A stretch of DNA of 64,000 bases from Streptomyces sp. 1222.5 (GTDB lineage Bacteria > Actinomycetota > Actinomycetes > Streptomycetales > Streptomycetaceae), in NCBI RefSeq assembly GCF_900105245.1, contig NZ_FNSZ01000001.1, positions 1,736,001 to 1,800,000 of the forward strand, in the 5' to 3' direction. Positions within the stretch are counted from its first letter, which is position 1. Each line of letters opens with the position of its first letter. Shown here one piece after another: positions 1 to 64,000 of the stretch. The position numbers and the translations under genes are program-made. The notes below the pieces were generated by a model. It did not search any database, was not told the DNA's origin, and was given only the letters and a program-made list of their open reading frames with translations.

Positions 1-1362
1 CCGCTGCGGCGGGCGTTCGTCGCCGCGGCGGCGACGCTCGGCCTCACGGCCGCCGTCGCCATGGCGGCCACCGCGCCCGCCGACGCCTCCGCGCCCACGC
101 CCCCGTCGGGCTGGACACAGGTCTTCGCGGACGACTTCGACGGCGCGGCAGGCTCCGGTGTCAACACCGCGAACTGGCAGTACGACACCGGGACTTCCTA
201 CCCGGGCGGCGCGGCCGACTGGGGCACCGGCGAGGTCGAGACGATGACCACGAGCACCAGCAACGTCGCGCTGGACGGCAGCGGCAATCTGCTCATCACC
301 CCGCGCCGGGACGCGTCCGGCAACTGGACCTCCGGCCGGATCGAGAGCACCCGCAGCGACTTCCAGCCCCCCTCGGGCGGCAAGCTGCGCGTCCAGGCCC
401 GGATCCAGATGCCCAATGTCACCGGGGCCGCGGCGAAGGGCTACTGGCCGGCGTTCTGGATGCTCGGGTCACCGTTCCGCGGCAACTACTGGAACTGGCC
501 GGGCGTCGGTGAGCTGGACATCATGGAGAACGTCCAGGGCCTGAACACCGACTGGTCCACCGTGCACTGCGGCACGAACCCCGGCGGCCCCTGCAACGAG
601 ACCACCGGCATCGGCGGCTCGACCTCCTGCACCGGTTCCACCTGTCAGGCCGGTTTCCACACCTACGCGATGGAGTGGGACCGCTCGACCAGCCCCGAGG
701 AGATCCGCTTCTACCTCGACGGCGTCAACTTCCACACGGTGCGGGCGAACCAGGTCGACGCGACCACCTGGGCCAACGCCACGAACCATGGCTACTTCCT
801 CATCCTCAACGTGGCGATGGGCGGCGGCTTCCCGGGCGCGTTCGGCGGCGGCCCCGACGGCGGCACCGAGCCCGGTCACCCGATGGTCGTCGACTACGTG
901 CAGGTCCTCCGGTCCTCGGGCGGCGGCACCACTCCCCCGCCGTCCGGCAACCGGGACGCCTACAGCGCCATCCAGGCCGAGTCCTACGACGGCCAGTCCG
1001 GCATCGGCACCGAGACCACCACGGACACGGGCGGCGGCCAGGACATCGGCTACATAGCCAACGGGGACTGGGCTCAGTACAAGGGGGTCGACTTCGGCTC
1101 GAACGCCGCCAGGCAGTTCTACGCCCGGGTCGCCAGCGGTGCCGGGAACGGGGTCAGCGGGCTGGTCGAGGTGCGCCTGGACAGCCGGAGCAACGCCCCC
1201 GTCGGCAGTTTCGCGGTGGGCGACACGGGCGGATGGCAGTCCTGGCGTACGGTCCCGGCCAACATCGGCGCGGTGACCGGCACGCACGACGTGTACCTCA
1301 CCTTCAGCAGCGGCCAGCCGGCCGACTACGTGAACGTGAACTGGTTCGACTTCGGGCACTGA
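1..1362 (+). CDS. Secreted GH16 endo-beta-glucanase with CBM6 (5' end cut by window)
   Basis: Glycoside hydrolase family 16 enzyme, probably an endo-beta-1,3-glucanase acting outside the cell on fungal or algal glucans. The frame is already open at base 1 and reads a twin-Arg/hydrophobic/Ala-rich secretion signal, so only a few N-terminal codons are missing. The GH16 catalytic signature E-L-D-I-M-E (nucleophile and acid/base Glu) lies near codon 172. After a short Gly/Pro linker near codon 315, the last ~130 codons read as a CBM6 beta-sandwich (starts AIQAESYDG, ends VNWFDFGH). Substrate preference within GH16 cannot be fixed from the sequence. It is convergent with the AraC-type gene. Confidence 0.9.
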   Translation, partial: PLRRAFVAAAATLGLTAAVAMAATAPADASAPTPPSGWTQVFADDFDGAAGSGVNTANWQYDTGTSYPGGAADWGTGEVETMTTSTSNVALDGSGNLLITPRRDASGNWTSGRIESTRSDFQPPSGGKLRVQARIQMPNVTGAAAKGYWPAFWMLGSPFRGNYWNWPGVGELDIMENVQGLNTDWSTVHCGTNPGGPCNETTGIGGSTSCTGSTCQAGFHTYAMEWDRSTSPEEIRFYLDGVNFHTVRANQVDATTWANATNHGYFLILNVAMGGGFPGAFGGGPDGGTEPGHPMVVDYVQVLRSSGGGTTPPPSGNRDAYSAIQAESYDGQSGIGTETTTDTGGGQDIGYIANGDWAQYKGVDFGSNAARQFYARVASGAGNGVSGLVEVRLDSRSNAPVGSFAVGDTGGWQSWRTVPANIGAVTGTHDVYLTFSSGQPADYVNVNWFDFGH

Positions 1363-1396
1363 CCCGGGGCACCGAAGCAAGGCCCGCGGCGGCGCG

Positions 1397-1423
1397 GGGG
1401 CCGGTCCCGACCGGGGCGGCCCC
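1397..1423. terminator. Candidate GC-rich hairpin between convergent genes
   Basis: A perfect 7-bp stem (GGGGCCG at 1397-1403, CGGCCCC at 1417-1423) with a 13-nt loop sits 35 bp after the glucanase stop and before the stop of the opposing AraC-type gene. No U-tract follows, as is common in Streptomyces. Such G/C inverted repeats also arise by chance at this composition. Confidence 0.4.
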
Positions 1424-1479
1424 GGCGTCGCCGTACAGCCGTGCCCGGGGCACGACCCGTCGCTGCCCCGGAGGAGGTC

Positions 1480-2421
1480 CTAGCGCAGCTCCGCCCGGAA
1501 CGCGGCCGGGGTGCGGCCGGTGTGCAGGTGGAAGAACTTGGAGAAGTTCGCCGCGTCGGGGAAGCCCACGGCGGCGCCGACGCGGCCGATCGGCAGGTCC
1601 GTGTGGGCGAGGAGGCGTTTGGCCTCCAGGGCGACGCGCTTGTCGATGAAGCCCTTCGGTGTCCCGCCGGTGGCCGCGCGGACGGCCCGGACGAGGGTGC
1701 GGCGGGAGTATCCGAGCGCGTCGGCGTAGGCGCTGACGCTGTGGTTGGCGGGGAAGCCCTGTTCGACGGCGTCCCGGAAGCGGGTGAAGGTGCTGTCCGT
1801 CTGCTGCCGCGAGGCCCGCGAGGAGCTGGCCGCGAGATGGGCGAGGCGCAGCAGGAACGCCGTCAGGGAGTGTCTGAGGACGGCCGTGTGCAGGCTGAGC
1901 GGGAGCGTCGCGGTGTCCTCGTACTCGCGGCGCAGCTGGTCGAGGGCCGCCTGGAGTGCGGTGAGCTGCGCGGGACCGGGGCGCAGCAGCGGCGGGAGGT
2001 CGTAGCGGTACAGGCCGGTGGCCTCGACGGTGGCACGCGGGAGGAATCCGGGCTGCATGGTCAGCACGGTTCCGCGGTACACGCACTCGCGGGAGAACCG
2101 GTGGACCTGTCCGGGGCGGATCCACAGCAGGTCGCCGGCCATGGCCTCGTACTCGGTGAAGTCGACCATGTGCCGGACCGGGCCGTCGGTGAAGAGCATG
2201 ACCACGTGGAAGTCGATGCGGTGGACGCGATGAAGGGGGGCGTCGGCGTGCCAGGTGCGGTCGGTTCCCATGCCGCCGATCTGTATGCCGACGCCGCCGA
2301 CGGCCAGTTCCGCGGGGAAGGGGAAGGTTCTGATCCCGTCGCCGTCCGCGCCGCGGTCGCCGTGGGCGCCGCCGTCGCCTTCCGTGGCGCCGTCGGCCGC
2401 TTCGCGGGTTCTGTCAGCCAT
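1480..2421 (-). CDS. AraC-family transcriptional regulator divergent from tkt
   Basis: Cupin-type N-terminal sensor followed by a C-terminal double helix-turn-helix of the AraC/XylS family (about the last 100 residues, with YSRRTLVRAVRAATG and the second-HTH hallmark VGFPDAANFSKFFHLHTG). Length is 313 residues from the ATG at 2419-2421. The open frame extends further upstream, but that part lies in the intergenic promoter region and is not protein-like. The gene is divergent from the pentose-phosphate operon, with a perfect AAAAGTC/GACTTTT palindrome between them, so it may control that operon or itself. The ligand is unknown. Confidence 0.85.
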   Translation of the reverse strand: MADRTREAADGATEGDGGAHGDRGADGDGIRTFPFPAELAVGGVGIQIGGMGTDRTWHADAPLHRVHRIDFHVVMLFTDGPVRHMVDFTEYEAMAGDLLWIRPGQVHRFSRECVYRGTVLTMQPGFLPRATVEATGLYRYDLPPLLRPGPAQLTALQAALDQLRREYEDTATLPLSLHTAVLRHSLTAFLLRLAHLAASSSRASRQQTDSTFTRFRDAVEQGFPANHSVSAYADALGYSRRTLVRAVRAATGGTPKGFIDKRVALEAKRLLAHTDLPIGRVGAAVGFPDAANFSKFFHLHTGRTPAAFRAELR

Positions 2422-2499
2422 GTCCTTTTCGTGCCGTCCCTGTCGCGCGATCACTGTCCCAGATTCACCACAGGCTGACACACCCTGCCCTTCCTTCGA

Positions 2500-2514
2500 A
2501 AAAGTCAGACTTTT
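2500..2514. promoter_or_regulatory. Palindromic operator candidate between AraC gene and tkt
   Basis: AAAAGTC-A-GACTTTT is a perfect 7-1-7 palindrome in an A/T-rich island that is exceptional in this sequence, midway between the divergent starts at 2421 and 2567. A possible -35 (TTGAAC, 2519-2524) for tkt starts five bases after it. It is a plausible binding site for a dimeric regulator of the pentose-phosphate operon; which protein binds is not visible. Confidence 0.55.
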
Positions 2515-2566
2515 AAGTTTGAACGTGTCCGGCCAGCACACCGCACTATGCGAGGACTTCTTGAAG

Positions 2567-4642
2567 ATGAGCACGCAGACCTCCGACAGCTTCGAGTGGA
2601 CCGACCTCGACCGGCGCGCCGTGGATACCGCCCGCCTCCTGGCGGCCGATGCGGTGCAGAAGGTAGGCAACGGACACCCGGGCACCGCGATGAGCCTGGC
2701 TCCTGCCGCGTATACGATCTTTCAAAAGGTGATGCGTCATGACCCCGCTGACCCGGAGTGGGCCGGCCGTGACCGCTTCGTCCTGTCCCCGGGCCACACC
2801 TCGCTGACCCTGTACACCCAGTTGTTCCTCGCGGGGTACGAGCTGGAACTGGACGACCTGAAGGCGTTCCGCACCCACGGTTCGAAGACTCCGGGCCACC
2901 CCGAGTACGGCCACACCGCCGGTGTGGAGACGACCACGGGACCGCTCGGCCAGGGTGTCGCGAACGCCGTCGGCATGGCGATGGCCGCCCGCTACGAGCG
3001 CGGCCTGTTCGACCCGGAGGCCCCCGAGGGCACCTCCCCGTTCGACCACACCGTCTGGGCGATCGTCTCCGACGGCGACCTGGAGGAGGGCGTCTCCGCC
3101 GAGGCCTCCTCGCTCGCCGGCCACCAGCGGCTCGGCAACCTGGTCCTCCTCTACGACGACAACCACATCTCGATCGAGGGCGACACCGCGACCGCGTTCT
3201 CCGAGGACGTGCTGAAGCGGTACGAGGCCTACGGCTGGCACACCCGGCGGATCGAGCCGACCGCCGACGGCGACGTCGACGTGCCCGCCCTCCACGCCGC
3301 CCTGGAGGCCGCGAAGGCCGAGACCGGGCGCCCCTCCCTCATCGCGATGCGCACGATCATCGCCTGGCCGGCCCCGAACGCGCGGAACACCGAGGCCTCC
3401 CACGGCTCGGCGCTCGGCGAGGACGAGATCGCCGCGACCAAGCGCGTCCTCGGCTTCGACCCCGAGCGGACCTTCGAGGTGGCCGACGAGGTCCTGCGGC
3501 ACACCCGTCGGGCCCTGGACCGGGGCGCCGAGGCACACGCGGCCTGGGACAAGCGGATCGCCGAGTGGCGCACGACCGACCCGGAGCGGGCCGTCCTCTT
3601 CGACCGGATCGGCAAGGGCGAGCTGCCCGAGGGCTGGGAGGACGCCCTGCCCGTCTTCGAGGAGGGCAAGTCGGTCGCCACCCGTGCCGCCTCCGGCAAG
3701 GTGCTCCAGGCTCTCGGCCCGATCCTGCCCGAGCTGTGGGGCGGCTCCGCCGACCTCGCCGGCTCCAACAACACCACCATCGACAAGACGTCCTCCTTCC
3801 TGCCGAGGGGCAACCCGCTGCCCGAGGCCGACCCGTACGGCCGAACCGTGCACTTCGGTATCCGCGAGTTCTCCATGGCCGCGGAGATGAACGGCATCGC
3901 GCTGCACGGAAACACCCGGATCTACGGCGGCACCTTCCTGGTGTTCTCCGACTACATGCGCAACGCCGTCCGTATGTCGGCGCTGATGCAGCTGCCGGTG
4001 ACGTACGTGTGGACGCACGACTCCATCGGTCTCGGCGAGGACGGCCCCACCCACCAGCCCGTCGAGCACCTGGCCTCGCTGCGCGCCATTCCGGGGCTGA
4101 ACGTCGTCCGCCCGGCCGACGCCAACGAGACCGCGATCGCCTGGGCCGAGATCCTGAAGAGGCACGCCACGAACCCCGCCCCGCACGGGCTCGCGCTCAC
4201 CCGCCAGGGCGTGCCGGTGTACGCGCCCGACGAGGACGCGGCCAAGGGCGGCTACGTCCTGCGCGAGTCCTCGACGGAGGTCCCGGAGGTGATCATCATC
4301 GCGACGGGCTCCGAGGTGCACCTCGCCGTGGCCGCGCGCGAGCGGCTGGAGGCCGAGGGGATCGGTACCCGGGTGGTGTCGATGCCGTCCGTGGAGTGGT
4401 TCGAGGAGCAGCCGCGCGAGTACCGCGAGCGGGTGCTGCCGCCCGCCGTCCGGGCCCGGGTCGCCGTGGAGGCCGGCATCGGCCTGACCTGGCACCGGTT
4501 CACCGGCGACGCCGGACGCATCGTCTCCCTGGAGCACTTCGGTGCCTCCGCGGACGCCTCGACCCTGTTCGCCGAATTCGGCTTCACCCCCGAGGACGTC
4601 GCCGCCGCAGCCCGCGAGTCGCTCGCTGCCGCGCGCGCCTGA
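2567..4642 (+). CDS. tkt: Transketolase
   Basis: Cytosolic thiamine-diphosphate enzyme that transfers two-carbon ketol units between pentose phosphates and glycolytic sugars. At 691 residues it is family length. The N terminus has the GNGHPG substrate/ThDP motif, the ThDP-Mg motif runs from VSDGDLEEG to DDN, and the pyrimidine-domain part has FGIREFSMA with the catalytic Glu. The ATG at 2567 is chosen because homology starts there and a GAGGA lies about ten bases upstream; the open frame upstream is promoter DNA. It is the first gene of a six-enzyme pentose-phosphate operon and one of probably two transketolases in the organism. Confidence 0.95.
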
Positions 4643-4661
4643 TCCGAACGCGACAAGAAAG

Positions 4662-5804
4662 ATGAGTACCGTGACCGAAGCAATCGCCACCGCCGGAGCC
4701 CTGAAGCGCCTGTCCGACGAGGGTGTCTCCATCTGGCTGGACGACCTGTCGCGCACCCGGATCACCTCGGGCAACCTGGCCGGTCTGATCGAGAACCGCA
4801 ACGTCGTCGGTGTGACCACCAACCCGTCGATCTTCCAGGCCGCCATAGGCTCCGGCGAGGGCTACGAGGAGCAGCTGACCGATCTCGCCGTACGCGGGGT
4901 CACGGTCGACGAGGCCGTACGGATGATGACGACCGCCGACGTCCGCGCCGCCGCCGACGTGCTGCGCCCGGTGTACGACGCCACCGGCGGGCGGGACGGC
5001 CGGGTCTCCATCGAGGTCGACCCGCGGCTCGCCCACGACACCGGGGCCACCGTCGCCGAGGCCAAGCAGCTCGCCTGGCTGGTGGACCGGCCCAACGTGA
5101 TGATCAAGATCCCGGCCACCCGGGCGGGTCTCCCGGCGATCACCGAGGTCATCGGCCTGGGCATCAGCGTCAACGTGACGCTGATCTTCTCGCTGGAGCG
5201 CTACCGCGAGGTCATGGCCGCCTACCTGGCCGGTCTGGAGAAGGCCCGCGAGCGGGGAGTCGACCTGTCGGCGATCCACTCGGTGGCGTCCTTCTTCGTC
5301 TCCCGCGTGGACGCCGAGATCGACGGGCGGCTGACCGCCCTCGGCACCGACGAGGCCCGGGCGCTCAGGGGCCGCGCGGCCCTCGCCAACGCCCGCCTCG
5401 CCTACCAGGCCTACGAGGAGGTCTTCGCCTCCGCGCGCTGGACCGCCCTCGCCGGGGACAAGGCGAACCGGCAGCGGCCGCTGTGGGCGTCCACCGGGGT
5501 GAAGGACCCCGCGTACAAGGACACCCTGTACGTGGACGAACTCGTCGCGCCGGGCACCGTCAACACCATGCCGGAGGCCACCCTGATCGCCGCGGCCGAC
5601 CACGGCGAGATCACCGGCGACACCGTGACCGGCGGCTACGCGCAGGCCCACGCCGACCTGGCCGCCGTGGAGCGGCTCGGCATCTCCTACGACGAGGTCG
5701 TCCAGAAGCTCGAGGACGAGGGCGTCGCCAAGTTCGAGGCGGCCTGGCAGGACCTGCTGCAGGCCGTCACCAGGTCCCTGGACAGCAAGGGAGTTGACGC
5801 GTAA
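4662..5804 (+). CDS. tal: Transaldolase
   Basis: Moves a dihydroxyacetone unit from sedoheptulose-7-phosphate to glyceraldehyde-3-phosphate through a Schiff-base lysine. At 380 residues it belongs to the longer actinobacterial/cyanobacterial transaldolase type. Visible marks are [12 protein letters not shown] near the N terminus and [16 protein letters not shown], which contains the catalytic-Lys strand. The start is the ATG 20 bp after tkt. The stop TAA shares its last base with the zwf start (TAATG), which indicates translational coupling in the operon. Confidence 0.95.
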
Positions 5805-7393
5805 TGACGAACCAGGCTCCGGAGGCCCCGGCCGCGCGACAGGACGTCCGCGTGCCGGTGGCCCCGGCCGCCGACTGGGTGAACCCGCTCCGGGACACCC
5901 GTGATCGCCGGCTCCCCCGCATCGCGGGCCCGTCCGGTCTGGTCATCTTCGGCGTGACCGGTGACCTGTCCCGCAAGAAGCTCATGCCGGCCGTCTACGA
6001 CCTGGCCAACCGCGGCCTGCTGCCGCCGGGCTTCTCCCTCGTCGGGTTCTCCCGCCGGGACTGGGAGGACCAGGACTTCGCGCAGGTCGTGCACGACGCC
6101 GTGCGCGAGCACTCGCGCACCCCGTTCCGGGAGGAGGTGTGGCAGCAGCTCGCCGAGGGCATGCGGTTCATCCCCGGCGACTTCGACGACGACACCGCCT
6201 TCAAGCAGCTGAAGGACGCCGTCGACGAGCTGGACGCCTCCCGCGGCACCGGCGGCAACTTCGCGTACTACCTCTCGGTGCCGCCGAAGTTCTTCCCCAA
6301 GGTCGTGCAGCAGCTGAAGAAGCACGGCCTGGCGAGCCCCCCGGAGGGCTCGTGGCGGCGCGCGGTCATCGAGAAGCCGTTCGGCCACGACCTGGCCAGC
6401 GCGCGCGAGCTGAACGCGATCGTGCACGAGGTGTTCGAGCCGGACCAGGTGTTCCGGATCGACCACTACCTCGGCAAGGAGACCGTCCAGAACATCCTGG
6501 CGCTGCGCTTCGCCAACCAGATGTACGAGCCGATCTGGAACCGCAGTTACGTCGACCACGTGCAGATCACGATGGCGGAGGACATCGGCATCGGCGGCCG
6601 GGCCGGCTACTACGACGGCATCGGCGCCGCCCGTGACGTCATCCAGAACCACCTGCTCCAGTTGATGGCGCTCACCGCCATGGAGGAGCCGATCGCGTTC
6701 GACGCGGAGGCGCTGCTCACGGAGAAGCTGAAGGTGCTGAAGTCGGTGCGGCTGCCGCAGGAGCTGGGCCGCAGCACCGTGTTCGGGCAGTACGTGGGCG
6801 GCTGGCAGGGCGGCGAGAAGGTCGTCGGCTACCTGGAGGAGGACGGCATCGACCCCCAGTCGAAGACCGACACCTTCGCCGCGATCAAGCTGGGCATCGA
6901 CAACCGCCGCTGGGCGGGCATCCCGTTCTACCTGCGCGCCGGCAAGCGGCTCGGCCGCCGGGTCACCGAGATCGCGGTGGTCTTCAAGCGGGCCCCGCAC
7001 TCGCCGTTCGACGCCACGGCCACCGAGGAGCTGGGCCAGAACGCGATCGTCATCCGCGTCCAGCCCGACGAGGGCATGACCGTGCGGTTCGGGTCGAAGG
7101 TGCCGGGCACGTCCATGGAGATCCGGGACGTCTCGATGGACTTCGCCTACGGCGAGTCCTTCACCGAGTCCAGCCCCGAGGCGTACGAGCGCCTCATCCT
7201 GGACGTGCTGCTCGGCGACGCCAATTTGTTCCCCCGTCACCAGGAAGTGGAAGAGTCCTGGAAGATCCTCGACCCGATCGAGGAGTACTGGGCGGCGCAC
7301 GGCAGGCCGGCGCAGTACGCGTCGGGCAGCTGGGGACCGAGGGAAGCGGACGAGATGCTCGCACGAGACGGACGGAGCTGGCGCAGGCCATGA
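5804..7393 (+). CDS. zwf: Glucose-6-phosphate 1-dehydrogenase
   Basis: Oxidises glucose-6-phosphate to 6-phosphogluconolactone with reduction of NADP or NAD, the entry to the oxidative branch. At 529 residues it is family length. It has the dinucleotide fingerprint GVTGDLSRKKL near residue 50, EKPFGHD, and the active-site RIDHYLGKE near residue 220. It starts one base inside the tal stop and ends in an ATGA overlap with opcA, its assembly factor. A second zwf elsewhere in the genome is likely for Streptomyces. Confidence 0.96.
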   Translation: MTNQAPEAPAARQDVRVPVAPAADWVNPLRDTRDRRLPRIAGPSGLVIFGVTGDLSRKKLMPAVYDLANRGLLPPGFSLVGFSRRDWEDQDFAQVVHDAVREHSRTPFREEVWQQLAEGMRFIPGDFDDDTAFKQLKDAVDELDASRGTGGNFAYYLSVPPKFFPKVVQQLKKHGLASPPEGSWRRAVIEKPFGHDLASARELNAIVHEVFEPDQVFRIDHYLGKETVQNILALRFANQMYEPIWNRSYVDHVQITMAEDIGIGGRAGYYDGIGAARDVIQNHLLQLMALTAMEEPIAFDAEALLTEKLKVLKSVRLPQELGRSTVFGQYVGGWQGGEKVVGYLEEDGIDPQSKTDTFAAIKLGIDNRRWAGIPFYLRAGKRLGRRVTEIAVVFKRAPHSPFDATATEELGQNAIVIRVQPDEGMTVRFGSKVPGTSMEIRDVSMDFAYGESFTESSPEAYERLILDVLLGDANLFPRHQEVEESWKILDPIEEYWAAHGRPAQYASGSWGPREADEMLARDGRSWRRP

Positions 7394-8316
7394 AGATCGA
7401 CCTGACCGACACCACGGCAAGCAAGATCAACAAGGCGCTGGTGCAGGGCCGCCGCGCCATCGGCACACCGGCCGTGGGCATGGTCCTGACGATGGTCATC
7501 GTCACGGACGAGGAGAACGCCTACGACTCGATCAAGGCCGCCGAGGAGGCCTCGCACGAGCACCCCTCGCGCACCCTGGTCGTCATCAAGCGGCACGCCC
7601 GCACCCTGCGCGACCGCACCGCCTCCCGGCTCGACGCGGAGGTCCGGGTCGGCTCCGAGGCGGGCACCGGCGAGACGGTCGTCCTGCGCACCTACGGCGA
7701 GGTGTCCGACCACGCCGACTCGGTCGTCCTGCCGCTGCTGCTGCCGGACGCCCCGGTGGTCGTGTGGTGGCCGGTGGACGCGCCCGAGGCACCGGCCAAG
7801 GATCCCCTGGGCGCGCTGGCCCAGCGGCGGATCACCGACCTGTACGCGGTCGAGCGGCCCATGGAGGTCCTGAACAACCGCGCCCGCACCTACGCCCCCG
7901 GCGACACCGACCTCGCCTGGACCCGGCTCACGCTGTGGCGGTCCATGCTGGCCGCCGCGCTGGACCAGGCACGCGTGAAGGTGACGTCGGCGGCCGTCGA
8001 GGCCGAGGCCGACAACCCCAGCGCCGAGCTGCTGGCCCGCTGGCTTGAGGCCCGGCTGCACGTCTCCGTGGACCGCGTGGTCACCGCCGGACCCGTCGTC
8101 ACCGCCGTGAAGCTGGGTACCGGTACCGGCGAGATCGTCATCGACCGCCCCGAGGGCCCCCTCGCGACCCTGACCCTGCCGGGCCAGCCGCCGCGCACCC
8201 TCGCCCTGAAGGTCCGCCCCACCTCCGAACTCATCGCCGAGGAGCTGCGCCGCCTCGACGCCGACGAGATGTACGCCATCGCCCTGACGGGCGAGGCAGC
8301 CAAGGAGAACGCCTGA
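7390..8316 (+). CDS. opcA: Glucose-6-phosphate dehydrogenase assembly protein OpcA
   Basis: OpcA-family protein, first known from cyanobacteria, that associates with Zwf and promotes its active oligomer and redox control. It is 308 residues and overlaps zwf by four bases (ATGA), so the two products are made together. Internal marks include [10 protein letters not shown] and conserved acidic patches; no catalytic motif is expected. It is followed after one base by pgi. Confidence 0.92.
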
Positions 8317-8317
8317 C

Positions 8318-9979
8318 ATGTCCGACGCCCCGTCAGACACCACCGAGCTCACCCGCCGGCCCGAGTGGACGGCCCTGGCCGACCATCGCGCCAAACAGCA
8401 GCCGCACCTGCGCGAGCTGTTCGCGACCGACCCCGGCCGCGCCGAGCGCTACGTCGTCGAGGTCGGCGACCTCCGCATCGACTACAGCAAGCACCTGATC
8501 ACCGACGAGACGCTGCGGCTGCTGCGCGAGCTGGCCGCCGCGAGGGACGTGTTCGCGTTGCGGGACGCGATGTTCCGTGGTGAGCGGATCAATGTGACCG
8601 AGAACCGGGCGGTGCTGCACACGGCGTTGCGTGCGCGGCGGGACGCGGTGGTCGAGGTCGATGGTGAGAACGTCGTGCCCGCTGTGCATGCCGTGTTGGA
8701 GAAGATGGCCGGTTTCGCGGACCGGGTGCGTTCGGGTGAGTGGCGGGGTCATACCGGCCGGCGTATCCGGAACGTGGTCAACGTCGGGATCGGTGGGTCG
8801 GATCTGGGCCCGGCGATGGCCTACGAGGCGCTGCGTGCTTTCACCGACCGTGATCTGACGGTGCGTTTCGTCTCCAACGTGGACGGTGCGGATCTGCACG
8901 AGGCCACGCGGGATCTGGATCCGGCCGAGACGCTGTTCGTGATCGCGTCGAAGACGTTCACCACGATCGAGACGATCACCAACGCGACGTCCGCCCGTAA
9001 GTGGGTGCTGGACGCGCTGGGCGACGAATCGGCGGTGGCGCGGCATTTCGTGGCGCTGTCGACGAACGCCGAGAAGGTGGCGGAGTTCGGTATCGACGTG
9101 GCGAACATGTTCGAGTTCTGGGACTGGGTGGGGGGCCGGTACTCCTACGACTCCGCGATCGGCCTGTCGTTGATGATCGCGATCGGTCCGGACCGGTTCC
9201 GGCAGATGCTCGATGGTTTCCATCTGGTCGACGAGCATTTCCGCACGGCGCCGGCGGAGGCGAACGCGCCGTTGCTGATGGGTCTGCTGGGGATCTGGTA
9301 CGGCAACTTCCATGACGCGCAGTCGCATGCGGTGCTGCCGTACTCGCATTACCTGTCGCGGTTCACGGCGTATCTGCAGCAGCTGGACATGGAGTCCAAC
9401 GGCAAGTCGGTGCAGCGTGACGGTGAGCCGGTGCACTGGCAGACGGGTCCGGTGGTGTGGGGCACGCCGGGCACCAACGGGCAGCATGCCTACTACCAGT
9501 TGCTCCATCAGGGCACCAAGCTGATCCCGGCGGACTTCATCGGGTTCGCCCGTCCGGTCGGCGAGCTGCGCGGGGAGCTGAAGGACCAGCATGATCTGCT
9601 GATGGCGAACTTCTTCGCGCAGACGCAGGCCCTGGCGTTCGGCAAGACCGCCGAGGAGGTCCGTGCGGAAGGTGTCGCCGAGGAGCAGGTCGCGCACCGC
9701 ACGTTCGGCGGCAACCGTCCCACCACCACGATCCTGGCCCGGGAGCTGACCCCGTCGGTCCTCGGTCAGCTCGTCGCGCTGTACGAGCACAAGGTGTTCG
9801 TCCAGGGCGCGGTCTGGAACATCGACTCCTTCGACCAGTGGGGCGTCGAACTCGGCAAGGTCCTCGCCAAACGCGTCGAACCCGCCCTCACCGAAGGCGC
9901 CGACGTCCCCGGCCTCGACCCCTCCACCAAAGCACTCGTCGCCGCCTACCGCACTCTCAAGAACGCTCAGGAGAACTGA
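8318..9979 (+). CDS. pgi: Glucose-6-phosphate isomerase
   Basis: Interconverts glucose-6-phosphate and fructose-6-phosphate, which lets the pentose-phosphate branch recycle carbon. At 553 residues it is the long bacterial Pgi type. It shows [19 protein letters not shown]-like [15 protein letters not shown] and LESNGK-like DMESNGKSV. Codon choice changes sharply inside the gene: about 8540-9720 is rich in GGT, CGT, GTG and TTG codons, while both flanks use GGC/GTC/CTC almost exclusively. That mosaic may reflect gene conversion with a paralogous pgi. Confidence 0.96.
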
Positions 9980-9981
9980 TC

Positions 9982-10860
9982 ATGCAGCTCGGTCTCATCG
10001 GTCTCGGCAAGATGGGCGGCAACATGCGCGAGCGGATCCGCCGCGCCGGCCACACCGTCATCGGCTACGACCGCAATCCCGAAGTCTCCGACGTCAAGAG
10101 CCTCGCCGAGCTGGTCGAGAAGCTGGACGCGCCCCGCCGCGTGTGGGTGATGGTCCCGGCCGGCACCGCCACCCAGGGCGTCATCGACGAGCTCAAGGAC
10201 CTGCTGTCCGAGGGCGACACCGTCATCGACGGCGGCAACTCCCGCTGGACCGACGACGAGAAGCACGCCGCCGAACTCGGCATCAAGGGCATCGGCTTCG
10301 TCGACGCGGGTGTCTCCGGCGGCGTGTGGGGTCTGCAGAACGGCTACGCGCTCATGGTCGGCGGCGACAAGGAGCACGTCGAACCGCTGAAGCCGGTCTT
10401 CGACGCGCTCAAGCCGGAGGGCCCGTACGGATACGTCCACGCCGGCCGGGTCGGCGCCGGGCACTTCTCGAAGATGGTCCACAACGGCATCGAGTACGCC
10501 ATGATGCAGGCCTACGCCGAGGGCTGGGAGCTGCTGGAGAAGGTCAAGTCGGTGGACAACGTCCGCGAGGTGTTCCGCTCCTGGCAGGAGGGCACGGTCA
10601 TCCGCTCCTGGCTGCTCGACCTCGCGGTCAACGCCCTGGACGAGGACCAGCACCTGGAGAACCTGCGCGGCTACGCGGAGGACTCCGGCGAGGGCCGCTG
10701 GACCGTCGAGGCGGCCATCGACAACGCGGTGCCGCTGCCCGCGATCACGGCCTCCCTGTTCGCCCGGTTCGCCTCCCGGCAGGACGACTCGCCGCAGATG
10801 AAGATGATCGCGGCGCTGCGCAACCAGTTCGGCGGCCACGCCGTCGAGAAGAAGGGCTGA
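9982..10860 (+). CDS. gnd: 6-phosphogluconate dehydrogenase, short decarboxylating type
   Basis: Oxidative decarboxylation of 6-phosphogluconate to ribulose-5-phosphate. At 292 residues this is the short YqeC/GndA-like form, often NAD-preferring, not the ~470-residue NADP enzyme. It starts with the Rossmann motif GLIGLGKMGGNM, then DAGVSGGVWG (substrate loop) and the catalytic Lys in GAGHFSKMVHNGIEY. The start ATG follows a GGAGA site three bases after the pgi stop. It completes the enzyme set of the operon. Confidence 0.93.
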   Translation: MQLGLIGLGKMGGNMRERIRRAGHTVIGYDRNPEVSDVKSLAELVEKLDAPRRVWVMVPAGTATQGVIDELKDLLSEGDTVIDGGNSRWTDDEKHAAELGIKGIGFVDAGVSGGVWGLQNGYALMVGGDKEHVEPLKPVFDALKPEGPYGYVHAGRVGAGHFSKMVHNGIEYAMMQAYAEGWELLEKVKSVDNVREVFRSWQEGTVIRSWLLDLAVNALDEDQHLENLRGYAEDSGEGRWTVEAAIDNAVPLPAITASLFARFASRQDDSPQMKMIAALRNQFGGHAVEKKG

Positions 10861-10866
10861 CCCGCC

Positions 10867-11460
10867 GTGGGGGACCTCCTGCTGGTCCGCCACGGTGAGA
10901 CGGAGTGGAGCGTGTCGGGCCGGCACACCAGCTGGACCGACCTGCCCCTGACCGAGCACGGCGAGGAACAGGCCAAGTCCCTCGCCCCGCTCCTCACCGG
11001 CCGGACCTACGCCCGCGCGCTGTCCAGCCCGCTGGGCCGCGCGATACGCACCGCCGAACTGGCGGGTCTGCCCGGGGTCGTGTCCGATCCCGACCTGCAC
11101 GAGTGGGACTACGGCGGCTACGAGGGCATCACCACCGCCGAGATCCACCGCACCCGGCCGGGCTGGGACCTGTGGAACGACGGCGTGCCGCCCGGCCCGC
11201 CGGGACACCCGGGCGAGTCACCCGCGGAGATCGGCGCCCGCGCCGACCGGGTCCTGGCCCGCGTCGACGCCGCCCTTGCCGAGGACACCGGCGACGTGGT
11301 CCTCGTCGCCCACGCCCACTTCCTGCGGGTGCTCACCGCGCGCCGCCTGGGCCTGCCCCCGGCGGAGGGCCGCCTGTTCCAGCTGGCCACGGCCACGGTC
11401 AGCCGCCTCTCCACGGAGCACGGCCGCCCGGTGATCGCGGAGTGGAACGTGCGTCCGTAA
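10867..11460 (+). CDS. Histidine phosphatase (phosphoglycerate-mutase-like) family protein
   Basis: Branch of the histidine phosphatase superfamily, 197 residues. The phospho-acceptor motif LLVRHGETEWS is at residues 5-15, the second Arg-rich element and acidic proton donor LHEWDYGGYEG follow, and the partner His is in VLVAHAHFLRVL. It starts with GTG six bases after gnd and has no obvious ribosome site, so it is probably coupled to gnd. The substrate is unknown; a sugar phosphate of the same operon is a reasonable guess. Confidence 0.85.
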   Translation: MGDLLLVRHGETEWSVSGRHTSWTDLPLTEHGEEQAKSLAPLLTGRTYARALSSPLGRAIRTAELAGLPGVVSDPDLHEWDYGGYEGITTAEIHRTRPGWDLWNDGVPPGPPGHPGESPAEIGARADRVLARVDAALAEDTGDVVLVAHAHFLRVLTARRLGLPPAEGRLFQLATATVSRLSTEHGRPVIAEWNVRP

Positions 11461-11484
11461 ACAGACGGTTGACACAGTTACCGG

Positions 11485-11554
11485 GGCCCGCCGGAGTCAC
11501 GGCCGATGGAGATCAAACGATCCGACACCGGCCGAACGACGACTCCGGCGGGCC
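11485..11554. repeat. 14-bp perfect inverted repeat, 42-bp spacer
   Basis: GGCCCGCCGGAGTC at 11485-11498 and its exact reverse complement at 11541-11554, starting 25 bp after the last gene of the pentose-phosphate operon. The arms could form a terminator or attenuator stem with a long loop, or be a binding site. The spacer contains no frame of note. Confidence 0.6.
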
Positions 11555-11731
11555 TTCGCCACGGGTGCGGAATGGACTTCCGCGACGAGGGAACGGCCCC
11601 CGGGAACCCGGCGAGAGGGCCGCCCTCAAGCTCCTGACCGGCTGGATCCCGGCCACGACCGTGGTCGTCGGAGTCACCCGTGCCGTCAGCCGGCGGTGAG
11701 GGCGCGGAGGCGGACCTCCCGGGGACGCCAC

Positions 11732-11753
11732 TGACGTACCGACCAGTACATCA
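11732..11753. promoter_or_regulatory. TetR-type operator candidate
   Basis: An 8-6-8 imperfect palindrome: TGACGTAC, spacer CGACCA, GTACATCA, with one mismatch between arms. It lies ~120 bp upstream of the TetR-family gene starting at 11876. The arrangement suggests autoregulation by that gene product. Confidence 0.5.
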
Positions 11754-11875
11754 GTTCCGCGGGATGCGGCGGGTGTGACGAAGACCCCGGCCGGTACGGG
11801 CGGTCCGGCTTCTAGAATCACCGGCACGCGACCGCGCGTGCCGCCCAGGCGTCCCCTGGCCCCCGGAGGAATCCG

Positions 11876-12541
11876 ATGACGAGCGTCGAAGAACCGCCGC
11901 GATCCGCGGGACGCGTGCGCGACGCCGCCCGCACCCGGGCCGAGATCCTCGACGTGGCCACGCAGGAGTTCGCCCGGGCCGGCTACGACGGCGCCCGCGT
12001 CGACGAGATCGCGGCCCGCACCCGCACCACGAAGCGGATGATCTACTACTACTTCGGCGGCAAGGAGCAGCTGTTCACGGCCGCGCTGGAGCGGGCCTAC
12101 GGCGCGATCCGGGAGGCCGAGCGGCAGCTGGACGTGGAGCACCTGGACCCGGTCGCGGCGATCCGGCGGCTGGCCGAGGTCACCTTCGACCACCACGAGC
12201 GGAACCCGGACTTCATCCGTCTGGTCAGCATCGAGAACATCCACGGCGCCGAGCACATCGCGGCCTCCGGGAAGCTGGACAGGATCGGCTCCCCGGCGCT
12301 GGAGGTGATCCGCCGGATCCTGGCCGCGGGGCAGGAGTCCGAGCTGTTCAGGGCCGACGTGGACGCGGTCGACCTGCACGCGGTGATCAGCTCGTTCTGT
12401 TTCTTCCGGGTCGCCAACCGGCACACCTTCGGGGTCCTGTTCGGCCGGAACCTGGTGGCTCCGGCGCGGCGCGAGCACTACCGGACCATGCTCGGGGACA
12501 TGGTGATCGCGTACCTGACGGCGGACCGCGCCCTCGGCTGA
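11876..12541 (+). CDS. TetR-family regulator
   Basis: 221-residue TetR repressor. The N-terminal HTH runs about residues 18-65 ([25 protein letters not shown]), followed by an all-helical ligand domain with [20 protein letters not shown] strong GGAGGA lies five bases before the ATG. No target enzyme is adjacent in the same direction; the nearest likely site is the palindrome at 11732-11753. The convergent neighbour is another TetR gene 37 bp away. Confidence 0.88.
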
Positions 12542-12578
12542 GCGGCGGCCGGCCGCGCCGAGCACACCCGGCCCGCCC

Positions 12579-13175
12579 TCACCCCGCGCCGGTCGCCGCC
12601 TCGTCGAGGAGGGGGCCGAGTTCGCGTGCGACCGTGGTCAGGGGTGCGGCGTCCTGTTCGGCGCGGGCGAGGACGATGGCGCCCTCCAGGGTGCTGATCA
12701 TCAGCGTGGCCAGGCTTCCGGCGCGGCCGGCCGGGACGCCCATGCCGGTGAGGGCCTCGGCGAGCGGGCCCCGCCAGGTGGCGAACGCGGCGGCCGCCGC
12801 CTCGCGGGTCGAGGTGCCGGCCGAGGCGCAGTCGACGGTGGCGGCGGCCACCGGGCAGCCCTTGGCGAAACCGTCCGTCCGGTACTCCTCGGTCCACTGC
12901 GCGACCATCGCCGCGAACAGCGCGCCCGGCGTCGGTTCGTCGAGCCCCGCCACGAAGCGCGCGATCCGTCCGCCGGCGTACCGCCCCGCCCAGTCGACGG
13001 CCTCGTTGACCAGTTGTTCCTTGCCGCCCGGGAAGTAGTGCTGGAGGGAGCCGCGCGGCGCCCCGGCGTGTTCGGCGACGTCGCGCATGCCGGTCGCCGT
13101 GACCCCGTCGCGCCGGATGAGCTGGGCCGCGCTGAAGACCATCCGCTCCCGCGGTCCCCGCCGCGCATCGCCCAT
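12579..13175 (-). CDS. TetR-family regulator, LmrA/YxaF-like
   Basis: 198 residues from an ATG preceded by GGAGGT with seven-base spacing. The HTH is in residues ~20-60 ([28 protein letters not shown], shown here as parts: [10 protein letters not shown] and [10 protein letters not shown]), and the C-terminal half has the LmrA/YxaF-type helices with [16 protein letters not shown]. It is divergent from the NAD(P)-dependent dehydrogenase at 13281. Two identical 16-bp palindromes lie between them and almost certainly form its operator, so it should repress both itself and the dehydrogenase. Confidence 0.9.
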
Positions 13176-13205
13176 CGTCCGACCTCCGCTCGCCTCCCCC
13201 CACCC

Positions 13206-13248
13206 TATGACGGGTGTCATAACGCCCGCTACTATGACGGGTGTCATA
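13206..13248. promoter_or_regulatory. Double operator over a divergent promoter
   Basis: Two exact copies of the palindrome TATGACGGGTGTCATA at 13206-13221 and 13233-13248, start-to-start spacing 27 bp. A rightward -35 (TATGAC, 13206-13211) and -10 (TACTAT, 13230-13235) with an 18-bp spacer fit inside the array, so the repressor would cover the promoter. The repeat is direct sequence observation; its binding by the adjacent TetR protein is inferred. Confidence 0.85.
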
Positions 13249-13280
13249 GTCAGGCTCGCGTCAGCGGAGGGCGGCCACCC

Positions 13281-14159
13281 GTGAACGTCGGTTTCCTCGG
13301 CCTCGGAGTCATGGGCCGGCCCATGGCGCTGCGTCTGGCCTCGGCCGGCGTCCCCCTGGTGGTGTGGAACCGGACCCCCGAACGCACCGAACCCCTGCGC
13401 GCGGCCGGGGCCCAGGTCGCCGGGGGCGTGGACGAGGTGTTCGAGCGGGCGGGCGTGGTGCTGCTGATGCTGGCCGACGAGGCCGCCGTGGACACGGTCC
13501 TCGGCCGCGGCGCCCCCGGACTGGCCGCACGGGTCGCGGGGCGGACCGTCGTCCACATGGGTACCACCTCCCCCGAGTACTCCCGCGCCCTGGAAGCCGA
13601 CGTGCGCGCCGCCGGCGGCCGGTACGTCGAGGCACCCGTCTCCGGATCACGGGTCCCGGCCGAGCAGGGGCAGCTGGTGGCGATGCTCGCCGGGGAGGAG
13701 GACGCCGTGGACGCCGTACGGCCGCTGCTCGCACCGCTGTGCCGGGAGACGTTCGTGTGCGGTCCCGCGCCCGGCGCCCTGCTGATGAAGCTCTCCGTGA
13801 ACCTCTTCCTGATCACCCTCGTGACCGGACTGACGGAGGCGTTCCACTTCGCCGAGCGCCAGGGCCTGGACCGGCGGCTGTTCCTGGACGTCCTCGACGC
13901 GGGCCCCATGGCCAGCGGGGTCTCCCGGATGAAGGCGCCCAAGCTGCGCGAGCGGGACTTCGCGGTGCAGGCGGCCGCGCTGGACGTGCTCAAGAACAAC
14001 CGGCTCATCGCCGAGGCGGCCCGCGGGACCGGCCTCGCCTCACCGCTCCTCGACGTCTGCCACACCCTGTTCGAGGAGACGGTGGCGCAGGGGCACGGCG
14101 GCGAGGACATGGTCGCCGTACTGCGGGCGATCGAGGCGCGGACCGCCGGGACGCCGTGA
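13281..14159 (+). CDS. NAD(P)-dependent oxidoreductase, 3-hydroxyisobutyrate dehydrogenase family
   Basis: Beta-hydroxyacid dehydrogenase, 292 residues. The Rossmann motif [13 protein letters not shown] opens the protein, [15 protein letters not shown] is the substrate loop, and the catalytic Lys/Asn pair is in [10 protein letters not shown] near residue 175. The start is a GTG preceded by GGAGG; the frame runs further upstream only through the operator region. It is repressed in all likelihood by the divergent TetR. The substrate is not determined; imine reductases share this fold. Confidence 0.88.
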
Positions 14160-14181
14160 CCGCTTCCCGGCCGGCCGCGCC

Positions 14182-14619
14182 TCAGCGCTTCGGGGCGCCG
14201 TACGCCCGCTCGACGCGCAGCCGCACCACGAGACGGCGGTCGCGGACCATCGCGGCACGGTACTCGTCCCAGTCAGGGTGTTCGCCGAGCACCTCGCGGT
14301 AGAGCCGGATGAGTTCCTCGACGGTCTCGTCGTGCGGGTCGCGGGCGACCGGCGTCAGCTCCGCCGTGCCCTCCGCGACGGTGTACGCCCAGCGGTCGCC
14401 GCTGGTCACGTGGTACGAGGCGCGGGGGTCGCGGCGCAGATTGCGGGTCTTGGCGCGGTCGTCGGTGACCGAGATGCGGATGGTCCGTTCGTCCGGGTCA
14501 TAGGCGTGGCTGACGTTGGACAGCTGCGGGCGGCCGTCGCGCTTGAGGGTGACCAGCACCCCGCCGTGGCCTTCGGAGAGCAGTTCGAGCAGCGCGTCCT
14601 GCGCGGAGTCCTGGTTCAT
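14182..14619 (-). CDS. PPOX-class F420/FMN-dependent split-barrel protein
   Basis: 145 residues with the pyridoxamine-phosphate-oxidase-like split barrel of the Rv1155/F420-dependent type: GVLVTLKRDGRPQLSNV, then TRNLRRDPRASYHV and WAYTVAEGTAEL. Such enzymes use F420H2 or FMN to reduce small molecules. The ATG at 14617-14619 is chosen because homology begins there. It is divergent from the TetR/MFS pair with 110 bp between them, which contain that repressor's operators, so it may share their control. Confidence 0.85.
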   Translation of the reverse strand: MNQDSAQDALLELLSEGHGGVLVTLKRDGRPQLSNVSHAYDPDERTIRISVTDDRAKTRNLRRDPRASYHVTSGDRWAYTVAEGTAELTPVARDPHDETVEELIRLYREVLGEHPDWDEYRAAMVRDRRLVVRLRVERAYGAPKR

Positions 14620-14691
14620 ATCCGTGTCAACTGTCGCGGGCCGTGCGGGCATTCCCCGGCGCCGGATCGGCGGGCACCGCCCGCTCACGCC

Positions 14692-14732
14692 GGTAGACAC
14701 TGTCTACCCAGCACTGGTAGACAGTGTCTATG
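14692..14732. promoter_or_regulatory. Paired TetR operators embedding a leaderless promoter
   Basis: Two copies of the palindrome TAGACA-N-TGTCTA (14694-14706 and 14718-14730). The arms also form a perfect 15-bp inverted repeat across a 7-bp spacer (14694-14708 against 14716-14730). Each left half is a promoter hexamer: -35 TAGACA at 14694-14699, 18-bp spacer, -10 TAGACA at 14718-14723. The ATG of the TetR gene is seven bases after the -10 and there is no ribosome site, so the transcript should be leaderless and fully occluded by the repressor. Confidence 0.85.
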
Positions 14733-15311
14733 ACCGCATCCGACACCACCCTGCGCGAGCGGCTCGTCGACGCCGGCGTGGAGCTGCTGGCCGCCGAGGG
14801 GCCGCAGGCGCTGACCTTGCGGGAGATCGCCCGGCGCGCGGGCGTCTCGCACGGGGCACCGCGCCGCTACTTCCCCACCCACCGGGAACTGCTGTCGGCC
14901 ATCGCCCGCCGGGGCTTCGCCGAGCTGGCGGCCCGGACCGAGGCGACGCTCGCACGGGAGCCGGCCGATCCCCGTGCCCGGGTGGCGGCACTGGCGCGGA
15001 CCTACGTGGAGTTCTCGCTGGACAGCCCCGGCATGTACGAGCTGATGTTCCGTCACGATCTGCTGGAGAGCGGTCACCTCGGGCTGCGGGAGACCAGCCT
15101 TCCCCTGTTCGCGCTGCTCACGGAGCTCGTCGGCCGCGCCGGTCCCGAGGCGCAGGCCCGGCAGGTGGCGGGCGCGCTGTGGGCGAACCTGCACGGCCTC
15201 GCCCAGCTGTGGCGCTGGCGCAGCCTCCAACTGGCCGTCGGCGAAGACGATCTCGGAGCCCTCCTCGATGCCGTCCTGCGCGCGCACCTCGGCCCCGGCA
15301 GCGACCGGTGA
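14730..15311 (+). CDS. TetR-family regulator with WHG-type ligand domain
   Basis: 193 residues. The HTH (TLREIARRAGVSHGAPRRYF) is in residues 30-50, and the C-terminal domain is of the WHG type with ALWANLHGLAQLWRW. The ATG at 14730 is preferred over a GTG six bases earlier because it coincides with the predicted start of a leaderless transcript. The last bases overlap the MFS gene (GTGA), so repressor and exporter are made together: a classic self-regulated efflux unit. Confidence 0.9.
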   Translation: MTASDTTLRERLVDAGVELLAAEGPQALTLREIARRAGVSHGAPRRYFPTHRELLSAIARRGFAELAARTEATLAREPADPRARVAALARTYVEFSLDSPGMYELMFRHDLLESGHLGLRETSLPLFALLTELVGRAGPEAQARQVAGALWANLHGLAQLWRWRSLQLAVGEDDLGALLDAVLRAHLGPGSDR

Positions 15312-16657
15312 ACCGGCGGTGGACGCTGGTGAGCAGCGTGGCGGGCGCGGTGATCGTCGCCCTGGACGGCACGGCCCTCACCGTCGCGCAACCCAGCCTG
15401 CAACGGGAGTTGCAGGCGGGCTTCGCCGGCGTGCAGTGGACGAGTACCGCGTATCTGGTCGCGGTGGCGAGCCTGCTGGTGTTCACGGGGCGGCTCGGCG
15501 ACCGGTACGGGCACCGGCGGATGTTCGGGCTCGGCATGCTGGGCTTCGGCGCGGTCTCGGCCGGCATCGGACTCGCGCCCACGGTGGGCTGGGTGATCGG
15601 ACTCCGGGCTGTGCAGGGCGTGTTCGGGGCACTGCTCCAGCCCGCGACGCTGGGCATGCTGCGGGCCGCTTACCCGCCGGACCGGCTGGCGAAGCCCCTC
15701 GCCGTGCGGACCGCCGCGATCGGACTGGCAGCGGCCGCGGGCCCGTTGGCGGGCGGGGCGCTGGTGTCCGGGCTGGGCTGGCGGGCGGTGTTCCTCGTCA
15801 ACGTGCTGCCCGCGCTGGCCTTCGGACTGCCGGCCCTGCTCCGGCCGGAGCACCGCCCGGCGAACCTCCGGACTCCGCTGGACCTGCCGGGTGCCGCGCT
15901 GCTCGCGGTGACCCTGGCCTGCCTGGTGCACACCCTCACCGGCCGGCCCGCCTCCCCGGTGGGGGTGGTCGTCGCCCTGCTCACGGCCGCCGCCCTCGTC
16001 GCGCACGAGCGGCGCACGGCGAGTCCGCTGCTGCCGCCCGAGGTGATCGGCTCTCGGGCGGTCGGGGCGGCCCTCGGCATCCTGGTCACCGTGTCCGCGT
16101 CACTCTTCGGCACCCTGTTCGTCGCCACGTACGTCCTTCAGCGCCGGCTCGGCATGGACGCGTTCCGCAGTGCGCTGATCAGCCTGCCGCTGGCGGTGCT
16201 GATGATCCTGTCCGCCGCCCTGTGCCCCGGACTGCTGCGCCGGCTGGGGGCGCGCCGGGCGACGGCAGGGGCCACGGCGCTGCTCGCGCTCGGTGTCCTC
16301 GTACTGTCCCGTACCACCGCCGTGCCCCTCCTGGCCTGCGGGTTCGCGGCGCTGGGCGCGGGGTTCGGCACGGTGATGGTGACGGCCACCCACGTGATCG
16401 TGCACCGAGCGGACGTGGCAGTGGCCGGAGTGGCGGGCGGGCTCCAGCAGACCGCGCTGAACGTCGGCCCCGCCGTGGGCGTGGCCGCGGCGGCGGCGCT
16501 GCTCGGCGCGGGCACCGGACCGGCCCTGCTCACCCTGGCGGCCGTGGCCGCGCTCGCCGTACCCCTGAGCGGCGCGCTGCCCGCCGCCGCCGGCGTCACG
16601 TCGCTCGCGGAGACCGCAGAAGAGCGGGTCCCCGGCGGCATTCCTGCGCGATCATGA
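15308..16657 (+). CDS. MFS drug-efflux transporter, EmrB/QacA-like
   Basis: Integral membrane proton antiporter, 449 residues with 12-14 hydrophobic segments. Motif A is GRLGDRYGHRRMF near residue 60 and the antiporter motif C region is AAAGPLAGGAL near residue 140. The first helix has the D-x-T-A-L-T-V pattern of the DHA2/QacA group. The start GTG overlaps the TetR stop by four bases; the upstream extension of the frame belongs to other genes. The transported compound is unknown but is likely the inducer of the adjacent TetR protein. Confidence 0.92.
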   Translation: MNRRWTLVSSVAGAVIVALDGTALTVAQPSLQRELQAGFAGVQWTSTAYLVAVASLLVFTGRLGDRYGHRRMFGLGMLGFGAVSAGIGLAPTVGWVIGLRAVQGVFGALLQPATLGMLRAAYPPDRLAKPLAVRTAAIGLAAAAGPLAGGALVSGLGWRAVFLVNVLPALAFGLPALLRPEHRPANLRTPLDLPGAALLAVTLACLVHTLTGRPASPVGVVVALLTAAALVAHERRTASPLLPPEVIGSRAVGAALGILVTVSASLFGTLFVATYVLQRRLGMDAFRSALISLPLAVLMILSAALCPGLLRRLGARRATAGATALLALGVLVLSRTTAVPLLACGFAALGAGFGTVMVTATHVIVHRADVAVAGVAGGLQQTALNVGPAVGVAAAAALLGAGTGPALLTLAAVAALAVPLSGALPAAAGVTSLAETAEERVPGGIPARS

Positions 16658-16721
16658 GGGACGGGTGGGTGCCGGTGGGGTAGGCGGTACACACCGCGAG
16701 GGACACGAGCGGAGGAGAGCG

Positions 16722-17945
16722 ATGGGACGACTGCGGCAGGAAGCCGAGCCCGGTGAGGCCGGGCTGGACGCCGAGGCGCTGGGCCGCCTGGACCGGAGCT
16801 TCGCCCGGCACGTCGACGAGGGGCGGCTGCCCGGCCACCTGCTGGCCGTGGCCCGCGGCGGGCGGGTCGCCCACCTGACGACGTACGGCCTGCGCGACGT
16901 CGCTGCCGGGCTGCCGGTCGAGCCGGACACCCTGTGGCGGATCTACTCGATGACCAAGCCGGTGACGGCCGTCGCGGTGCTGATGCTGGCGGAGGAGGGC
17001 GGGCTGTCCCTGGACGATCCGCTGGAGCGCCATCTGCCGGCGTTCGCCGAACCGCGTGTGTACGAGGGCGGTTCGGGCGCCGGCGTCCGCACCCGCCCGG
17101 CCGCCGGTCCCATCCTGCTGCGGCACCTGCTCACCCACACCGCCGGCCTGACGTTCGGCTTCTACCACAAGCACCCGGTCGACGCCCTGTACCGCGAGGC
17201 CGGCCTGGAGTACTCGGTGCCGCCGGGCGCCGGTCTGGCCGAGACGGTCGAGGTGTACGCGCGGATGCCGCTGCAGTTCGATCCGGGCACGCAGTGGAAC
17301 TACTCGGTCGCCTCCAATGTGCTCGGCCGGGTCGTCGAGGTGGTCTCCGGGCAGCCGCTGGACGCCTTCTTCGCCGAGCGGATCCTCGGCCCGCTCGGCA
17401 TGTCCGACACCGGCTTCCAGGTCGCGCCCGAACAGGCGTGCCGACTGGCCGAGTTGTACGGCGAGACGGAGGACGGCGGGATCACGCCGGTGCCGGGGCT
17501 GCCGGTGCACGGCCGGCCGCGGTTCCTGTCCGGCAGCGGCGGCCTGGTCTCCTCGGCACTCGACTTCCACCGGTTCATGGAGATGCTGCGCCGGGGCGGT
17601 GAGCTGGACGGTGTCCGGCTGCTGTCCGCGAAGACCGTCGCGGCGATGACCCGCAACCAACTGCCCGGCGACGCGATCCTGCGGGAGTTCGGCGCGCCCG
17701 TCCACCGGGAGCCCGGCATGGACGGCCTCGGCTTCGGCTTCAACGTCTCCGTGGTCGTCGACCCGTCCCGCACCCTCGCCCCGTCGAGCCCCGGCACGTA
17801 CGGCTGGACCGGCGCGGCCACCACCGCGTTCTGGATCGCCCCCCGCCACGACCTCACGGTGCAGTTCATGAGCCAGGTACGCCCGAAGTCCCTGAAGGTC
17901 TTCCCGGAACTGCGCCGCCTGGTGCACGAGTCCATCGTGGACTGA
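16722..17945 (+). CDS. Serine hydrolase, beta-lactamase (class C/esterase) family
   Basis: 407 residues. The catalytic S-x-x-K is SMTK in YSMTKPVTAV near residue 79, and the second motif Y-S-V (WNYSVASNVLG) is near residue 198. No signal peptide is seen, so it is probably a cytoplasmic esterase/transesterase and not a beta-lactamase or DD-peptidase. The start ATG follows GGAGGAGAGCG; a longer frame exists upstream without a ribosome site. It stands alone between the MFS gene and a hypothetical gene. Confidence 0.88.
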   Translation: MGRLRQEAEPGEAGLDAEALGRLDRSFARHVDEGRLPGHLLAVARGGRVAHLTTYGLRDVAAGLPVEPDTLWRIYSMTKPVTAVAVLMLAEEGGLSLDDPLERHLPAFAEPRVYEGGSGAGVRTRPAAGPILLRHLLTHTAGLTFGFYHKHPVDALYREAGLEYSVPPGAGLAETVEVYARMPLQFDPGTQWNYSVASNVLGRVVEVVSGQPLDAFFAERILGPLGMSDTGFQVAPEQACRLAELYGETEDGGITPVPGLPVHGRPRFLSGSGGLVSSALDFHRFMEMLRRGGELDGVRLLSAKTVAAMTRNQLPGDAILREFGAPVHREPGMDGLGFGFNVSVVVDPSRTLAPSSPGTYGWTGAATTAFWIAPRHDLTVQFMSQVRPKSLKVFPELRRLVHESIVD

Positions 17946-17968
17946 CGGCCCGGTCTACAGTCCCGCCC

Positions 17969-18565
17969 ATGGGAATCACCACGGCCTGGAGCATCAGTGC
18001 CCACGACGACTCGTTCATCGCCGAGTTGGCTCCGCGCTGTCTGCCGCTGATCGAGGCGGAGCGGAACGAGCCGCTCGCCCGTGACCGGTGGGCCCGCTGG
18101 ACGGCCGGGGGCATGACGGCCGAACCGTCCGAGGAGTTCCTGGACCTGGTCCGGGGCGGTGGGTACGTCCAGCGGATGTACGACGGGCTGTCCGAGGACG
18201 ATCCGTTCTCCCTGCTGGACGACGTGTGGGGCCAGGAGGACATCGGCGACCGCGTCTTCCTCGGCGTGCGGAGCAAGGACTGGGCCGTGCGGTCCTTCTT
18301 CCACGCGGTCGGGCCCGACCGGGCCGCGCTGGTCCCCGGCTGGTGCGGCAACTTCCTGCTCACCTCTGCCGAGGTGCGGGACACCCTGCCCGAGGTCGAA
18401 CGGGCGTTGACGTTCGGCCCCGTGGACCGGGCCGTCGCCGAGCGGCGGGACTGGCTGGAGTACTCCGACGGGGAGGAGTCGGTCCTCGACGGCCCGTTGC
18501 GCCTGTGGCGGCTGGCGGCACAGCGCGGACTGGGGCTGTGCGGTGTCTCCGTGGTGATCTGGTGA
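17969..18565 (+). CDS. Hypothetical protein, YfbM/DUF1877-like size
   Basis: 198 residues, acidic, no signal peptide or membrane segment. I do not recognise the family with certainty. The pattern of conserved Trp and acidic residues (GVRSKDWAVRSFFHAVGPD, CGNFLLTSAEV) resembles small cytosolic immunity/SUKH-like or DUF1877 proteins. It lies 23 bp after the serine hydrolase on the same strand and could be co-transcribed. Function unknown. Confidence 0.7.
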   Translation: MGITTAWSISAHDDSFIAELAPRCLPLIEAERNEPLARDRWARWTAGGMTAEPSEEFLDLVRGGGYVQRMYDGLSEDDPFSLLDDVWGQEDIGDRVFLGVRSKDWAVRSFFHAVGPDRAALVPGWCGNFLLTSAEVRDTLPEVERALTFGPVDRAVAERRDWLEYSDGEESVLDGPLRLWRLAAQRGLGLCGVSVVIW

Positions 18566-18573
18566 GAGGTTCA

Positions 18574-18697
18574 CGCGGCCGCCTCCTGGATGCCGAGCCC
18601 TCCGCGCCGGTGGACGTCCACGGTCTCACCGGGCGCGGGGCGGGGCCGGCGGAGCGCCGCCGGGCACCGCACCCGGCGGAGTGACGAGGCGGCCGCG
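18574..18697. repeat. Outer 12-bp inverted repeat around a terminator-like hairpin
   Basis: CGCGGCCGCCTC at 18574-18585 is repeated inverted at 18686-18697, enclosing 100 bp between the convergent hypothetical gene and ribA. The inner hairpin at 18657-18679 is listed separately. No gene is seen inside. It may be chance at this base composition or a small non-coding structure. Confidence 0.4.
18657..18679. terminator. Bidirectional hairpin terminator candidate
   Basis: A perfect 8-bp stem (CCGCCGGG / CCCGGCGG) with a 7-nt loop lies between the convergent ends of the 198-residue hypothetical gene (18565) and ribA (18706). Its position fits a shared terminator. Confidence 0.55.
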
Positions 18698-18705
18698 GCA
18701 CCGGG

Positions 18706-19365
18706 TCAGGAACCGTGGGCGACGGCGTCCAGGTGCGGCAGGTGGTGGTCCATCCGCTCGCGCTTGGTCCGCAGATAGGTGATGTTGCTCTCGCACGGCT
18801 CGATGAGCAGCGGTACCTGCTCGGCGACCTGGATGCCGTGCCGGGCGAGCGCCTCCAGCTTGCGCGGGTTGTTGGACATCAGGCGTACCGAGCGGACCCC
18901 GAGGTCGTGCAGGATCTCCGCGGCGACACCGTAGTCCCGGGCGTCGACGGGCAGGCCCAGCGCCAGGTTGGCCTCGACCGTGTCCAGGCCCTCCGCCTGG
19001 AGCGCCATCGCGCGCAGCTTGGCCAGCAGGCCGATGCCACGGCCCTCGTGGCCCCTCAAGTAGACGACGATGCCGCTGCCTTCGGCGACGACCGCACGCA
19101 TCGCCGCGGCCAGCTGGTCACCGCACTCGCAGTGCTGGGAGCCGAACGCGTCGCCGGTCAGGCACTCCGAGTGCAGCCGCGTCAGCACGCCCTCGGCGCC
19201 GATGTCGCCGTAGACCAGGGCGACTTGCTCGTCACCGCGGTCGTGGTCCAGGTAGCCGATCGCCTGGAATTTCCCGTACACGGTGGGCAGCGGCGCATTC
19301 ACGACGCGCTCCGCGCCGGAACGCCGCGGGGACTTCTTGCCGAGGACACCGATGTTTTCTGTCAT
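18706..19365 (-). CDS. ribA: GTP cyclohydrolase II paralogue with Tyr-to-Met substitution (FAPy-forming type)
   Basis: 219 residues. The three zinc Cys are in SECLTGDAFGSQHCECG (residues 67-81) and the GTP loop is RGHEGRGIGLLAKLRAMALQ. In standard RibA the last motif reads A-Y-x-L-Q; here residue 120 is Met. From memory, the S. coelicolor paralogue SCO6655 carries Met at this position and releases the formylated intermediate FAPy instead of completing deformylation. The start ATG has TAGGA eight bases upstream. The neighbours (ArfB-like hydrolase, PTPS-like protein) suggest a special pathway, not riboflavin supply. Confidence 0.9.
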   Translation of the reverse strand: MTENIGVLGKKSPRRSGAERVVNAPLPTVYGKFQAIGYLDHDRGDEQVALVYGDIGAEGVLTRLHSECLTGDAFGSQHCECGDQLAAAMRAVVAEGSGIVVYLRGHEGRGIGLLAKLRAMALQAEGLDTVEANLALGLPVDARDYGVAAEILHDLGVRSVRLMSNNPRKLEALARHGIQVAEQVPLLIEPCESNITYLRTKRERMDHHLPHLDAVAHGS

Positions 19366-19395
19366 GATCTGATTCCTAAGCAGAGATGAAAGGCC

Positions 19396-20169
19396 GTGAG
19401 AAGGATGACTGGTTCGGGCGCGCGTACGGTGGCACACGGGGTGATGCCGGCGGACACCACGGAAGATGTCCGGACGCGGGGGGCGGGCGTTTCAGCACAG
19501 GTGGCCGTCCTTCCCGTGGGGAGTTTCGAGCAGCACGGTCCGTTCCTTCCGTTGGCGACCGACACGCTGATCGCCTGCACCGTGGCGCGGGAGATCGCCG
19601 CCGCGTACCCGGTGCACCTCCTTCCTCCGCTGACCATCGCGTGCTCGCACGAGCACGCGGACTGGCCGGGGACCGTCAGCATCTCCGCCGCGACGCTGCA
19701 CGCGGTGGTGCGGGACATCGCCGAGTCGCTGCGCCGCTCGGGCGTGCAGGCGCTCGTCGTGGTCAACGGGCACGGCGGCAACTACGTGCTGGGCAACGTC
19801 GTCCAGGAGGCCTCCGCGCGTGGGGAGCGGGCGGCCCTGTTCCCGGCCGCCGAGGACTGGGAGGCGGCCCGGGAGCGGGCCGGGGTGCAGACCTCGCTGC
19901 TCACCGACATGCACGCGGGAGAAATCGAGACCTCGATTCTTCTGCACGCTCACCCCGAATTCGTCCGCCCTGGTTACGAGTCCGCCGATTTCATCGCCGA
20001 CGACCGTCGTCATCTGCTCACCGTGGGAATGTCCGCCTACACCGAATCGGGCGTCATCGGCCGCCCTTCCCTGGGTTCGGCGGAAAAGGGGAAGGAACTG
20101 CTGACGAGCCTCGTCGAATCCTTCGAGCCGTATTTCGCGCTGCTCACCTCGGCCGGCCCGCGCGGGTAG
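19396..20169 (+). CDS. Creatininase-family hydrolase (ArfB/MftE-like)
   Basis: Metal-dependent amidohydrolase of the creatininase family, ~257 residues. Likely metal ligands are in GSFEQHGP, LATDTL, VNGHGGN and AGEIETS. A family member, archaeal ArfB, deformylates FAPy, the product expected from the adjacent Met-type cyclohydrolase; this protein could do the same. It is divergent from ribA with only 30 bp between starts. Initiation could be GTG 19396 or a later codon such as 19444, and the choice is uncertain. Its last ~130 bp overlap the convergent flippase-like gene. Confidence 0.85.
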   Translation: MRRMTGSGARTVAHGVMPADTTEDVRTRGAGVSAQVAVLPVGSFEQHGPFLPLATDTLIACTVAREIAAAYPVHLLPPLTIACSHEHADWPGTVSISAATLHAVVRDIAESLRRSGVQALVVVNGHGGNYVLGNVVQEASARGERAALFPAAEDWEAARERAGVQTSLLTDMHAGEIETSILLHAHPEFVRPGYESADFIADDRRHLLTVGMSAYTESGVIGRPSLGSAEKGKELLTSLVESFEPYFALLTSAGPRG

Positions 20170-21347
20170 TCCGCCGCTGGTGCGCGGCCGGGGTCCGCCG
20201 ACGCGGCTCCGGCCCGCAGGCCCGCAAACCAGCGGGCGACCAGGACGACGGCACCGGGCAGGCTCGCGACGAAGCTGAGCACGCCGTACACGACGGCGAC
20301 CGCGACCCCGCTGCTCGCGCCGAGCCCGGCGGCGCCGAACGCCCAGGCGGTGACGCCCTCGCGGGGGCCGAAGCCGCCGACGTTCAGCGGCAGGCCCATG
20401 GCGACGAGGGCGAGCACCGCGAGCGGCACCAGCACGGCGACCGACGCTCCGGAGCCGGCGACGCGGGCCGCGACGACGAACATCGCGAGGTGGCCGGCGA
20501 GGACGACGGCCGAGGACAACGCGATGCCCGGCCCGCCCTGCCGCGAGAGCAGGACCTGCCGGGTCTCGCGCAGCACGGCGTGCAGGGCGCCGCCGCGCCG
20601 CGCGGGAGCGCGGTTCAGACGGACGGCGAGGACGACGGCGAACGCCCCGGCGGCCGCGAGGGCCACCAGCGGGGCGAAGCCGCGGACGTCGGCACGGACC
20701 GGTGACGGCAGGGTCACCAGCACGGCCGCTCCGAAGACGGCGAGCGCGACCTGCCCGGCGACCCGCTCCAGCACGACCGCCTTCACCCCGCGCCGGACGT
20801 CGCCGGCGCTCTGCCCGTGCCGCACGGCCCGGTGCACATCGCCCAGGATCCCGCCGGGCAGGGCCGCGTTCAGGAACAGCGCCCGGTAGTAGTCGGAGAC
20901 GGCCGGCCCCAGCGGCAGCCGGAGGCGCAGCCCGCGGGCCGCCAACTGCCAGCGCCACGCGCTGAACACGGTGGTGACCAGGCCGATGCCGAGGGCGGCG
21001 AGGACCGTCCAGGTGTCGATCCGCCGCAGCCCGTCGAGCAGCGGGCCGGTACCGAGCCGCCACAGCAGCGCGCCGAGGATGACCACACCGGCGGCGGTGC
21101 CGAGGTGGGTGCGCAGGGCACGCGCACCGGAGCGGCGGTTCGCCGGGCCCTGCTCGGCGCCGGGGGCTTCGGGGGCCACGGTGACCGATTCGCCGGCGGG
21201 GCGGGGGCCGGCGCAGGGCGTCCTGGGGGGACGGACCGTGACCGCGTCACGCGTACGGCCCGTACCGGGCGTTCTCTTGCGCGTGCCCGGCGCGGCGGCC
21301 GTCCGCGCCTCCGTCGCCGTGCCCGCCGTCGCCGCCCGGGTACTCAT
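20037..21347 (-). CDS. Flippase-like / LPG-synthase-type integral membrane protein (UPF0104)
   Basis: 436 residues: a disordered cytosolic N terminus of ~80 residues, then about eight to ten hydrophobic segments. It has the hallmark PLNVGGFGPREG loop of the AglD/LPG-synthase-TM family, whose members handle lipid-linked substrates. It starts in an ATGA overlap with the methyltransferase gene, so it is the last gene of the leftward cluster. The C-terminal ~45 residues overlap the 3' end of the convergent creatininase gene, an unusual 133-bp antisense overlap. The substrate may be the glycosylated or lipid-linked product of the cluster. Confidence 0.82.
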   Translation of the reverse strand: MSTRAATAGTATEARTAAAPGTRKRTPGTGRTRDAVTVRPPRTPCAGPRPAGESVTVAPEAPGAEQGPANRRSGARALRTHLGTAAGVVILGALLWRLGTGPLLDGLRRIDTWTVLAALGIGLVTTVFSAWRWQLAARGLRLRLPLGPAVSDYYRALFLNAALPGGILGDVHRAVRHGQSAGDVRRGVKAVVLERVAGQVALAVFGAAVLVTLPSPVRADVRGFAPLVALAAAGAFAVVLAVRLNRAPARRGGALHAVLRETRQVLLSRQGGPGIALSSAVVLAGHLAMFVVAARVAGSGASVAVLVPLAVLALVAMGLPLNVGGFGPREGVTAWAFGAAGLGASSGVAVAVVYGVLSFVASLPGAVVLVARWFAGLRAGAASADPGRAPAADYPRGPAEVSSAKYGSKDSTRLVSSSFPFSAEPREGRPMTPDSV

Positions 21348-22506
21348 GACACGTCCCCGAGGGGACCGGGCAGCGCCAGCAGGTCGCTGTGCTGGACGAC
21401 CACGCGCAGTTCACCGGCCGCGCAGGCGGCGAGCCGGTCGCGCAGGTAGCGCTCGGCGCGCTCGCGCAGTTCCGGGCGCTGCTCGACGGCCGCGCCCACC
21501 CAGCCGCGCAGCCACTGCTCGGTCAGCGCGGCCTCGTCGGGGCCGAGCCGCCAGGGGCTCGGTGACACCCGTACGGTCATTCCGCGCTCGCCGAACGCCT
21601 CGCAGGCCGCACCGACCGCGTCCGGGCCGAGCAGCCCGTCGCGCCGCTGGTGGGCGTTGAACGCGTCGGCGATCTCGCCGTCCAGGGGGTCGGCGGGGCT
21701 GAGTTCGACCCGTCCGGCGACGGACAGCGTGAGCAGCGCGGGGCAGCCGGCCCCGGCACAGGCCTCCGCCAGGGCGCCGATCTCGTCCTGGGTGAGGACG
21801 TCGAGCAGCGCGGACGCGGTCACCAGCGCGGCCCCGTCGAGCGCGTCCGGTGTCAGCCGGGCCACGTCACCGCGGCGCGTCTCGACCGTGACACGGCTGC
21901 CGTCGGCGGCGGAGCGCGGGGAGGCGACGGCCGCGAAGTGCAGCAGGTAGGGGTCGCGGTCGTGGAGGACCCAGTGCTGGGCGCCGTCGAGCCGGGGCGC
22001 CAGCCAGCGGCCCATCGACCCGGTGCCGCAGCCCAGGTCGTGCACGACCAGTCCGCCCTCCCGTCCCGGCAGACCGGCCAGCCGGGTCCGCAGCGGGTCC
22101 AGCAGCTCCTGCGCACGGGCCGCGGCGTCGGCGCTCTCCCGCAGCTGGAGCCACTCGGGCGCGTAGCGCGGCGGCTCCTCCGAGCCGCCGTCCCGCAGCC
22201 GTACGGTGGCCCGTTCACCAGGGCGGCCGACGGGACCGGCACCGGCGATGACCGGGGCGGGGGCGCCCTCGTCCGTCGCGCCGCCGGAGGCGTCGCGGTC
22301 CTCGGCGCCACGCGCCGCTTCGCCCCGGTCGTCCACGATCCGCGCCTCCTCGTGTCCCACGACACCGGCGTTCCGCACGACGGCCTCCCGCTCCCTGCCC
22401 GTTCCGGTCCTGTACTCCGCCTCGCCGGGGCCGGGCTGGGCCGGGACCGGCCCGCCCGGCGCCTGCTGTGCCGTGGTCGGCCCGCTCGGTGCGGTCCTCT
22501 GGGTGC

Positions 22507-22510
<4 letters not shown>
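21344..22510 (-). CDS. Class I SAM-dependent methyltransferase
   Basis: 388 residues. The N-terminal ~120 residues are low-complexity, rich in Gly/Ala/Arg/Glu, and may be a linker. A Rossmann methyltransferase follows, with motif I VHDLGCGTGSMGRWLA and a downstream acidic LHDRDPYLL. It overlaps the glycosyltransferase (ATGA) upstream and the membrane protein downstream, so it is part of the same operon. The acceptor is unknown. Confidence 0.85.
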
Positions 22511-24245
<1,735 letters not shown>

Positions 24246-24260
24246 TCAGGTCAGACCGGT

Positions 24261-25235
24261 CTAGGCGTACCGCACCCGGTGACACAGGGCGGGGATCTCC
24301 CCGGAGGCGAGCTTGGGCATGACGTCCGGGAGATCGTCGAAGGCGCTCTCGCCGGTGACGAGCGCGTCCAGCGCCGGGTCGGCGAGCAGGTCGAGGGCGA
24401 GGGCCATCCGATCGGCGTAGGTGCGGCCGGCGCGCGCCGCCGGGGAGACGGTGCCGACCTGGCTGCTGCGCAGGGTGAGCCGGCGGGAGTGGAAGGCCTC
24501 GCCGAGCGGCAGGGCGACCCGCCGGTCGCCGTACCAGCTCAGTTCCACCACCGTGCCCTCCGGGGACAGGAGTTGGAGGGCGCGGGCGAGGCCCTGCTCG
24601 GTGGCGCTGGCGTGCACGACGAGGTCGCGGTCGCCGAGGGCGTCGGCCGGTGCCGCGAAGTCGACGCCGAGCGCCTCCGCGGTCTTCGCGCGGGCCGGAT
24701 CGGCGTCGACCAGCTGGAGCCGTACGCCGGGGAAGCGGGCGAGCAGCGCGGCCACCGAGCAGCCGACCATGCCGCCGCCGACCACCGCGATCCGGTCGCC
24801 GATCAGCGGCGCCGCGTCCCACAGGGCGTTCACCGCGGTCTCCAGGGTCCCGGCGAGCACGGCTCGTGCGGCGGGCACCCGCTCGGGTACGACGGTCACG
24901 GCGCTCACCGGAACGACGTAACGGCTCTGGTGCGGATACAGGCAGAAGACCGTACGGCCGATCAGCTCAGCCGGGCCCTCCTCGACGACGCCGACGTTCA
25001 GGTAGCCGTACTTCACCGGGCCCGGGAAGTCGCCCTCCTGGAACGGCGCCCGCATCGCGGCGTGTTGGCTCTCGGGCACGCCCCCGCGGAAGACCAGCGT
25101 CTCGGTGCCGCGGCTGATCCCGGAGTACAGGGCACGCACCAGCACCTCGTCCTCGGCGGGCTCCGCGAGGGTGACGTCGCGCAGCTCGCCGTGGCCTGGC
25201 GAGCCGAGCCAGAACGCGCGGGCGGAACGGTTCAT
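24261..25235 (-). CDS. MDR-superfamily (zinc alcohol dehydrogenase-like) oxidoreductase
   Basis: 324 residues. An N-terminal GroES-like domain (SGISRGTETLVFRG, KYGYLNVGVV) is followed by the nucleotide-binding IAVVGGGMVGCSVAALLARF near residue 147. The structural-zinc Cys cluster is absent, as in sorbitol/bacteriochlorophyllide-dehydrogenase-like members. A perfect AGGAGG sits directly against the first ATG (25241) but six bases before the second (25235), so the second is chosen. It is divergent from the phosphatidyltransferase with ~107 bp between them. Confidence 0.85.
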   Translation of the reverse strand: MNRSARAFWLGSPGHGELRDVTLAEPAEDEVLVRALYSGISRGTETLVFRGGVPESQHAAMRAPFQEGDFPGPVKYGYLNVGVVEEGPAELIGRTVFCLYPHQSRYVVPVSAVTVVPERVPAARAVLAGTLETAVNALWDAAPLIGDRIAVVGGGMVGCSVAALLARFPGVRLQLVDADPARAKTAEALGVDFAAPADALGDRDLVVHASATEQGLARALQLLSPEGTVVELSWYGDRRVALPLGEAFHSRRLTLRSSQVGTVSPAARAGRTYADRMALALDLLADPALDALVTGESAFDDLPDVMPKLASGEIPALCHRVRYA

Positions 25236-25342
25236 CGGCATCCTCCTGAACGATCGGCAAGTTGTTCACGTACCGAGAAGTGCACAGGCCGCGCAGAGTA
25301 CGCGGCGTTGATCGACTCTGTCACTCGGCCGGAGGGTGTGCG

Positions 25343-26122
25343 GTGGCCCTGAACAACACGTACGACGCGAGGCTCCAGCAGGAGACCGCTGTGGGAGCGG
25401 GTATCCAGATCCTGCTGCTGGCCCTGCTCGGTTCGGTGATCGGCCTCGGGCCGGCCGGCTGGCTGACGGGGCTGGTCTTCGCGTTCGCCACCTGGGCGGT
25501 TCTCTCCCGCGCCCTGCACCGCTCCCGGCTCAGTTCCTTCGGGCCCGCGAACCGGGTGACGCTCGGCCGGGCGACCCTGGTCGGCGGGGTGACCGCGCTG
25601 GTCGCGGACTCCTTCGAGAGCGCGCCGCCGGTGACGCTGCTGGTCGGTCTCACCGCCGTCGCCCTCCTCCTGGACGGTGTGGACGGCAAGGTGGCCCGCC
25701 GTACGGGCACCTCCTCGGCGCTGGGCGCCCGCTTCGACATGGAGGTCGACGCGTTCCTGATCCTGGTGCTGAGCGTGTACGTGTCCATGCAGCTCGGCCC
25801 GTGGGTGCTGCTGATCGGCGGCATGCGGTACGCCTTCGTCGCCGCGGCCCGCGTCGCCCCCTGGCTGAACGCCGCGCTGCCGCCGTCCTTCGCCCGCAAG
25901 ACCGTCGCCGCGGTGCAGGGCATCGCGCTGCTGCTGGCCGGCTCCGAGCTGCTGCCGTCCGCGGCGAACCTCACGATCGTGCTGTCGGCCCTTGGTTCGC
26001 TGCTGTGGTCGTTCGGCCGGGACGTGCTGTGGCTGCGGCGCAACTCCCGCACCCGGGTCCAGGACCCGGTCCCGACTCCGGCCGCGCCGGAGCCCAAGGT
26101 GCTGGAGCTGGCCGGGCGGTGA
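25343..26122 (+). CDS. CDP-alcohol phosphatidyltransferase family membrane protein
   Basis: 259 residues with five to six hydrophobic helices. The family signature D-G-x2-D-G-x2-A-R-x8-G-x3-D-x3-D is complete (DGVDGKVARR, then GARFDMEVDAF). It transfers a phosphoalcohol from a CDP-alcohol to an acceptor in the membrane. The start GTG (25343) is preferred because GGAGGG lies seven bases upstream and homology begins here. It is divergent from the MDR gene and ends at a strong terminator. It could give the cluster product a phospholipid anchor, though a housekeeping phospholipid role is possible. Confidence 0.88.
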   Translation: MALNNTYDARLQQETAVGAGIQILLLALLGSVIGLGPAGWLTGLVFAFATWAVLSRALHRSRLSSFGPANRVTLGRATLVGGVTALVADSFESAPPVTLLVGLTAVALLLDGVDGKVARRTGTSSALGARFDMEVDAFLILVLSVYVSMQLGPWVLLIGGMRYAFVAAARVAPWLNAALPPSFARKTVAAVQGIALLLAGSELLPSAANLTIVLSALGSLLWSFGRDVLWLRRNSRTRVQDPVPTPAAPEPKVLELAGR

Positions 26123-26227
26123 TCCGTGGCGGGCGGGCGGCGGGGGGCGCACCGGGAGCGACCGGATCGCAGCCGCCCCTCCTGACCGCCCTCGGCCGAC
26201 AGCGACCGCCTTTCACCCGCACGTCAG

Positions 26228-26274
26228 CACGGAGAAGGGCCCGGACCGGTGGACGGTCCGGGCCCTTCTCCGTG
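26228..26274. terminator. Strong bidirectional intrinsic terminator
   Basis: A perfect 21-bp stem (26228-26248 against 26254-26274) with loop GTGGA lies between the convergent phosphatidyltransferase and ycnI-like genes. This is the most stable hairpin seen in the window and marks the right edge of the biosynthetic cluster. Confidence 0.93.
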
Positions 26275-26288
26275 TGCCTACGACGTGC

Positions 26289-27002
26289 CTACGACCGTGC
26301 CGACCGCCCCCGGACGATCGCGAACGCGGCGGCGACGAGGCCGAGTACGCCGACGACCAGCCCGGCGATGCCGAGGCCGCGGGCGGTCGAGTCGGTGGAG
26401 TCCCCCGGGGCGGCGGCCCGGGGCGCCGTGTTCTTCGACGCCGTCGACGCCGTGTCCGCACCGGCCGCGGTGAGCTCGAGCACCGGTGCCGGGTTCTCCG
26501 GCTCCTCCCCTCCCGTCGACTCCTCGATCCAGCGGGCGACCTTGCCGTCGGAGTACGTCTGCAGCGTCTTGAACGTCAACTTCCCGGTGTCGTCGGGAAG
26601 CTGGCCGAAGGCGACGTCGAAGTCCTCGTACTGGCCCGCGCCGATCTTCCCGCCGGTGAAGGTGATGGAGGAGGCCGCCTCGGTGATGGTGCCGTCGTCG
26701 GTCTTGACCGGCTTCTTCAGCTTCGTGGTGGTGACCTTGGCGGTCCAGCCGTCCTGCGGGTGGACGAGGACACCGAGCACGGGGTGGTCGGTGGGCAGGA
26801 ACACCTGGACCTTGGTGGTGGCGGCGCTGTCCTCCTCGTTCGGGACGCGGAAGGTGAGCACGCCGTCGGTGGCGCCCTTGGCGTAGCTCTCCGGGTGCAC
26901 GGTGACGTGCGCGGAGGCGGCACCGGCGGCGAGGAGGACGGAGGCGGCCGCCACGGCGGTGACGGTTCCGGCGCGGCGCGGGGTGATGCGGGACGTGGAC
27001 AT
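26289..27002 (-). CDS. ycnI: YcnI-family copper-binding membrane protein (DUF1775)
   Basis: 237 residues: a Sec signal peptide, cleavage after ASA, so the mature protein starts with His (HVTVHPESY). YcnI proteins bind copper through that N-terminal His. A beta-sandwich domain follows (GVLTFRVPNEE, TTKLKKPVKTDDG), then a Thr/Ala-rich stalk and one C-terminal membrane helix with a basic tail. It acts on the outer face of the membrane, probably in copper handling. The next gene in the operon is a His/Met-rich membrane protein. Confidence 0.92.
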   Translation of the reverse strand: MSTSRITPRRAGTVTAVAAASVLLAAGAASAHVTVHPESYAKGATDGVLTFRVPNEEDSAATTKVQVFLPTDHPVLGVLVHPQDGWTAKVTTTKLKKPVKTDDGTITEAASSITFTGGKIGAGQYEDFDVAFGQLPDDTGKLTFKTLQTYSDGKVARWIEESTGGEEPENPAPVLELTAAGADTASTASKNTAPRAAAPGDSTDSTARGLGIAGLVVGVLGLVAAAFAIVRGRSARS

Positions 27003-27041
27003 GGGTGAGTCGATCTCCGTACGAACTGGGTGGGTGAGGGG

Positions 27042-27692
27042 TCAGGCCGAGTACGGGATCGGGGCCGGGGGCCCGCGCCGGTGTACCACGTGCCGCAGCG
27101 GGGTTCGGCGGGGTGGTGCCGGGCCGGCCGGGGCGCGCGGGGCGGAAGCGGCGGGCGCGGGCAGGGGCGCGTCCCGCCACCAGGCGAGGAGCCCGGGTAC
27201 GAGCGTGCCGGCCCGACGGAGCAACGACCACAGCGCGGCCTCGCCCCGCCGCAGCCACCAGGCGGCGGCGAGGGCGGCGACGAGGTGGGCGACGGTGGCG
27301 TGACCGGTGGCGGTGGGGTGGGCCACGGTGTGGAGGTGGACGGGGTGCGCGTGCGCCAGGTGCGCCATGTGCGCCTGCATCGCCGTCATGGTGTGTCCCG
27401 GCGTGGACGCCGTACGCGAGGAGCTGTCGGGCGTGCTCCCTCGGTGGGCCGCGCGGAACGCCAGGTGCAGCCCTGCCTGTGTGCCGAGCATGGCGGCACC
27501 GATGCCGGCCAGCGACCGCTCGCGCCCGCCGAGCGCGCAGCCGAGCGCGAAGACGGCGAGGAACCCGCCCGCGTCGGCCCACAACGGCGGCATGTCCCCC
27601 ATGGCCAGCCCGTGCCCGGCGGCGGCGAGCAGCACGCACACCGCGGCGAACACCGCGGCCCGCAGGCCTCGCACCACCGGGGACGCGCTCAT
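27042..27692 (-). CDS. Integral membrane protein with His/Met-rich loop
   Basis: 216 residues, about four to five hydrophobic segments, and a central loop with many His and Met (HTMTAMQAHMAHLAHAHP, then HLHTVAHPTATGH). Such loops bind copper. It lies 39 bp upstream of the YcnI gene on the same strand, so the two are likely one copper-related operon. The ATG at 27690-27692 is used; a GTG six codons upstream is possible. The C-terminal tail is Pro/Arg-rich. Family not recognised. Confidence 0.75.
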   Translation of the reverse strand: MSASPVVRGLRAAVFAAVCVLLAAAGHGLAMGDMPPLWADAGGFLAVFALGCALGGRERSLAGIGAAMLGTQAGLHLAFRAAHRGSTPDSSSRTASTPGHTMTAMQAHMAHLAHAHPVHLHTVAHPTATGHATVAHLVAALAAAWWLRRGEAALWSLLRRAGTLVPGLLAWWRDAPLPAPAASAPRAPAGPAPPRRTPLRHVVHRRGPPAPIPYSA

Positions 27693-27765
27693 GGTGAGGG
27701 ATCTTCCCACGGTGGGGGGATACGGCGTGCGGTGTCGGGGTGTTCAGTCGGCGACCGGATGCTTG

Positions 27766-28851
27766 TCAGCCACGCAGCAATTCCCCTGGACCGATCTGCG
27801 TCAGCAGCGGCGGCTCGCTATCGCCTTCATACGCGAGGTGGAGTTCCTTGCGCGCCCGCGTGGCCATCACGTAATAGGTCATCCGCAGAGCCGCCGAGGT
27901 GGGATCGGCAGCCGCGTCTGTGTGCGTGTCGGGGACGACGACCGTGTCGAAGCCCAGGCCCTTTGCGCTGGCTCGATGGACCAGGACGACCCCGGGGCGA
28001 GCGAGGTCCAGAGTCCGGTAGCGGCCCCCGGTCGCCTGGGATGTGTACAGCTGCGGCTTGAGCCGCGGCGCTCTCCGCTCCAGACTGCCGAGGATCGAGA
28101 ACTGGGTGTGCTTGGAGTTCACGATCACACCGATGGTGTGATCGGGGTGCCGCTGGGTCAGCGTGACCAGGAGGTCGGCTGCGCCCCGCTCGGGCAGGCG
28201 GTGCACGCGCGGCGGCGGGCCTTCGCGTTCGGGTAGCACGGGCAGGCCGGCCCCTGTGTGGAAGCGGGCGGCGAGGGCGGCGATCTGTCGAGTGTTGCGA
28301 TGGTTGCCGTCGAGTTCCAGGAGTGTGCAGTTGCCGAGCCGCTGGGCGATCTCCGCCAGGGTGGAGTTCGTGTCGGTCAGGCGCTGGCACTCATCGGCGA
28401 ACACCGTGATCCGGGCCCCGAGGAGCCTGCACAGTCGGTAGAACTCCGGGGGGAGGTCCTGTCCCTCGTCGATGACCAGGGTCAGACCGGGGTCGGGTTC
28501 GGTTTCGGCGGCCCGATCGTAGAAGGCAGACCAGTCGTACCAGCCGTCCTCGGCGCGTGGAGCCTTCGGGCCGTACCAGTCGGCGAGCCATGCGTGCGCC
28601 GTGGCGACACGAACTCCGCGGTCCCTCGGCCCCAGAGCGTGGACGGTGGAGGCCAAGGACTGGTGGAGCAGATGGGACCGTGTGAGCAGGACAGCCGGGG
28701 TGCCGGTGAGTGCGAGCATGACGGCGCGCTGGGCTGCCAGCAGGCTCTTGCCGCTGCCGGGCGGCCCGCTGATCAGGTGGTTGCCGTCGAACGGCAGGCT
28801 GTCGAGCGCGTCCCGCTGGTCAGAACTGAGGTCGAGGTAGGTGAGCGTCAT
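27766..28851 (-). CDS. Small SF1 (UvrD/DUF2075-like) helicase, third gene of DrmAB-like operon
   Basis: 361 residues. Walker A is ISGPPGSGKSLL near residue 27, Walker B is LVIDEGQDLP near residue 125, and the UvrD-type C-terminal motifs are VVLVHRASAKGLGFDTVVV and MTYYVMATRARKEL near the end. It is much shorter than UvrD and lacks the accessory 1B/2B insertions, so it is probably an ATPase or short-range translocase. It overlaps the DrmB-like gene by four bases (ATGA), so the two are translated together. This partner is not part of standard DISARM. Confidence 0.85.
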   Translation of the reverse strand: MTLTYLDLSSDQRDALDSLPFDGNHLISGPPGSGKSLLAAQRAVMLALTGTPAVLLTRSHLLHQSLASTVHALGPRDRGVRVATAHAWLADWYGPKAPRAEDGWYDWSAFYDRAAETEPDPGLTLVIDEGQDLPPEFYRLCRLLGARITVFADECQRLTDTNSTLAEIAQRLGNCTLLELDGNHRNTRQIAALAARFHTGAGLPVLPEREGPPPRVHRLPERGAADLLVTLTQRHPDHTIGVIVNSKHTQFSILGSLERRAPRLKPQLYTSQATGGRYRTLDLARPGVVLVHRASAKGLGFDTVVVPDTHTDAAADPTSAALRMTYYVMATRARKELHLAYEGDSEPPLLTQIGPGELLRG

Positions 28852-30701
28852 GGGGCGGCCTGCTCCAGGGTTGCGGCCGCCGCTGCCCGGGCGGCGGTGA
28901 CGATGGGCTCGAAGTAGCCGGGCACCTGCTCCCCGCCGACGACGAGGGCACGGTCGAGCAGTGTGTTGCCTGACTCGCAACTCGTCTCCGGCAGCAGAGC
29001 GCAGGCGTGGCAGGCGGCCCGGTTGAGGTTGCCGAAGCCCTGCCCGGCATGCTCGGCACACAGGGGGTCGGCGGAACACCATGCGGCTGCTTCGGTCATG
29101 CGCAGCAGCGTCTCCGCCAGATGCGCCGGTTCTCCCTGGCGCACGAGTCCGCCGAGCGTGCCTTCGGCGTCGCCGGCAGCGGTGTAGACGAGGATGCCGT
29201 ACTGGTCCTGTTCGGGGCGGGCGTAGATCCGTTCACGCAGACTCGCCGTCGTGTAGCCCGACTCGAAGGAGAGCTGGCGGATGAGGAGATGCGCGAGGGT
29301 GTGCAGCAGGACGAACCTCGGGGCGAGCTCTGCTCCGGTGAGGGCTTGGAGCCGGTCCTTCTGAAAGGCGCGGTCGAGGTCGGCACGCATTCCGGCGACG
29401 CGCCGAATCACCCGGTCGTCGGCTTCCCAGTTCCTCAGTGTGTCCCTGTCGAGGGTGAGGAAGATGCCTTCACCGAAGACCTCCACGGCAGGGAGCCACT
29501 TCAGGCGCCTTGCGGTGTCGGCGGGTACGACAGTGGCGTCCGGTGACACGCGAGTGAAGCCGGACAGGGCACGCACCTCGCGCAGCCGGTCGACGAGCAG
29601 GATCCGTCCGATGCCGCGCCGCAGCCCCACCCAGGGCTCCTCGGTCTCCTGGGCCAGGCCCAGTGTGGTCTCGCGCAGTGCGAAGTCCCGCGTGGCGGGC
29701 GGGACGGGCGCCATGAAGGCCGCCCACTCCTCGCGGCTGAGGTCGGGGCGCGCAGGTGCGACCGCCGCTTCGGGAGCCTGCGTCGCAGGCTCTCCGGTCT
29801 CCTCGGCCAGGAGCAGATCCAACAGGACGTCGTCCGCCCCGGTATCATCCTTGATCATTTCGCGGAAGACCTCGGCGCGTGGGGTGGCGGCGACCTTGCA
29901 CAGGGAGACCCACAGGTCGTGCTCGCGCACCCGGCTCGCGGTCCTCTCGTCGTGGTGCGCCGGGGTTTCCGTCTCAGGTATGTCGAGGGCGGAGTGCACG
30001 ACGGGGTAGTACAGATTGCCTGCGGTGCGCTGCACGATCTGCACGGGCTTCACGCACTCCACGGTTTCGTTCGCCCGCTGCCACGGGTTGCGTCCGGAGC
30101 AGCGCATGCCGTGCGTGCCGAGGATGTCGAGCAGGTCGCGGGAGGCTCCGCAGCCCTTCGCCGCACATGCGACGGAGAGGGCTTCGAGGCCGGAGGCCCG
30201 CTCGGAGACCAGGAACCGCAGCTTTTCGCGTTCTCCGCACTCCCTGCGCTCAGTGGTGTCACGTCGTGAGTGGGCCCAGAACCACCAGTCGATGTCTCCG
30301 AGGTGGCCGGCGGAGCAGATCTGCACGAACCTCATCGGCGCGAGGGTGGGGCCGGTCGAGCAGGACGGGCAGCGCGGCGGCTGTCCCGGCTTCTCGTCCG
30401 CTATGCGCCAGCGCTTCATCCGTCGGCATGCTCCGCAGAACAGCCAGGCGGGGAAACGGATGTAGGGAGCACCGGGGGTGTCCGGGACGTCGTAGCGGTC
30501 ATTGGCGGTGGGCGGGGCGGCGTAGAAGCCGGTGACCCCGAGACGAGTGGCGAGGCGAGGCGACTCCACCCGCTGCTTGGCCCGCTGCGGCCAGTCACCG
30601 ATGCCGGTGGCCACGAACGACTCGCCCTGGATGTCGAAGACGGCTCCGACCCCGAACGGCAGGACGGTCTGTGACTGACGTACCCGTAGTGTGCGGCTCA
30701 C
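28848..30701 (-). CDS. drmB: DrmB-like DUF1998 protein
   Basis: 617 residues. It has the DrmB opening VLPFGVGAVFDIQGESF, the zinc-type FCGACRRM and CPSC cysteines, and in the C-terminal third the DUF1998 core LLHTLAHLLIRQL near residue 467 followed by CHACALLPETSCE. In DISARM, DrmB binds the DrmA helicase to form a DNA-engaging complex. The GTG start is chosen because it overlaps the DrmA-like stop (GTGA); a longer frame runs into that gene. No catalytic residues of a nuclease are evident. Confidence 0.9.
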   Translation of the reverse strand: MSRTLRVRQSQTVLPFGVGAVFDIQGESFVATGIGDWPQRAKQRVESPRLATRLGVTGFYAAPPTANDRYDVPDTPGAPYIRFPAWLFCGACRRMKRWRIADEKPGQPPRCPSCSTGPTLAPMRFVQICSAGHLGDIDWWFWAHSRRDTTERRECGEREKLRFLVSERASGLEALSVACAAKGCGASRDLLDILGTHGMRCSGRNPWQRANETVECVKPVQIVQRTAGNLYYPVVHSALDIPETETPAHHDERTASRVREHDLWVSLCKVAATPRAEVFREMIKDDTGADDVLLDLLLAEETGEPATQAPEAAVAPARPDLSREEWAAFMAPVPPATRDFALRETTLGLAQETEEPWVGLRRGIGRILLVDRLREVRALSGFTRVSPDATVVPADTARRLKWLPAVEVFGEGIFLTLDRDTLRNWEADDRVIRRVAGMRADLDRAFQKDRLQALTGAELAPRFVLLHTLAHLLIRQLSFESGYTTASLRERIYARPEQDQYGILVYTAAGDAEGTLGGLVRQGEPAHLAETLLRMTEAAAWCSADPLCAEHAGQGFGNLNRAACHACALLPETSCESGNTLLDRALVVGGEQVPGYFEPIVTAARAAAAATLEQAAP

Positions 30702-33700
30702 AGGTCCGCTCCCTTCACCATGACCTGGCATTCGCGGTCGACATTGCGCATGGAGTTGGGCGTCTCCCACAGGCCGTAGCGCTGCTCGAAGCTCTTGATG
30801 AGGTTGGACTGGCCCTTGCCCTGGTTGCGGTAGTACAACGCCCGGCCGTCCTTACGCGCCTCACGGGCGGCTTCCTCCCAGTCGGCGAGGAGTTCGCCGA
30901 GTTCCTTGCGCACGGCGTCGGCCGAGACGGACTCTCCGGCGGTCACCACCCGTGCCGACAACTCGTCCGCGAGTGCCTCCGCTTCGGTCATCCGGTCGAG
31001 GATGCGGCCTGCCTGGTTCTCCGCGGCCAGGCCGAGGCGATGGCGTACGAGGATGACGAGCGCGGCGTGCAGTGCGCGGCGGCGCGAGGGTACGGACCAC
31101 GGTGTGACGCTCGTCGGCTCGACATGCCGGTACAACGACCGGTGATACACGTCGAACGTCTCGTAGTGCGAACGGTCGCGGGGACGCGTGGCGTTGAAGA
31201 ACGTGACGACGAGGCCGGGCACGGTGTGCCGGCCCACCCGGCTGGTGGCCTGGATGTACTCGGCCGTCGTCTTGGGCTGGCCCTGCATGAGCATGAGCGC
31301 AAGCCGCTTGACGTCCACACCCACGGACAGCATGTTCGTGCAGGGCAGGAAGGACACCGACTCCTCGTCCTTCCAGCCCTTCTCGAGCCGGTCGAGCAGG
31401 ACGGGTTGCTCCGCTCGGGGCAGGTTGCTGGTCAGCTCCTGGACCTGCAGATCGCCCAACTCACGTATGCCACAGCCGGAGCCTGCATCCAGGCCCTTGA
31501 GCTGGGCCGGGATGTCGTCGGCCGCGGCTGTGACCGTACGTCCGAGTTCGCGCAGGCTGTGGTGGTAGGCGACCAGGGTCCAGTAGTCGTCGCGGTGTTC
31601 CAGGGGCAGTTCCCAGGCACCCTGCAACATGGCCGCCGCGGTGGCCACCGAGGCGCGGCCCGCGGTGTGCCCCTGGGCCATGACGCCGAGGTAGAGCCGG
31701 CCGGGCCGCGACCTGTCGGGTTCGGCGAAGTACGAGTGCCGGGCGTCGAGTCCGGCCGGCGGGAAGAGCTGAACTTCGCTGCCGTACAGCGCACGGATCT
31801 GTTCACCGGAGCGGCGGATGGTCGCCGTGGAGGCCACCACCTTCGGTCCGACGCCCTCGGGCGTCGTGCACAGACCGAGCACGGCCGACTCGTACAGGCC
31901 GACGGTGGTGCCGAGGGGGCCGGTGAGCAGGTGCAGCTCGTCCTGGATGACGAGCGACGGCGGCAGGTTCCCGGTCTCGGCGCCGAAGAGCCGCCCGGCC
32001 CGCGGCTCCCAGGCCAGCCGGGCGAACTTGTCCACGGTGCCGAGCACGAACGTGGGCGGCCGGTCGTAGAGCTGCTCGTCCACGACGCTGACGGGGAGCT
32101 CGTCGTGGAAGGCGCAGTCGTCGCGCGGGCAGTGGAAGGCGAAGGAGTCGGCGGTCGCACGCACGCCGTAGTCGCCGATGTCCGGCGACTTGTGGGAGGG
32201 AACTATCCGTGTGCCGCACCAGGGGCACCGGTCCAGGATGAACACGTCGTCCGGCTTGGCGGCCCCGCGTACCTCCTCGAACTTGGTGCGGGCCGTGTCA
32301 TAGGAGTTCGGGGACGTGGCCTCGCCCACCCAGAGGCCGATGGAGAACGGCTCCTCTCCGTACGTCTCCGGGTCGGCGCGGCGCAGGGTCTCCAGAGCAC
32401 AGACAGTGGTGGCCGCCCGTTGGAACTGCTGTGTCGTCAGCAGACTGAGGGTGTAGCGGCTGAGGACGGCGGTCCCGCCTCCGTCGGGTGCGGCACGGCG
32501 CAGGACCATGACGAAGGCGGCCAGCAGCAGGTAGGCCTCGGTCTTTCCACCGCCGGTGGGGAACCAGATGAGGTCGGTGACGTCTCGGTCCGGGTGTCCC
32601 GGGTCGGCGACCCCGTCCACGGCGAGCAGGAAGAACGCCAGCTGGAACGGCCGCCACGTCGCGTCCGGTTTCGGCGTCGGGTCGAGCAGCACGGGGTCAC
32701 GGCGTGCGCGCCGCTCGCCGGCCTGGTCGCGAGCGGAGTGCCGCATCTGCAATGCCATGGCACGGTTCGCGGCCCGGAAGGCGTGCAGGAGTTCGGGGCG
32801 GCGTGGGTCGCAGAGCGAGCGCACACCGGACTCGATGCGGATGACCGCCGCGTCGATGCGGTCGAGAATGCGATCGGCGGCGTCGCGGCCCCACTCGGGG
32901 ATCTCGGTGTTGAGCTGTCCCACGTACCAGGCCCGGTAGTGGGCCGCGAACTCGTGCAGCTCCTCGCGGAGTTGCTCCACCGAGACGGTGTCGTCGGCGA
33001 GGTGCAGGACGTTGAGTACGGGCGAGTCGGTGAGTCCGGCAGCCCGGGTGCCGCTGACCTCGGCCTGCGGCATGACGGCGGCCTTCACCGCGGTCACCCG
33101 TCCCGAGTCCTCGTCGCGCTGCTCCTCGACGGCGCACCCGTGCCCCACGGCGTGTGTCTGGACGTGCCGGTACTGCAGTCGCAGTTCCTGTTCCTCGGGG
33201 TCGCGGCTGGCCAGGCGCACGCTCGGGTACGGCAGGACGGTACCGTCCATGGGCCGCGCTTCCAGGCCCACCTGGAACAGCATGCGGTCCCACTGTGCCA
33301 CCTTGCCGAGCGCCTGCTCGTGGTGCGCGGCGTTGACCAGGGCCACGGTGACCAGATGCCCACTCCCGAACATGCGCCGGCGCACCCGGATCTCAGCCCT
33401 GCCGTCGAGCACGGGCACGCGGTCACGGTCGGGGCCGAGCGTGTGCATTTCGGGGGTGAGCGGAACTCGCAGCCAGCGCCGGCCCCCTTCGCCGGTTGCG
33501 GCCTTGGTCTCGTAGCGGGCACCGGAGCAGCTGACAGTGACTGTGGTCGTGTCGGTGTAGAAGCTCAGGCCGAGGGAGGACGGCAACCAGGAGTTCGCCT
33601 CGGGAACGGGATCCGTGGACGGAGAGGTGTCGTCGGCCCGCGCTTCCGTGCCCGGACCGTCCGGCTCCTCCGCCGCCAGGTACAGCTGCCTCTGCAGATC

Positions 33701-33832
33701 GGCTTCCTGCGGATAGAGGGTGCCCATGAGGTACTGCCGGTCGGGCGGGGCGTCGAGAATCTCCTGCTCGCCGCCTACAGGACCGACGAGTTGGCGGTGC
33801 AGGTAGTCGACGAGCTCTTGCCGGGCGTCCAT
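30698..33832 (-). CDS. drmA: DrmA-like SF2 helicase
   Basis: 1044 residues. Unrecognised ~400-residue N-terminal region, then the helicase core: Walker A IWFPTGGGKTEAYL near residue 427, a CPWCG/CPRDDC zinc element near 540-575, Walker B variant VIQDELHLLTGPLG near 629, and motifs V-VI NMLSVGVDVKRL and QATSRVGRH near 840-870. The DELH box and spacing match DISARM DrmA. AGGAG lies four bases before the ATG. It heads a tightly overlapping operon with DrmB-like and SF1 helicase genes and follows the sigma-like gene by 54 bp, so all four may be co-transcribed. Confidence 0.9.
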   Translation of the reverse strand: MDARQELVDYLHRQLVGPVGGEQEILDAPPDRQYLMGTLYPQEADLQRQLYLAAEEPDGPGTEARADDTSPSTDPVPEANSWLPSSLGLSFYTDTTTVTVSCSGARYETKAATGEGGRRWLRVPLTPEMHTLGPDRDRVPVLDGRAEIRVRRRMFGSGHLVTVALVNAAHHEQALGKVAQWDRMLFQVGLEARPMDGTVLPYPSVRLASRDPEEQELRLQYRHVQTHAVGHGCAVEEQRDEDSGRVTAVKAAVMPQAEVSGTRAAGLTDSPVLNVLHLADDTVSVEQLREELHEFAAHYRAWYVGQLNTEIPEWGRDAADRILDRIDAAVIRIESGVRSLCDPRRPELLHAFRAANRAMALQMRHSARDQAGERRARRDPVLLDPTPKPDATWRPFQLAFFLLAVDGVADPGHPDRDVTDLIWFPTGGGKTEAYLLLAAFVMVLRRAAPDGGGTAVLSRYTLSLLTTQQFQRAATTVCALETLRRADPETYGEEPFSIGLWVGEATSPNSYDTARTKFEEVRGAAKPDDVFILDRCPWCGTRIVPSHKSPDIGDYGVRATADSFAFHCPRDDCAFHDELPVSVVDEQLYDRPPTFVLGTVDKFARLAWEPRAGRLFGAETGNLPPSLVIQDELHLLTGPLGTTVGLYESAVLGLCTTPEGVGPKVVASTATIRRSGEQIRALYGSEVQLFPPAGLDARHSYFAEPDRSRPGRLYLGVMAQGHTAGRASVATAAAMLQGAWELPLEHRDDYWTLVAYHHSLRELGRTVTAAADDIPAQLKGLDAGSGCGIRELGDLQVQELTSNLPRAEQPVLLDRLEKGWKDEESVSFLPCTNMLSVGVDVKRLALMLMQGQPKTTAEYIQATSRVGRHTVPGLVVTFFNATRPRDRSHYETFDVYHRSLYRHVEPTSVTPWSVPSRRRALHAALVILVRHRLGLAAENQAGRILDRMTEAEALADELSARVVTAGESVSADAVRKELGELLADWEEAAREARKDGRALYYRNQGKGQSNLIKSFEQRYGLWETPNSMRNVDRECQVMVKGADL

Positions 33833-33886
33833 GATGCTCCTGGGACTGGTGGAGAAGTGCGAAAAGCAGAGGGGGAATGTTCGCCC

Positions 33887-36800
33887 TCAGGACCGGCGCC
33901 AGCGGTCCCGCAGGGATGCCCGGCCCTCTGCCGGTGCCTGGAGGGCGGCCAGTTGCGCCTGCAACTCGGAGATGCGGGCCCAGGCGTCGTGTTCGGCCTG
34001 AGCGAGGCGTGCGGCGGCAAGCTGCTGCTCCTGCACAGCCCGTGCTTCCCGCTGGTTGGCGGCCGTCACCAGCGCTTCGGCCCGCTGCTCCGCCGCCTCG
34101 GCCCGTTGCTGGGCCTGCTCCACGTCGGCGGCGGCACGGAGCCCGGCTTCGTACATGGCCCGGTCCCGGGCGATGAGCCGGGTCTCGCTCTGCCTCAGCC
34201 GCGCCTCGAGCTGTGCGATGCGCGCTTCGGTGTCGTCGTGGTAAGCACGCAGCCGCTGCTCGGCCTCCTCAGCCCGGGCCTGGGCCCGGGACGATTGCTC
34301 GGCCGAGACGGTGGAGGCCGCCGTTTCCGCGTGTCGCAACCGGATCTCGAGGTCCACGATGCGTTCCTGTGCACGGCGCGTGGCAGCGAGGTTCGCTTCG
34401 CGTTGCTCCTCCTTGAGCCGCGCGACGCGCTCGTCGGCCTGGCGTCGCAGGTGCTGCGCCTGCCGGGCCAGCGCCTTGTCCGCACGCTTCAGCAGAATCT
34501 CTTCCCACCTGTCGAGCTGCTGTTCCGTCTGTGCCAAGGCGGCCCCGACCCGCGCGTCGGCCGCCTGCTGCACCTCGGCCATGCGACGTTCGTGGTGCTC
34601 GGCCAGGCTCGCGATCACCGCATCGTGCAGGGCCCGGGCCTCGGCGAGCAGTCGCTCGACGTCTACAGGGGATTCAACGGGGAGTGCCTGATCAGGCTGA
34701 GCGGCGGCAGCGTGCACGGGTTGCGGGGTGGTCTCCGGCGCGGGTGCCATCGCCCCCTCCACGGATGCAGCCCGAGCATCCTCCGAAGTACCCACATTCC
34801 CTGTATCCGCATCGGCGTCACCTCGTGCCGTCTGCGTCACCGCGAACTCGTCCAGTGCGTGACGGATGGCCACACGCGACTCGTTCTCCACCAGGGGCTT
34901 GGCCGCCAGGTACGCGCGGGGCGTCGTCCGGCCCAGTGCCTCGGACGTCCACTCGAAGAAGTGCTCAGGCCGCAGCCCGAGCTCTTTGAGCGCATCCAAC
35001 ACGCTCTTCAGTACTTCCAGGGCCTTGACCACGCGACGGTCGAGCGTGCCCCGCTCCCGCCCGGCCCTGACCACCGCATCCGCGGCGGGCGAGCCGAGCA
35101 GCACGGCCAGTTGTAGATGCCCGACGGCGAGCGACGCGTACTCGGCGAGCCAGGCCACGCCGCCGCCGAAGGGCGGCGGTGCCAGCTCCCGTGCCTTGTC
35201 CCAGTCGGCGGTGTACTGCGGTCGTGTCGGCATGTCGTCGTCTTCCAGGGCACTTGCCGTTGTACGGCTCCGCTCCGATTCGGTCACATCCGTGACGGGC
35301 TCGTCGGCAGCCGTCGCCGACCCATCGCCCGGCTGCGGGGCAGATGCATGGTCCTTCGCGGCTGACTCCTCCTCGGCCGGCTCCGGCTCGACCAGCACCT
35401 CTTCGACCGAGCCCGACTCGACACACGTTTCTTCGGCCGGTTCTGGCTGGACCGGTGCCTCCTCCTCGCTTGCCACCGGCGCCGCCTCCGGGAGCGCCTG
35501 CGGTGCGGCCAGGAACTCCTTGAGGGCGTCACGCATCGCCAGCCGGGGCTCGCCGTGCACCAACTGCTTGCGGGCCAGGTAGGCTCGCGGCGTCACGCCG
35601 CACAGCGCGTCGGAAGCACGGTCGAGGAAGTCCTCGGGTCGCAAGCCGAACTTCGCGGCGCCGTCGCAGACACGGCGCAACACCTCGAGCGCCGCCAGCA
35701 CGTTGTGGTCGGCCGGCTCGCCCTCGCGCGCGATTCTGAGCACCGCGTCGGCTGCCGATTGCCCAAGGATTTCGGCGAGCCCCGGGCCTCCAACGGCGGC
35801 GAGGGCGTAGTTCGCGAGCCACGCTTGTCCGGACGGCTCCTCGGCCAACCGGCGGGCCCTGTCCCAGTCCGGCGCGTCCACGGATGCCGCCACGTCCGCC
35901 GTCATCCCGTTCTCCCGATTCACCGGGGCCTCCGTTGGGGCTCGACCGCTGGGCTGTGTGGCCACATCCAGATCTGGTGCGATATCGGCACGGACATGAC
36001 GGGCCGGACGGACAGTGCGGGAGACTCGCTTGGCGGAACTGACCTTCTCCTTGGCGGAGTTCTCGTGTGCAGATGAGGCACTGGTCCCGAGGAGGCGAGC
36101 GCTCCGCAGCCGCGCCCGCAGCGCAGGCAGCAGCTTGACCTCCAGCTGCCTGATGCGCTCCCTCGTCACACCGAACTCGCTTCCCAGTTGATCCAGCGTC
36201 GACGGCGCCTCGTCGTCGAGTCCCAGGCGCCGTACGAGAATCCGGTGGTCGCGGCCGGAGAAGGTGTCCACCACGGCCATGGCATCCGCCAGGAGCAACG
36301 CGTCGTGCACCCGCGCCTCGAAGGACGGCACGGCCCGGGTACGCGCCACGAAGTCCCCCAGGGTCGCTCCATCCCCGATCACCCGGTCCAGCGAGTCGGT
36401 ACGCATGCTCAGCCGTCGAGCCTCTTCGACCTTGCTCAGACTCACGTCGCACAGGACGGCGACCTCGGCAGCTGTTGCCGGTCGCCCTTGCGCTGCAAGG
36501 GACCGCTCGGCGTTGGCCACCTTGCGGATCTGCTCGTGCATGTGGACGGGGATACGGATGACGGCCCCTTCGTCCGCGATGCCCCGGGTGATCGATTGGC
36601 GCACCCACCAGGTCGCGTACGTCGAGAACTTGAACCCCTTGGCCGGATCGAACTTGCGCGCCGCCCGCATCAGCCCCAGCACTCCGTGCTGGAACAGGTC
36701 GTCGTAGTCCAGCCCCTGCTCCAGATAGCGGGGAACCATGCTGTGTACGAGTCTCTGGTTGTGCACGACCAGGCAGTCCCGCGCGCGAATCCTGATGTCG

Positions 36801-37630
36801 TCCGACGGCAGCGCGCTGAGCGTCTCCTGTTCAGGTTCCTCGTCCGCACCTCCCCACACGAGCACGGCGAGCCCTATCTCTTCCTGCGCGGTGAGCAGGC
36901 GGTTCTCCGGCCGACGACGGATGCGGTCCTCGCGCATGACGGTCCGGGCCGCGTCCACTGCGGCGGCCCGGTCCGCGTCCGTCCGCACGACCGCTTCGGA
37001 CGGTTCGGGCAGGAAGTCCTCCGCCGGTTCGCCGACCTCCTCCTGTGAGGCTCCCTCCCCTGCGGACGAAGGCTCGCCGGGTGACTTCTCTGCAACGCCC
37101 CGAGCGTCAGTGGCCGGCCCCGGCTCCCCACCCACCTCTTCGAGCGTGACTCCAGCCGTCGTCTCCAGCGACGGCCTGTCGGGCCGCACCCGAGCAGCCT
37201 CTCTCAGGGCCGCCGCCTCACGAGAGTTCAGCCCCGCGAGGCGTACGACTCCTTCCAGGGCCCGTGGCGTCACGTAGCCCTCGGCATCGACGTACCGCTC
37301 GAGCAGGCGCATCACTCGATCCAGCCGAGGGAACACAATTTCTACACGCTTCCGTGCAACCTTTTCCACATCTGGAATGTCGACGCCTGTATGCACCACG
37401 TTCCTCTGGACAGGCACCTTCAACCTGAGCAGTTCGCCCCGCAGGCGCTCGCGCTCCACCTCGCCGAGCCCCAGCCTGCGCGCCTGCGCGAGGAATACCG
37501 CCTCCGGCACGACTCCGCCGACAGCGGCCCGGCGCAGATGAACCATCAGCTCCGCCAGGGCGGCTCGGGTGACGGAAACCTCCGGCTCTCCGACGTCCTG
37601 ATGCCCCGCCAAACCATCCACCCCCAACAC
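33887..37630 (-). CDS. Giant sigma-70-like protein with duplicated domain and C-terminal coiled coil
   Basis: 1247 residues, about three times a normal sigma factor. Residues 20-145 hold two helical units like sigma region 1.1. Residues ~245-515 are a complete sigma core: region 1.2 [11 protein letters not shown], region 2 [17 protein letters not shown] and [13 protein letters not shown], region 3, and region 4.2 [10 protein letters not shown]. Two copies of an unrecognised ~120-residue helical domain follow (587-707 and 807-930, both starting DW-D-x-A-R and containing TPRAYLA), then a ~240-residue coiled coil. A GTG start with a near-leaderless promoter is used; the ATG at 37544-37546 is an alternative. 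It is divergent from the kinase-helicase gene and upstream of drmA on the same strand. Confidence 0.88.
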
Positions 37631-37643
37631 GGTTACATGCCGG

Positions 37644-37673
37644 ACAGTAAAGGCATTGCGTTAACACTGTCAA
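37644..37673 (-). promoter_or_regulatory. Promoter for the sigma-like gene
   Basis: On the minus strand a consensus -35 TTGACA (37668-37673) is followed after 18 bp by TACTGT (37644-37649). The expected start point is about seven bases before the GTG at 37630, so the mRNA would be leaderless or nearly so. The hexamers are the best match to a housekeeping promoter seen in the island. Confidence 0.65.
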
Positions 37674-37674
37674 C
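37660..37674. promoter_or_regulatory. Near-perfect palindrome over the sigma-gene -35
   Basis: GTTAACA-C-TGTCAAC, one mismatch between arms, covers the -35 hexamer of the leftward promoter in the 185-bp region between the sigma-like and kinase-helicase genes. It is a candidate operator that would let a dimeric regulator switch the leftward operon. Confidence 0.5.
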
Positions 37675-37774
37675 ACATCTTCCCTCTAGGAAAGTTAATA
37701 CCTCTCGTGTACGGTGACCGCGTCCGCACTCTCCGCTTCGGAACCAGGCGGCAGGACAGCGGTCACAGGGGCAA

Positions 37775-37789
37775 GTCCCGTGACGGGAC
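37775..37789. promoter_or_regulatory. Perfect palindrome in the kinase-helicase leader
   Basis: GTCCCGT-G-ACGGGAC, a perfect 7-1-7 palindrome 26 bp before the preferred GTG start of the kinase-helicase fusion. It could be a DNA operator or an RNA hairpin controlling translation. Confidence 0.5.
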
Positions 37790-37815
37790 GGGGAGTAGAG
37801 GACAGGGGAGAAACC

Positions 37816-40800
37816 GTGGGCCACGAGCTGATCGATGGCAGGTTCCGCGTCGGGCAGGTCATCGGCAAGGGCAACATGGGGGAGGTTCACCGGGGCGAGG
37901 ATCTCCAAGCCCCGGCGGGCAGCGCCGAGCGCCCGGTCGCTGTGAAGACGATCCTCCGCCGCCGTACGGGTGGCCTGATCGACACCGGCGCGGACAACAA
38001 GGCCGTGGAGCGCTTCGCACGCGAGGTGCGCATCATGCGCCGCCTCGAGCACCCGAACCTGACCCGTCTCATCGCCGGCGGAATAAGTGCGGATGGCGGA
38101 CTGCCCTACCTGGCCATGGAGTTTCTGGACGGCGAGACACTGCGCGACCTCATCGAGGAGGAACGCCAACTGCCCGTCTCCTGGGTGGCAGCCATCGGCG
38201 CCCAGATAGCCGAGGGCCTGAGCGCGGCCCACGCGGCCGACGTGGTGCACCGCGACCTGAAACCGGCGAACGTCATGCTGACGCGGGGCGGCACCGTCAA
38301 GGTCCTCGACTTCGGCATGGGCCGCATCGTCGACGACCCGGACGAGGCACGGCTCACCAGCACCGGCGTCAGCGTCGGCACCGCCCGGTACATGGCACCC
38401 GAGCAGTTCGAGGCCCGCCAGGTTTCCCAGGCCGCCGACCTGTACGCCCTCGGCTGTGTGCTGTACGAAATGCTGCTCGGTGTACCACCGTTCGTCAGCG
38501 AGTCGCCGTTCGAACTCGCCCGCAAGCACCTCGAGACCGAGCCGACGCCGCTAGGCGTCATCCGCGGAGGGATACCCTCCGAACTGGTCCGTCTCGTCGG
38601 TCGGCTGCTCGCCAAGGACCCTGCCGATCGCCCTGCGAGTGCGGCCGACGTCCACGACTCCCTGTATCCGCTGGCCGTGGGCGACGACGACACGCCGCCG
38701 CGACTCCCCCACTGGAGCGCTCTCGACCCGACACGGCCCCTGGCCGCCATGGCCGCCCGAGCCCTCGCCGCCCCGGCGGCGCCGGCGCCGCGACCGGCGC
38801 CCGTCACCGCCTCCGGCATGGCGATGGACGTGTTCGGAGTGCACCGCGCCCTGATCAAGGACTACCGCGACTTCACCGAGGGCGGCACGGTCATCCGCGA
38901 TGACCGTGTCGCGACCTTCGTGGAAAAGGACCTTGACGGCAAGTCGCAGTGGCCTGATCCGTGGCTGTCGCTCAACCCTTTCTTCCAGAGTGGTGGCACG
39001 GTCGCGGAACTCGTCGGGGAGAAGGTCCTCCACCCGGAGTGCGCCCGCATCTTCCAGGCGGGCAAGACGGAGGGTGGCACCGTCCCGGACGGGCGGCCGC
39101 TCACCCTCCACCGCCACCAGCGCGAGGCCATCGACGCTGCGGCGCGCAGCGCCTCGTACGTCCTGACGACAGGCACCGGCTCCGGCAAGTCGCTGTCGTA
39201 CATCGTTCCGATCGTGAACCGCGTCCTTCATGAGCGGGACTCCGAGGGGCCGAATTCAGTCAAGCGAGTGCGCGCCGTCATCGTGTACCCGATGAACGCG
39301 CTGGCGAACAGTCAGCTGAAGGAACTCGAAAAGTACCTGCGCGACGGGTACGGCGAGGGCCACGAGCCGGTCACCTTCGCCCGATACACGGGGCAGGAGG
39401 ACGACGCCAAGCGGAAAGAGATCCGCGACAACCCCCCGGACATCCTGCTCACCAACTACGTGATGCTGGAGCTGATGCTGACCCGGCCCGCCGACCGGGC
39501 CAGTCTCATCAAGATGGCCAAGGGCCTGGAGTTCCTCGTCTTCGACGAACTCCACACCTACCGCGGCCGGCAGGGCGCCGACGTCGCCCTACTCATACGC
39601 CGGGTCCGCGAGGCCTGCCAGGCACCCGACGTACAGTGCATCGGCACCTCGGCCACCATGTCGACCGAGGGCACCGTCGAGGACCAGAAGAAGGTGGTCG
39701 CCGACGTGGCGAGCCGGCTGTTCGGCACGACGGTCAGCCCGCGGCACGTGATCGGCGAGACACTCGTACGTGCCACCGACGAGGCTCCTAACATCGTCCC
39801 CGCCGAGCGTCTGACGTCGCCCGCTGCGCCGCGCGCGTACGACGATCTGGTGCGCGACCCGTTGGCCCGCTGGATCGAGACGCGGTTCGGCCTCGCAACC
39901 GACGAGGCGACGGGCAGGCTGGTGCGCCGCCGCCCCACGAAGATCGAGGTCGCGGCAGGGGAACTGGCAGAGCAGTCGGGAGTCCCCAAGGACGACTGCG
40001 CGAAGGCCATCGAGGCGACGCTGGACGCCGGCTCACAGGCCCGGCACCCGGTCACCGACCGCCCGCTGTTCGCGTTCCGTCTGCACCAGTTCCTCTCCAA
40101 GGGCGACACCGTGTACGTCACCCTGGAGGACAAGCTCTCCCGCCACCTGACCCGCTCCTACCAGCTGGAACAGCCGGGCAGCGGCGGCAAGCTGCTGATG
40201 CCGCTAGCGTTCTGCCGCGAGTGCGGCCAGGAGTACCTGACCGTCTGGCGCACCGAGAAGGACGGCGAGGTTCGTTACGAGGCACGCCGGGACACCTCCG
40301 CCACGGGCGGGCGGCAGGGCGACGGCTACCTCTTCATCGACCAGGAGCGGCCCTGGCCGACCAGCGTCCAGTACGCCGTCGACGACCGCCGGCTGCCCGA
40401 GTCCTGGCTGGAGCTGGACGACAGGGACCAGGAGGTGGTCAAGAAGACGTACCGCGACCGGGTGCCGCGCGCGATCACCGTGGACCCGCTCGGCTACGAG
40501 GGCCGCGGCGAGCTGCAGGCCGCGTTCATCCCGTCGCCGTTCCTGTTCTGCCTGCACTGCGGTGTGGCCTACGAGCAGACGCGCGGCCGGGACTTCGCCA
40601 AGCTGGCGACGCTGGACCAGGAAGGCCGTTCCTCGGCGACCTCCCTCATCTCGGCCTCGGTGGTGCGGTCCCTGAAGTCGGTGCCGGAGGAAGCCCTGGA
40701 CAAGGAGGCCCGCAAGCTCCTGACCTTCGTCGACAACCGCCAGGACGCCTCGCTCCAGGCCGGCCACTTCAACGACTTCGTGCAGATCACCCAGTTGCGC

Positions 40801-43800
40801 GGGGCGCTGTACCGGGCCGCCCTGGAAGCCAGCGAGGACGGGCTCACCCATGAGGAGCTGGCGTCGGCGGTGACGAACGCGCTCGGCATCGCTCCCGTCG
40901 ACTACACGGGCGAGCGGGAACTGCCCCCGACCCTGGCCAAGGCGGCGGCCAAGACCCTGCGCGACGTGGTCGCCTTCCGGCTCTACCTCGACCTGGAGCG
41001 CGGTTGGCGCATCACCATGCCCAACCTCGAACAGACCGGTCTGCTGGAGATCGACTACGCGGACCTGCGCTGGGTCGCGGACAAGCAGGACCGCTGGGCG
41101 CACACCCATGCGGCGCTGCGGGACGCCGATCCGGCGCTGCGGGCCGAGATCATGAAGGTCCTGCTCAACGAGATGCGCCGTTCGCTCGCCATCGACGTGT
41201 CGTACTTCCGTGACGACTTCGACGCGTTGCAGCGGGCGAGCGAGGAGCGGCTGGTGGACCCGTGGGTGCTGTCGGCCTCCGACCGGCCCGGCGTGGGCAT
41301 CGCCTACCCGAGTCCTTCGGGCCGGGGACTGGACCGCTCGGGCCTGTTCGTCTCGGCGCGCGGCAAGTTCGGCAAGTACCTCAAGCGCGCCGACGCCTCG
41401 TTCAAGAAGCTCTCCCCCGACGATCTGCAGCTCGTCATCGCGGAACTGCTGAAGGTGCTGGCCGCCAACGGCCTGGTGAAGGAGGTGACGGAGGCGCCGC
41501 AGCGCGCCGGCCGCTACCGCAGGCCGACGACGCCGGCCACGACCGGCTACCGGGTGGCGGCCCAGTCGCTGATCTGGCGTGCCGGCAAGGGCGAGACGGG
41601 CACGCACGACCCGCTGACCCGCACCTACCCCAGTGGCGACGGCCCGCGCGTGAACACCTTCTTCCGGGACCTGTACCAGGAGGCGGCGAGCGCGCTGTCC
41701 GGGCTGTTCGCCCGCGAGCACACCGCCCAGGTCGCCCCGGAGGAACGGGAGCGGCGCGAGGAGGCGTTCCGCAAAGCGGAGCTGAAGCTGCTCTACTGCT
41801 CCCCCACGATGGAGCTGGGCGTCGACATCTCCTCCCTCAACGCGGTGATGATGCGCAACGTGCCGCCCACGCCCGCCAACTACGCCCAGCGTTCGGGACG
41901 CGCGGGCCGCAGCGGCCAGCCCGCGCTGGTGACGACGTACTGCGCGACGGGCAACAGCCACGACCAGTACTACTTCCGCCGCTCGGAGCGGATGGTGGCG
42001 GGGGCGGTGGCCCCGCCGCGCCTGGACCTCGCCAACGAGGACCTGGTCCTCTCCCACCTGCAGGGCATATGGATCGCCGAGGCCAGCCTGAAGCTGGGCC
42101 GCGCGATACCCGAGGTCCTCGACGTGTCGCACCCCGACACGGGCGACCGCCCGAACCCGGCTCTGGAGCTGCTCCCCGACATCCTCGCCGCCTCCCTGGA
42201 CGAGACCGCGCAACACCGCACGGTGGACGCGGCGCTGCGAGTGCTCGGCCCGCTTCTGCCAGACTTCGCGGACACCACCTGGTGGCACGACGACTGGATC
42301 CAGGACCGGGTCCGCACGGTGCCGGAGCGCTTCGACCGGGCCTTTGACCGGTGGCGTCAGCTGTTCCGCGCGGCACTCGACGACCAGTACATCCAAAACA
42401 AGCGGCGCCTGGACTACAGCCTGACCGAGAGCGACCGCAACCGGGCCAACGCCCGCCGCCGCGAGGCGGAGACGCAGCTCAACCTGCTGATGAACGAGAG
42501 CGTGGACAGCAAGTCGGTGCTCTCCGACTTCAACCCCTACCGCTACCTCGCCTCTGAGGGCTTCCTGCCCGGGTACAGTTTCCCGCGTCTGCCGCTGGCC
42601 GCCTACATCCCGACGATCGGCCGGCGCCGGGGCGACGGCGACTACCTCCAGCGTCCCCGCTTCCTCGCTATCCGCGAGTTCGGCCCCGGCTCGCTCATCT
42701 ACCACGAGGGCGCCCGCTACCAGGTGACCCGCATCCAGCTGCCGCCGGACGCCTCCGGCGACCTGGCGACCAGCGAGGCCCGCCGCTGCGCGCACTGCGG
42801 CTACCACCACGACCCGGCCGAGCGCCAGGACCGTTGCCACATGTGCGACGAACCGCTGGGCGCGGCCACCCACGGACTGCTCCAGCTGCACACCGTGTAC
42901 ACCACGCGCCGGGAGCGGATCTCCTCCGACGAGGAGGAGCGCCGCCGTGCCGGCTTTCGGCTGGAGATGTCGTACCGGTTCCAGGACCACGGCGCCCGCA
43001 AGGGCCGCCTCAACGCGTCCGTCGCGGACACCTCGGGCGCGCCGCTGGCCGACCTGGCGTACGGCGACTCGGCAACCGTCCGCATCACCAACCTGGGCCG
43101 GGTGCGGGCCAAGAAGGACGAGCCGGCGGGCTACTGGCTCGACCTCGCCGACGGCCGCTGGATGAACGACAAGGACGCCGCGGAGGCCTCCGGCGACTCC
43201 AGCGAGCTGCCCGTGGTCGACGAGGACGGCAAGGAGCGGCGCCGCAAGAAGCGGGTCATCCCGTACGTCGAGGACCGCCGCAACATCCTCGTCGTCACCC
43301 TCGACGAGGCCCTGCCCGAGCCCGAGGCGCTGTCCCTGATGTACGCGCTGGAGCGTGGCATCGAGGCCGCGTTCGAGCTGGAGGACGCCGAGCTGTCCAG
43401 CGAGCTGCTGCCACCGGACGGCGGACCGCGTAACCGGTTCCTGTTCATGGAGGCCGCCGAAGGCGGCGCGGGCGTGCTGCGCCGCCTCCAGGCCGAGCCG
43501 GATGCCCTGGCGAAGGCGGCCCGGTACGCCCTGTCGATCTGCCACTTCGAGGAGGACGGCACCGACCTGGGCGGCCCGCACCCGGACCGCCCCTGCGCCC
43601 TGGGCTGCTACGAGTGCCTGTTGACGTACGGCAACCAGCTCGACCACGCGCTGATCAACCGCCACGCGGCCCGGCACCTGCTGGTGCGGTTCGCCTCGGC
43701 GACGGCGGAGCGCGAGTCGCGCGGCGAGTCGCGGTCGGAGCAGTACCGGCGACTGCTCGACCAGACCCCGGCGGCACCGACGGCGGTCGAGGCCTCGGCC

Positions 43801-44112
43801 GCCGCCGAACTGGCCGCGCGCGGTGACTTCCTGGGCTGGGCGAAGGCGCGGGGACTGCACCTGCCGGACGAGGCGGCCCCGTTCCTCACCGAGGCGAACG
43901 CGATGCCCGACTTCGTGTACCGGCTCCCCGGCGGAAACGTGGCCGTCTTCGTCGACACGCCTGAAAAGGAGCAGGACACCTTCCGGGACGAGGACGCCGA
44001 GGACCGCCTCTTCAACGCCAGTTGGGACGTCATCCGATTCCCCCACGGCGACGACTGGGACGCCATCGCCGCCGCCAACGCCCGCTACTTCGGCACGCCG
44101 ACCGCCAACTGA
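37816..44112 (+). CDS. Ser/Thr protein kinase fused to DUF1998-type SF2 helicase
   Basis: 2098 residues from a GTG with AGGGGAG five bases upstream; the open frame extends 34 codons further but has no ribosome site. Residues 1-285 are a complete Hanks kinase: IGKGNMGEV glycine loop, VAVK lysine (44), HRDLKPAN (145-152), DFG (165-167), APE. A ~100-residue linker leads to a helicase of the MrfA/YprA type: GTGSGKS near 453, DELHTYRGRQG near 577, ATMS, motif VI RSGRAGR, and the C-terminal zinc/DUF1998 box ALGCYECLLTYGN. The last ~60 residues (PDFVYRLPGG, VFVDTP, DVIRFPHGD) resemble a Vsr/PD-(D/E)xK fold, but the canonical Lys is not evident. It is the first gene of the rightward operon. Confidence 0.9.
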   Translation: MGHELIDGRFRVGQVIGKGNMGEVHRGEDLQAPAGSAERPVAVKTILRRRTGGLIDTGADNKAVERFAREVRIMRRLEHPNLTRLIAGGISADGGLPYLAMEFLDGETLRDLIEEERQLPVSWVAAIGAQIAEGLSAAHAADVVHRDLKPANVMLTRGGTVKVLDFGMGRIVDDPDEARLTSTGVSVGTARYMAPEQFEARQVSQAADLYALGCVLYEMLLGVPPFVSESPFELARKHLETEPTPLGVIRGGIPSELVRLVGRLLAKDPADRPASAADVHDSLYPLAVGDDDTPPRLPHWSALDPTRPLAAMAARALAAPAAPAPRPAPVTASGMAMDVFGVHRALIKDYRDFTEGGTVIRDDRVATFVEKDLDGKSQWPDPWLSLNPFFQSGGTVAELVGEKVLHPECARIFQAGKTEGGTVPDGRPLTLHRHQREAIDAAARSASYVLTTGTGSGKSLSYIVPIVNRVLHERDSEGPNSVKRVRAVIVYPMNALANSQLKELEKYLRDGYGEGHEPVTFARYTGQEDDAKRKEIRDNPPDILLTNYVMLELMLTRPADRASLIKMAKGLEFLVFDELHTYRGRQGADVALLIRRVREACQAPDVQCIGTSATMSTEGTVEDQKKVVADVASRLFGTTVSPRHVIGETLVRATDEAPNIVPAERLTSPAAPRAYDDLVRDPLARWIETRFGLATDEATGRLVRRRPTKIEVAAGELAEQSGVPKDDCAKAIEATLDAGSQARHPVTDRPLFAFRLHQFLSKGDTVYVTLEDKLSRHLTRSYQLEQPGSGGKLLMPLAFCRECGQEYLTVWRTEKDGEVRYEARRDTSATGGRQGDGYLFIDQERPWPTSVQYAVDDRRLPESWLELDDRDQEVVKKTYRDRVPRAITVDPLGYEGRGELQAAFIPSPFLFCLHCGVAYEQTRGRDFAKLATLDQEGRSSATSLISASVVRSLKSVPEEALDKEARKLLTFVDNRQDASLQAGHFNDFVQITQLRGALYRAALEASEDGLTHEELASAVTNALGIAPVDYTGERELPPTLAKAAAKTLRDVVAFRLYLDLERGWRITMPNLEQTGLLEIDYADLRWVADKQDRWAHTHAALRDADPALRAEIMKVLLNEMRRSLAIDVSYFRDDFDALQRASEERLVDPWVLSASDRPGVGIAYPSPSGRGLDRSGLFVSARGKFGKYLKRADASFKKLSPDDLQLVIAELLKVLAANGLVKEVTEAPQRAGRYRRPTTPATTGYRVAAQSLIWRAGKGETGTHDPLTRTYPSGDGPRVNTFFRDLYQEAASALSGLFAREHTAQVAPEERERREEAFRKAELKLLYCSPTMELGVDISSLNAVMMRNVPPTPANYAQRSGRAGRSGQPALVTTYCATGNSHDQYYFRRSERMVAGAVAPPRLDLANEDLVLSHLQGIWIAEASLKLGRAIPEVLDVSHPDTGDRPNPALELLPDILAASLDETAQHRTVDAALRVLGPLLPDFADTTWWHDDWIQDRVRTVPERFDRAFDRWRQLFRAALDDQYIQNKRRLDYSLTESDRNRANARRREAETQLNLLMNESVDSKSVLSDFNPYRYLASEGFLPGYSFPRLPLAAYIPTIGRRRGDGDYLQRPRFLAIREFGPGSLIYHEGARYQVTRIQLPPDASGDLATSEARRCAHCGYHHDPAERQDRCHMCDEPLGAATHGLLQLHTVYTTRRERISSDEEERRRAGFRLEMSYRFQDHGARKGRLNASVADTSGAPLADLAYGDSATVRITNLGRVRAKKDEPAGYWLDLADGRWMNDKDAAEASGDSSELPVVDEDGKERRRKKRVIPYVEDRRNILVVTLDEALPEPEALSLMYALERGIEAAFELEDAELSSELLPPDGGPRNRFLFMEAAEGGAGVLRRLQAEPDALAKAARYALSICHFEEDGTDLGGPHPDRPCALGCYECLLTYGNQLDHALINRHAARHLLVRFASATAERESRGESRSEQYRRLLDQTPAAPTAVEASAAAELAARGDFLGWAKARGLHLPDEAAPFLTEANAMPDFVYRLPGGNVAVFVDTPEKEQDTFRDEDAEDRLFNASWDVIRFPHGDDWDAIAAANARYFGTPTAN

Positions 44113-44145
44113 CGACCGCCTTCTCCTGAGGACTCGAAGACACAC

Positions 44146-47118
44146 ATGGCACTCACGTACTCCGCAGGTTCCCTGGTGAAGGCCCGCGGCCGCGAATGGG
44201 TGGTGCTCCCCGAGAGCAAGCCCGATCTGCTCGTCCTGCGCCCGCTCGGCGGCTCGGACGACGACGTCGCCGCCGTGTTCCCGGCGTTCGAGACGGTCGA
44301 GGAGGCCCTGTTCGCCGCCCCCGAGCCGAGCGACCTCGGCGACCAGCGGGCGGCCGGTCTGCTCCGCACGGCCCTGCGGGTCGGCTTCCGCTCGGGCGCG
44401 GGCCCGTTCCGCTCGCTGGCCGGCATCGCCGTGGAACCCCGCGCCTACCAGCTCGTCCCGCTGCTGATGGCGCTGCGTCAGAAGACCGTCCGCCTGCTGA
44501 TCTCCGACGACGTCGGCATCGGCAAGACCGTCGAGGCGGGCCTGATCGCGAGCGAACTCCTGGCTCAGGGCGAGGCGTCGGGCCTGGCCGTGCTGTGCTC
44601 GCCCGCGCTGGCGGAGCAGTGGCAGCAGGAGCTGCGCAGCAAGTTCGGCATCGACGCGGAGCTGGTGCTGTCCTCGACGGTGACGCGTCTGGAGCGCGGC
44701 CTGGACCTCGGCCAGTCCCTCTTCGACCGCTACCCGAACGTCATCGTCTCCACGGACTTCATCAAGTCCACCCGTCACCGCGACGACTTCGTACGGCACT
44801 GCCCCGACCTGGTGATCGTCGACGAGGCGCACACGTGCGTGGCGGCCGAGGACACCAAGACCAAGACCGGCACGCAGAACCAGCTGCGCTACGAGCTGCT
44901 GCGGCGGGTGGCCGAGGACGCGAAGCGGCACCTGCTGCTGGTGACGGCGACGCCGCACAGCGGCAAGGAGTCCGCGTTCCGGAACCTGCTGGGCTTGGTG
45001 AAGCCCGAGCTGGCGCACGTGAACCTGGAGTCGGACGCGGGCCGAAGGCTACTGGCGCAGCACTTCGTGGCCCGCAAGCGCGCGGACGTCCGCCAGTACC
45101 TCACCAAGGAGGACGGCCTGGCCGACGACTCGCTCGCCGAGCGCACCGCGTTCCCCTCGGACCGCTACTTCAAGGACGAGACGTACAAGCTGTCCCCGGA
45201 GTACCGGGCCCTGCTGGACGACGCGATCGCCTACGCGAGTGAGCGGGTGGAGGAGGCGGACGGCCGGGGTCGGAGGGAGGCCCGAATAGCGTGGTGGTCG
45301 GCGATCGCGCTCCTGCGCTCGCTGGTGTCGTCCCCGCGCGCGGCGGCGCAGACGCTGCGCACGAGGTCCGCGGCGGCGGTCGCGTCCTCGGCTGAGGAGG
45401 CCGACAAGCTGGGCGCCCCGCTCAACAGCGACGCGGCCGACAGCGACTCGATGGAGGGCATGGACGTAGCCCCGGGCGCGGAGATCGAGACCCATGACCC
45501 GCGCTCACGCCTGGCCGAACTCGCCGACCGCGCGGAGGAACTGGAGGGCGCGGCGCAGGACCTCAAGCTGAAGGCGTTGATCAAGCACCTCAAGGGTCTG
45601 CTGGCCGACGGCTACAACCCGATCGTCTTCTGCCGCTACATCCCCACGGCCAAGTACCTGGCCGAGCAGCTGGCCAACGACCCGGAGACGAAGAAGCGCG
45701 GCCCGTTGGGCGCGAAGACGGTCGTCAAGGCGGTCACGGGTGAACTGTCCCCGCAGCAGCGCATCGACAACATCGAGGCGCTGGCGACGGAGGCCGGCGA
45801 GGACGCCGCCGCGCGCCGGGTACTGATCGCCACGGACTGCCTGTCGGAGGGCGTGAACCTCCAGCACTACTTCGACGCGGTGGTCCACTACGACCTGGCG
45901 TGGAACCCCACCCGCCACGACCAGCGCGAGGGCCGCGTCGACCGCTACGGCCAGCGCCGCGACGAGGTCCGCGTCATCACCCTGTACGGCGACGACAACG
46001 GCATCGACGGCAAGGTCCTCGAAGTCCTCATCAAGAAGCACCGCCAGATCAAGAAGGACCTGGGCATCTCCGTCTCGATCCCGGACGAGCTGTCGACGGG
46101 CGTGACGGACGCGATCGTGGAGTGGCTGCTGATGCGCGGCCGAGAGAGCGAGGACGCTCTGTTCAGCGCGGATGCGTTCAAGGTGAGCACGGCACAGCTG
46201 GACAGCGACTGGAACTCGGCGGCGGAGCGGGAGAAGGCGTCGCGTTCGCGGTTCGCCCAGCGTTCGATCCACCCGGAGGAGGTGGCCCGGGAGGTCGCCG
46301 CGGTCCGGGATGCGCTGGGCGGTACGGGCGAGGTGCGGACGTTCGTGCGAGAGGCACTGGGCTCGCTGGGCGCGGTGCTGCGCGGAGCCGATCCGTCGGA
46401 GGACTTCACGGCCCAGGTGGGTGGTACGCCGGCCGGCCTGCGGGACGCGCTGGCGACGGCCGTGGGCGCTGAGGTGATCGAGCAGGACCGCCCGATCCCG
46501 TTCCGTACGGACCCGGCGGTGGCGCGGGGCGAGGCGGCCCTGGTGCGTACGGACCCGGTAGTGGGCGCGCTGGCGTCACACGTCCTGAACGCCGCGCTGG
46601 ACACCCAGGCGGACGGTGCCCGCCCGGCACGCCGCTGCGGTGTGGTGACGACCGACGCGGTGACCACGCGCACGACCCTGCTGCTGGTCCGCTACCGCTT
46701 CCACCTGACCCTGCCGTCGCGCAGCGGCGAGAAGCAGCTGGTCGCGGAGGATGCGAGGCTGCTGGCCTTCGAGGGCTCCCCGAAGAACGCGGTGTGGCTG
46801 TCACAGGAGCGCGCGGCGGCCCTGCTCGACGCAACCGCGTCCGAGAACACGGACCCGCACTTCGGCGAGCGCATGATGAAGCGCATCCTCGACCAACTCC
46901 CCGATGCGAACGCCTATCTGGAGTCGCACGGCGAGGACCTGGCGGCCGAGCTCGACGCCTCGCACCGCCGTGTGCGACAGGCCTCCGGCGAGATCGTCCG
47001 GGGCCTGTCGGTGACGGCCCAGAAGCCGGCCGACGTCCTGGGCGCGTACCTGTACCTGCCCGCGAACCCTTCCGCTTCCTCCCCCGCCCCTGCTGCTGTT
47101 TCTGGAGCGTCCGCCTGA
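44146..47118 (+). CDS. drmD: DrmD-like SNF2-family helicase
   Basis: 990 residues. Walker A is DDVGIGKTVEAGL near residue 120, DEAH box is IVDEAHTC near 225, SAT-type motif is VTATPHSG, and the C-terminal helicase part has FCRYIPTAKYLA and TDCLSEGVNLQ followed by HDQREGRVDRYGQ near 590-605. The C-terminal ~350 residues are a DrmD-type extension of unknown role. In class 1 DISARM, DrmD pairs with the methyltransferase DrmMI, and here the next gene is that methyltransferase. It starts 33 bp after the kinase-helicase gene. Confidence 0.9.
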   Translation: MALTYSAGSLVKARGREWVVLPESKPDLLVLRPLGGSDDDVAAVFPAFETVEEALFAAPEPSDLGDQRAAGLLRTALRVGFRSGAGPFRSLAGIAVEPRAYQLVPLLMALRQKTVRLLISDDVGIGKTVEAGLIASELLAQGEASGLAVLCSPALAEQWQQELRSKFGIDAELVLSSTVTRLERGLDLGQSLFDRYPNVIVSTDFIKSTRHRDDFVRHCPDLVIVDEAHTCVAAEDTKTKTGTQNQLRYELLRRVAEDAKRHLLLVTATPHSGKESAFRNLLGLVKPELAHVNLESDAGRRLLAQHFVARKRADVRQYLTKEDGLADDSLAERTAFPSDRYFKDETYKLSPEYRALLDDAIAYASERVEEADGRGRREARIAWWSAIALLRSLVSSPRAAAQTLRTRSAAAVASSAEEADKLGAPLNSDAADSDSMEGMDVAPGAEIETHDPRSRLAELADRAEELEGAAQDLKLKALIKHLKGLLADGYNPIVFCRYIPTAKYLAEQLANDPETKKRGPLGAKTVVKAVTGELSPQQRIDNIEALATEAGEDAAARRVLIATDCLSEGVNLQHYFDAVVHYDLAWNPTRHDQREGRVDRYGQRRDEVRVITLYGDDNGIDGKVLEVLIKKHRQIKKDLGISVSIPDELSTGVTDAIVEWLLMRGRESEDALFSADAFKVSTAQLDSDWNSAAEREKASRSRFAQRSIHPEEVAREVAAVRDALGGTGEVRTFVREALGSLGAVLRGADPSEDFTAQVGGTPAGLRDALATAVGAEVIEQDRPIPFRTDPAVARGEAALVRTDPVVGALASHVLNAALDTQADGARPARRCGVVTTDAVTTRTTLLLVRYRFHLTLPSRSGEKQLVAEDARLLAFEGSPKNAVWLSQERAAALLDATASENTDPHFGERMMKRILDQLPDANAYLESHGEDLAAELDASHRRVRQASGEIVRGLSVTAQKPADVLGAYLYLPANPSASSPAPAAVSGASA

Positions 47119-50100
47119 TGTCCGCCACGACTCGCAACCAGGTGTTCACCGCCGTCCACACGGTCGGAGGTCTGCTGCCGGCCGACATGCTGCTGCGCAT
47201 CTCCGAGGGCAAGGACGTCCCGGGTTCGAAGCCCGCCGACTACGGCCTGCCGTCGTCGCGTTCGGTACGGGACGAGGCGGAGCGCAGCTGGGAGTACCTG
47301 AAGCCGCTCTGGCGCGAGCTGCGCAAGCACCTCCCCGAGGACTTGGAGACGGGCCTGCCCGCGACCGACCCGACCGGCCGTGCGGGTGCCGACTGGCTGT
47401 CGCCGCTGTGGCGGGAGCTGGGCTTCGGCCGCCTGACACCGATCGGCACGGAGGGCGTGACGGCCGACTCGGACGCGGCGAAGCGATTCGAGGTCTCGCA
47501 CCGCTGGCAGCACGCACTCATCCACCAGGTGCCTTGGAACGCCAACCTGGACAAGCGTCCGGGCGGCGCGGGCACGATCCCGCCGCAGTCGATGCTCCAG
47601 GAGTGCCTGAACCGGACCGAGGCCCACCTGTGGGGCATCCTGACGAACGGCCGCCAGGTCCGCCTGCTCCGGGACTCCAGCGCCCTGGCTACGGCGTCGT
47701 ACGTCGAGTTCGACCTGGAGGCGATCTTCGACGGCGAACTCTTCAGTGAGTTCGTACTTCTGTACCGCCTGCTGCACGTGTCCCGCTTCGAGGTCGCGGA
47801 GGACGCGGCACCCTCGACGTGCTGGCTGGAGAAGTGGCGAACGGAGGCGATCGCCCAGGGCACGCGTGCCCTTGACCAGCTCAGGAAGGGCGTCCAGCGG
47901 GCGATCACGACCCTCGGCACGGGCTTCCTGAAGCACCCGGACAACCGGGAGTTGCGGGAGACACTGGAGGTCAAGACCTTCCACTACGCGCTGCTTCGCA
48001 TGGTCTACCGGCTCCTGTTCCTGTTCGTGGCCGAGGACCGCGAGGTCCTGCTGTCCCCGTCGGCGGACGAGACGGCGAGGGACCGCTACGCCGCGTACTT
48101 CTCCTCGGCCCGCCTGCGCCGGCACGCCCAGCGCCGCCGGGGCACGGCCCACGGTGACCTGTACCAGGCGCTGCGCTTCGTGCTGTCGGGACTGGGCAAC
48201 GACGACGGACTGCCGGAGCTGGGCCTGCCCGGCCTGGGCGGCATCTTCGACGACACGGAGGCGGACAAGCTCCTGCACCGCCTGTCGCTGTCGAACGAGC
48301 CGCTGCTGGAGGCGGTGCGCGGGCTGTCGATCGTCCGGGACACCAGCAGCAAGCGGAACCGCGTGGTCGACTACCGCCACCTGGACGCGGAGGAACTGGG
48401 CTCCATCTACGAGTCCCTGCTGGAGCTGGTCCCCAAGCACAACGCGACCGACCGCACCTTCGAACTGATCGAGCTGGCGGGCAACGCAAGGAAGACGACG
48501 GGCTCCTACTACACCCCGTCCTCGCTGATCGAGTGCCTGCTGGACTCGGCGCTGGACCCGGTGATCGACGACGCGGTGAAGCGCGGCGAGATCCGGGCAA
48601 CGCGCTCGGGCCAGCCGGACCCGGGCCCGGCTATCGTCGAGGAGCTGCTTTCGCTGACGGTCTGCGACCCGGCCTGCGGCTCGGGCCACTTCCTGGTGGC
48701 GGCGGCCCGGCGCATCGCCAAGCGGGTGGCGGCGGTACGGGAGCAGAACCCGGAGCCGACGATCGACGCGGTACGCCACGCCCTGCACGAGGTGGTCGCG
48801 CGCTGTATCTACGGCGTGGACCTCAACCCGATGGCCGTTGAGCTGGCCAAGGTGTCCCTGTGGCTGGAGGCCCTGGAGCCCGGCAAGCCGCTGGGCTTCC
48901 TGGACGCCCACATCAAGCACGGCAACGCGCTGATCGGCGCTACGCCGGCGCTGCTGGCGAAGGGCATCCCTGACGGCGCGTTCAAGCCGATCGAGGGCGA
49001 CGACAGGAAGATCGCGGAGGGCTTGAGGAAGCGGAACGCCCAGGAACGTGCCGGCCAGCTCAGCTTCACCACCGAAGAGAGTATCTGGGTCTCCAACGCC
49101 TCCTTCGCGGCCAGCCTCCGCGACATCACCGCCGCCCGGTCCGACACCCTGCGCGACGTTCGTCTTCAGTCCAGCCGCTTCCGCGAACTGGAGCAGTCAG
49201 CGGACTACCTCCACGCCCTCAACATCGCCGACGCCTGGTGCGCCGCCTTCGTCTGGCCCAAGGTCCAGGGCACCGTGGCCCCCGTCACCGAGGGCGTTTT
49301 CCGCGACCTCCAGAACCCCGGCGGCGGGATACCTGAATCCACCCGTGACGAGATCGTCCACCTCGCCCACCAGTACAAGTTCTTCCACTGGCAGCTGGAG
49401 TTCCCCGAGGTCTTCACGGTCCCGAAGGACGGCGGAGCGGCCTTGGACATCGACCCGGCAACGGGCTGGGCCGGAGGATTCTCCTGCGTGGCGGGCAACC
49501 CCCCTTGGGACAAGGTCGACTTCGAGGACAAGAAGTACTTCAGCGTGGTCGAACCATCGATCGCTGCGATCTCCGGCACCGCCCGGCGCACCCGGATCGT
49601 CGAGTGGGAAAAGGAGAACCCGGAAGCAGGCGAGCGGTACCGTGCGGCACGGCGAATGGTGAAGTCGACGTTCCTGTTCGCGTCGAGTTCCGATTCTTTT
49701 CCCCTGTGTGCACAGGGGTTGACCGTCAAAGGGGTCAACTCCCTCCAGACGGACCAGCTGTTCACAGAACGGTTCGCATCGATCGTGGCGTCACAGGGCC
49801 GCTTCGGAGCCATCATCCCGACTGCGATAGCCACCGGCGCCGGAGCGCAGCACCTCTTCAACGGCTTCGCACAGCGCGGTGCAGTCGCCTCCCTTTACGA
49901 TTTCGAGAACAAGAAGCCACTGTTTGAGGGTGTGGACTCGCGCTACAAATTCTGCCTGCTCTCCCTCACCGGCGGCGGCCTAACCGAACCTGCCGCCAAG
50001 TTCGCGTTCTTCCTCCACGACACCACCGATCTCGAGGACGCCGAGCGCGTCTTCGCGCTCAGCCCGGAGGAGATCACCCTCATCAACCCCAACACCGGCA

Positions 50101-51257
50101 CACTGCCGATCTTCCGCTCGCGTCGGGACGCGGATCTCACAGCGGCGATCTATCGGCGGATCCCGGTGCTGTGGGACGAGACAAGGCCCGATGGAAACCC
50201 TTGGGGCATCGCCTTCAAGAACCTCTTCAACATGACCGACGACTCCGACCTCTTCAGAACACGGGAAGCCCTGGAATCCGAAGGATGGCAGCTCCGCGGG
50301 AACGTATTCGCAAGAGGTGGGGAGCGAATGCTGCCGCTCTATGAAGCGAAGATGGTGAACTTTTTCAACCACCGAGCAGCCGACGTGATCAAGAGTGCCA
50401 CTGCAGTCAACCGCCAGAATCAGCCGAGCTACCTCATCTCAGAGCAGCTTCAGGACCCGGGGCGGTTCGCGATCCCCCTCAACTGGATCCGCGAAGAAGG
50501 AATGATCAAGACCCACCGCAATAACAAGGTGGTCGAAATTCCAGGCGTGGCAATGCGTCTGAAGGAAGTGGCATGGGACCGCGACTGGCTCTGCGGCTGG
50601 TGCGATGTCACGGCCTCAACGAATGAACGGACCGCCATACCCGCTTTCCTGCCACGCGTGGCGGTAGGGCACACGTACCCCCTTATGCTGCCGCGAGTCG
50701 CCCCCGTGCTCACGGCAGCTATGGTCGCCGCCCAGTCTGCCCTGGTCTTCGACTTCGTGAGCCGTCAGAAGATCAGCGACGCCCACATGAAGCTCTTCAT
50801 TTGGAAGCAGCTGCCCGTACCCGCTCCCGACGTTCTCGAAGCTCACACTCCATTCCTCACCCCTCGAATTCTCGAGCTGGTCTACGACGCCTACGACATG
50901 CAGGGCCTGGCCCACGACCTGGGTGACGAAGACCCTCCGTTCCGCTGGGACGAGAGCCGCCGCACGATCATCCGGGCCGAGCTGGACGCGCTCTTCTTCC
51001 ACCTCTACGGCATCTCTCGCGACGACGTCGACTACATCCTCGACACGTTCCCCATCGTCAAGCGCAAGGACGAGGCCAAGTACGGCACCTACCGCACAAA
51101 GGATTTGATCCTCGCCGAGTACGACCGCATGGCCACGGCCGGCGTCAGCCTGGAGAACCCTCTGGCGGACGGCGAGAACTACACCTCCACCCTCACCCCG
51201 CCCCCGGGCCACGGCCCTCGCCACCCGGCAAAGACTTCGGACGGAACCGCGACATGA
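47118..51257 (+). CDS. drmMI: DrmMI-like class I N6-adenine DNA methyltransferase
   Basis: 1379 residues, a large Eco57I/PglX-type enzyme. The SAM motif DPACGSGHFL is near residue 516, GVDLNPMAVELAKVSLW follows, and the catalytic N-P-P-W is near 794. The ~440-residue N-terminal region and the C-terminal target-recognition part flank the core. It begins in a TGATG overlap with drmD. No separate specificity subunit is present, so recognition should be in the C-terminal third, where base composition drops visibly (about 49500-51000). It probably marks host DNA as self. Confidence 0.9.
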   Translation: MSATTRNQVFTAVHTVGGLLPADMLLRISEGKDVPGSKPADYGLPSSRSVRDEAERSWEYLKPLWRELRKHLPEDLETGLPATDPTGRAGADWLSPLWRELGFGRLTPIGTEGVTADSDAAKRFEVSHRWQHALIHQVPWNANLDKRPGGAGTIPPQSMLQECLNRTEAHLWGILTNGRQVRLLRDSSALATASYVEFDLEAIFDGELFSEFVLLYRLLHVSRFEVAEDAAPSTCWLEKWRTEAIAQGTRALDQLRKGVQRAITTLGTGFLKHPDNRELRETLEVKTFHYALLRMVYRLLFLFVAEDREVLLSPSADETARDRYAAYFSSARLRRHAQRRRGTAHGDLYQALRFVLSGLGNDDGLPELGLPGLGGIFDDTEADKLLHRLSLSNEPLLEAVRGLSIVRDTSSKRNRVVDYRHLDAEELGSIYESLLELVPKHNATDRTFELIELAGNARKTTGSYYTPSSLIECLLDSALDPVIDDAVKRGEIRATRSGQPDPGPAIVEELLSLTVCDPACGSGHFLVAAARRIAKRVAAVREQNPEPTIDAVRHALHEVVARCIYGVDLNPMAVELAKVSLWLEALEPGKPLGFLDAHIKHGNALIGATPALLAKGIPDGAFKPIEGDDRKIAEGLRKRNAQERAGQLSFTTEESIWVSNASFAASLRDITAARSDTLRDVRLQSSRFRELEQSADYLHALNIADAWCAAFVWPKVQGTVAPVTEGVFRDLQNPGGGIPESTRDEIVHLAHQYKFFHWQLEFPEVFTVPKDGGAALDIDPATGWAGGFSCVAGNPPWDKVDFEDKKYFSVVEPSIAAISGTARRTRIVEWEKENPEAGERYRAARRMVKSTFLFASSSDSFPLCAQGLTVKGVNSLQTDQLFTERFASIVASQGRFGAIIPTAIATGAGAQHLFNGFAQRGAVASLYDFENKKPLFEGVDSRYKFCLLSLTGGGLTEPAAKFAFFLHDTTDLEDAERVFALSPEEITLINPNTGTLPIFRSRRDADLTAAIYRRIPVLWDETRPDGNPWGIAFKNLFNMTDDSDLFRTREALESEGWQLRGNVFARGGERMLPLYEAKMVNFFNHRAADVIKSATAVNRQNQPSYLISEQLQDPGRFAIPLNWIREEGMIKTHRNNKVVEIPGVAMRLKEVAWDRDWLCGWCDVTASTNERTAIPAFLPRVAVGHTYPLMLPRVAPVLTAAMVAAQSALVFDFVSRQKISDAHMKLFIWKQLPVPAPDVLEAHTPFLTPRILELVYDAYDMQGLAHDLGDEDPPFRWDESRRTIIRAELDALFFHLYGISRDDVDYILDTFPIVKRKDEAKYGTYRTKDLILAEYDRMATAGVSLENPLADGENYTSTLTPPPGHGPRHPAKTSDGTAT

Positions 51258-51766
51258 AATACAAAGACGAAGATGAAATCAAGCGCGCGCTTGGAATCGA
51301 CTCCTGGAGAAACCTATCCAAAGACAAGATGATCAGGTTCGTGGCCATGATGCCCGACATGAGCACCGAGGTGGCCCTGAAAATCGTTGAACAGTTTCCC
51401 ACGTTCAAGGATTTCGCTCTGAATGTTGTGGATGCGATAAAGAAATCGCATGAGTCCACACTCTCGGCCAACCAGCAAAGTCAGGAACACGTCCATCGAG
51501 CTTTTCAGGATCTCAGAGACACCATCAAGAATGAACTCGACAAGGGAGACTTGGCTTGGGAACAAAGGAAAGAGCTCATCGAGAAAATGCAGGAAGCGGT
51601 AAGGGAGGAGTCCCAGAAGGACAGCGAGAATAAACGCTTCTTGGACGGGGCACTCAAAAAAGTTGTGATGGTCGGTGGTGCTGCGCTCGCCTTGGGTGTG
51701 GCTTTTGTCGGCGGCAGGATAATGGCTGAAAGCAAGGACAGCCCCGAAGAGGGCCTGGAGGCTTGA
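51254..51766 (+). CDS. Small helical protein with C-terminal membrane anchor, low G+C
   Basis: 170 residues, ATGA overlap with the methyltransferase. The first ~130 residues are charged and helical, likely coiled coil around residues 70-130 (SQEHVHRAFQDLRDTIKNEL). One hydrophobic helix at about 136-155 (KKVVMVGGAALALGVAFVGG) is followed by a short acidic tail. Base composition is far more A/T-rich than any neighbour, with AAA/GAA/AAT codons rare in Streptomyces, which suggests recent transfer. Translational coupling makes it a real component of the operon. Possible role: membrane tether or effector. Family not recognised. Confidence 0.8.
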   Translation: MKYKDEDEIKRALGIDSWRNLSKDKMIRFVAMMPDMSTEVALKIVEQFPTFKDFALNVVDAIKKSHESTLSANQQSQEHVHRAFQDLRDTIKNELDKGDLAWEQRKELIEKMQEAVREESQKDSENKRFLDGALKKVVMVGGAALALGVAFVGGRIMAESKDSPEEGLEA

Positions 51767-51857
51767 ACTTCGTCCCCACTCGAACCTCGCCCAAAGCCCA
51801 CGACCCCCGCCGCCCCGCCTGCCCCGACCGCCACCACTGCCCGAGCCAGGAGCCAGG

Positions 51858-54191
51858 ATGGTCTCGCCCACCTCCGAAGAAGACACTCGCAAGGTTCAGA
51901 CGGCGGTCATTGGTCAAGCCGAGTCGGACTGGCCGGTGTTCCTGCCGTACGACCACGATGACTTCGACCGATTCATGCGGAGCCGGACGCGCGACGACTT
52001 CTACTGCGGCGTCCTGCTCGGCGGCTGCGGCAAGAAGCTGACTCCGAAGCGGTACACGGAGAAGAAGTGCCACTTCGCGCACCGACCGCCCGTGCACTGC
52101 CGCCGCACGGAGACTGGTGAAGCCAGCGCCGACCACCTCTACATCGGGCAGGCGCTGGGGCGCTGGCTGCTGCGGCAGGGATACCAGGACGCCGAGGTCA
52201 CGTACCTGGACCCCGGCTCGGTCCACGGTGGAGCCGTCGAGGTCCGGTTCGGTCAGGACCGCTCCCGGCTCATCCGGGTCCAGTTAGCCCGCCTCTCGCT
52301 CCAAGAGTGGCGGGAGATTCGCGAACGCCTCGCCGACCGGCACACCCACATCCACTGGGCGTACGGACCCTACTGCGGGCTCTCGCACAACGAGGTACAC
52401 GCCGCCGGGCATGCCATCCGCATCTCCTGCCGCACAAAGGGCGAGACCCGCGAGGTGTACATCGGCACGCAGTACTCGGACAACAGCCTCGCGTGGTCGG
52501 CCCTCACCGACTGCCGCCTGTCGAACGAGGGGATCATCACGCCTCGCCTCGACGCCGAACCGCCCGTGGGCAGCACGTCCCCTCCCGCCCCTACGCCGGT
52601 GGCCTTCCCCCTGGCTCCGGGCACCATCGCCTTCACCGCAGCGACCGAACTGCCGGCACCGCCCCCTGACTCGGACGGCACCCCCGTACGCCTCTACGAG
52701 GCCGACCTCCAGCCGCTCGGCTCGGCCGTCGTCCGGGCCCGGATCGCCCTGCCGCACGCCCACCCCGTCCCTCCTCCTCACCAACTGCACGTCATCTACT
52801 CCTCAGCCCACCTGCTGCCGCTCACCGATGCGGCCCCCTCCGAGCCCGCCTGGCTCATACGTGCCGACGGCGCCTCGCCCCTACCTCAGCAGACCGACTC
52901 CCGCTGGCCGAACCTGCGCCCCGCATCTCAGCCATCCGAGCCGCCCCCACCAGCCCCCACGACGAGCGAACCCTCCACCTCAACACTCCGTAGGCTCCTC
53001 CTCGGTGAGGCCGAGACGCTCCGCGTCTTCCGTTCAAAGCTGGAACTCGTCGCCCGCGCCCGGGGCATCGTCAACTGGGAGACACTGGTTGGCCACGCGG
53101 GAGCGACACCTGCCGACATCACACCGGAGGAACGCGTCCGCCTGCTCATCGCGGTGGACCACCCCAGAGCCGACGGCAAGCCCGTGCTCTCGGCACTGGT
53201 CAAACCAGCTCTTGCCCCGGACGCGCCCGCCCCGTACTTCGCCGACGTCCTCGCCGGCCTCGGCTGGAGATCCGACCTGTCCGAGGCGAAGGTGGTGGAA
53301 ATCTGGGAGCGCGAGCGAAGGACCGCCTACGCCCTCGCCGAATCGACACCCGCATGGCAACAGCCCTCGGCCACACTGTCAGAGGCGAAGGCCAGTAGCG
53401 CCCCTGGGCTGAACGAGGCGCGGCTCGTGGCCCGGTTCCGCGAGCACCTGGAACTCGTCGCCAAAGGACACGGCGTCATCAAGTGGTCGACCCTGCTCAA
53501 GAAGCAGCACATCTCGCCGTCCACGTTGTCCGATGAGGACCGTGTTCGGCTGCTGGCCGCAGTCGACAGGTCGTACGTTCCCGGACGTCGGATGTTGTCG
53601 GCCCTGGTGAAGGCGGACGGGCAGACCCCAGGTCCGGCCCCGTTCTTCGGCGACGTGCTGGCAGAGTTGGGCTGGACGCCCGACTTTGCCACCCCGACCG
53701 TGGAGGCAGCATGGCGGGCCGCCGTGGACCGTGCCTACGCACGGAGCGCGCAAGCCGTGACCGGGACCCCAACCGCTCCAGCCGAGGAGGACCGCGTGCG
53801 CTGGGGCAAGCTCGGAACCACCAAGGCAGCGGTAGTCATAGCCGTTCGGCGGGCACTGATCGACGCCGCCCGGCGTCAGGTCTGCGTGGGTTGGCACACG
53901 CTCGCCGCTGCCGCCGGACTCAAGCCGACCGACCTCACCGACCGGGCCAGGGAAGCGATCCTCGTATCGGTGGACAGCCCGCCCACCTACGGGGTGTTGC
54001 TCTCCTCCCTCGTGGTCGCCTCGGAACACACGCCTGTGCCGTACTTCGACGCCATCCTCAGACGCCTCGGACGTCCCCACGGCCTGCGCCCCATCGAACT
54101 GGGCCAGCTCCGAAAGACGGAGCAGGCCCGAGCGTTCGCGGCCTACAGCGCTGCCGCCGACACCGCCGATGACCCGAAGGAAAGAACATGA
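51858..54191 (+). CDS. CoiA-like zinc protein with three tandem C-terminal repeats
   Basis: 777 residues; AGGAG six bases before the ATG. Residues ~50-110 resemble the N-terminal part of competence protein Coi[26 protein letters not shown], then a helix with [13 protein letters not shown], a possible nuclease-like lead-in. A Pro-rich linker (~240-380) separates it from three ~110-residue helical repeats at about 387-500, 523-630 and 659-765, each with a basic helix, a W-x-x-L element, a D-R-x-x-x-L-L-x-x-V-D element and a final YF/FF-x-x-x-L-x-x-L-G. The repeat family is not known to me. It overlaps the collagen-like gene by four bases. Confidence 0.8.
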
Positions 54192-54616
54192 GACCGAACC
54201 GTCGTCGCCTCGCCATCGGCATAGCCGCCACCGCAGCCGTCGTCACCCTGTCCGGCACGGCAGGAGCAGTCGCCGGCGCATACTTCGTCGCGACCGGCCC
54301 GACCGGCGCGCGAGGCCCGGCTGGACCGGAAGGAGCACGGGGACCGCAAGGGCCTCAGGGTGAGCAGGGGCTGCAAGGTGAGCGCGGCCCCAAGGGTGAC
54401 CGGGGAGAGCCCGGCGCAGCCGCTGAACCAGCCACCCTCGGCATACCGGACGCCAGCACAACGGGTCCCGATCTCTCCGGTGGCCTGCTCATCAGCTCCG
54501 GCACGTGCCCGGTAGGAACCTCTCAGTGGGACACCATCTACGTGGGCCGCAACTCCGTCCTCGGGTCACCGGGCGACGTCGATATGCGCGCGACGACGCT
54601 CTGCAAGATCCTCTGA
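54188..54616 (+). CDS. Collagen-like membrane-anchored or secreted protein
   Basis: 142 residues. A basic N terminus and a hydrophobic helix (about 8-33) form a signal peptide or anchor. Thirteen Gly-X-Y triplets follow (starts [10 protein letters not shown], ends GDRGEPG, residues ~37-76), able to form a collagen triple helix. The C-terminal ~65 residues contain two Cys ([16 protein letters not shown]) that may pair. It begins in an ATGA overlap with the CoiA-like gene, an odd partner for an extracellular protein. Confidence 0.85.
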
Positions 54617-54640
54617 GCGCCACCGCGCATGCCGCTCTAC

Positions 54641-54826
54641 TCAGGAGCCCGCGGCGAACCCCACGAACCGCGACCACTCCTCATGCCCGACGGAGAAATG
54701 AGGAAGCGTCACGTCCTTGGAGTCGCGCAGGTGCACGGCCTGCTCAGTGACGGCGACCTCGATGCAGTTGTCGCCCTGGGTGCCGCTGTAACTGGACTTG
54801 AACCAAACCAGTTCCGTCGTGCTCAT
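54641..54826 (-). CDS. DUF397 domain protein
   Basis: 61 residues with the family core WFKSSYSGTQGDNCIEVAV and HLRDSKD. DUF397 proteins accompany Scr1/BldB-associated helix-turn-helix regulators throughout Streptomyces and are thought to act with them. AGGAG lies five bases before the ATG, which overlaps the regulator stop (ATGA), so the pair is one transcription unit. Confidence 0.92.
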   Translation of the reverse strand: MSTTELVWFKSSYSGTQGDNCIEVAVTEQAVHLRDSKDVTLPHFSVGHEEWSRFVGFAAGS

Positions 54827-55686
54827 AGCTCTCCTCGCAGTCGCTCCAGCAGGCCTCGTGAGTCTTGGGGGTTCAGGGCCTGCGAGCGCAGTGTGTCATA
54901 GCGTTGACAGAGGAGGCTCACCTCTTTCACGTCGGAGATCAGGCGGCCGTTCTGCTGGCCCTCGGAGTAAGCGAACCTCTGCCCCTTCGGCGTTTCCAGA
55001 AGCCATACCGGCCCATCCAGGCAACCGTGAAACTCGGTGTCCATCGGCATGATTTGAAGTGTCACGTTCCGCAGGGTGCCAAGCTTTAGAACGTGGTCGA
55101 GCACGCCCCGCAGCACCTCGGAACCCCCGAGCCGACGCCGGAACACATGCTCCTCCACGATGAAGCTGAACGGAACGTGAGTCCGCTCGTACAGCACCCT
55201 CTGACGCTCCAGCCGGGCAGCCACCTGCGCTTCCAGCTGGTCGTCAGACAGCAAGGGGATGCCGTTGTCGAACACCGCCCGCGCATACCCTTCCGACTGC
55301 AACATGCCCGGCACCAACCGGCACTCATACGAAGCGAGACTCACCGCCACCCGCTCCAGCCGAGCCCACTGCCGAAACCAAGCCGCCAGCCCAGCCTCCC
55401 CCCGAGTCAGAAACCGCGCCGACCTCCGCAACGCCCCCGTGTTCCCCAACACCTCCTCCGCCCGCTCCACGAACGACTCGTCCGGCATCCGCCGCCCCAG
55501 CTCGACCGACTCAACCGTGTGCTTGGAGAAGCGCACCAACTCCGCGAACTCCACCCGGCTCAGCCCCGCATGCTCACGCAGCGCCTGTACGACCGCCCCG
55601 AAGGTCCGCAGGCTGTCCGACGGGTCCGGCTCCCGCTCGTACTCGGCACCGGCGACCACCAGGTCGACGTTGTCGGTCGTCGTCAT
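54823..55686 (-). CDS. Scr1-family XRE regulator (HTH plus DUF5753)
   Basis: 287 residues. The HTH is at residues ~30-80 (FGAVVQALREHAGLSRVEF, FSKHTVESVELGRRMP) and the DUF5753 domain follows (ARLERVAVSLASYE, ECRLVPGMLQSEGYAR). The ATG is preceded by GGAGGTG. These proteins act with DUF397 partners; some are called antitoxin-like. The genes bound are unknown. Confidence 0.92.
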   Translation of the reverse strand: MTTTDNVDLVVAGAEYEREPDPSDSLRTFGAVVQALREHAGLSRVEFAELVRFSKHTVESVELGRRMPDESFVERAEEVLGNTGALRRSARFLTRGEAGLAAWFRQWARLERVAVSLASYECRLVPGMLQSEGYARAVFDNGIPLLSDDQLEAQVAARLERQRVLYERTHVPFSFIVEEHVFRRRLGGSEVLRGVLDHVLKLGTLRNVTLQIMPMDTEFHGCLDGPVWLLETPKGQRFAYSEGQQNGRLISDVKEVSLLCQRYDTLRSQALNPQDSRGLLERLRGEL

Positions 55687-55777
55687 TCGAGGCCCACCTC
55701 CAGGTGCACGCAAGCCAGTCAGCCCTGACCTGCAACCCAGCCTGGCCGCCTCGAATTCGTACTGTCCACCGAACGTG

Positions 55778-55802
55778 TCCGTACGCTGACTCACCGTACG
55801 GA
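55778..55802. terminator. Inverted repeat between small zinc protein and Scr1 gene
   Basis: A perfect 8-bp stem (TCCGTACG / CGTACGGA) with a 9-nt loop lies just after the stop of the leftward 69-residue gene and upstream of the Scr1 gene. It could terminate that gene or be an operator of the Scr1 regulator. Confidence 0.45.
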
Positions 55803-55813
55803 TCCAGCCGGTG

Positions 55814-56023
55814 TCAGCCGTTGCCCTCCACGTGCGGGCCCGCCAAGCGGCGCAGCGGGGACGTCTTGTCCCACACGTGCCAGCGCGCGCCGCACACCGG
55901 GTCGGTCTCGTAGGTCACTTCCGCCGGGAAGCCGTCGGCCTTGATCCGCTGGGCAGGCGGACCTGCCAGCGCCCTGCCGCAGCGGGGGCAGTGGTCCGGC
56001 GTGCGCATGGGGTACATGCCCAT
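55814..56023 (-). CDS. Small zinc-ribbon-like hypothetical protein
   Basis: 69 residues from an ATG preceded by AGGAG with eight-base spacing. It has one CPRCG knuckle near residue 12 and a later single Cys (DPVCGARWHVWD), so a partial zinc site. It lies between the DUF3293 gene and the Scr1 unit on the same strand. Function unknown. Confidence 0.7.
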   Translation of the reverse strand: MGMYPMRTPDHCPRCGRALAGPPAQRIKADGFPAEVTYETDPVCGARWHVWDKTSPLRRLAGPHVEGNG

Positions 56024-56044
56024 TGGTTCAACTCCTGCGTATGT

Positions 56045-56599
56045 TCAGTTCTCGCCGAGGTGCCGCTCCGACGATCCGTCCGAGCGGTCGCGCCCGGCGT
56101 CGCCGCTCGGGCGAAGCGATGAAAGCCGGCCGCTCTCGCAAGCGACCCAGCCACCCACAGCCGCAGCCTCGCTGTCGCATGCCAGGACGCGCCAGGCGTC
56201 GGGAGTCCAGGCGAAGATCGCGTCTTGGCCGAAGCGGCGCCCCAGTTCACGTGCCCCGGAATCACTGAGGCCGACGACGGCGACACTCTCCTCGCGGTGC
56301 GCGCCGCACGCGTCTCCTCCTTCGGCGGACCACCAGGTGAAAGCACGGCTGCGGATCTCGTTGACCAACCGGGCCTGGGCGCGGGCGTTGTCGTCAGCGG
56401 AAACGGTACGCCCACGGGGATTCCAGGCCGTGATCACATGGACGGTGCCGCTGCCGGCTGATTCCGGAAAAAGGCCTTCAGCTGTGCCCCAGGGACGCGG
56501 TTCGACTCGTACCGTCCGGCCCTGGAACTGGATGTGGGCGATCGCGGTCCGGTAGAGATCCCAGTTACGGGGCGTACCGGCTGCGTCGGTGGCGTGCAC
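56045..56599 (-). CDS. DUF3293-like protein
   Basis: 184 residues. The segment VHVITAWNPRGRTVSADDN and the following helix match the DUF3293 pattern; the remainder includes ESVAVVGLSDSGARELGRRF. The GTG at 56597-56599 is chosen because AGGAGG lies five bases upstream; the open frame continues upstream. Function unknown. Confidence 0.75.
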   Translation of the reverse strand: MHATDAAGTPRNWDLYRTAIAHIQFQGRTVRVEPRPWGTAEGLFPESAGSGTVHVITAWNPRGRTVSADDNARAQARLVNEIRSRAFTWWSAEGGDACGAHREESVAVVGLSDSGARELGRRFGQDAIFAWTPDAWRVLACDSEAAAVGGWVACESGRLSSLRPSGDAGRDRSDGSSERHLGEN

Positions 56600-57014
56600 A
56601 AGGGCCTCCTGTGAAACGAAGGACCCCCTTACACGTCGTGCAGGGAGATCGGTACTCGTCCCCACGGGTTCATGGGGGCGTGATCCTGACCGGGAGACCA
56701 CTCACGCAGTGGGCGAGGTGGTCGGCCGGCGACCGTCCCGGCCGTGCGCGACGGCCCGGTCGGCCGTGCCGCAAGATGTCATGACTCCGGCCCCGGAGTA
56801 AAGGGGTGTGGGAGATATTGCGGAAGATCGACACGGGTGCTAGCTTCCCGCTCGGTCGTGTGTTCCAGCGTCAAGTCCCGGCTGCTGGACGGCATCCCGC
56901 CCGAGGCGAGGTGCTCCGGGTGACGGCCGAACCGCGCGACATGCGTGGGAACCGCAGATCACCGGGGTGCGGCACAGCGCTACCGGGGTCCTTCGACTCC
57001 GGGAGGCTACTGAC
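56600..57014. other. Intergenic region with candidate promoter
   Basis: 415 bp between the leftward DUF3293 gene and the rightward Cys-cluster gene. A palindrome and a promoter for the latter are at 56784-56846. Rightward open frames here lack ribosome sites and protein-like composition, so no gene is called. Confidence 0.6.
56784..56846 (+). promoter_or_regulatory. Promoter with upstream palindrome for the Cys-cluster gene
   Basis: -35 TTGCGG (56818-56823), 17-bp spacer, -10 TAGCTT (56841-56846). A 7-2-7 palindrome ACTCCGG-CC-CCGGAGT at 56784-56799 lies 18 bp upstream of the -35 and could be an activator site. The leader to the ATG at 57015 would be about 160 nt. Confidence 0.45.
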
Positions 57015-57707
57015 ATGCCCGTTCCCTCCGAGACAGCGCCAGACCGCGAAGGCCTTCCGCTCATCGACGTCGTTGCCGCGCGGGCAATGTTCCGCACGGC
57101 CGAGTCGAGCGGCCTCGGCCGGCCGGGGACCGACGAGCTCTTCGACCAGTGGCTCGACGGCTTCTGCGATATCGCCTTCTACCGCAACGGCGACCAACCA
57201 TTGCAGGCACGGGCCGTCGACATTCGCGACGAGGTGCCTGAGTGGCTGAACAACAGCCGTATCGGAAAAGCGCGACTGGAGGCGGTCTACCTCAACCCCG
57301 GCCGGTCCGCACTTTCTCCGAGTCAGGAGCCTGCCCCCGTTTCCACGGAGGTTGAGGCTGCCGAGGACGCCAACCAGGCCGACGAGACGGACACCGTCAC
57401 GTGTTGCTGCATGCCTGGTCTCTGCTGGTGCTGCGAAGCGGACAAAGAGCGCTATGCCAAGGTGGACAACCTTGAGGAGTGGAAGCAGGCTGACGACGAG
57501 TTCCTCCTGGTACTTGTGGACGCCTTCCCCAGAGGGATGGCACAGGACCCGTCCTACGACCTGAGCGGCGAGCTACCACCGGACTTCGACAGACGCTGGC
57601 CCCGAGGTCTCGCCGTTCTCACCGAAGTCGCCCAGAGGAAGCTGGATACGGAAAGATGGGACACGGTCGGGCCCTGGCGTCTCTGGTGGTCCTCCTGCGT
57701 TTTGTGA
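57015..57707 (+). CDS. Hypothetical protein with a dense Cys cluster
   Basis: 230 residues from an ATG with GGGAGG eight bases upstream. Residues ~129-140 read VTCCCMPGLCWCC, five to six Cys within twelve residues, which is rare in a cytosolic Streptomyces protein and suggests metal binding. The flanks are acidic and helical, with no signal peptide. Family not recognised. The first half (FDQWLDGFCDIAFYRNGD) resembles small proteins near Streptomyces effector loci, but I cannot name it. Confidence 0.7.
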   Translation: MPVPSETAPDREGLPLIDVVAARAMFRTAESSGLGRPGTDELFDQWLDGFCDIAFYRNGDQPLQARAVDIRDEVPEWLNNSRIGKARLEAVYLNPGRSALSPSQEPAPVSTEVEAAEDANQADETDTVTCCCMPGLCWCCEADKERYAKVDNLEEWKQADDEFLLVLVDAFPRGMAQDPSYDLSGELPPDFDRRWPRGLAVLTEVAQRKLDTERWDTVGPWRLWWSSCVL

Positions 57708-57792
57708 TGTCAGAGCTCCTCTGAACGGAACCCCGGATGCGGAATCCTCCGGCGATGACGCGGACGGAGAATCAGGCGAGGTCAGCTACTCC

Positions 57793-58047
57793 GTGTCAGT
57801 CGAGAACGACGGTGACGCCCACACCGTCGAGGTTGTCGGGACACGTTGGGGAGATCAGCATGTGATGTACCGCGGACCCGTGTCGGAGCCCAGCGGCATA
57901 TTCGAGGACACCGGAAGTCTGGAAGGGCTGCGGGGCGTACTGGAGCGGGCGACCGAGCAGGTGCGGGTGGCCGGTTACGAGGTCGATGGCGAGTGGACCG
58001 TCAACTGGTCCCGCTGCTACGTCCTTCTGTACCTGGAGCATTACTGA
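57793..58047 (+). CDS. Small hypothetical protein
   Basis: 84 residues from a GTG with no clear ribosome site. The same frame is open and protein-like upstream to about 57709 (acidic, DAESSGDDADGE), but contains no start codon. The real gene may therefore begin earlier by reading through from the preceding gene, with a frameshift or start that I cannot see. It has several Trp/Tyr near the C terminus (TVNWSRCYVLLYLEHY). A terminator follows at 58104. Confidence 0.5.
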   Translation: MSVENDGDAHTVEVVGTRWGDQHVMYRGPVSEPSGIFEDTGSLEGLRGVLERATEQVRVAGYEVDGEWTVNWSRCYVLLYLEHY

Positions 58048-58103
58048 CATCCCTTGGCGTTTCCGCACCGGGCTCAGTGAAGGCTGACCGTCGTACTGTC
58101 CAG

Positions 58104-58143
58104 GGAGAGCGCCCGTACCCTCACGCAGCGTACGGGCCTCTCC
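58104..58143. terminator. Hairpin terminator
   Basis: Stem GGAGAG + GCCCGTAC against GTACGGGC + CTCTCC: 14 bp with one bulged C and an 11-nt loop, 57 bp after the 84-residue gene. Confidence 0.75.
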
Positions 58144-58149
58144 TCTGGT

Positions 58150-58635
58150 GTGCGCCCCCGCGTGCCCCTCACGGTGGCCCTCATGAACGTGACCATGCCC
58201 CACGCATCCACCGCTGTCAGGACGTTCACGCAGCAGCTGTCCTCCACCCGTCGCGGCGCAAGGCTCGCCCGGTTGCTCACGGCTGCGGAGTTGCGGGCCT
58301 GGCAGATGTCACCGTCCGTGGTCGAGCGCTCGGAGCAGATCGTGGCGGAACTGGCAGCCAACGCGGTGCTGCACGGCCGCGTCCAGGGCCGCGACTTCCG
58401 CCTGGCACTCCATCTCGACCTGGTGGCCCGCCTGCTGCGGATCACCGTGACCGATGCGCGGGGTGATCGTCTCCCCTCCCCCGCCTCAGAACTCACCGCG
58501 CCCCCGGACGCGGAGTCGGGCCGTGGCCTGCTCATGGTGACCGCCCTGGCCGACCGCTGGGGCACAGAGCCGTGTCCGCCCGGCGGCAAGACCGTCTGGG
58601 CGGAACTGGTCACGCCGGCCCCGCCCTTGGAGTGA
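58150..58635 (+). CDS. RsbW-like ATP-binding protein (anti-sigma-type HATPase)
   Basis: 161 residues with the small GHKL ATPase fold: the N box ELAANAVLHG near residue 70, DARGDRLP as G1-like, and SGRGLLMVTALADRWG as the lid region. Streptomyces has many such proteins; some phosphorylate anti-sigma antagonists. The start may be this GTG or an ATG at 58183. No partner anti-antisigma gene is adjacent, but a giant sigma-like protein lies in the same island, so a link is conceivable and untested. Confidence 0.85.
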   Translation: MRPRVPLTVALMNVTMPHASTAVRTFTQQLSSTRRGARLARLLTAAELRAWQMSPSVVERSEQIVAELAANAVLHGRVQGRDFRLALHLDLVARLLRITVTDARGDRLPSPASELTAPPDAESGRGLLMVTALADRWGTEPCPPGGKTVWAELVTPAPPLE

Positions 58636-58738
58636 ATCGCCTTGTCGCGATGCCGCTGTGCCGCAACGAATCCTTGTGCGATAGAAAAGACGTCCAACTG
58701 GCCCGCCCCGTCGGGCCGTACGTCAGGGGGAGATGCGT

Positions 58739-60379
58739 GTGGGGCTGCCACCGGACCTGAAGGTCATCGCCGAAGGCATGATCAAGGCGTCCATGGGCAT
58801 GGTGGGCACGGTGATGGTCGGCACCCGCGACACCGCCATCGCGCTCTTCCATGAGCTGGACCGACAGCATGGAATGGCGGGGGACGACGACGCCGGGCGG
58901 GCGTTCGCGAAGGTGTACAAGCCGGCGGCGGCCACCACGCTCGACAAGATGGGCTTCAGCGCCTATGTGATGGGCGAGACCGGCAAGGGGCTGATGCGCA
59001 ACGCCCGCGAGTTCATGGCTCATGAGAGCCACATCGCCTCGGCGATCCTAGGAAAGCAGGTCGACCTGACGGCCGGCATGGGCGACCCCGGTGAGGACTG
59101 CACGGAGAGCTTCCTGGGCCTCGGGCAGGAACTGCCGGAGGTCGTCGGCGACACTGCCTGGTACGACCAGTACGCTCCCGCCGGCATGAGCGACCGCTTC
59201 CGCGGGTCACCGGAGAAGCTCCGTGACGTCGCCGGCTCCTGGCGGGCGGGCGGCAAGATGATGCTGCGCTTCCTGCACGACGCGCAGGCTTACGCGCACA
59301 CCGCGGACAAGGCCCACTCGGGAGAGGCCGCGGATGCCTTCCGGCGCTACTTCGCGGACTTCGTCGGCTTCGCCGAACCACCGGACCAGGCACAGCAGGA
59401 CGAGACCCTGGTGGGCAACCTCGTGGCCGCCTGCAACCAGCTCGCCAAGGCGTGCGACCAGTACGCCGACCACGTCGAGGCGGCCAAGCGGAAGATCATC
59501 CAGGACCGGACGGACCTCTTCCACGTCGACATGCCCTGGGACCAGCCGATGTTCGGCGGCAACGGCGACGACGGCGGACTGCTGGACGCCGTACTCGACG
59601 ACGTGTGGATCCACCGCCTCGGCAACGTCGCCCACGCCCTCGACGAGTCCCAGGGCCGCGTCAAGCTCCCGCATGGCTCGGACGACCCGCCCGGGCTGCC
59701 CTTCCCGCCCCTGCTGCCGGTGCCGGTGCCCGGCGGTGTGCCGGTACCGGTCACCCTCGCCTCGTTCCGAGGACAGCCACCAGGGCTCGTGCCGATGGCG
59801 AGCAGGGTCGACCCGTCCATACCCGCGCAGGACCCCATCCCCCCGGAGCCCGGCACCACCCGTCTGCTCACGCCTGCCGAGCAGCAGCACTTCCGGACCT
59901 GGCTCAACTCGCTGAACACGGGCGGCTTCGCCGGAGGCGGTGGCGCCACGAATCCGAACAACGCCTACCAGCTGCGCGTGGCGGGATACCCGGAGCGCGA
60001 GGTTCCCCTCGTCGGGCATCAGCGTGGTCTCATGGTCGACGGCATACGTCCGGCGGACGGTTACCTGGTGGAGGCCAAGCACGTGCAGGACCCGAACTGC
60101 AAGAAGCGCAGCTTCCGCAGCATCGAACGTGTCAACGAAACGCTGGCCAAGCCGGTGAAGGTGGACGACAAGGGCAAGCTGAAGTTCGACCCGATGATCG
60201 ACGGCATGTACGGCGGTGACGAGCGGGAGCTGCGCCGATACAAGAACGCGATGGCCAACCCGGCCAACTCGGAGATCCGCGGACTTGAGATCGTGACGAA
60301 CGGCAAGGACAACGCCGCCTACTGGGAGTCGATGATCGCCATGAACGGTGTCAGCGGTTCCGCACGGTACGTACCCTGA
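58739..60379 (+). CDS. Polymorphic toxin with WXG-like N terminus and nuclease-like C terminus
   Basis: 546 residues. The start is GTG (58739) because GGGGGAG lies six bases before it but directly abuts the upstream ATG. The N-terminal ~250 residues are helical with a WXG/ESAT-6-like hairpin (SWRAGGKMMLRFLHDAQAY) and likely deliver the protein. A Pro-rich linker follows, then a ~150-residue C-terminal toxin with a restriction-endonuclease fold: LMVDGIRPADGYLVEAKHV gives the D...E-x-K site near residues 430-450. Delivery route (type VII-like) is inferred. The next gene is the probable immunity protein. Confidence 0.85.
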   Translation: MGLPPDLKVIAEGMIKASMGMVGTVMVGTRDTAIALFHELDRQHGMAGDDDAGRAFAKVYKPAAATTLDKMGFSAYVMGETGKGLMRNAREFMAHESHIASAILGKQVDLTAGMGDPGEDCTESFLGLGQELPEVVGDTAWYDQYAPAGMSDRFRGSPEKLRDVAGSWRAGGKMMLRFLHDAQAYAHTADKAHSGEAADAFRRYFADFVGFAEPPDQAQQDETLVGNLVAACNQLAKACDQYADHVEAAKRKIIQDRTDLFHVDMPWDQPMFGGNGDDGGLLDAVLDDVWIHRLGNVAHALDESQGRVKLPHGSDDPPGLPFPPLLPVPVPGGVPVPVTLASFRGQPPGLVPMASRVDPSIPAQDPIPPEPGTTRLLTPAEQQHFRTWLNSLNTGGFAGGGGATNPNNAYQLRVAGYPEREVPLVGHQRGLMVDGIRPADGYLVEAKHVQDPNCKKRSFRSIERVNETLAKPVKVDDKGKLKFDPMIDGMYGGDERELRRYKNAMANPANSEIRGLEIVTNGKDNAAYWESMIAMNGVSGSARYVP

Positions 60380-60394
60380 GAGTGAAGGACTTCT

Positions 60395-60850
60395 GTGACA
60401 ACCGAGTACCACCAGCGGTCGAACTTCGTCTTCGCTCCGCCCACGGACAACCCAGCAGCGTGGCAGGCGAGCCTGGAAACCTTCCGTGACGCGTTGGAAC
60501 GGGACTTCCCCGGCGCCTTCCTGGAGGCGAACACCTCCGCCCTGCGCGACTTGCCGGTCCTGGACTTCGAGATCCAGGTGGCTCCGGACGTCTACGTCAC
60601 CGGTACGTCGGCGATGCCTACCGTGGACTACGCCTACATCAGCGTCATCGAGGCGACGCCGGACGAAGCGGCCGCCTTCGCCGTGTGGCTCCGAGACTCG
60701 TACGTCCCCTCGCCCGCCAGTGTGTGTTTCATGAGCAGCTTCGTGATGGAGAACGGCGACGAGATGTCGTGGCGCCTGCCGGCGACAGGAGACGCCACGG
60801 GCATCGCCGCCGTGATGCGCGAGCACCTGGCGGCGGCCGGAGGCGAGTGA
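60395..60850 (+). CDS. Probable immunity protein for the adjacent toxin
   Basis: 151 residues, GTG start with GAAGGA ~10 bases upstream and 15 bp after the toxin stop. It is acidic with no signal peptide or membrane helix, which fits cytosolic neutralisation of a DNase-like toxin. It resembles the small alpha/beta immunity proteins of polymorphic toxin loci (DFEIQVAPDVYVTGTSAMP). The role rests on position and size. Confidence 0.7.
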   Translation: MTTEYHQRSNFVFAPPTDNPAAWQASLETFRDALERDFPGAFLEANTSALRDLPVLDFEIQVAPDVYVTGTSAMPTVDYAYISVIEATPDEAAAFAVWLRDSYVPSPASVCFMSSFVMENGDEMSWRLPATGDATGIAAVMREHLAAAGGE

Positions 60851-61139
60851 CCAGCCCCCTGCGGCGGGTGTGGCGCCTCAGCCGGTCACCGGCTCCAGCG
60901 GTAGCTCTCGACGCTCAGGGCGGCCCGGTCTCCGATGGTCGGCAGACGCGAGGACGGCATGCCGACCACGAGAGCCGGACGTGACCTGACTGCTCGACGG
61001 GCGCGGAGATCTCACGCCGGTTGCCCTGTCCGGCTCCGCCCACGTCCCGTCGTCCTCCAGCCCCGCTCTCGCCAGCAGCACCGACAGCGCTGCGGGCTTC
61101 ACCTTCTGCACCGACCTCACCTGGCCGAGCCCCAGTTCT
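60851..61139. other. Region with possible decayed coding sequence
   Basis: 289 bp with no intact gene. On the minus strand one frame reads a protein-like C terminus (PALVVGMPSSRLPTIGD then SVESYRWSR) ending at a stop near 60890, and a second frame reads VKPAALSVLLARAGLEDDGTW, but they are not joined and have no start. This suggests a frameshifted or fragmentary gene. Confidence 0.35.
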
Positions 61140-61469
61140 TCACGGGCTGACCGGCCGGTCGTGCAAGGCATCCGTCGCCTCCGGCAGCAGGGTCACCTCG
61201 ACCCGGTACGAGAACTCCGGATCCTCGGGATCCTCGTACGGTTCCTTGTCGATCTCGGCCAGCGCCGCCACGGCTGACTCCGGCTGACTGAAGTAGAACC
61301 ACAGACGGTCTCCTGGGCTCATACGGTTGCGCCGGCTGAGCCAGAGGTCGAGTTCGGGTTCTTCATGGGCAAGTCGGCGGATGGTCCCCTTGGTCGATGG
61401 TTCGCCGTCCAGGGTGTCCTTGTTCGGGTTGAGGATGTAGATCCAGTCCTCCACGGCTTCCCCCATCAC
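61140..61469 (-). CDS. PUA/EVE-like small protein
   Basis: 109 residues. It begins with DWIYILNPNKDTL and has WLSRRNRMSPGDRLWFYFSQ, the layout of small PUA/EVE-type domains that bind modified nucleic acids. A similar element is inside the neighbouring McrB. Start GTG 61469 or ATG 61466. It is divergent from mcrB with ~130 bp between starts. The assignment to the fold is by pattern, not alignment. Confidence 0.65.
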   Translation of the reverse strand: MMGEAVEDWIYILNPNKDTLDGEPSTKGTIRRLAHEEPELDLWLSRRNRMSPGDRLWFYFSQPESAVAALAEIDKEPYEDPEDPEFSYRVEVTLLPEATDALHDRPVSP

Positions 61470-61602
61470 CTGTGTCGCTGCGCTCCGCGCGTAGCGAGCT
61501 GGAGCTGCCCCTGCCGGTCCATGGTGTCAGCCCACAGAGCCGTTCGCAGACGAACCATCGACCTCCGGCTGCGGGATCAACGTCTTCCGGCATCATGGCG
61601 GC

Positions 61603-63708
61603 ATGACAGGTGGGGTGGACGTGAGCACGGCGGCATTTCGGTTCGACCGGACGGCCGTAGCGGAGAGGGAGTCTGCTGCCGAGGTGGAGCGCAAGCGGGT
61701 TCTGTCCCAGTTCCCGCTGGAGGGATGGAAGACGCTACCGCTCGAGCGCTATGCCCTCGGGCAGTCGGCTCCCGCCGGATCGGAACCGACGTACTGCCGC
61801 CTGCTCGAGTTCCTCACTCCGGACCTGGGCAGCATCAAGGGCGGCAGCGCCGCGAAGCACATCATGTTCCTCCACAACTCGGGCGAGTGGCGCCTGGCGG
61901 CTCCGCTACGGAAGGCTGAGCCGCGAGATGCGTGGGAGGAGCTTCGGGGGCAGTTCGTCGCAGCCTTCGACGCGGTCGCCGCTGGGGACTTCGAAGCCGT
62001 GGACGAACTCTCCGCGCTGCGGTTCGGTCCGGCGCTGGTGACCAAGTCGCTGGCCGTCTACTTCCCCGAACACTTCCTGCCCGTCTACTCCACCGAACAC
62101 CTGCGGCGGTTCCTGATCCTGCTCGGCGGCACGGCGGAAGCCGATGCGCCTGCCTGGCGCAGCAATCGCAGGCTCCTCGAACTCATCCGGTCGCGCACCG
62201 AGTTCGAGGGCTGGAGCAGGCACGAAGTGATGACGTTCCTCTACCAGGACTTCGACCCACGTCCCCGGCAACGCACGATCTGGAAAATCGCTCCTGGCGA
62301 GCGCGGGCGGCTCTGGGGCGAGTGCCGCGACGGCGACTTCATCTGCGTGGGCTGGGACGAACTGGGTGACCTGGGCCAGTACCGGAGCGACACAGAACTC
62401 AAGGACGCCCTTGACAGGGGATATCCCGGCGGCAGCGGCGGCAGTCTGAACACGGCACGCCGCCTCCTCGCCTTCCGGGATCTGGAGCCGGGCGACCGGA
62501 TCGTCGCCAACCGCGGGCTCGACGAGATCCTGGCCACCGGCACTGTCACCGCGAGCTACCAGTTCCTTCCGGATCGACCGGAGTACCAGCACATCGTCCC
62601 GGTGAAGTGGGACCTATCCCACGCACAGAGACTGCCCAAGCCCCAGCGCGGTTGGCGGTCCACCTTCGCCAGGGTCGACCCGGCCACCTTCGCCAGGTTC
62701 ACCATGCGGCCATCCGGCATCGCTCGGGACGCCCGTCCGGTGGTGTCGAGCACGCCCGTCGACCTGCCCGACGACGTGCAGGCGGTCATGAACGCCCTCG
62801 ATCGCAAGGGCCAGGTCATCCTGCACGGACCGCCCGGCACCGGCAAGACGCGGCTCGCCCTCGGTGCCGCGCTCGCCCTGGCCGGCCGCGCGGACGTACT
62901 CGACGGTTCGGAGCCGGAGCGACGTACTCGGGCGCAGGCCGAGGTGCTGAGCGGTGACCGGGTCCGGCTGGTCACCTTCCATCCCTCGTACGGATACGAG
63001 GACTTCGTCGAAGGCTTCAAGCCCGACCTCGACGCAAAGAGTTCCGGGCTCACCCTCGCCCTCGCGGACGGCTTGTTCCACTCGCTCTGCAAACGCGCCG
63101 CCGGCCATCCCGACCAGACCTTCCTCCTGATCATCGACGAGATCAACCGGGGCGACCTGCCGAGGATCTTCGGTGAGCTGATCACGCTCCTCGAACTCGA
63201 CAAACGGAACCTGTCTGTCGACCTGCCGGTCAGCAAGCGCAGCTTCTCCGTGCCGCCGAACGTCCGGATCATCGGCACGATGAACACGGCCGACCGGAGC
63301 ATCAGCCATCTGGACGCCGCGGTACGCCGCCGCTTCGCCTTCCTGTCCGTGGGTCCCGACCCGGACGCCGTGTCGGGAACGGTCGGCCCGCTCGACCTGG
63401 CGGCCTTCTTCGAGTCTCTCAACAGCCGCATCGCCCACCACCTGGACGCCGACCACCAGATCGGGCACGCCTACCTGATGCGCGACGGAGAGCCGATCGC
63501 CACCGAGGAGGACCTGGCGGCCGCCTTCCACCACGAGGTGGTGCCCCTCCTGGAGGACTACTGTCTCGGCCGCGCGGACCTGCTCCACCGCGTCCTCGGT
63601 GTCCTGGTCGACCAGGACACCGGGCGGCCCGTGCTCATGTCTCCTCAGGACCTCGCCGATGCGCTGGCCACCGAATTCACCAGCGACACGACGGGCCCTG
63701 ATGCCTGA
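61603..63708 (+). CDS. mcrB: McrB-type GTPase of a modification-dependent restriction system, with EVE-like domain
   Basis: 701 residues. The N-terminal ~215 residues are an unrecognised helical domain (YFPEHFLPVYSTEHLRRFL). Residues ~225-365 resemble an EVE/PUA modified-base reader (TIWKIAPGERGRLW, DFICVGWDELGDL). The McrB AAA+ core follows: GPPGTGKT near 408, IIDEINRGDLPRIFGE near 508 and the family signature GTMNTADRSI near 558. McrB uses GTP to power the McrC nuclease against DNA with modified cytosines or other bases. Its stop overlaps the McrC start by eight bases. Start ATG 61603 or GTG 61621. Confidence 0.92.
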   Translation: MTGGVDVSTAAFRFDRTAVAERESAAEVERKRVLSQFPLEGWKTLPLERYALGQSAPAGSEPTYCRLLEFLTPDLGSIKGGSAAKHIMFLHNSGEWRLAAPLRKAEPRDAWEELRGQFVAAFDAVAAGDFEAVDELSALRFGPALVTKSLAVYFPEHFLPVYSTEHLRRFLILLGGTAEADAPAWRSNRRLLELIRSRTEFEGWSRHEVMTFLYQDFDPRPRQRTIWKIAPGERGRLWGECRDGDFICVGWDELGDLGQYRSDTELKDALDRGYPGGSGGSLNTARRLLAFRDLEPGDRIVANRGLDEILATGTVTASYQFLPDRPEYQHIVPVKWDLSHAQRLPKPQRGWRSTFARVDPATFARFTMRPSGIARDARPVVSSTPVDLPDDVQAVMNALDRKGQVILHGPPGTGKTRLALGAALALAGRADVLDGSEPERRTRAQAEVLSGDRVRLVTFHPSYGYEDFVEGFKPDLDAKSSGLTLALADGLFHSLCKRAAGHPDQTFLLIIDEINRGDLPRIFGELITLLELDKRNLSVDLPVSKRSFSVPPNVRIIGTMNTADRSISHLDAAVRRRFAFLSVGPDPDAVSGTVGPLDLAAFFESLNSRIAHHLDADHQIGHAYLMRDGEPIATEEDLAAAFHHEVVPLLEDYCLGRADLLHRVLGVLVDQDTGRPVLMSPQDLADALATEFTSDTTGPDA

Positions 63709-64000
63709 CCGCCGCCCAGAGGTCCGGCTCGGCGAGTACGAGTCCGCCGAGCTGGCCTCCGACCAGCTCACCGCCCGTGATCTCGACCGGCTCTACGCCC
63801 TGCAGGCACGAGGCTGTCTGACCCTGACCACAGCCCGAGCGGGTTGGCGGCTCAAGGCCGACGCCACCGTCGGCGTAGTGACCCTGGACCGGGTACGGCT
63901 GGTCATCAAACCGAAGTTCGCGATCCCGGGCGAGCAGCTCATGGCGTGGCTCGCCTACGCGCTCCACACCACCGTCCCGACGGCGGCCAGGCGCTGGTCC
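63701..64000 (+). CDS. mcrC: McrC nuclease subunit, N-terminal part (cut by window)
   Basis: The ATG at 63701 lies within the last codons of mcrB (8-bp overlap). 100 codons are visible: MPDRRPEVRLGEYES, LTLTTARAGWRLKADATVGV and VRLVIKPKFAIPGEQLMAWL, the N-terminal McrC pattern. The PD-(D/E)xK nuclease domain should follow outside the window. Confidence 0.88.
   Translation, partial: MPDRRPEVRLGEYESAELASDQLTARDLDRLYALQARGCLTLTTARAGWRLKADATVGVVTLDRVRLVIKPKFAIPGEQLMAWLAYALHTTVPTAARRWS

Follow-up and report, generated by a model that had tools for sequence, protein, structure and literature searches.

The best reading of the 1247-residue sigma-70 protein encoded at 33887..37630 on the minus strand of the window (the whole 64,000-nucleotide stretch of Streptomyces sp. 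1222.5 DNA that was analysed), here called SIG, is that of a sigma factor dedicated to a DISARM-like system and regulated together with that system. Judging from sequence comparison and gene order, SIG may be a working sigma-70 factor dedicated to a DISARM-type island and encoded by the first gene of an operon SIG-drmA-drmB-helicase, a proposal that we regard as about evenly balanced. That an island starts with this giant SIG in some Streptomyces suggests a defence of which promoter reading is an integral part.

A housekeeping-like sigma core with long extensions

The SIG open reading frame was complete, from a GTG at 37630 (the putative start) to a stop at 33887, and its product comprised two short segments at the N-terminus, followed by a sigma core of the housekeeping type, a helical domain of 124 residues in two copies, and a coiled coil of 241 residues. 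The initial annotation had described a sigma-70 protein of this length with a duplicated domain and a 240-residue coiled coil, and all three were recovered: Pfam Sigma70_r2, r3 and r4 scored above their cut-offs (68.6/24, 38.1/25.3, and 30.8/24.1 bits, respectively), the domain copies were found at residues 586-708 (35507..35875) and 807-930 (34841..35212), and the coil occupied residues 991-1231 (33938..34660) with a short break at 1105-1111, all on the minus strand.

The core (residues 235-513; 36092..36928, minus strand) was delimited from Pfam, alignment and structure matches. Regions 1.2 to 4.2 had been thought intact; this held for regions 2 to 4, whereas region 1.2 gave no match to the Pfam r1_2 model at E<=1 and was only partly alignable, its second half with LLNAEQEVELAKRIEAG of a principal sigma from the same genome. 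The blocks of regions 2.4 and 4.2 in which the DNA-reading residues lie were retained in the alignment, as expected from the claim that the promoter-reading helices are present. The core-binding residues of region 2.2, whose possible loss had been raised as well, were not lost: the motif was Q-H-G in 21 of 22 SIG proteins and Q-N-G in the other (L041), as against Q-E-G in three aligned principal-type sigmas of the same genome. The change from Q-E-G to Q-H-G touches a core-binding position and so counts somewhat against a working sigma factor. Because other sigma families vary at this motif position, Q-H-G need not prevent core binding by SIG. A search of PDB sequences with SIG returned 84 distinct sequences at E<=0.001, and the best 60 of these 84 were all named sigma factors, nearly all of them SigA, RpoD, HrdB, SigB or RpoS. 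When set against initiation complexes, region 4 of the SIG model matched their sigma subunit (Z 10.3 over 82 residues, 2.2 A). SIG (24 rows) and the principal-type sigmas (14 rows) were split in the tree with support of 100/98, and by these sequences SIG forms one clade apart from the principal sigmas.

A core so similar to that of housekeeping sigmas would also suit a back-up factor, one that reads HrdB promoters and sustains host or defence transcription once the housekeeping sigma has been disabled or taken over by a phage; fixed core differences such as Q-H-G could then aid escape from phage anti-sigma proteins. We consider this role decidedly unlikely, since nothing in this analysis ties SIG to phage anti-sigma proteins and the coupling to DrmA/DrmB would be left unexplained.

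The dN/dS ratios by segment, obtained from one pair (SIG and L043, from genome G240 of the same genus), were lowest in the sigma core (0.13), somewhat higher in the domain copies (0.20 and 0.29), the coil (0.28) and the N-terminus (0.29), and highest in the linkers (0.67-0.86). Purifying selection acts on all folded parts of SIG and much less on the linkers, and on these values SIG is no chance frame. Median identity across 21 relatives was 83% in regions 2.1-2.4, 72% in the core, and 17-20% in the linkers.

The two N-terminal segments lie at residues 20-78 (37397..37573, minus strand) and 98-150 (37181..37339, minus strand). The model of residues 1-520 was poor (mean pLDDT 52.7, pTM 0.25), therefore only its layout was used: the first segment, which is retained in a second subfamily, was helix-strand-helix-helix, and the second was similar. 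A repeat was suggested by the profile comparison at a level that was not significant (P 0.064). Sigma region 1.1 was considered for these segments and rejected; the layout was alike in the model, and profiles against the N-termini of principal-type sigmas gave no significant match (P 0.076 to 0.99).

The repeated domain had been called unknown. It can now be narrowed, as a lead only, to a predicted Xre/MbcA/ParS-antitoxin-like fold, seen in the model of copy 2 (pLDDT about 90) and extended to copy 1 by homology, while the sequence tests were weak or negative. Antitoxin structures took ranks 1-3, 5 and 7 of 539 aligned chains at Z 7.6 to 4.8, a range in which values below 8 may reflect a common arrangement; NatR, VPA0769, MbcA and the Xre of Xre-RES matched with Z of 7.6, 7.4, 7.0 and 5.1 over 106-113 residues. 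Unlike these antitoxins, the SIG domain sits inside a sigma factor and has no PF09722 match (13 domain members, E<=10). Profile-profile comparison of the domain with six PF09722 proteins gave P 0.0054 and a probability of 2.8% (controls, P 0.07-0.47), and P 0.93 with L221 alone. Of 118 phylum genomes, 26 had PF09722, which was not found in 41 relatives, and no Pfam match to a RES-type toxin occurred among the proteins scanned. The best Foldseek E value of the domain was 0.22, no match in the viral structure library fell below E 0.7, and the PDB sequence search returned designed proteins and chance-like matches.

The distribution of the domain was narrow (18/392 genus genomes, 8/297 family genomes, and 1/396 phylum genomes, the last being the host's own). 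Of 25 SIG proteins, 6 had two copies and 19 had one, three of the latter being incomplete or broken (L037, L038, and L042); the duplication is therefore lineage-specific. Copy 1 looks poorly conserved (median identity 29% in the raw alignment of 11 rows) because single copies align with copy 2.

Linkage to the island genes

The first gene after SIG encodes a DrmA-type helicase (30698..33832), and a DrmB-type protein with an MZB domain (28848..30770) and an SF1/UvrD-like helicase (frame 27766..29232, ATG at 29082) lie on the same minus strand. Divergent from SIG, on the plus strand, are genes for a fusion of a Ser/Thr kinase with an MZB-containing DruE-like helicase (37816..44112), a DpdE/DrmD-like SNF2 helicase (44146..47118), and a DrmMI-like methyltransferase (47115..51257). 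The initial annotation had placed SIG in a defence island, upstream of drmA and divergent from the kinase, and this was confirmed; the place next to drmA proved to be fixed throughout the loci counted for both subfamilies. SIG directly preceded drmA-drmB-helicase at each of the 30 distinct loci of subfamily 1 (the window, 24 distinct and 5 new ones; the contig end truncates SIG in L038 and L042, and SIG is interrupted in L037), as well as at all 10 loci of the shorter subfamily 2. The SIG of subfamily 2 keeps N-terminal segment 1 and lacks the C-terminal domain and coil with the same gene order, therefore those parts are dispensable for the basic role. The sigma gene was divergent from drmA in a more distant relative (L100), and the phylum scan yielded 29 DrmA neighbourhoods (L099-L127), of which four had a sigma gene near DrmA (L099, L100, L101, and L123) and 25 had none. 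In G013 (L099), DrmA was kept and SIG had lost region 4 and the tryptophan pair (residues 341-342 of SIG in the window); in G144 (L180), the kinase operon was accompanied by only an N-terminal SIG fragment, and the 19.9 kb read contained neither a sigma core nor drmA. From these two cases, SIG can be lost.

The location immediately ahead of DrmA and DrmB, in the same orientation, would also fit a targeting module, whose sigma2/sigma4, alone or on RNA polymerase, find housekeeping-like promoters on incoming DNA and whose C-terminal parts bring DrmA/DrmB and other helicases. Promoter-reading blocks that are housekeeping-like rather than island-specific point the same way, as do the long docking-type extensions under selection in subfamily 1 and the failure to identify any promoter recognised by SIG but not by a principal sigma. 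However, subfamily 2 has the same gene order without the extension, the sigma gene of L100 is divergent from drmA, and region 4 resembles its counterpart in the transcription sigmas of initiation complexes, and we regard targeting as unlikely. If true, it would be a new way of finding phage DNA.

Promoters, palindrome and regulators

The -35 element TTGACA of the SIG promoter is held within a 15-bp palindrome, GTTGACAGTGTTAAC on the minus strand (37660..37674), and the -10 element TACTGT (37644..37649, minus strand) follows after an 18-bp spacer. Both the arrangement TTGA(C/T)-N17/18-TANNNT and the palindrome were found upstream of SIG in 28 of 28 loci. On the kinase side, a -10-like element, TACGGT (37710..37715, plus strand), lies 35 bp past the palindrome, and a spacing of about 33-35 bp between the palindrome and a downstream TAC element was kept at kinase operons, including those 23-39 kb from SIG. 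The palindrome preceded all 12 further kinase genes read: 10 came from genomes with SIG at such a distance and 2 from G029, which lacks SIG. By this conservation, the SIG and kinase operons have a common putative operator, which would be a handle for finding the regulator that co-ordinates the two halves of this large island. A kinase -35 was sought by eye and rejected; no conserved hexamer occurred 17-18 bp before the TAC element.

SIG was at first attractive as the binder, because the -35 lies in the palindrome and GTTRACANYGTYAAC occurs just once in the host genome. This candidate then lost weight: no SIG was found in G029 and G111, where drmA, drmB and the helicase were absent from the loci read and the palindrome was kept, and subfamily 2, which lacks the C-terminal domain, has the same palindrome. 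Its persistence in G029 and G111 indicates that the binder is probably a protein other than SIG. Pattern sites were present in 42 of 295 other genomes (reversed control, 2/295). Of 43 pattern sites, 30 were read as loci, with gene labels assigned by eye except for the scanned XRE-GHKL gene (PADLOC) and G111 gene (PADLOC and Pfam); 14 led into SIG relatives and 16 elsewhere (MaoC-like, 4; HpcH-like aldolase, 2; lipoprotein, 2; XRE-GHKL, 1; G111 island, 1; single or unclear, 6). The pattern is therefore not exclusive to the SIG island.

A better candidate binder is the island-linked WhiJ-like XRE-DUF5753 regulator (54823..55794, minus strand), whose gene was close to the island in 24 of the 26 genomes that have it; one of similar identity was present in 1 of 14 genomes without the island. 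A BldB-like DUF397 partner (54641..54895, minus strand) and an AbaA-like HATPase_c_2 protein with an anti-sigma-type domain (58081..58635, plus strand) are encoded in the window, and such genes lay within 4 kb of the WhiJ-like gene in 17 of 17 regions examined. This binder role is made less certain by the absence of the palindrome (pattern GTTGACnnnRTnAAC) before the WhiJ-like gene itself in these regions and by WhiJ9 of S. venezuelae, which according to PMC10294661 binds direct repeats.

As a dedicated sigma factor, SIG would bind core RNA polymerase and, once released, drive transcription at housekeeping-like TTGACA/TANNNT promoters, its own operon included, thereby acting as a positive loop upon island induction. 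Release would be governed by the trio of WhiJ-like DNA binder, BldB-like partner and AbaA-like anti-sigma-type HATPase, and perhaps also by the divergent kinase. The antitoxin-like domain and coiled coil, confined to one subfamily, may serve for docking or oligomerisation and so connect the sigma with other proteins of the island. Weighing against this proposal, no promoter read by SIG and not by a principal sigma was identified, the kinase promoter has no clear -35, and SIG has been lost in places. If true, the proposal would make a sigma factor a constant component of a DISARM-type system, and SIG would be a candidate for the sigma, if any, controlled by an AbaA-type anti-sigma-like protein in Streptomyces.

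Being first in its operon behind a conserved promoter, SIG might instead be a plain autoregulator that sets the level of its own operon only, with the extensions as lineage decoration. The variable copy number of the domain and the natural losses in G013 and G144 agree with this, but extension dN/dS values of 0.20-0.29 are low for decoration, and we think it very unlikely. Most speculative, and in our judgement highly improbable, is a SIG that acts as sensor or guide of the DISARM-type system and, by itself or together with host RNA polymerase, reads promoters of phage DNA entering the cell; the antitoxin-like domain and coil would pass this DNA to DrmAB and the kinase-helicase, and the AbaA-type protein would keep SIG inactive in uninfected cells.

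Comparison with known sigma factors and defence systems

SIG has regions 2 to 4 in common with principal and group-2 sigmas (HrdB, SigA, and SigB), and was 38-40% identical to the three nearest of the same genome. It differs from them by its separate clade, altered regions 1.2 and 2.2, N-terminal segments, antitoxin-like domain, and coiled coil, in line with the earlier view of its extensions as unlike those of housekeeping sigmas. The regulators resemble the WhiJ/BldB/AbaA trios of Streptomyces, in which (PMC10294661) the same XRE-DUF5753, DUF397 and HATPase genes are close together; the present set differs as an island-linked group.

The island has DrmA and DrmB homologues in common with DISARM class 1 (DrmA, DrmB, DrmD, and DrmMI), may also share DrmD-like and DrmMI-like genes with it, and adds SIG, the kinase-DruE-like fusion, the SF1 helicase, and the regulator trio. 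PADLOC matches were 687.1 bits for DrmA and 258.6 bits for DrmB (no PADLOC cut-off given). DrmA was just below the NCBIfam cut-off for DrmAS (901.2 of 950 bits) and below that for DrmAL (600.5 of 999 bits), therefore we write DISARM-type and do not call the island a DISARM member. The DrmD model scored 280.3 bits and the DpdE model 1958.8 on the same protein, DrmMI matched with 234.9 bits, and the kinase reached 70.5 bits against BREX/Pgl PglW, below the cut-off of 990. DrmC, which belongs to the DISARM class list, was not among the matches listed for the island proteins scanned. A literature search, with most subscription papers outside its scope, gave no description of a sigma factor in DISARM among the matches listed.

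The closest known counterpart is MzaA, the sigma of the MZA anti-phage system (NF041931, PDLC02203), which like SIG places a sigma-70 core in a defence system. MzaA was the only PADLOC match and the best NCBIfam match of SIG, and was among the top three matches for relatives L100, L101, L123 and L166. Only the sigma core matches (SIG residues 217-516; model positions 409-713 of 726), the NCBIfam score of 231.7 bits is below the cut-off of 800, and none of Mza B-E was among the matches listed for the island proteins scanned. SIG is a variant beside MzaA, an already known defence sigma.

Sigma core and added segments of SIG

The gene for the 1247-residue sigma-70 protein of the island (SIG; 37630 to 33887, minus strand) begins with GTG, and its product matched Pfam above cut-off for sigma regions 2 (residues 287-354), 3 (366-434) and 4 (458-505). 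A phmmer search against PDB sequences gave 84 distinct sequences at E<=0.001, and all 60 matches listed were named sigma factors. SIG and its relatives were aligned with three principal-type sigmas of its own genome ("Hrd-type" in our labelling). The region 2.4 block and the region 4.2 block TRERIRQ were retained in SIG, and only the second half of region 1.2 was alignable. In region 2.2, the principal-type Q-E-G was replaced by Q-H-G in SIG and 20 of 21 relatives and by Q-N-G at L041 (L-numbers denote loci in other genomes, G-numbers genomes). We take the roles of these positions in regions 2.2, 2.4 and 4.2 to be those generally known for sigma-70 factors. In a tree of 40 cores, 24 SIG rows stood apart from 14 principal-type rows (support 100/98). 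That SIG is a back-up sigma seems to us improbable.

Outside the core, a 124-residue domain occurs in two copies (residues 586-708 and 807-930) and a coiled coil spans residues 991-1231, with a confidence dip at 1105-1111. Two short N-terminal segments (residues 20-78 and 98-150) could be aligned to each other over 29 residues; as a mutual repeat they were not significant in profile comparison (P 0.064). Among 25 proteins, 6 had two domain copies and 19 had one, incomplete or broken in 3 of the 19. Median identity to SIG was highest in regions 2.1-2.4 (83%) and the core (72%), lower in the second domain copy (63%), the N-terminal segments (58-60%) and the coil (50%), and lowest in the linkers (17-20%). 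Against L043, a same-genus relative (one gene pair), dN/dS was 0.13 for the core, 0.20 and 0.29 for the domains, 0.28 for the coil, 0.29 for the N-terminus and 0.67-0.86 for the linkers. Given this identity profile and the low dN/dS of the folded parts, we conclude that selection maintains them.

The predicted model of residues 803-1247 was graded good (mean pLDDT 80.6, ~90 within the domain). Foldseek against PDB placed antitoxin chains at ranks 1 (8qnq_A), 4 (8gug_C) and 7 (9r35_C), with weak E values of 0.22-1.3. Among 539 chains compared by VIA-align, antitoxins took ranks 1, 2, 3, 5 and 7, with Z of 7.6 for NatR (106 residues, 3.6 A), 7.4 for VPA0769, 7.0 for M. tuberculosis MbcA and 5.1 and 4.8 for P. 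putida Xre; the best non-antitoxin row had Z 5.2. PF09722 was absent among the Pfam matches of the domain. In profile comparison with six PF09722 proteins both halves aligned (P 0.0054, though at only 2.8% probability), the PF09722 protein L221 alone gave no match (P 0.93), and four controls gave P 0.07-0.47. Considering that Z under 8 may reflect a common arrangement, the antitoxin-like fold predicted for the repeated domain is a lead. SIG as a targeting module is unlikely, if the most probable of the alternatives weighed here.

Linkage to drmA and the shared palindrome

SIG immediately preceded drmA on the same strand in all 25 loci of the first set (24 distinct; L036 and L051 are one place, counted once); in L038 and L042 the contig ended within SIG, and in L037 the gene was interrupted. 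A second set added seven loci, five of them new (L129 and L130 duplicate L041 and L033), and the order held in 30 of 30 loci, the window included. The divergent start of the kinase operon, whose first gene encodes a Ser/Thr kinase-DruE-like helicase fusion (37816-44112, plus strand), was present in 25 of 28 loci (a fragment in L045; not recovered by whole-gene search in L131) and absent from L046, L054 and L134. Shorter relatives of 510-590 residues (stop to stop), which lack the C-terminal parts (subfamily 2), were found through the promoter-pattern search. These lay directly before drmA-drmB-helicase in nine loci (L166-L171, L174, L175 and L177). The distance between SIG and the kinase operon in subfamily 2 was 23-39 kb. 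L099 also belongs here, its SIG copy truncated to 444 residues with loss of the tryptophan pair. As a counter-example, L180 (G144) has the kinase operon and an N-terminal SIG fragment, and neither sigma core nor drmA within the 19.9 kb read.

Upstream of SIG, a site resembling GTTGAC-n3-GTCAAC (10-13 of 13 letters) was found in all 28 loci, with invariant initial GTTGA and terminal AAC, and was followed in each by TANNNT at a 17- or 18-bp spacer. Judged from sequence, the palindrome's TTGACA is the -35 of the predicted SIG promoter. Towards the kinase, an element resembling GTACACG (TAC, kinase strand) was present; counted from the palindrome start, it began at 36-38 positions in 27 of 28 loci (18 in L045), an offset that leaves a gap of 33-35 bp from palindrome to TAC. 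We considered 12 kinase upstream regions, 10 from subfamily-2 genomes and 2 from G029 (L208, with no kinase start, was dropped). The palindrome scored 10-13 of 13 in all 12 and beat all 200 shuffles in 10, the exceptions being L203 (1 of 200) and L205 (10 of 200); TACnnT followed 33-35 bp after it in 11 regions, whereas L173 had one at 28 bp and a second at 35. The palindrome is common to both operons, which therefore very probably share a regulator. Plain autoregulation, in which SIG would set only the level of its own operon, is the least likely alternative. The best supported reading, to which we give about an even chance, is that the island has in SIG a sigma factor dedicated to it, and that SIG and the kinase operon come under joint control via the palindrome. 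The strict palindrome pattern occurs once in SIG's own genome. No SIG-specific promoter emerged from the analysis, and this is its chief gap.

An XRE-GHKL-like gene (L155 / L178:9739-11958, plus strand), ~7.6 kb from a DrmA match, has the same palindrome-promoter pattern upstream (GTTGACAGTGTTAAC..TAGCCT). MaoC-like genes of four Streptomyces genomes (L144, L147, L157, L161) have in common a promoter GTTGACAAAATAAACG..TAnnTT, similar to the island palindrome yet distinct. Two palindromes nearly identical to each other, GTAGACACTGTCTAC / GTAGACAGTGTCTAT, lie at 14693-14731 of the window, their starts separated by 24 bp.

Regulator genes and other neighbours

In G029 and G111, principal-type sigmas alone were the best matches to SIG, and drmA, drmB and the helicase were not found in the loci read. 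The palindrome was retained before the kinase in G029, and in both before a gene beginning MIDYRKA. Of 26 island genomes, 24 carried a WhiJ-like XRE-DUF5753 gene near the island and on the same contig; the other two were G136, with a fragment seen, and G306. The gene was matched at threshold in 5 of 14 comparison genomes (78, 60, 59, 53 and 52% identity), which had neither a repeated-domain match nor the promoter pattern. BldB-like DUF397 and AbaA-like HATPase genes lay <=4 kb from it in all 17 regions selected by XRE match, the HATPase match being partial in L267. Trios of WhiJ-, BldB- and AbaA-type genes in Streptomyces are the subject of PMC10294661. We infer that the AbaA-like protein is paired with SIG.

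The island also holds a WXG100-like protein with a Tox-REase-2 domain of polymorphic toxin type (58733-60379, plus strand), followed by a small gene (60395-60850). A McrB-like AAA protein (61603-63708, plus strand) is near the island in many relatives (37-84% identity). The SNF2 helicase (44146-47118, plus strand) matched DrmD models as well as one DpdE model of PADLOC; the latter gave it 1958.8 bits and may have been built from its own family.

Sigma factors near DrmA and in defence

DrmA matches occurred in 63 of 396 genomes of the phylum, many of them weak helicase matches. Among the 29 neighbourhoods read, 4 had a sigma gene (L099, L100, L101, L123) and 25 had none; thus, sigma factors mark some DISARM-type loci, not all. 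The L100 sigma has 587 aa and is divergent. Beside the L101 DrmA locus, a 1205-aa protein (4034-7648, minus strand) shows by eye a sigma core that leads into an XRE-like segment and then a GHKL-ATPase-like region; in the tree as drawn, it branches next to the SIG clade. At L123 (6555-8435, plus strand) the sigma has 627 aa, its N-terminus being greatly extended, and its gene lies upstream of a very divergent DrmA relative (29% identity).

A literature search, covering few subscription papers, returned no sigma factor in DISARM and none with an antitoxin-like domain. Sigma factors in defence are already known: one of them, MzaA, belongs to the MZA anti-phage system.
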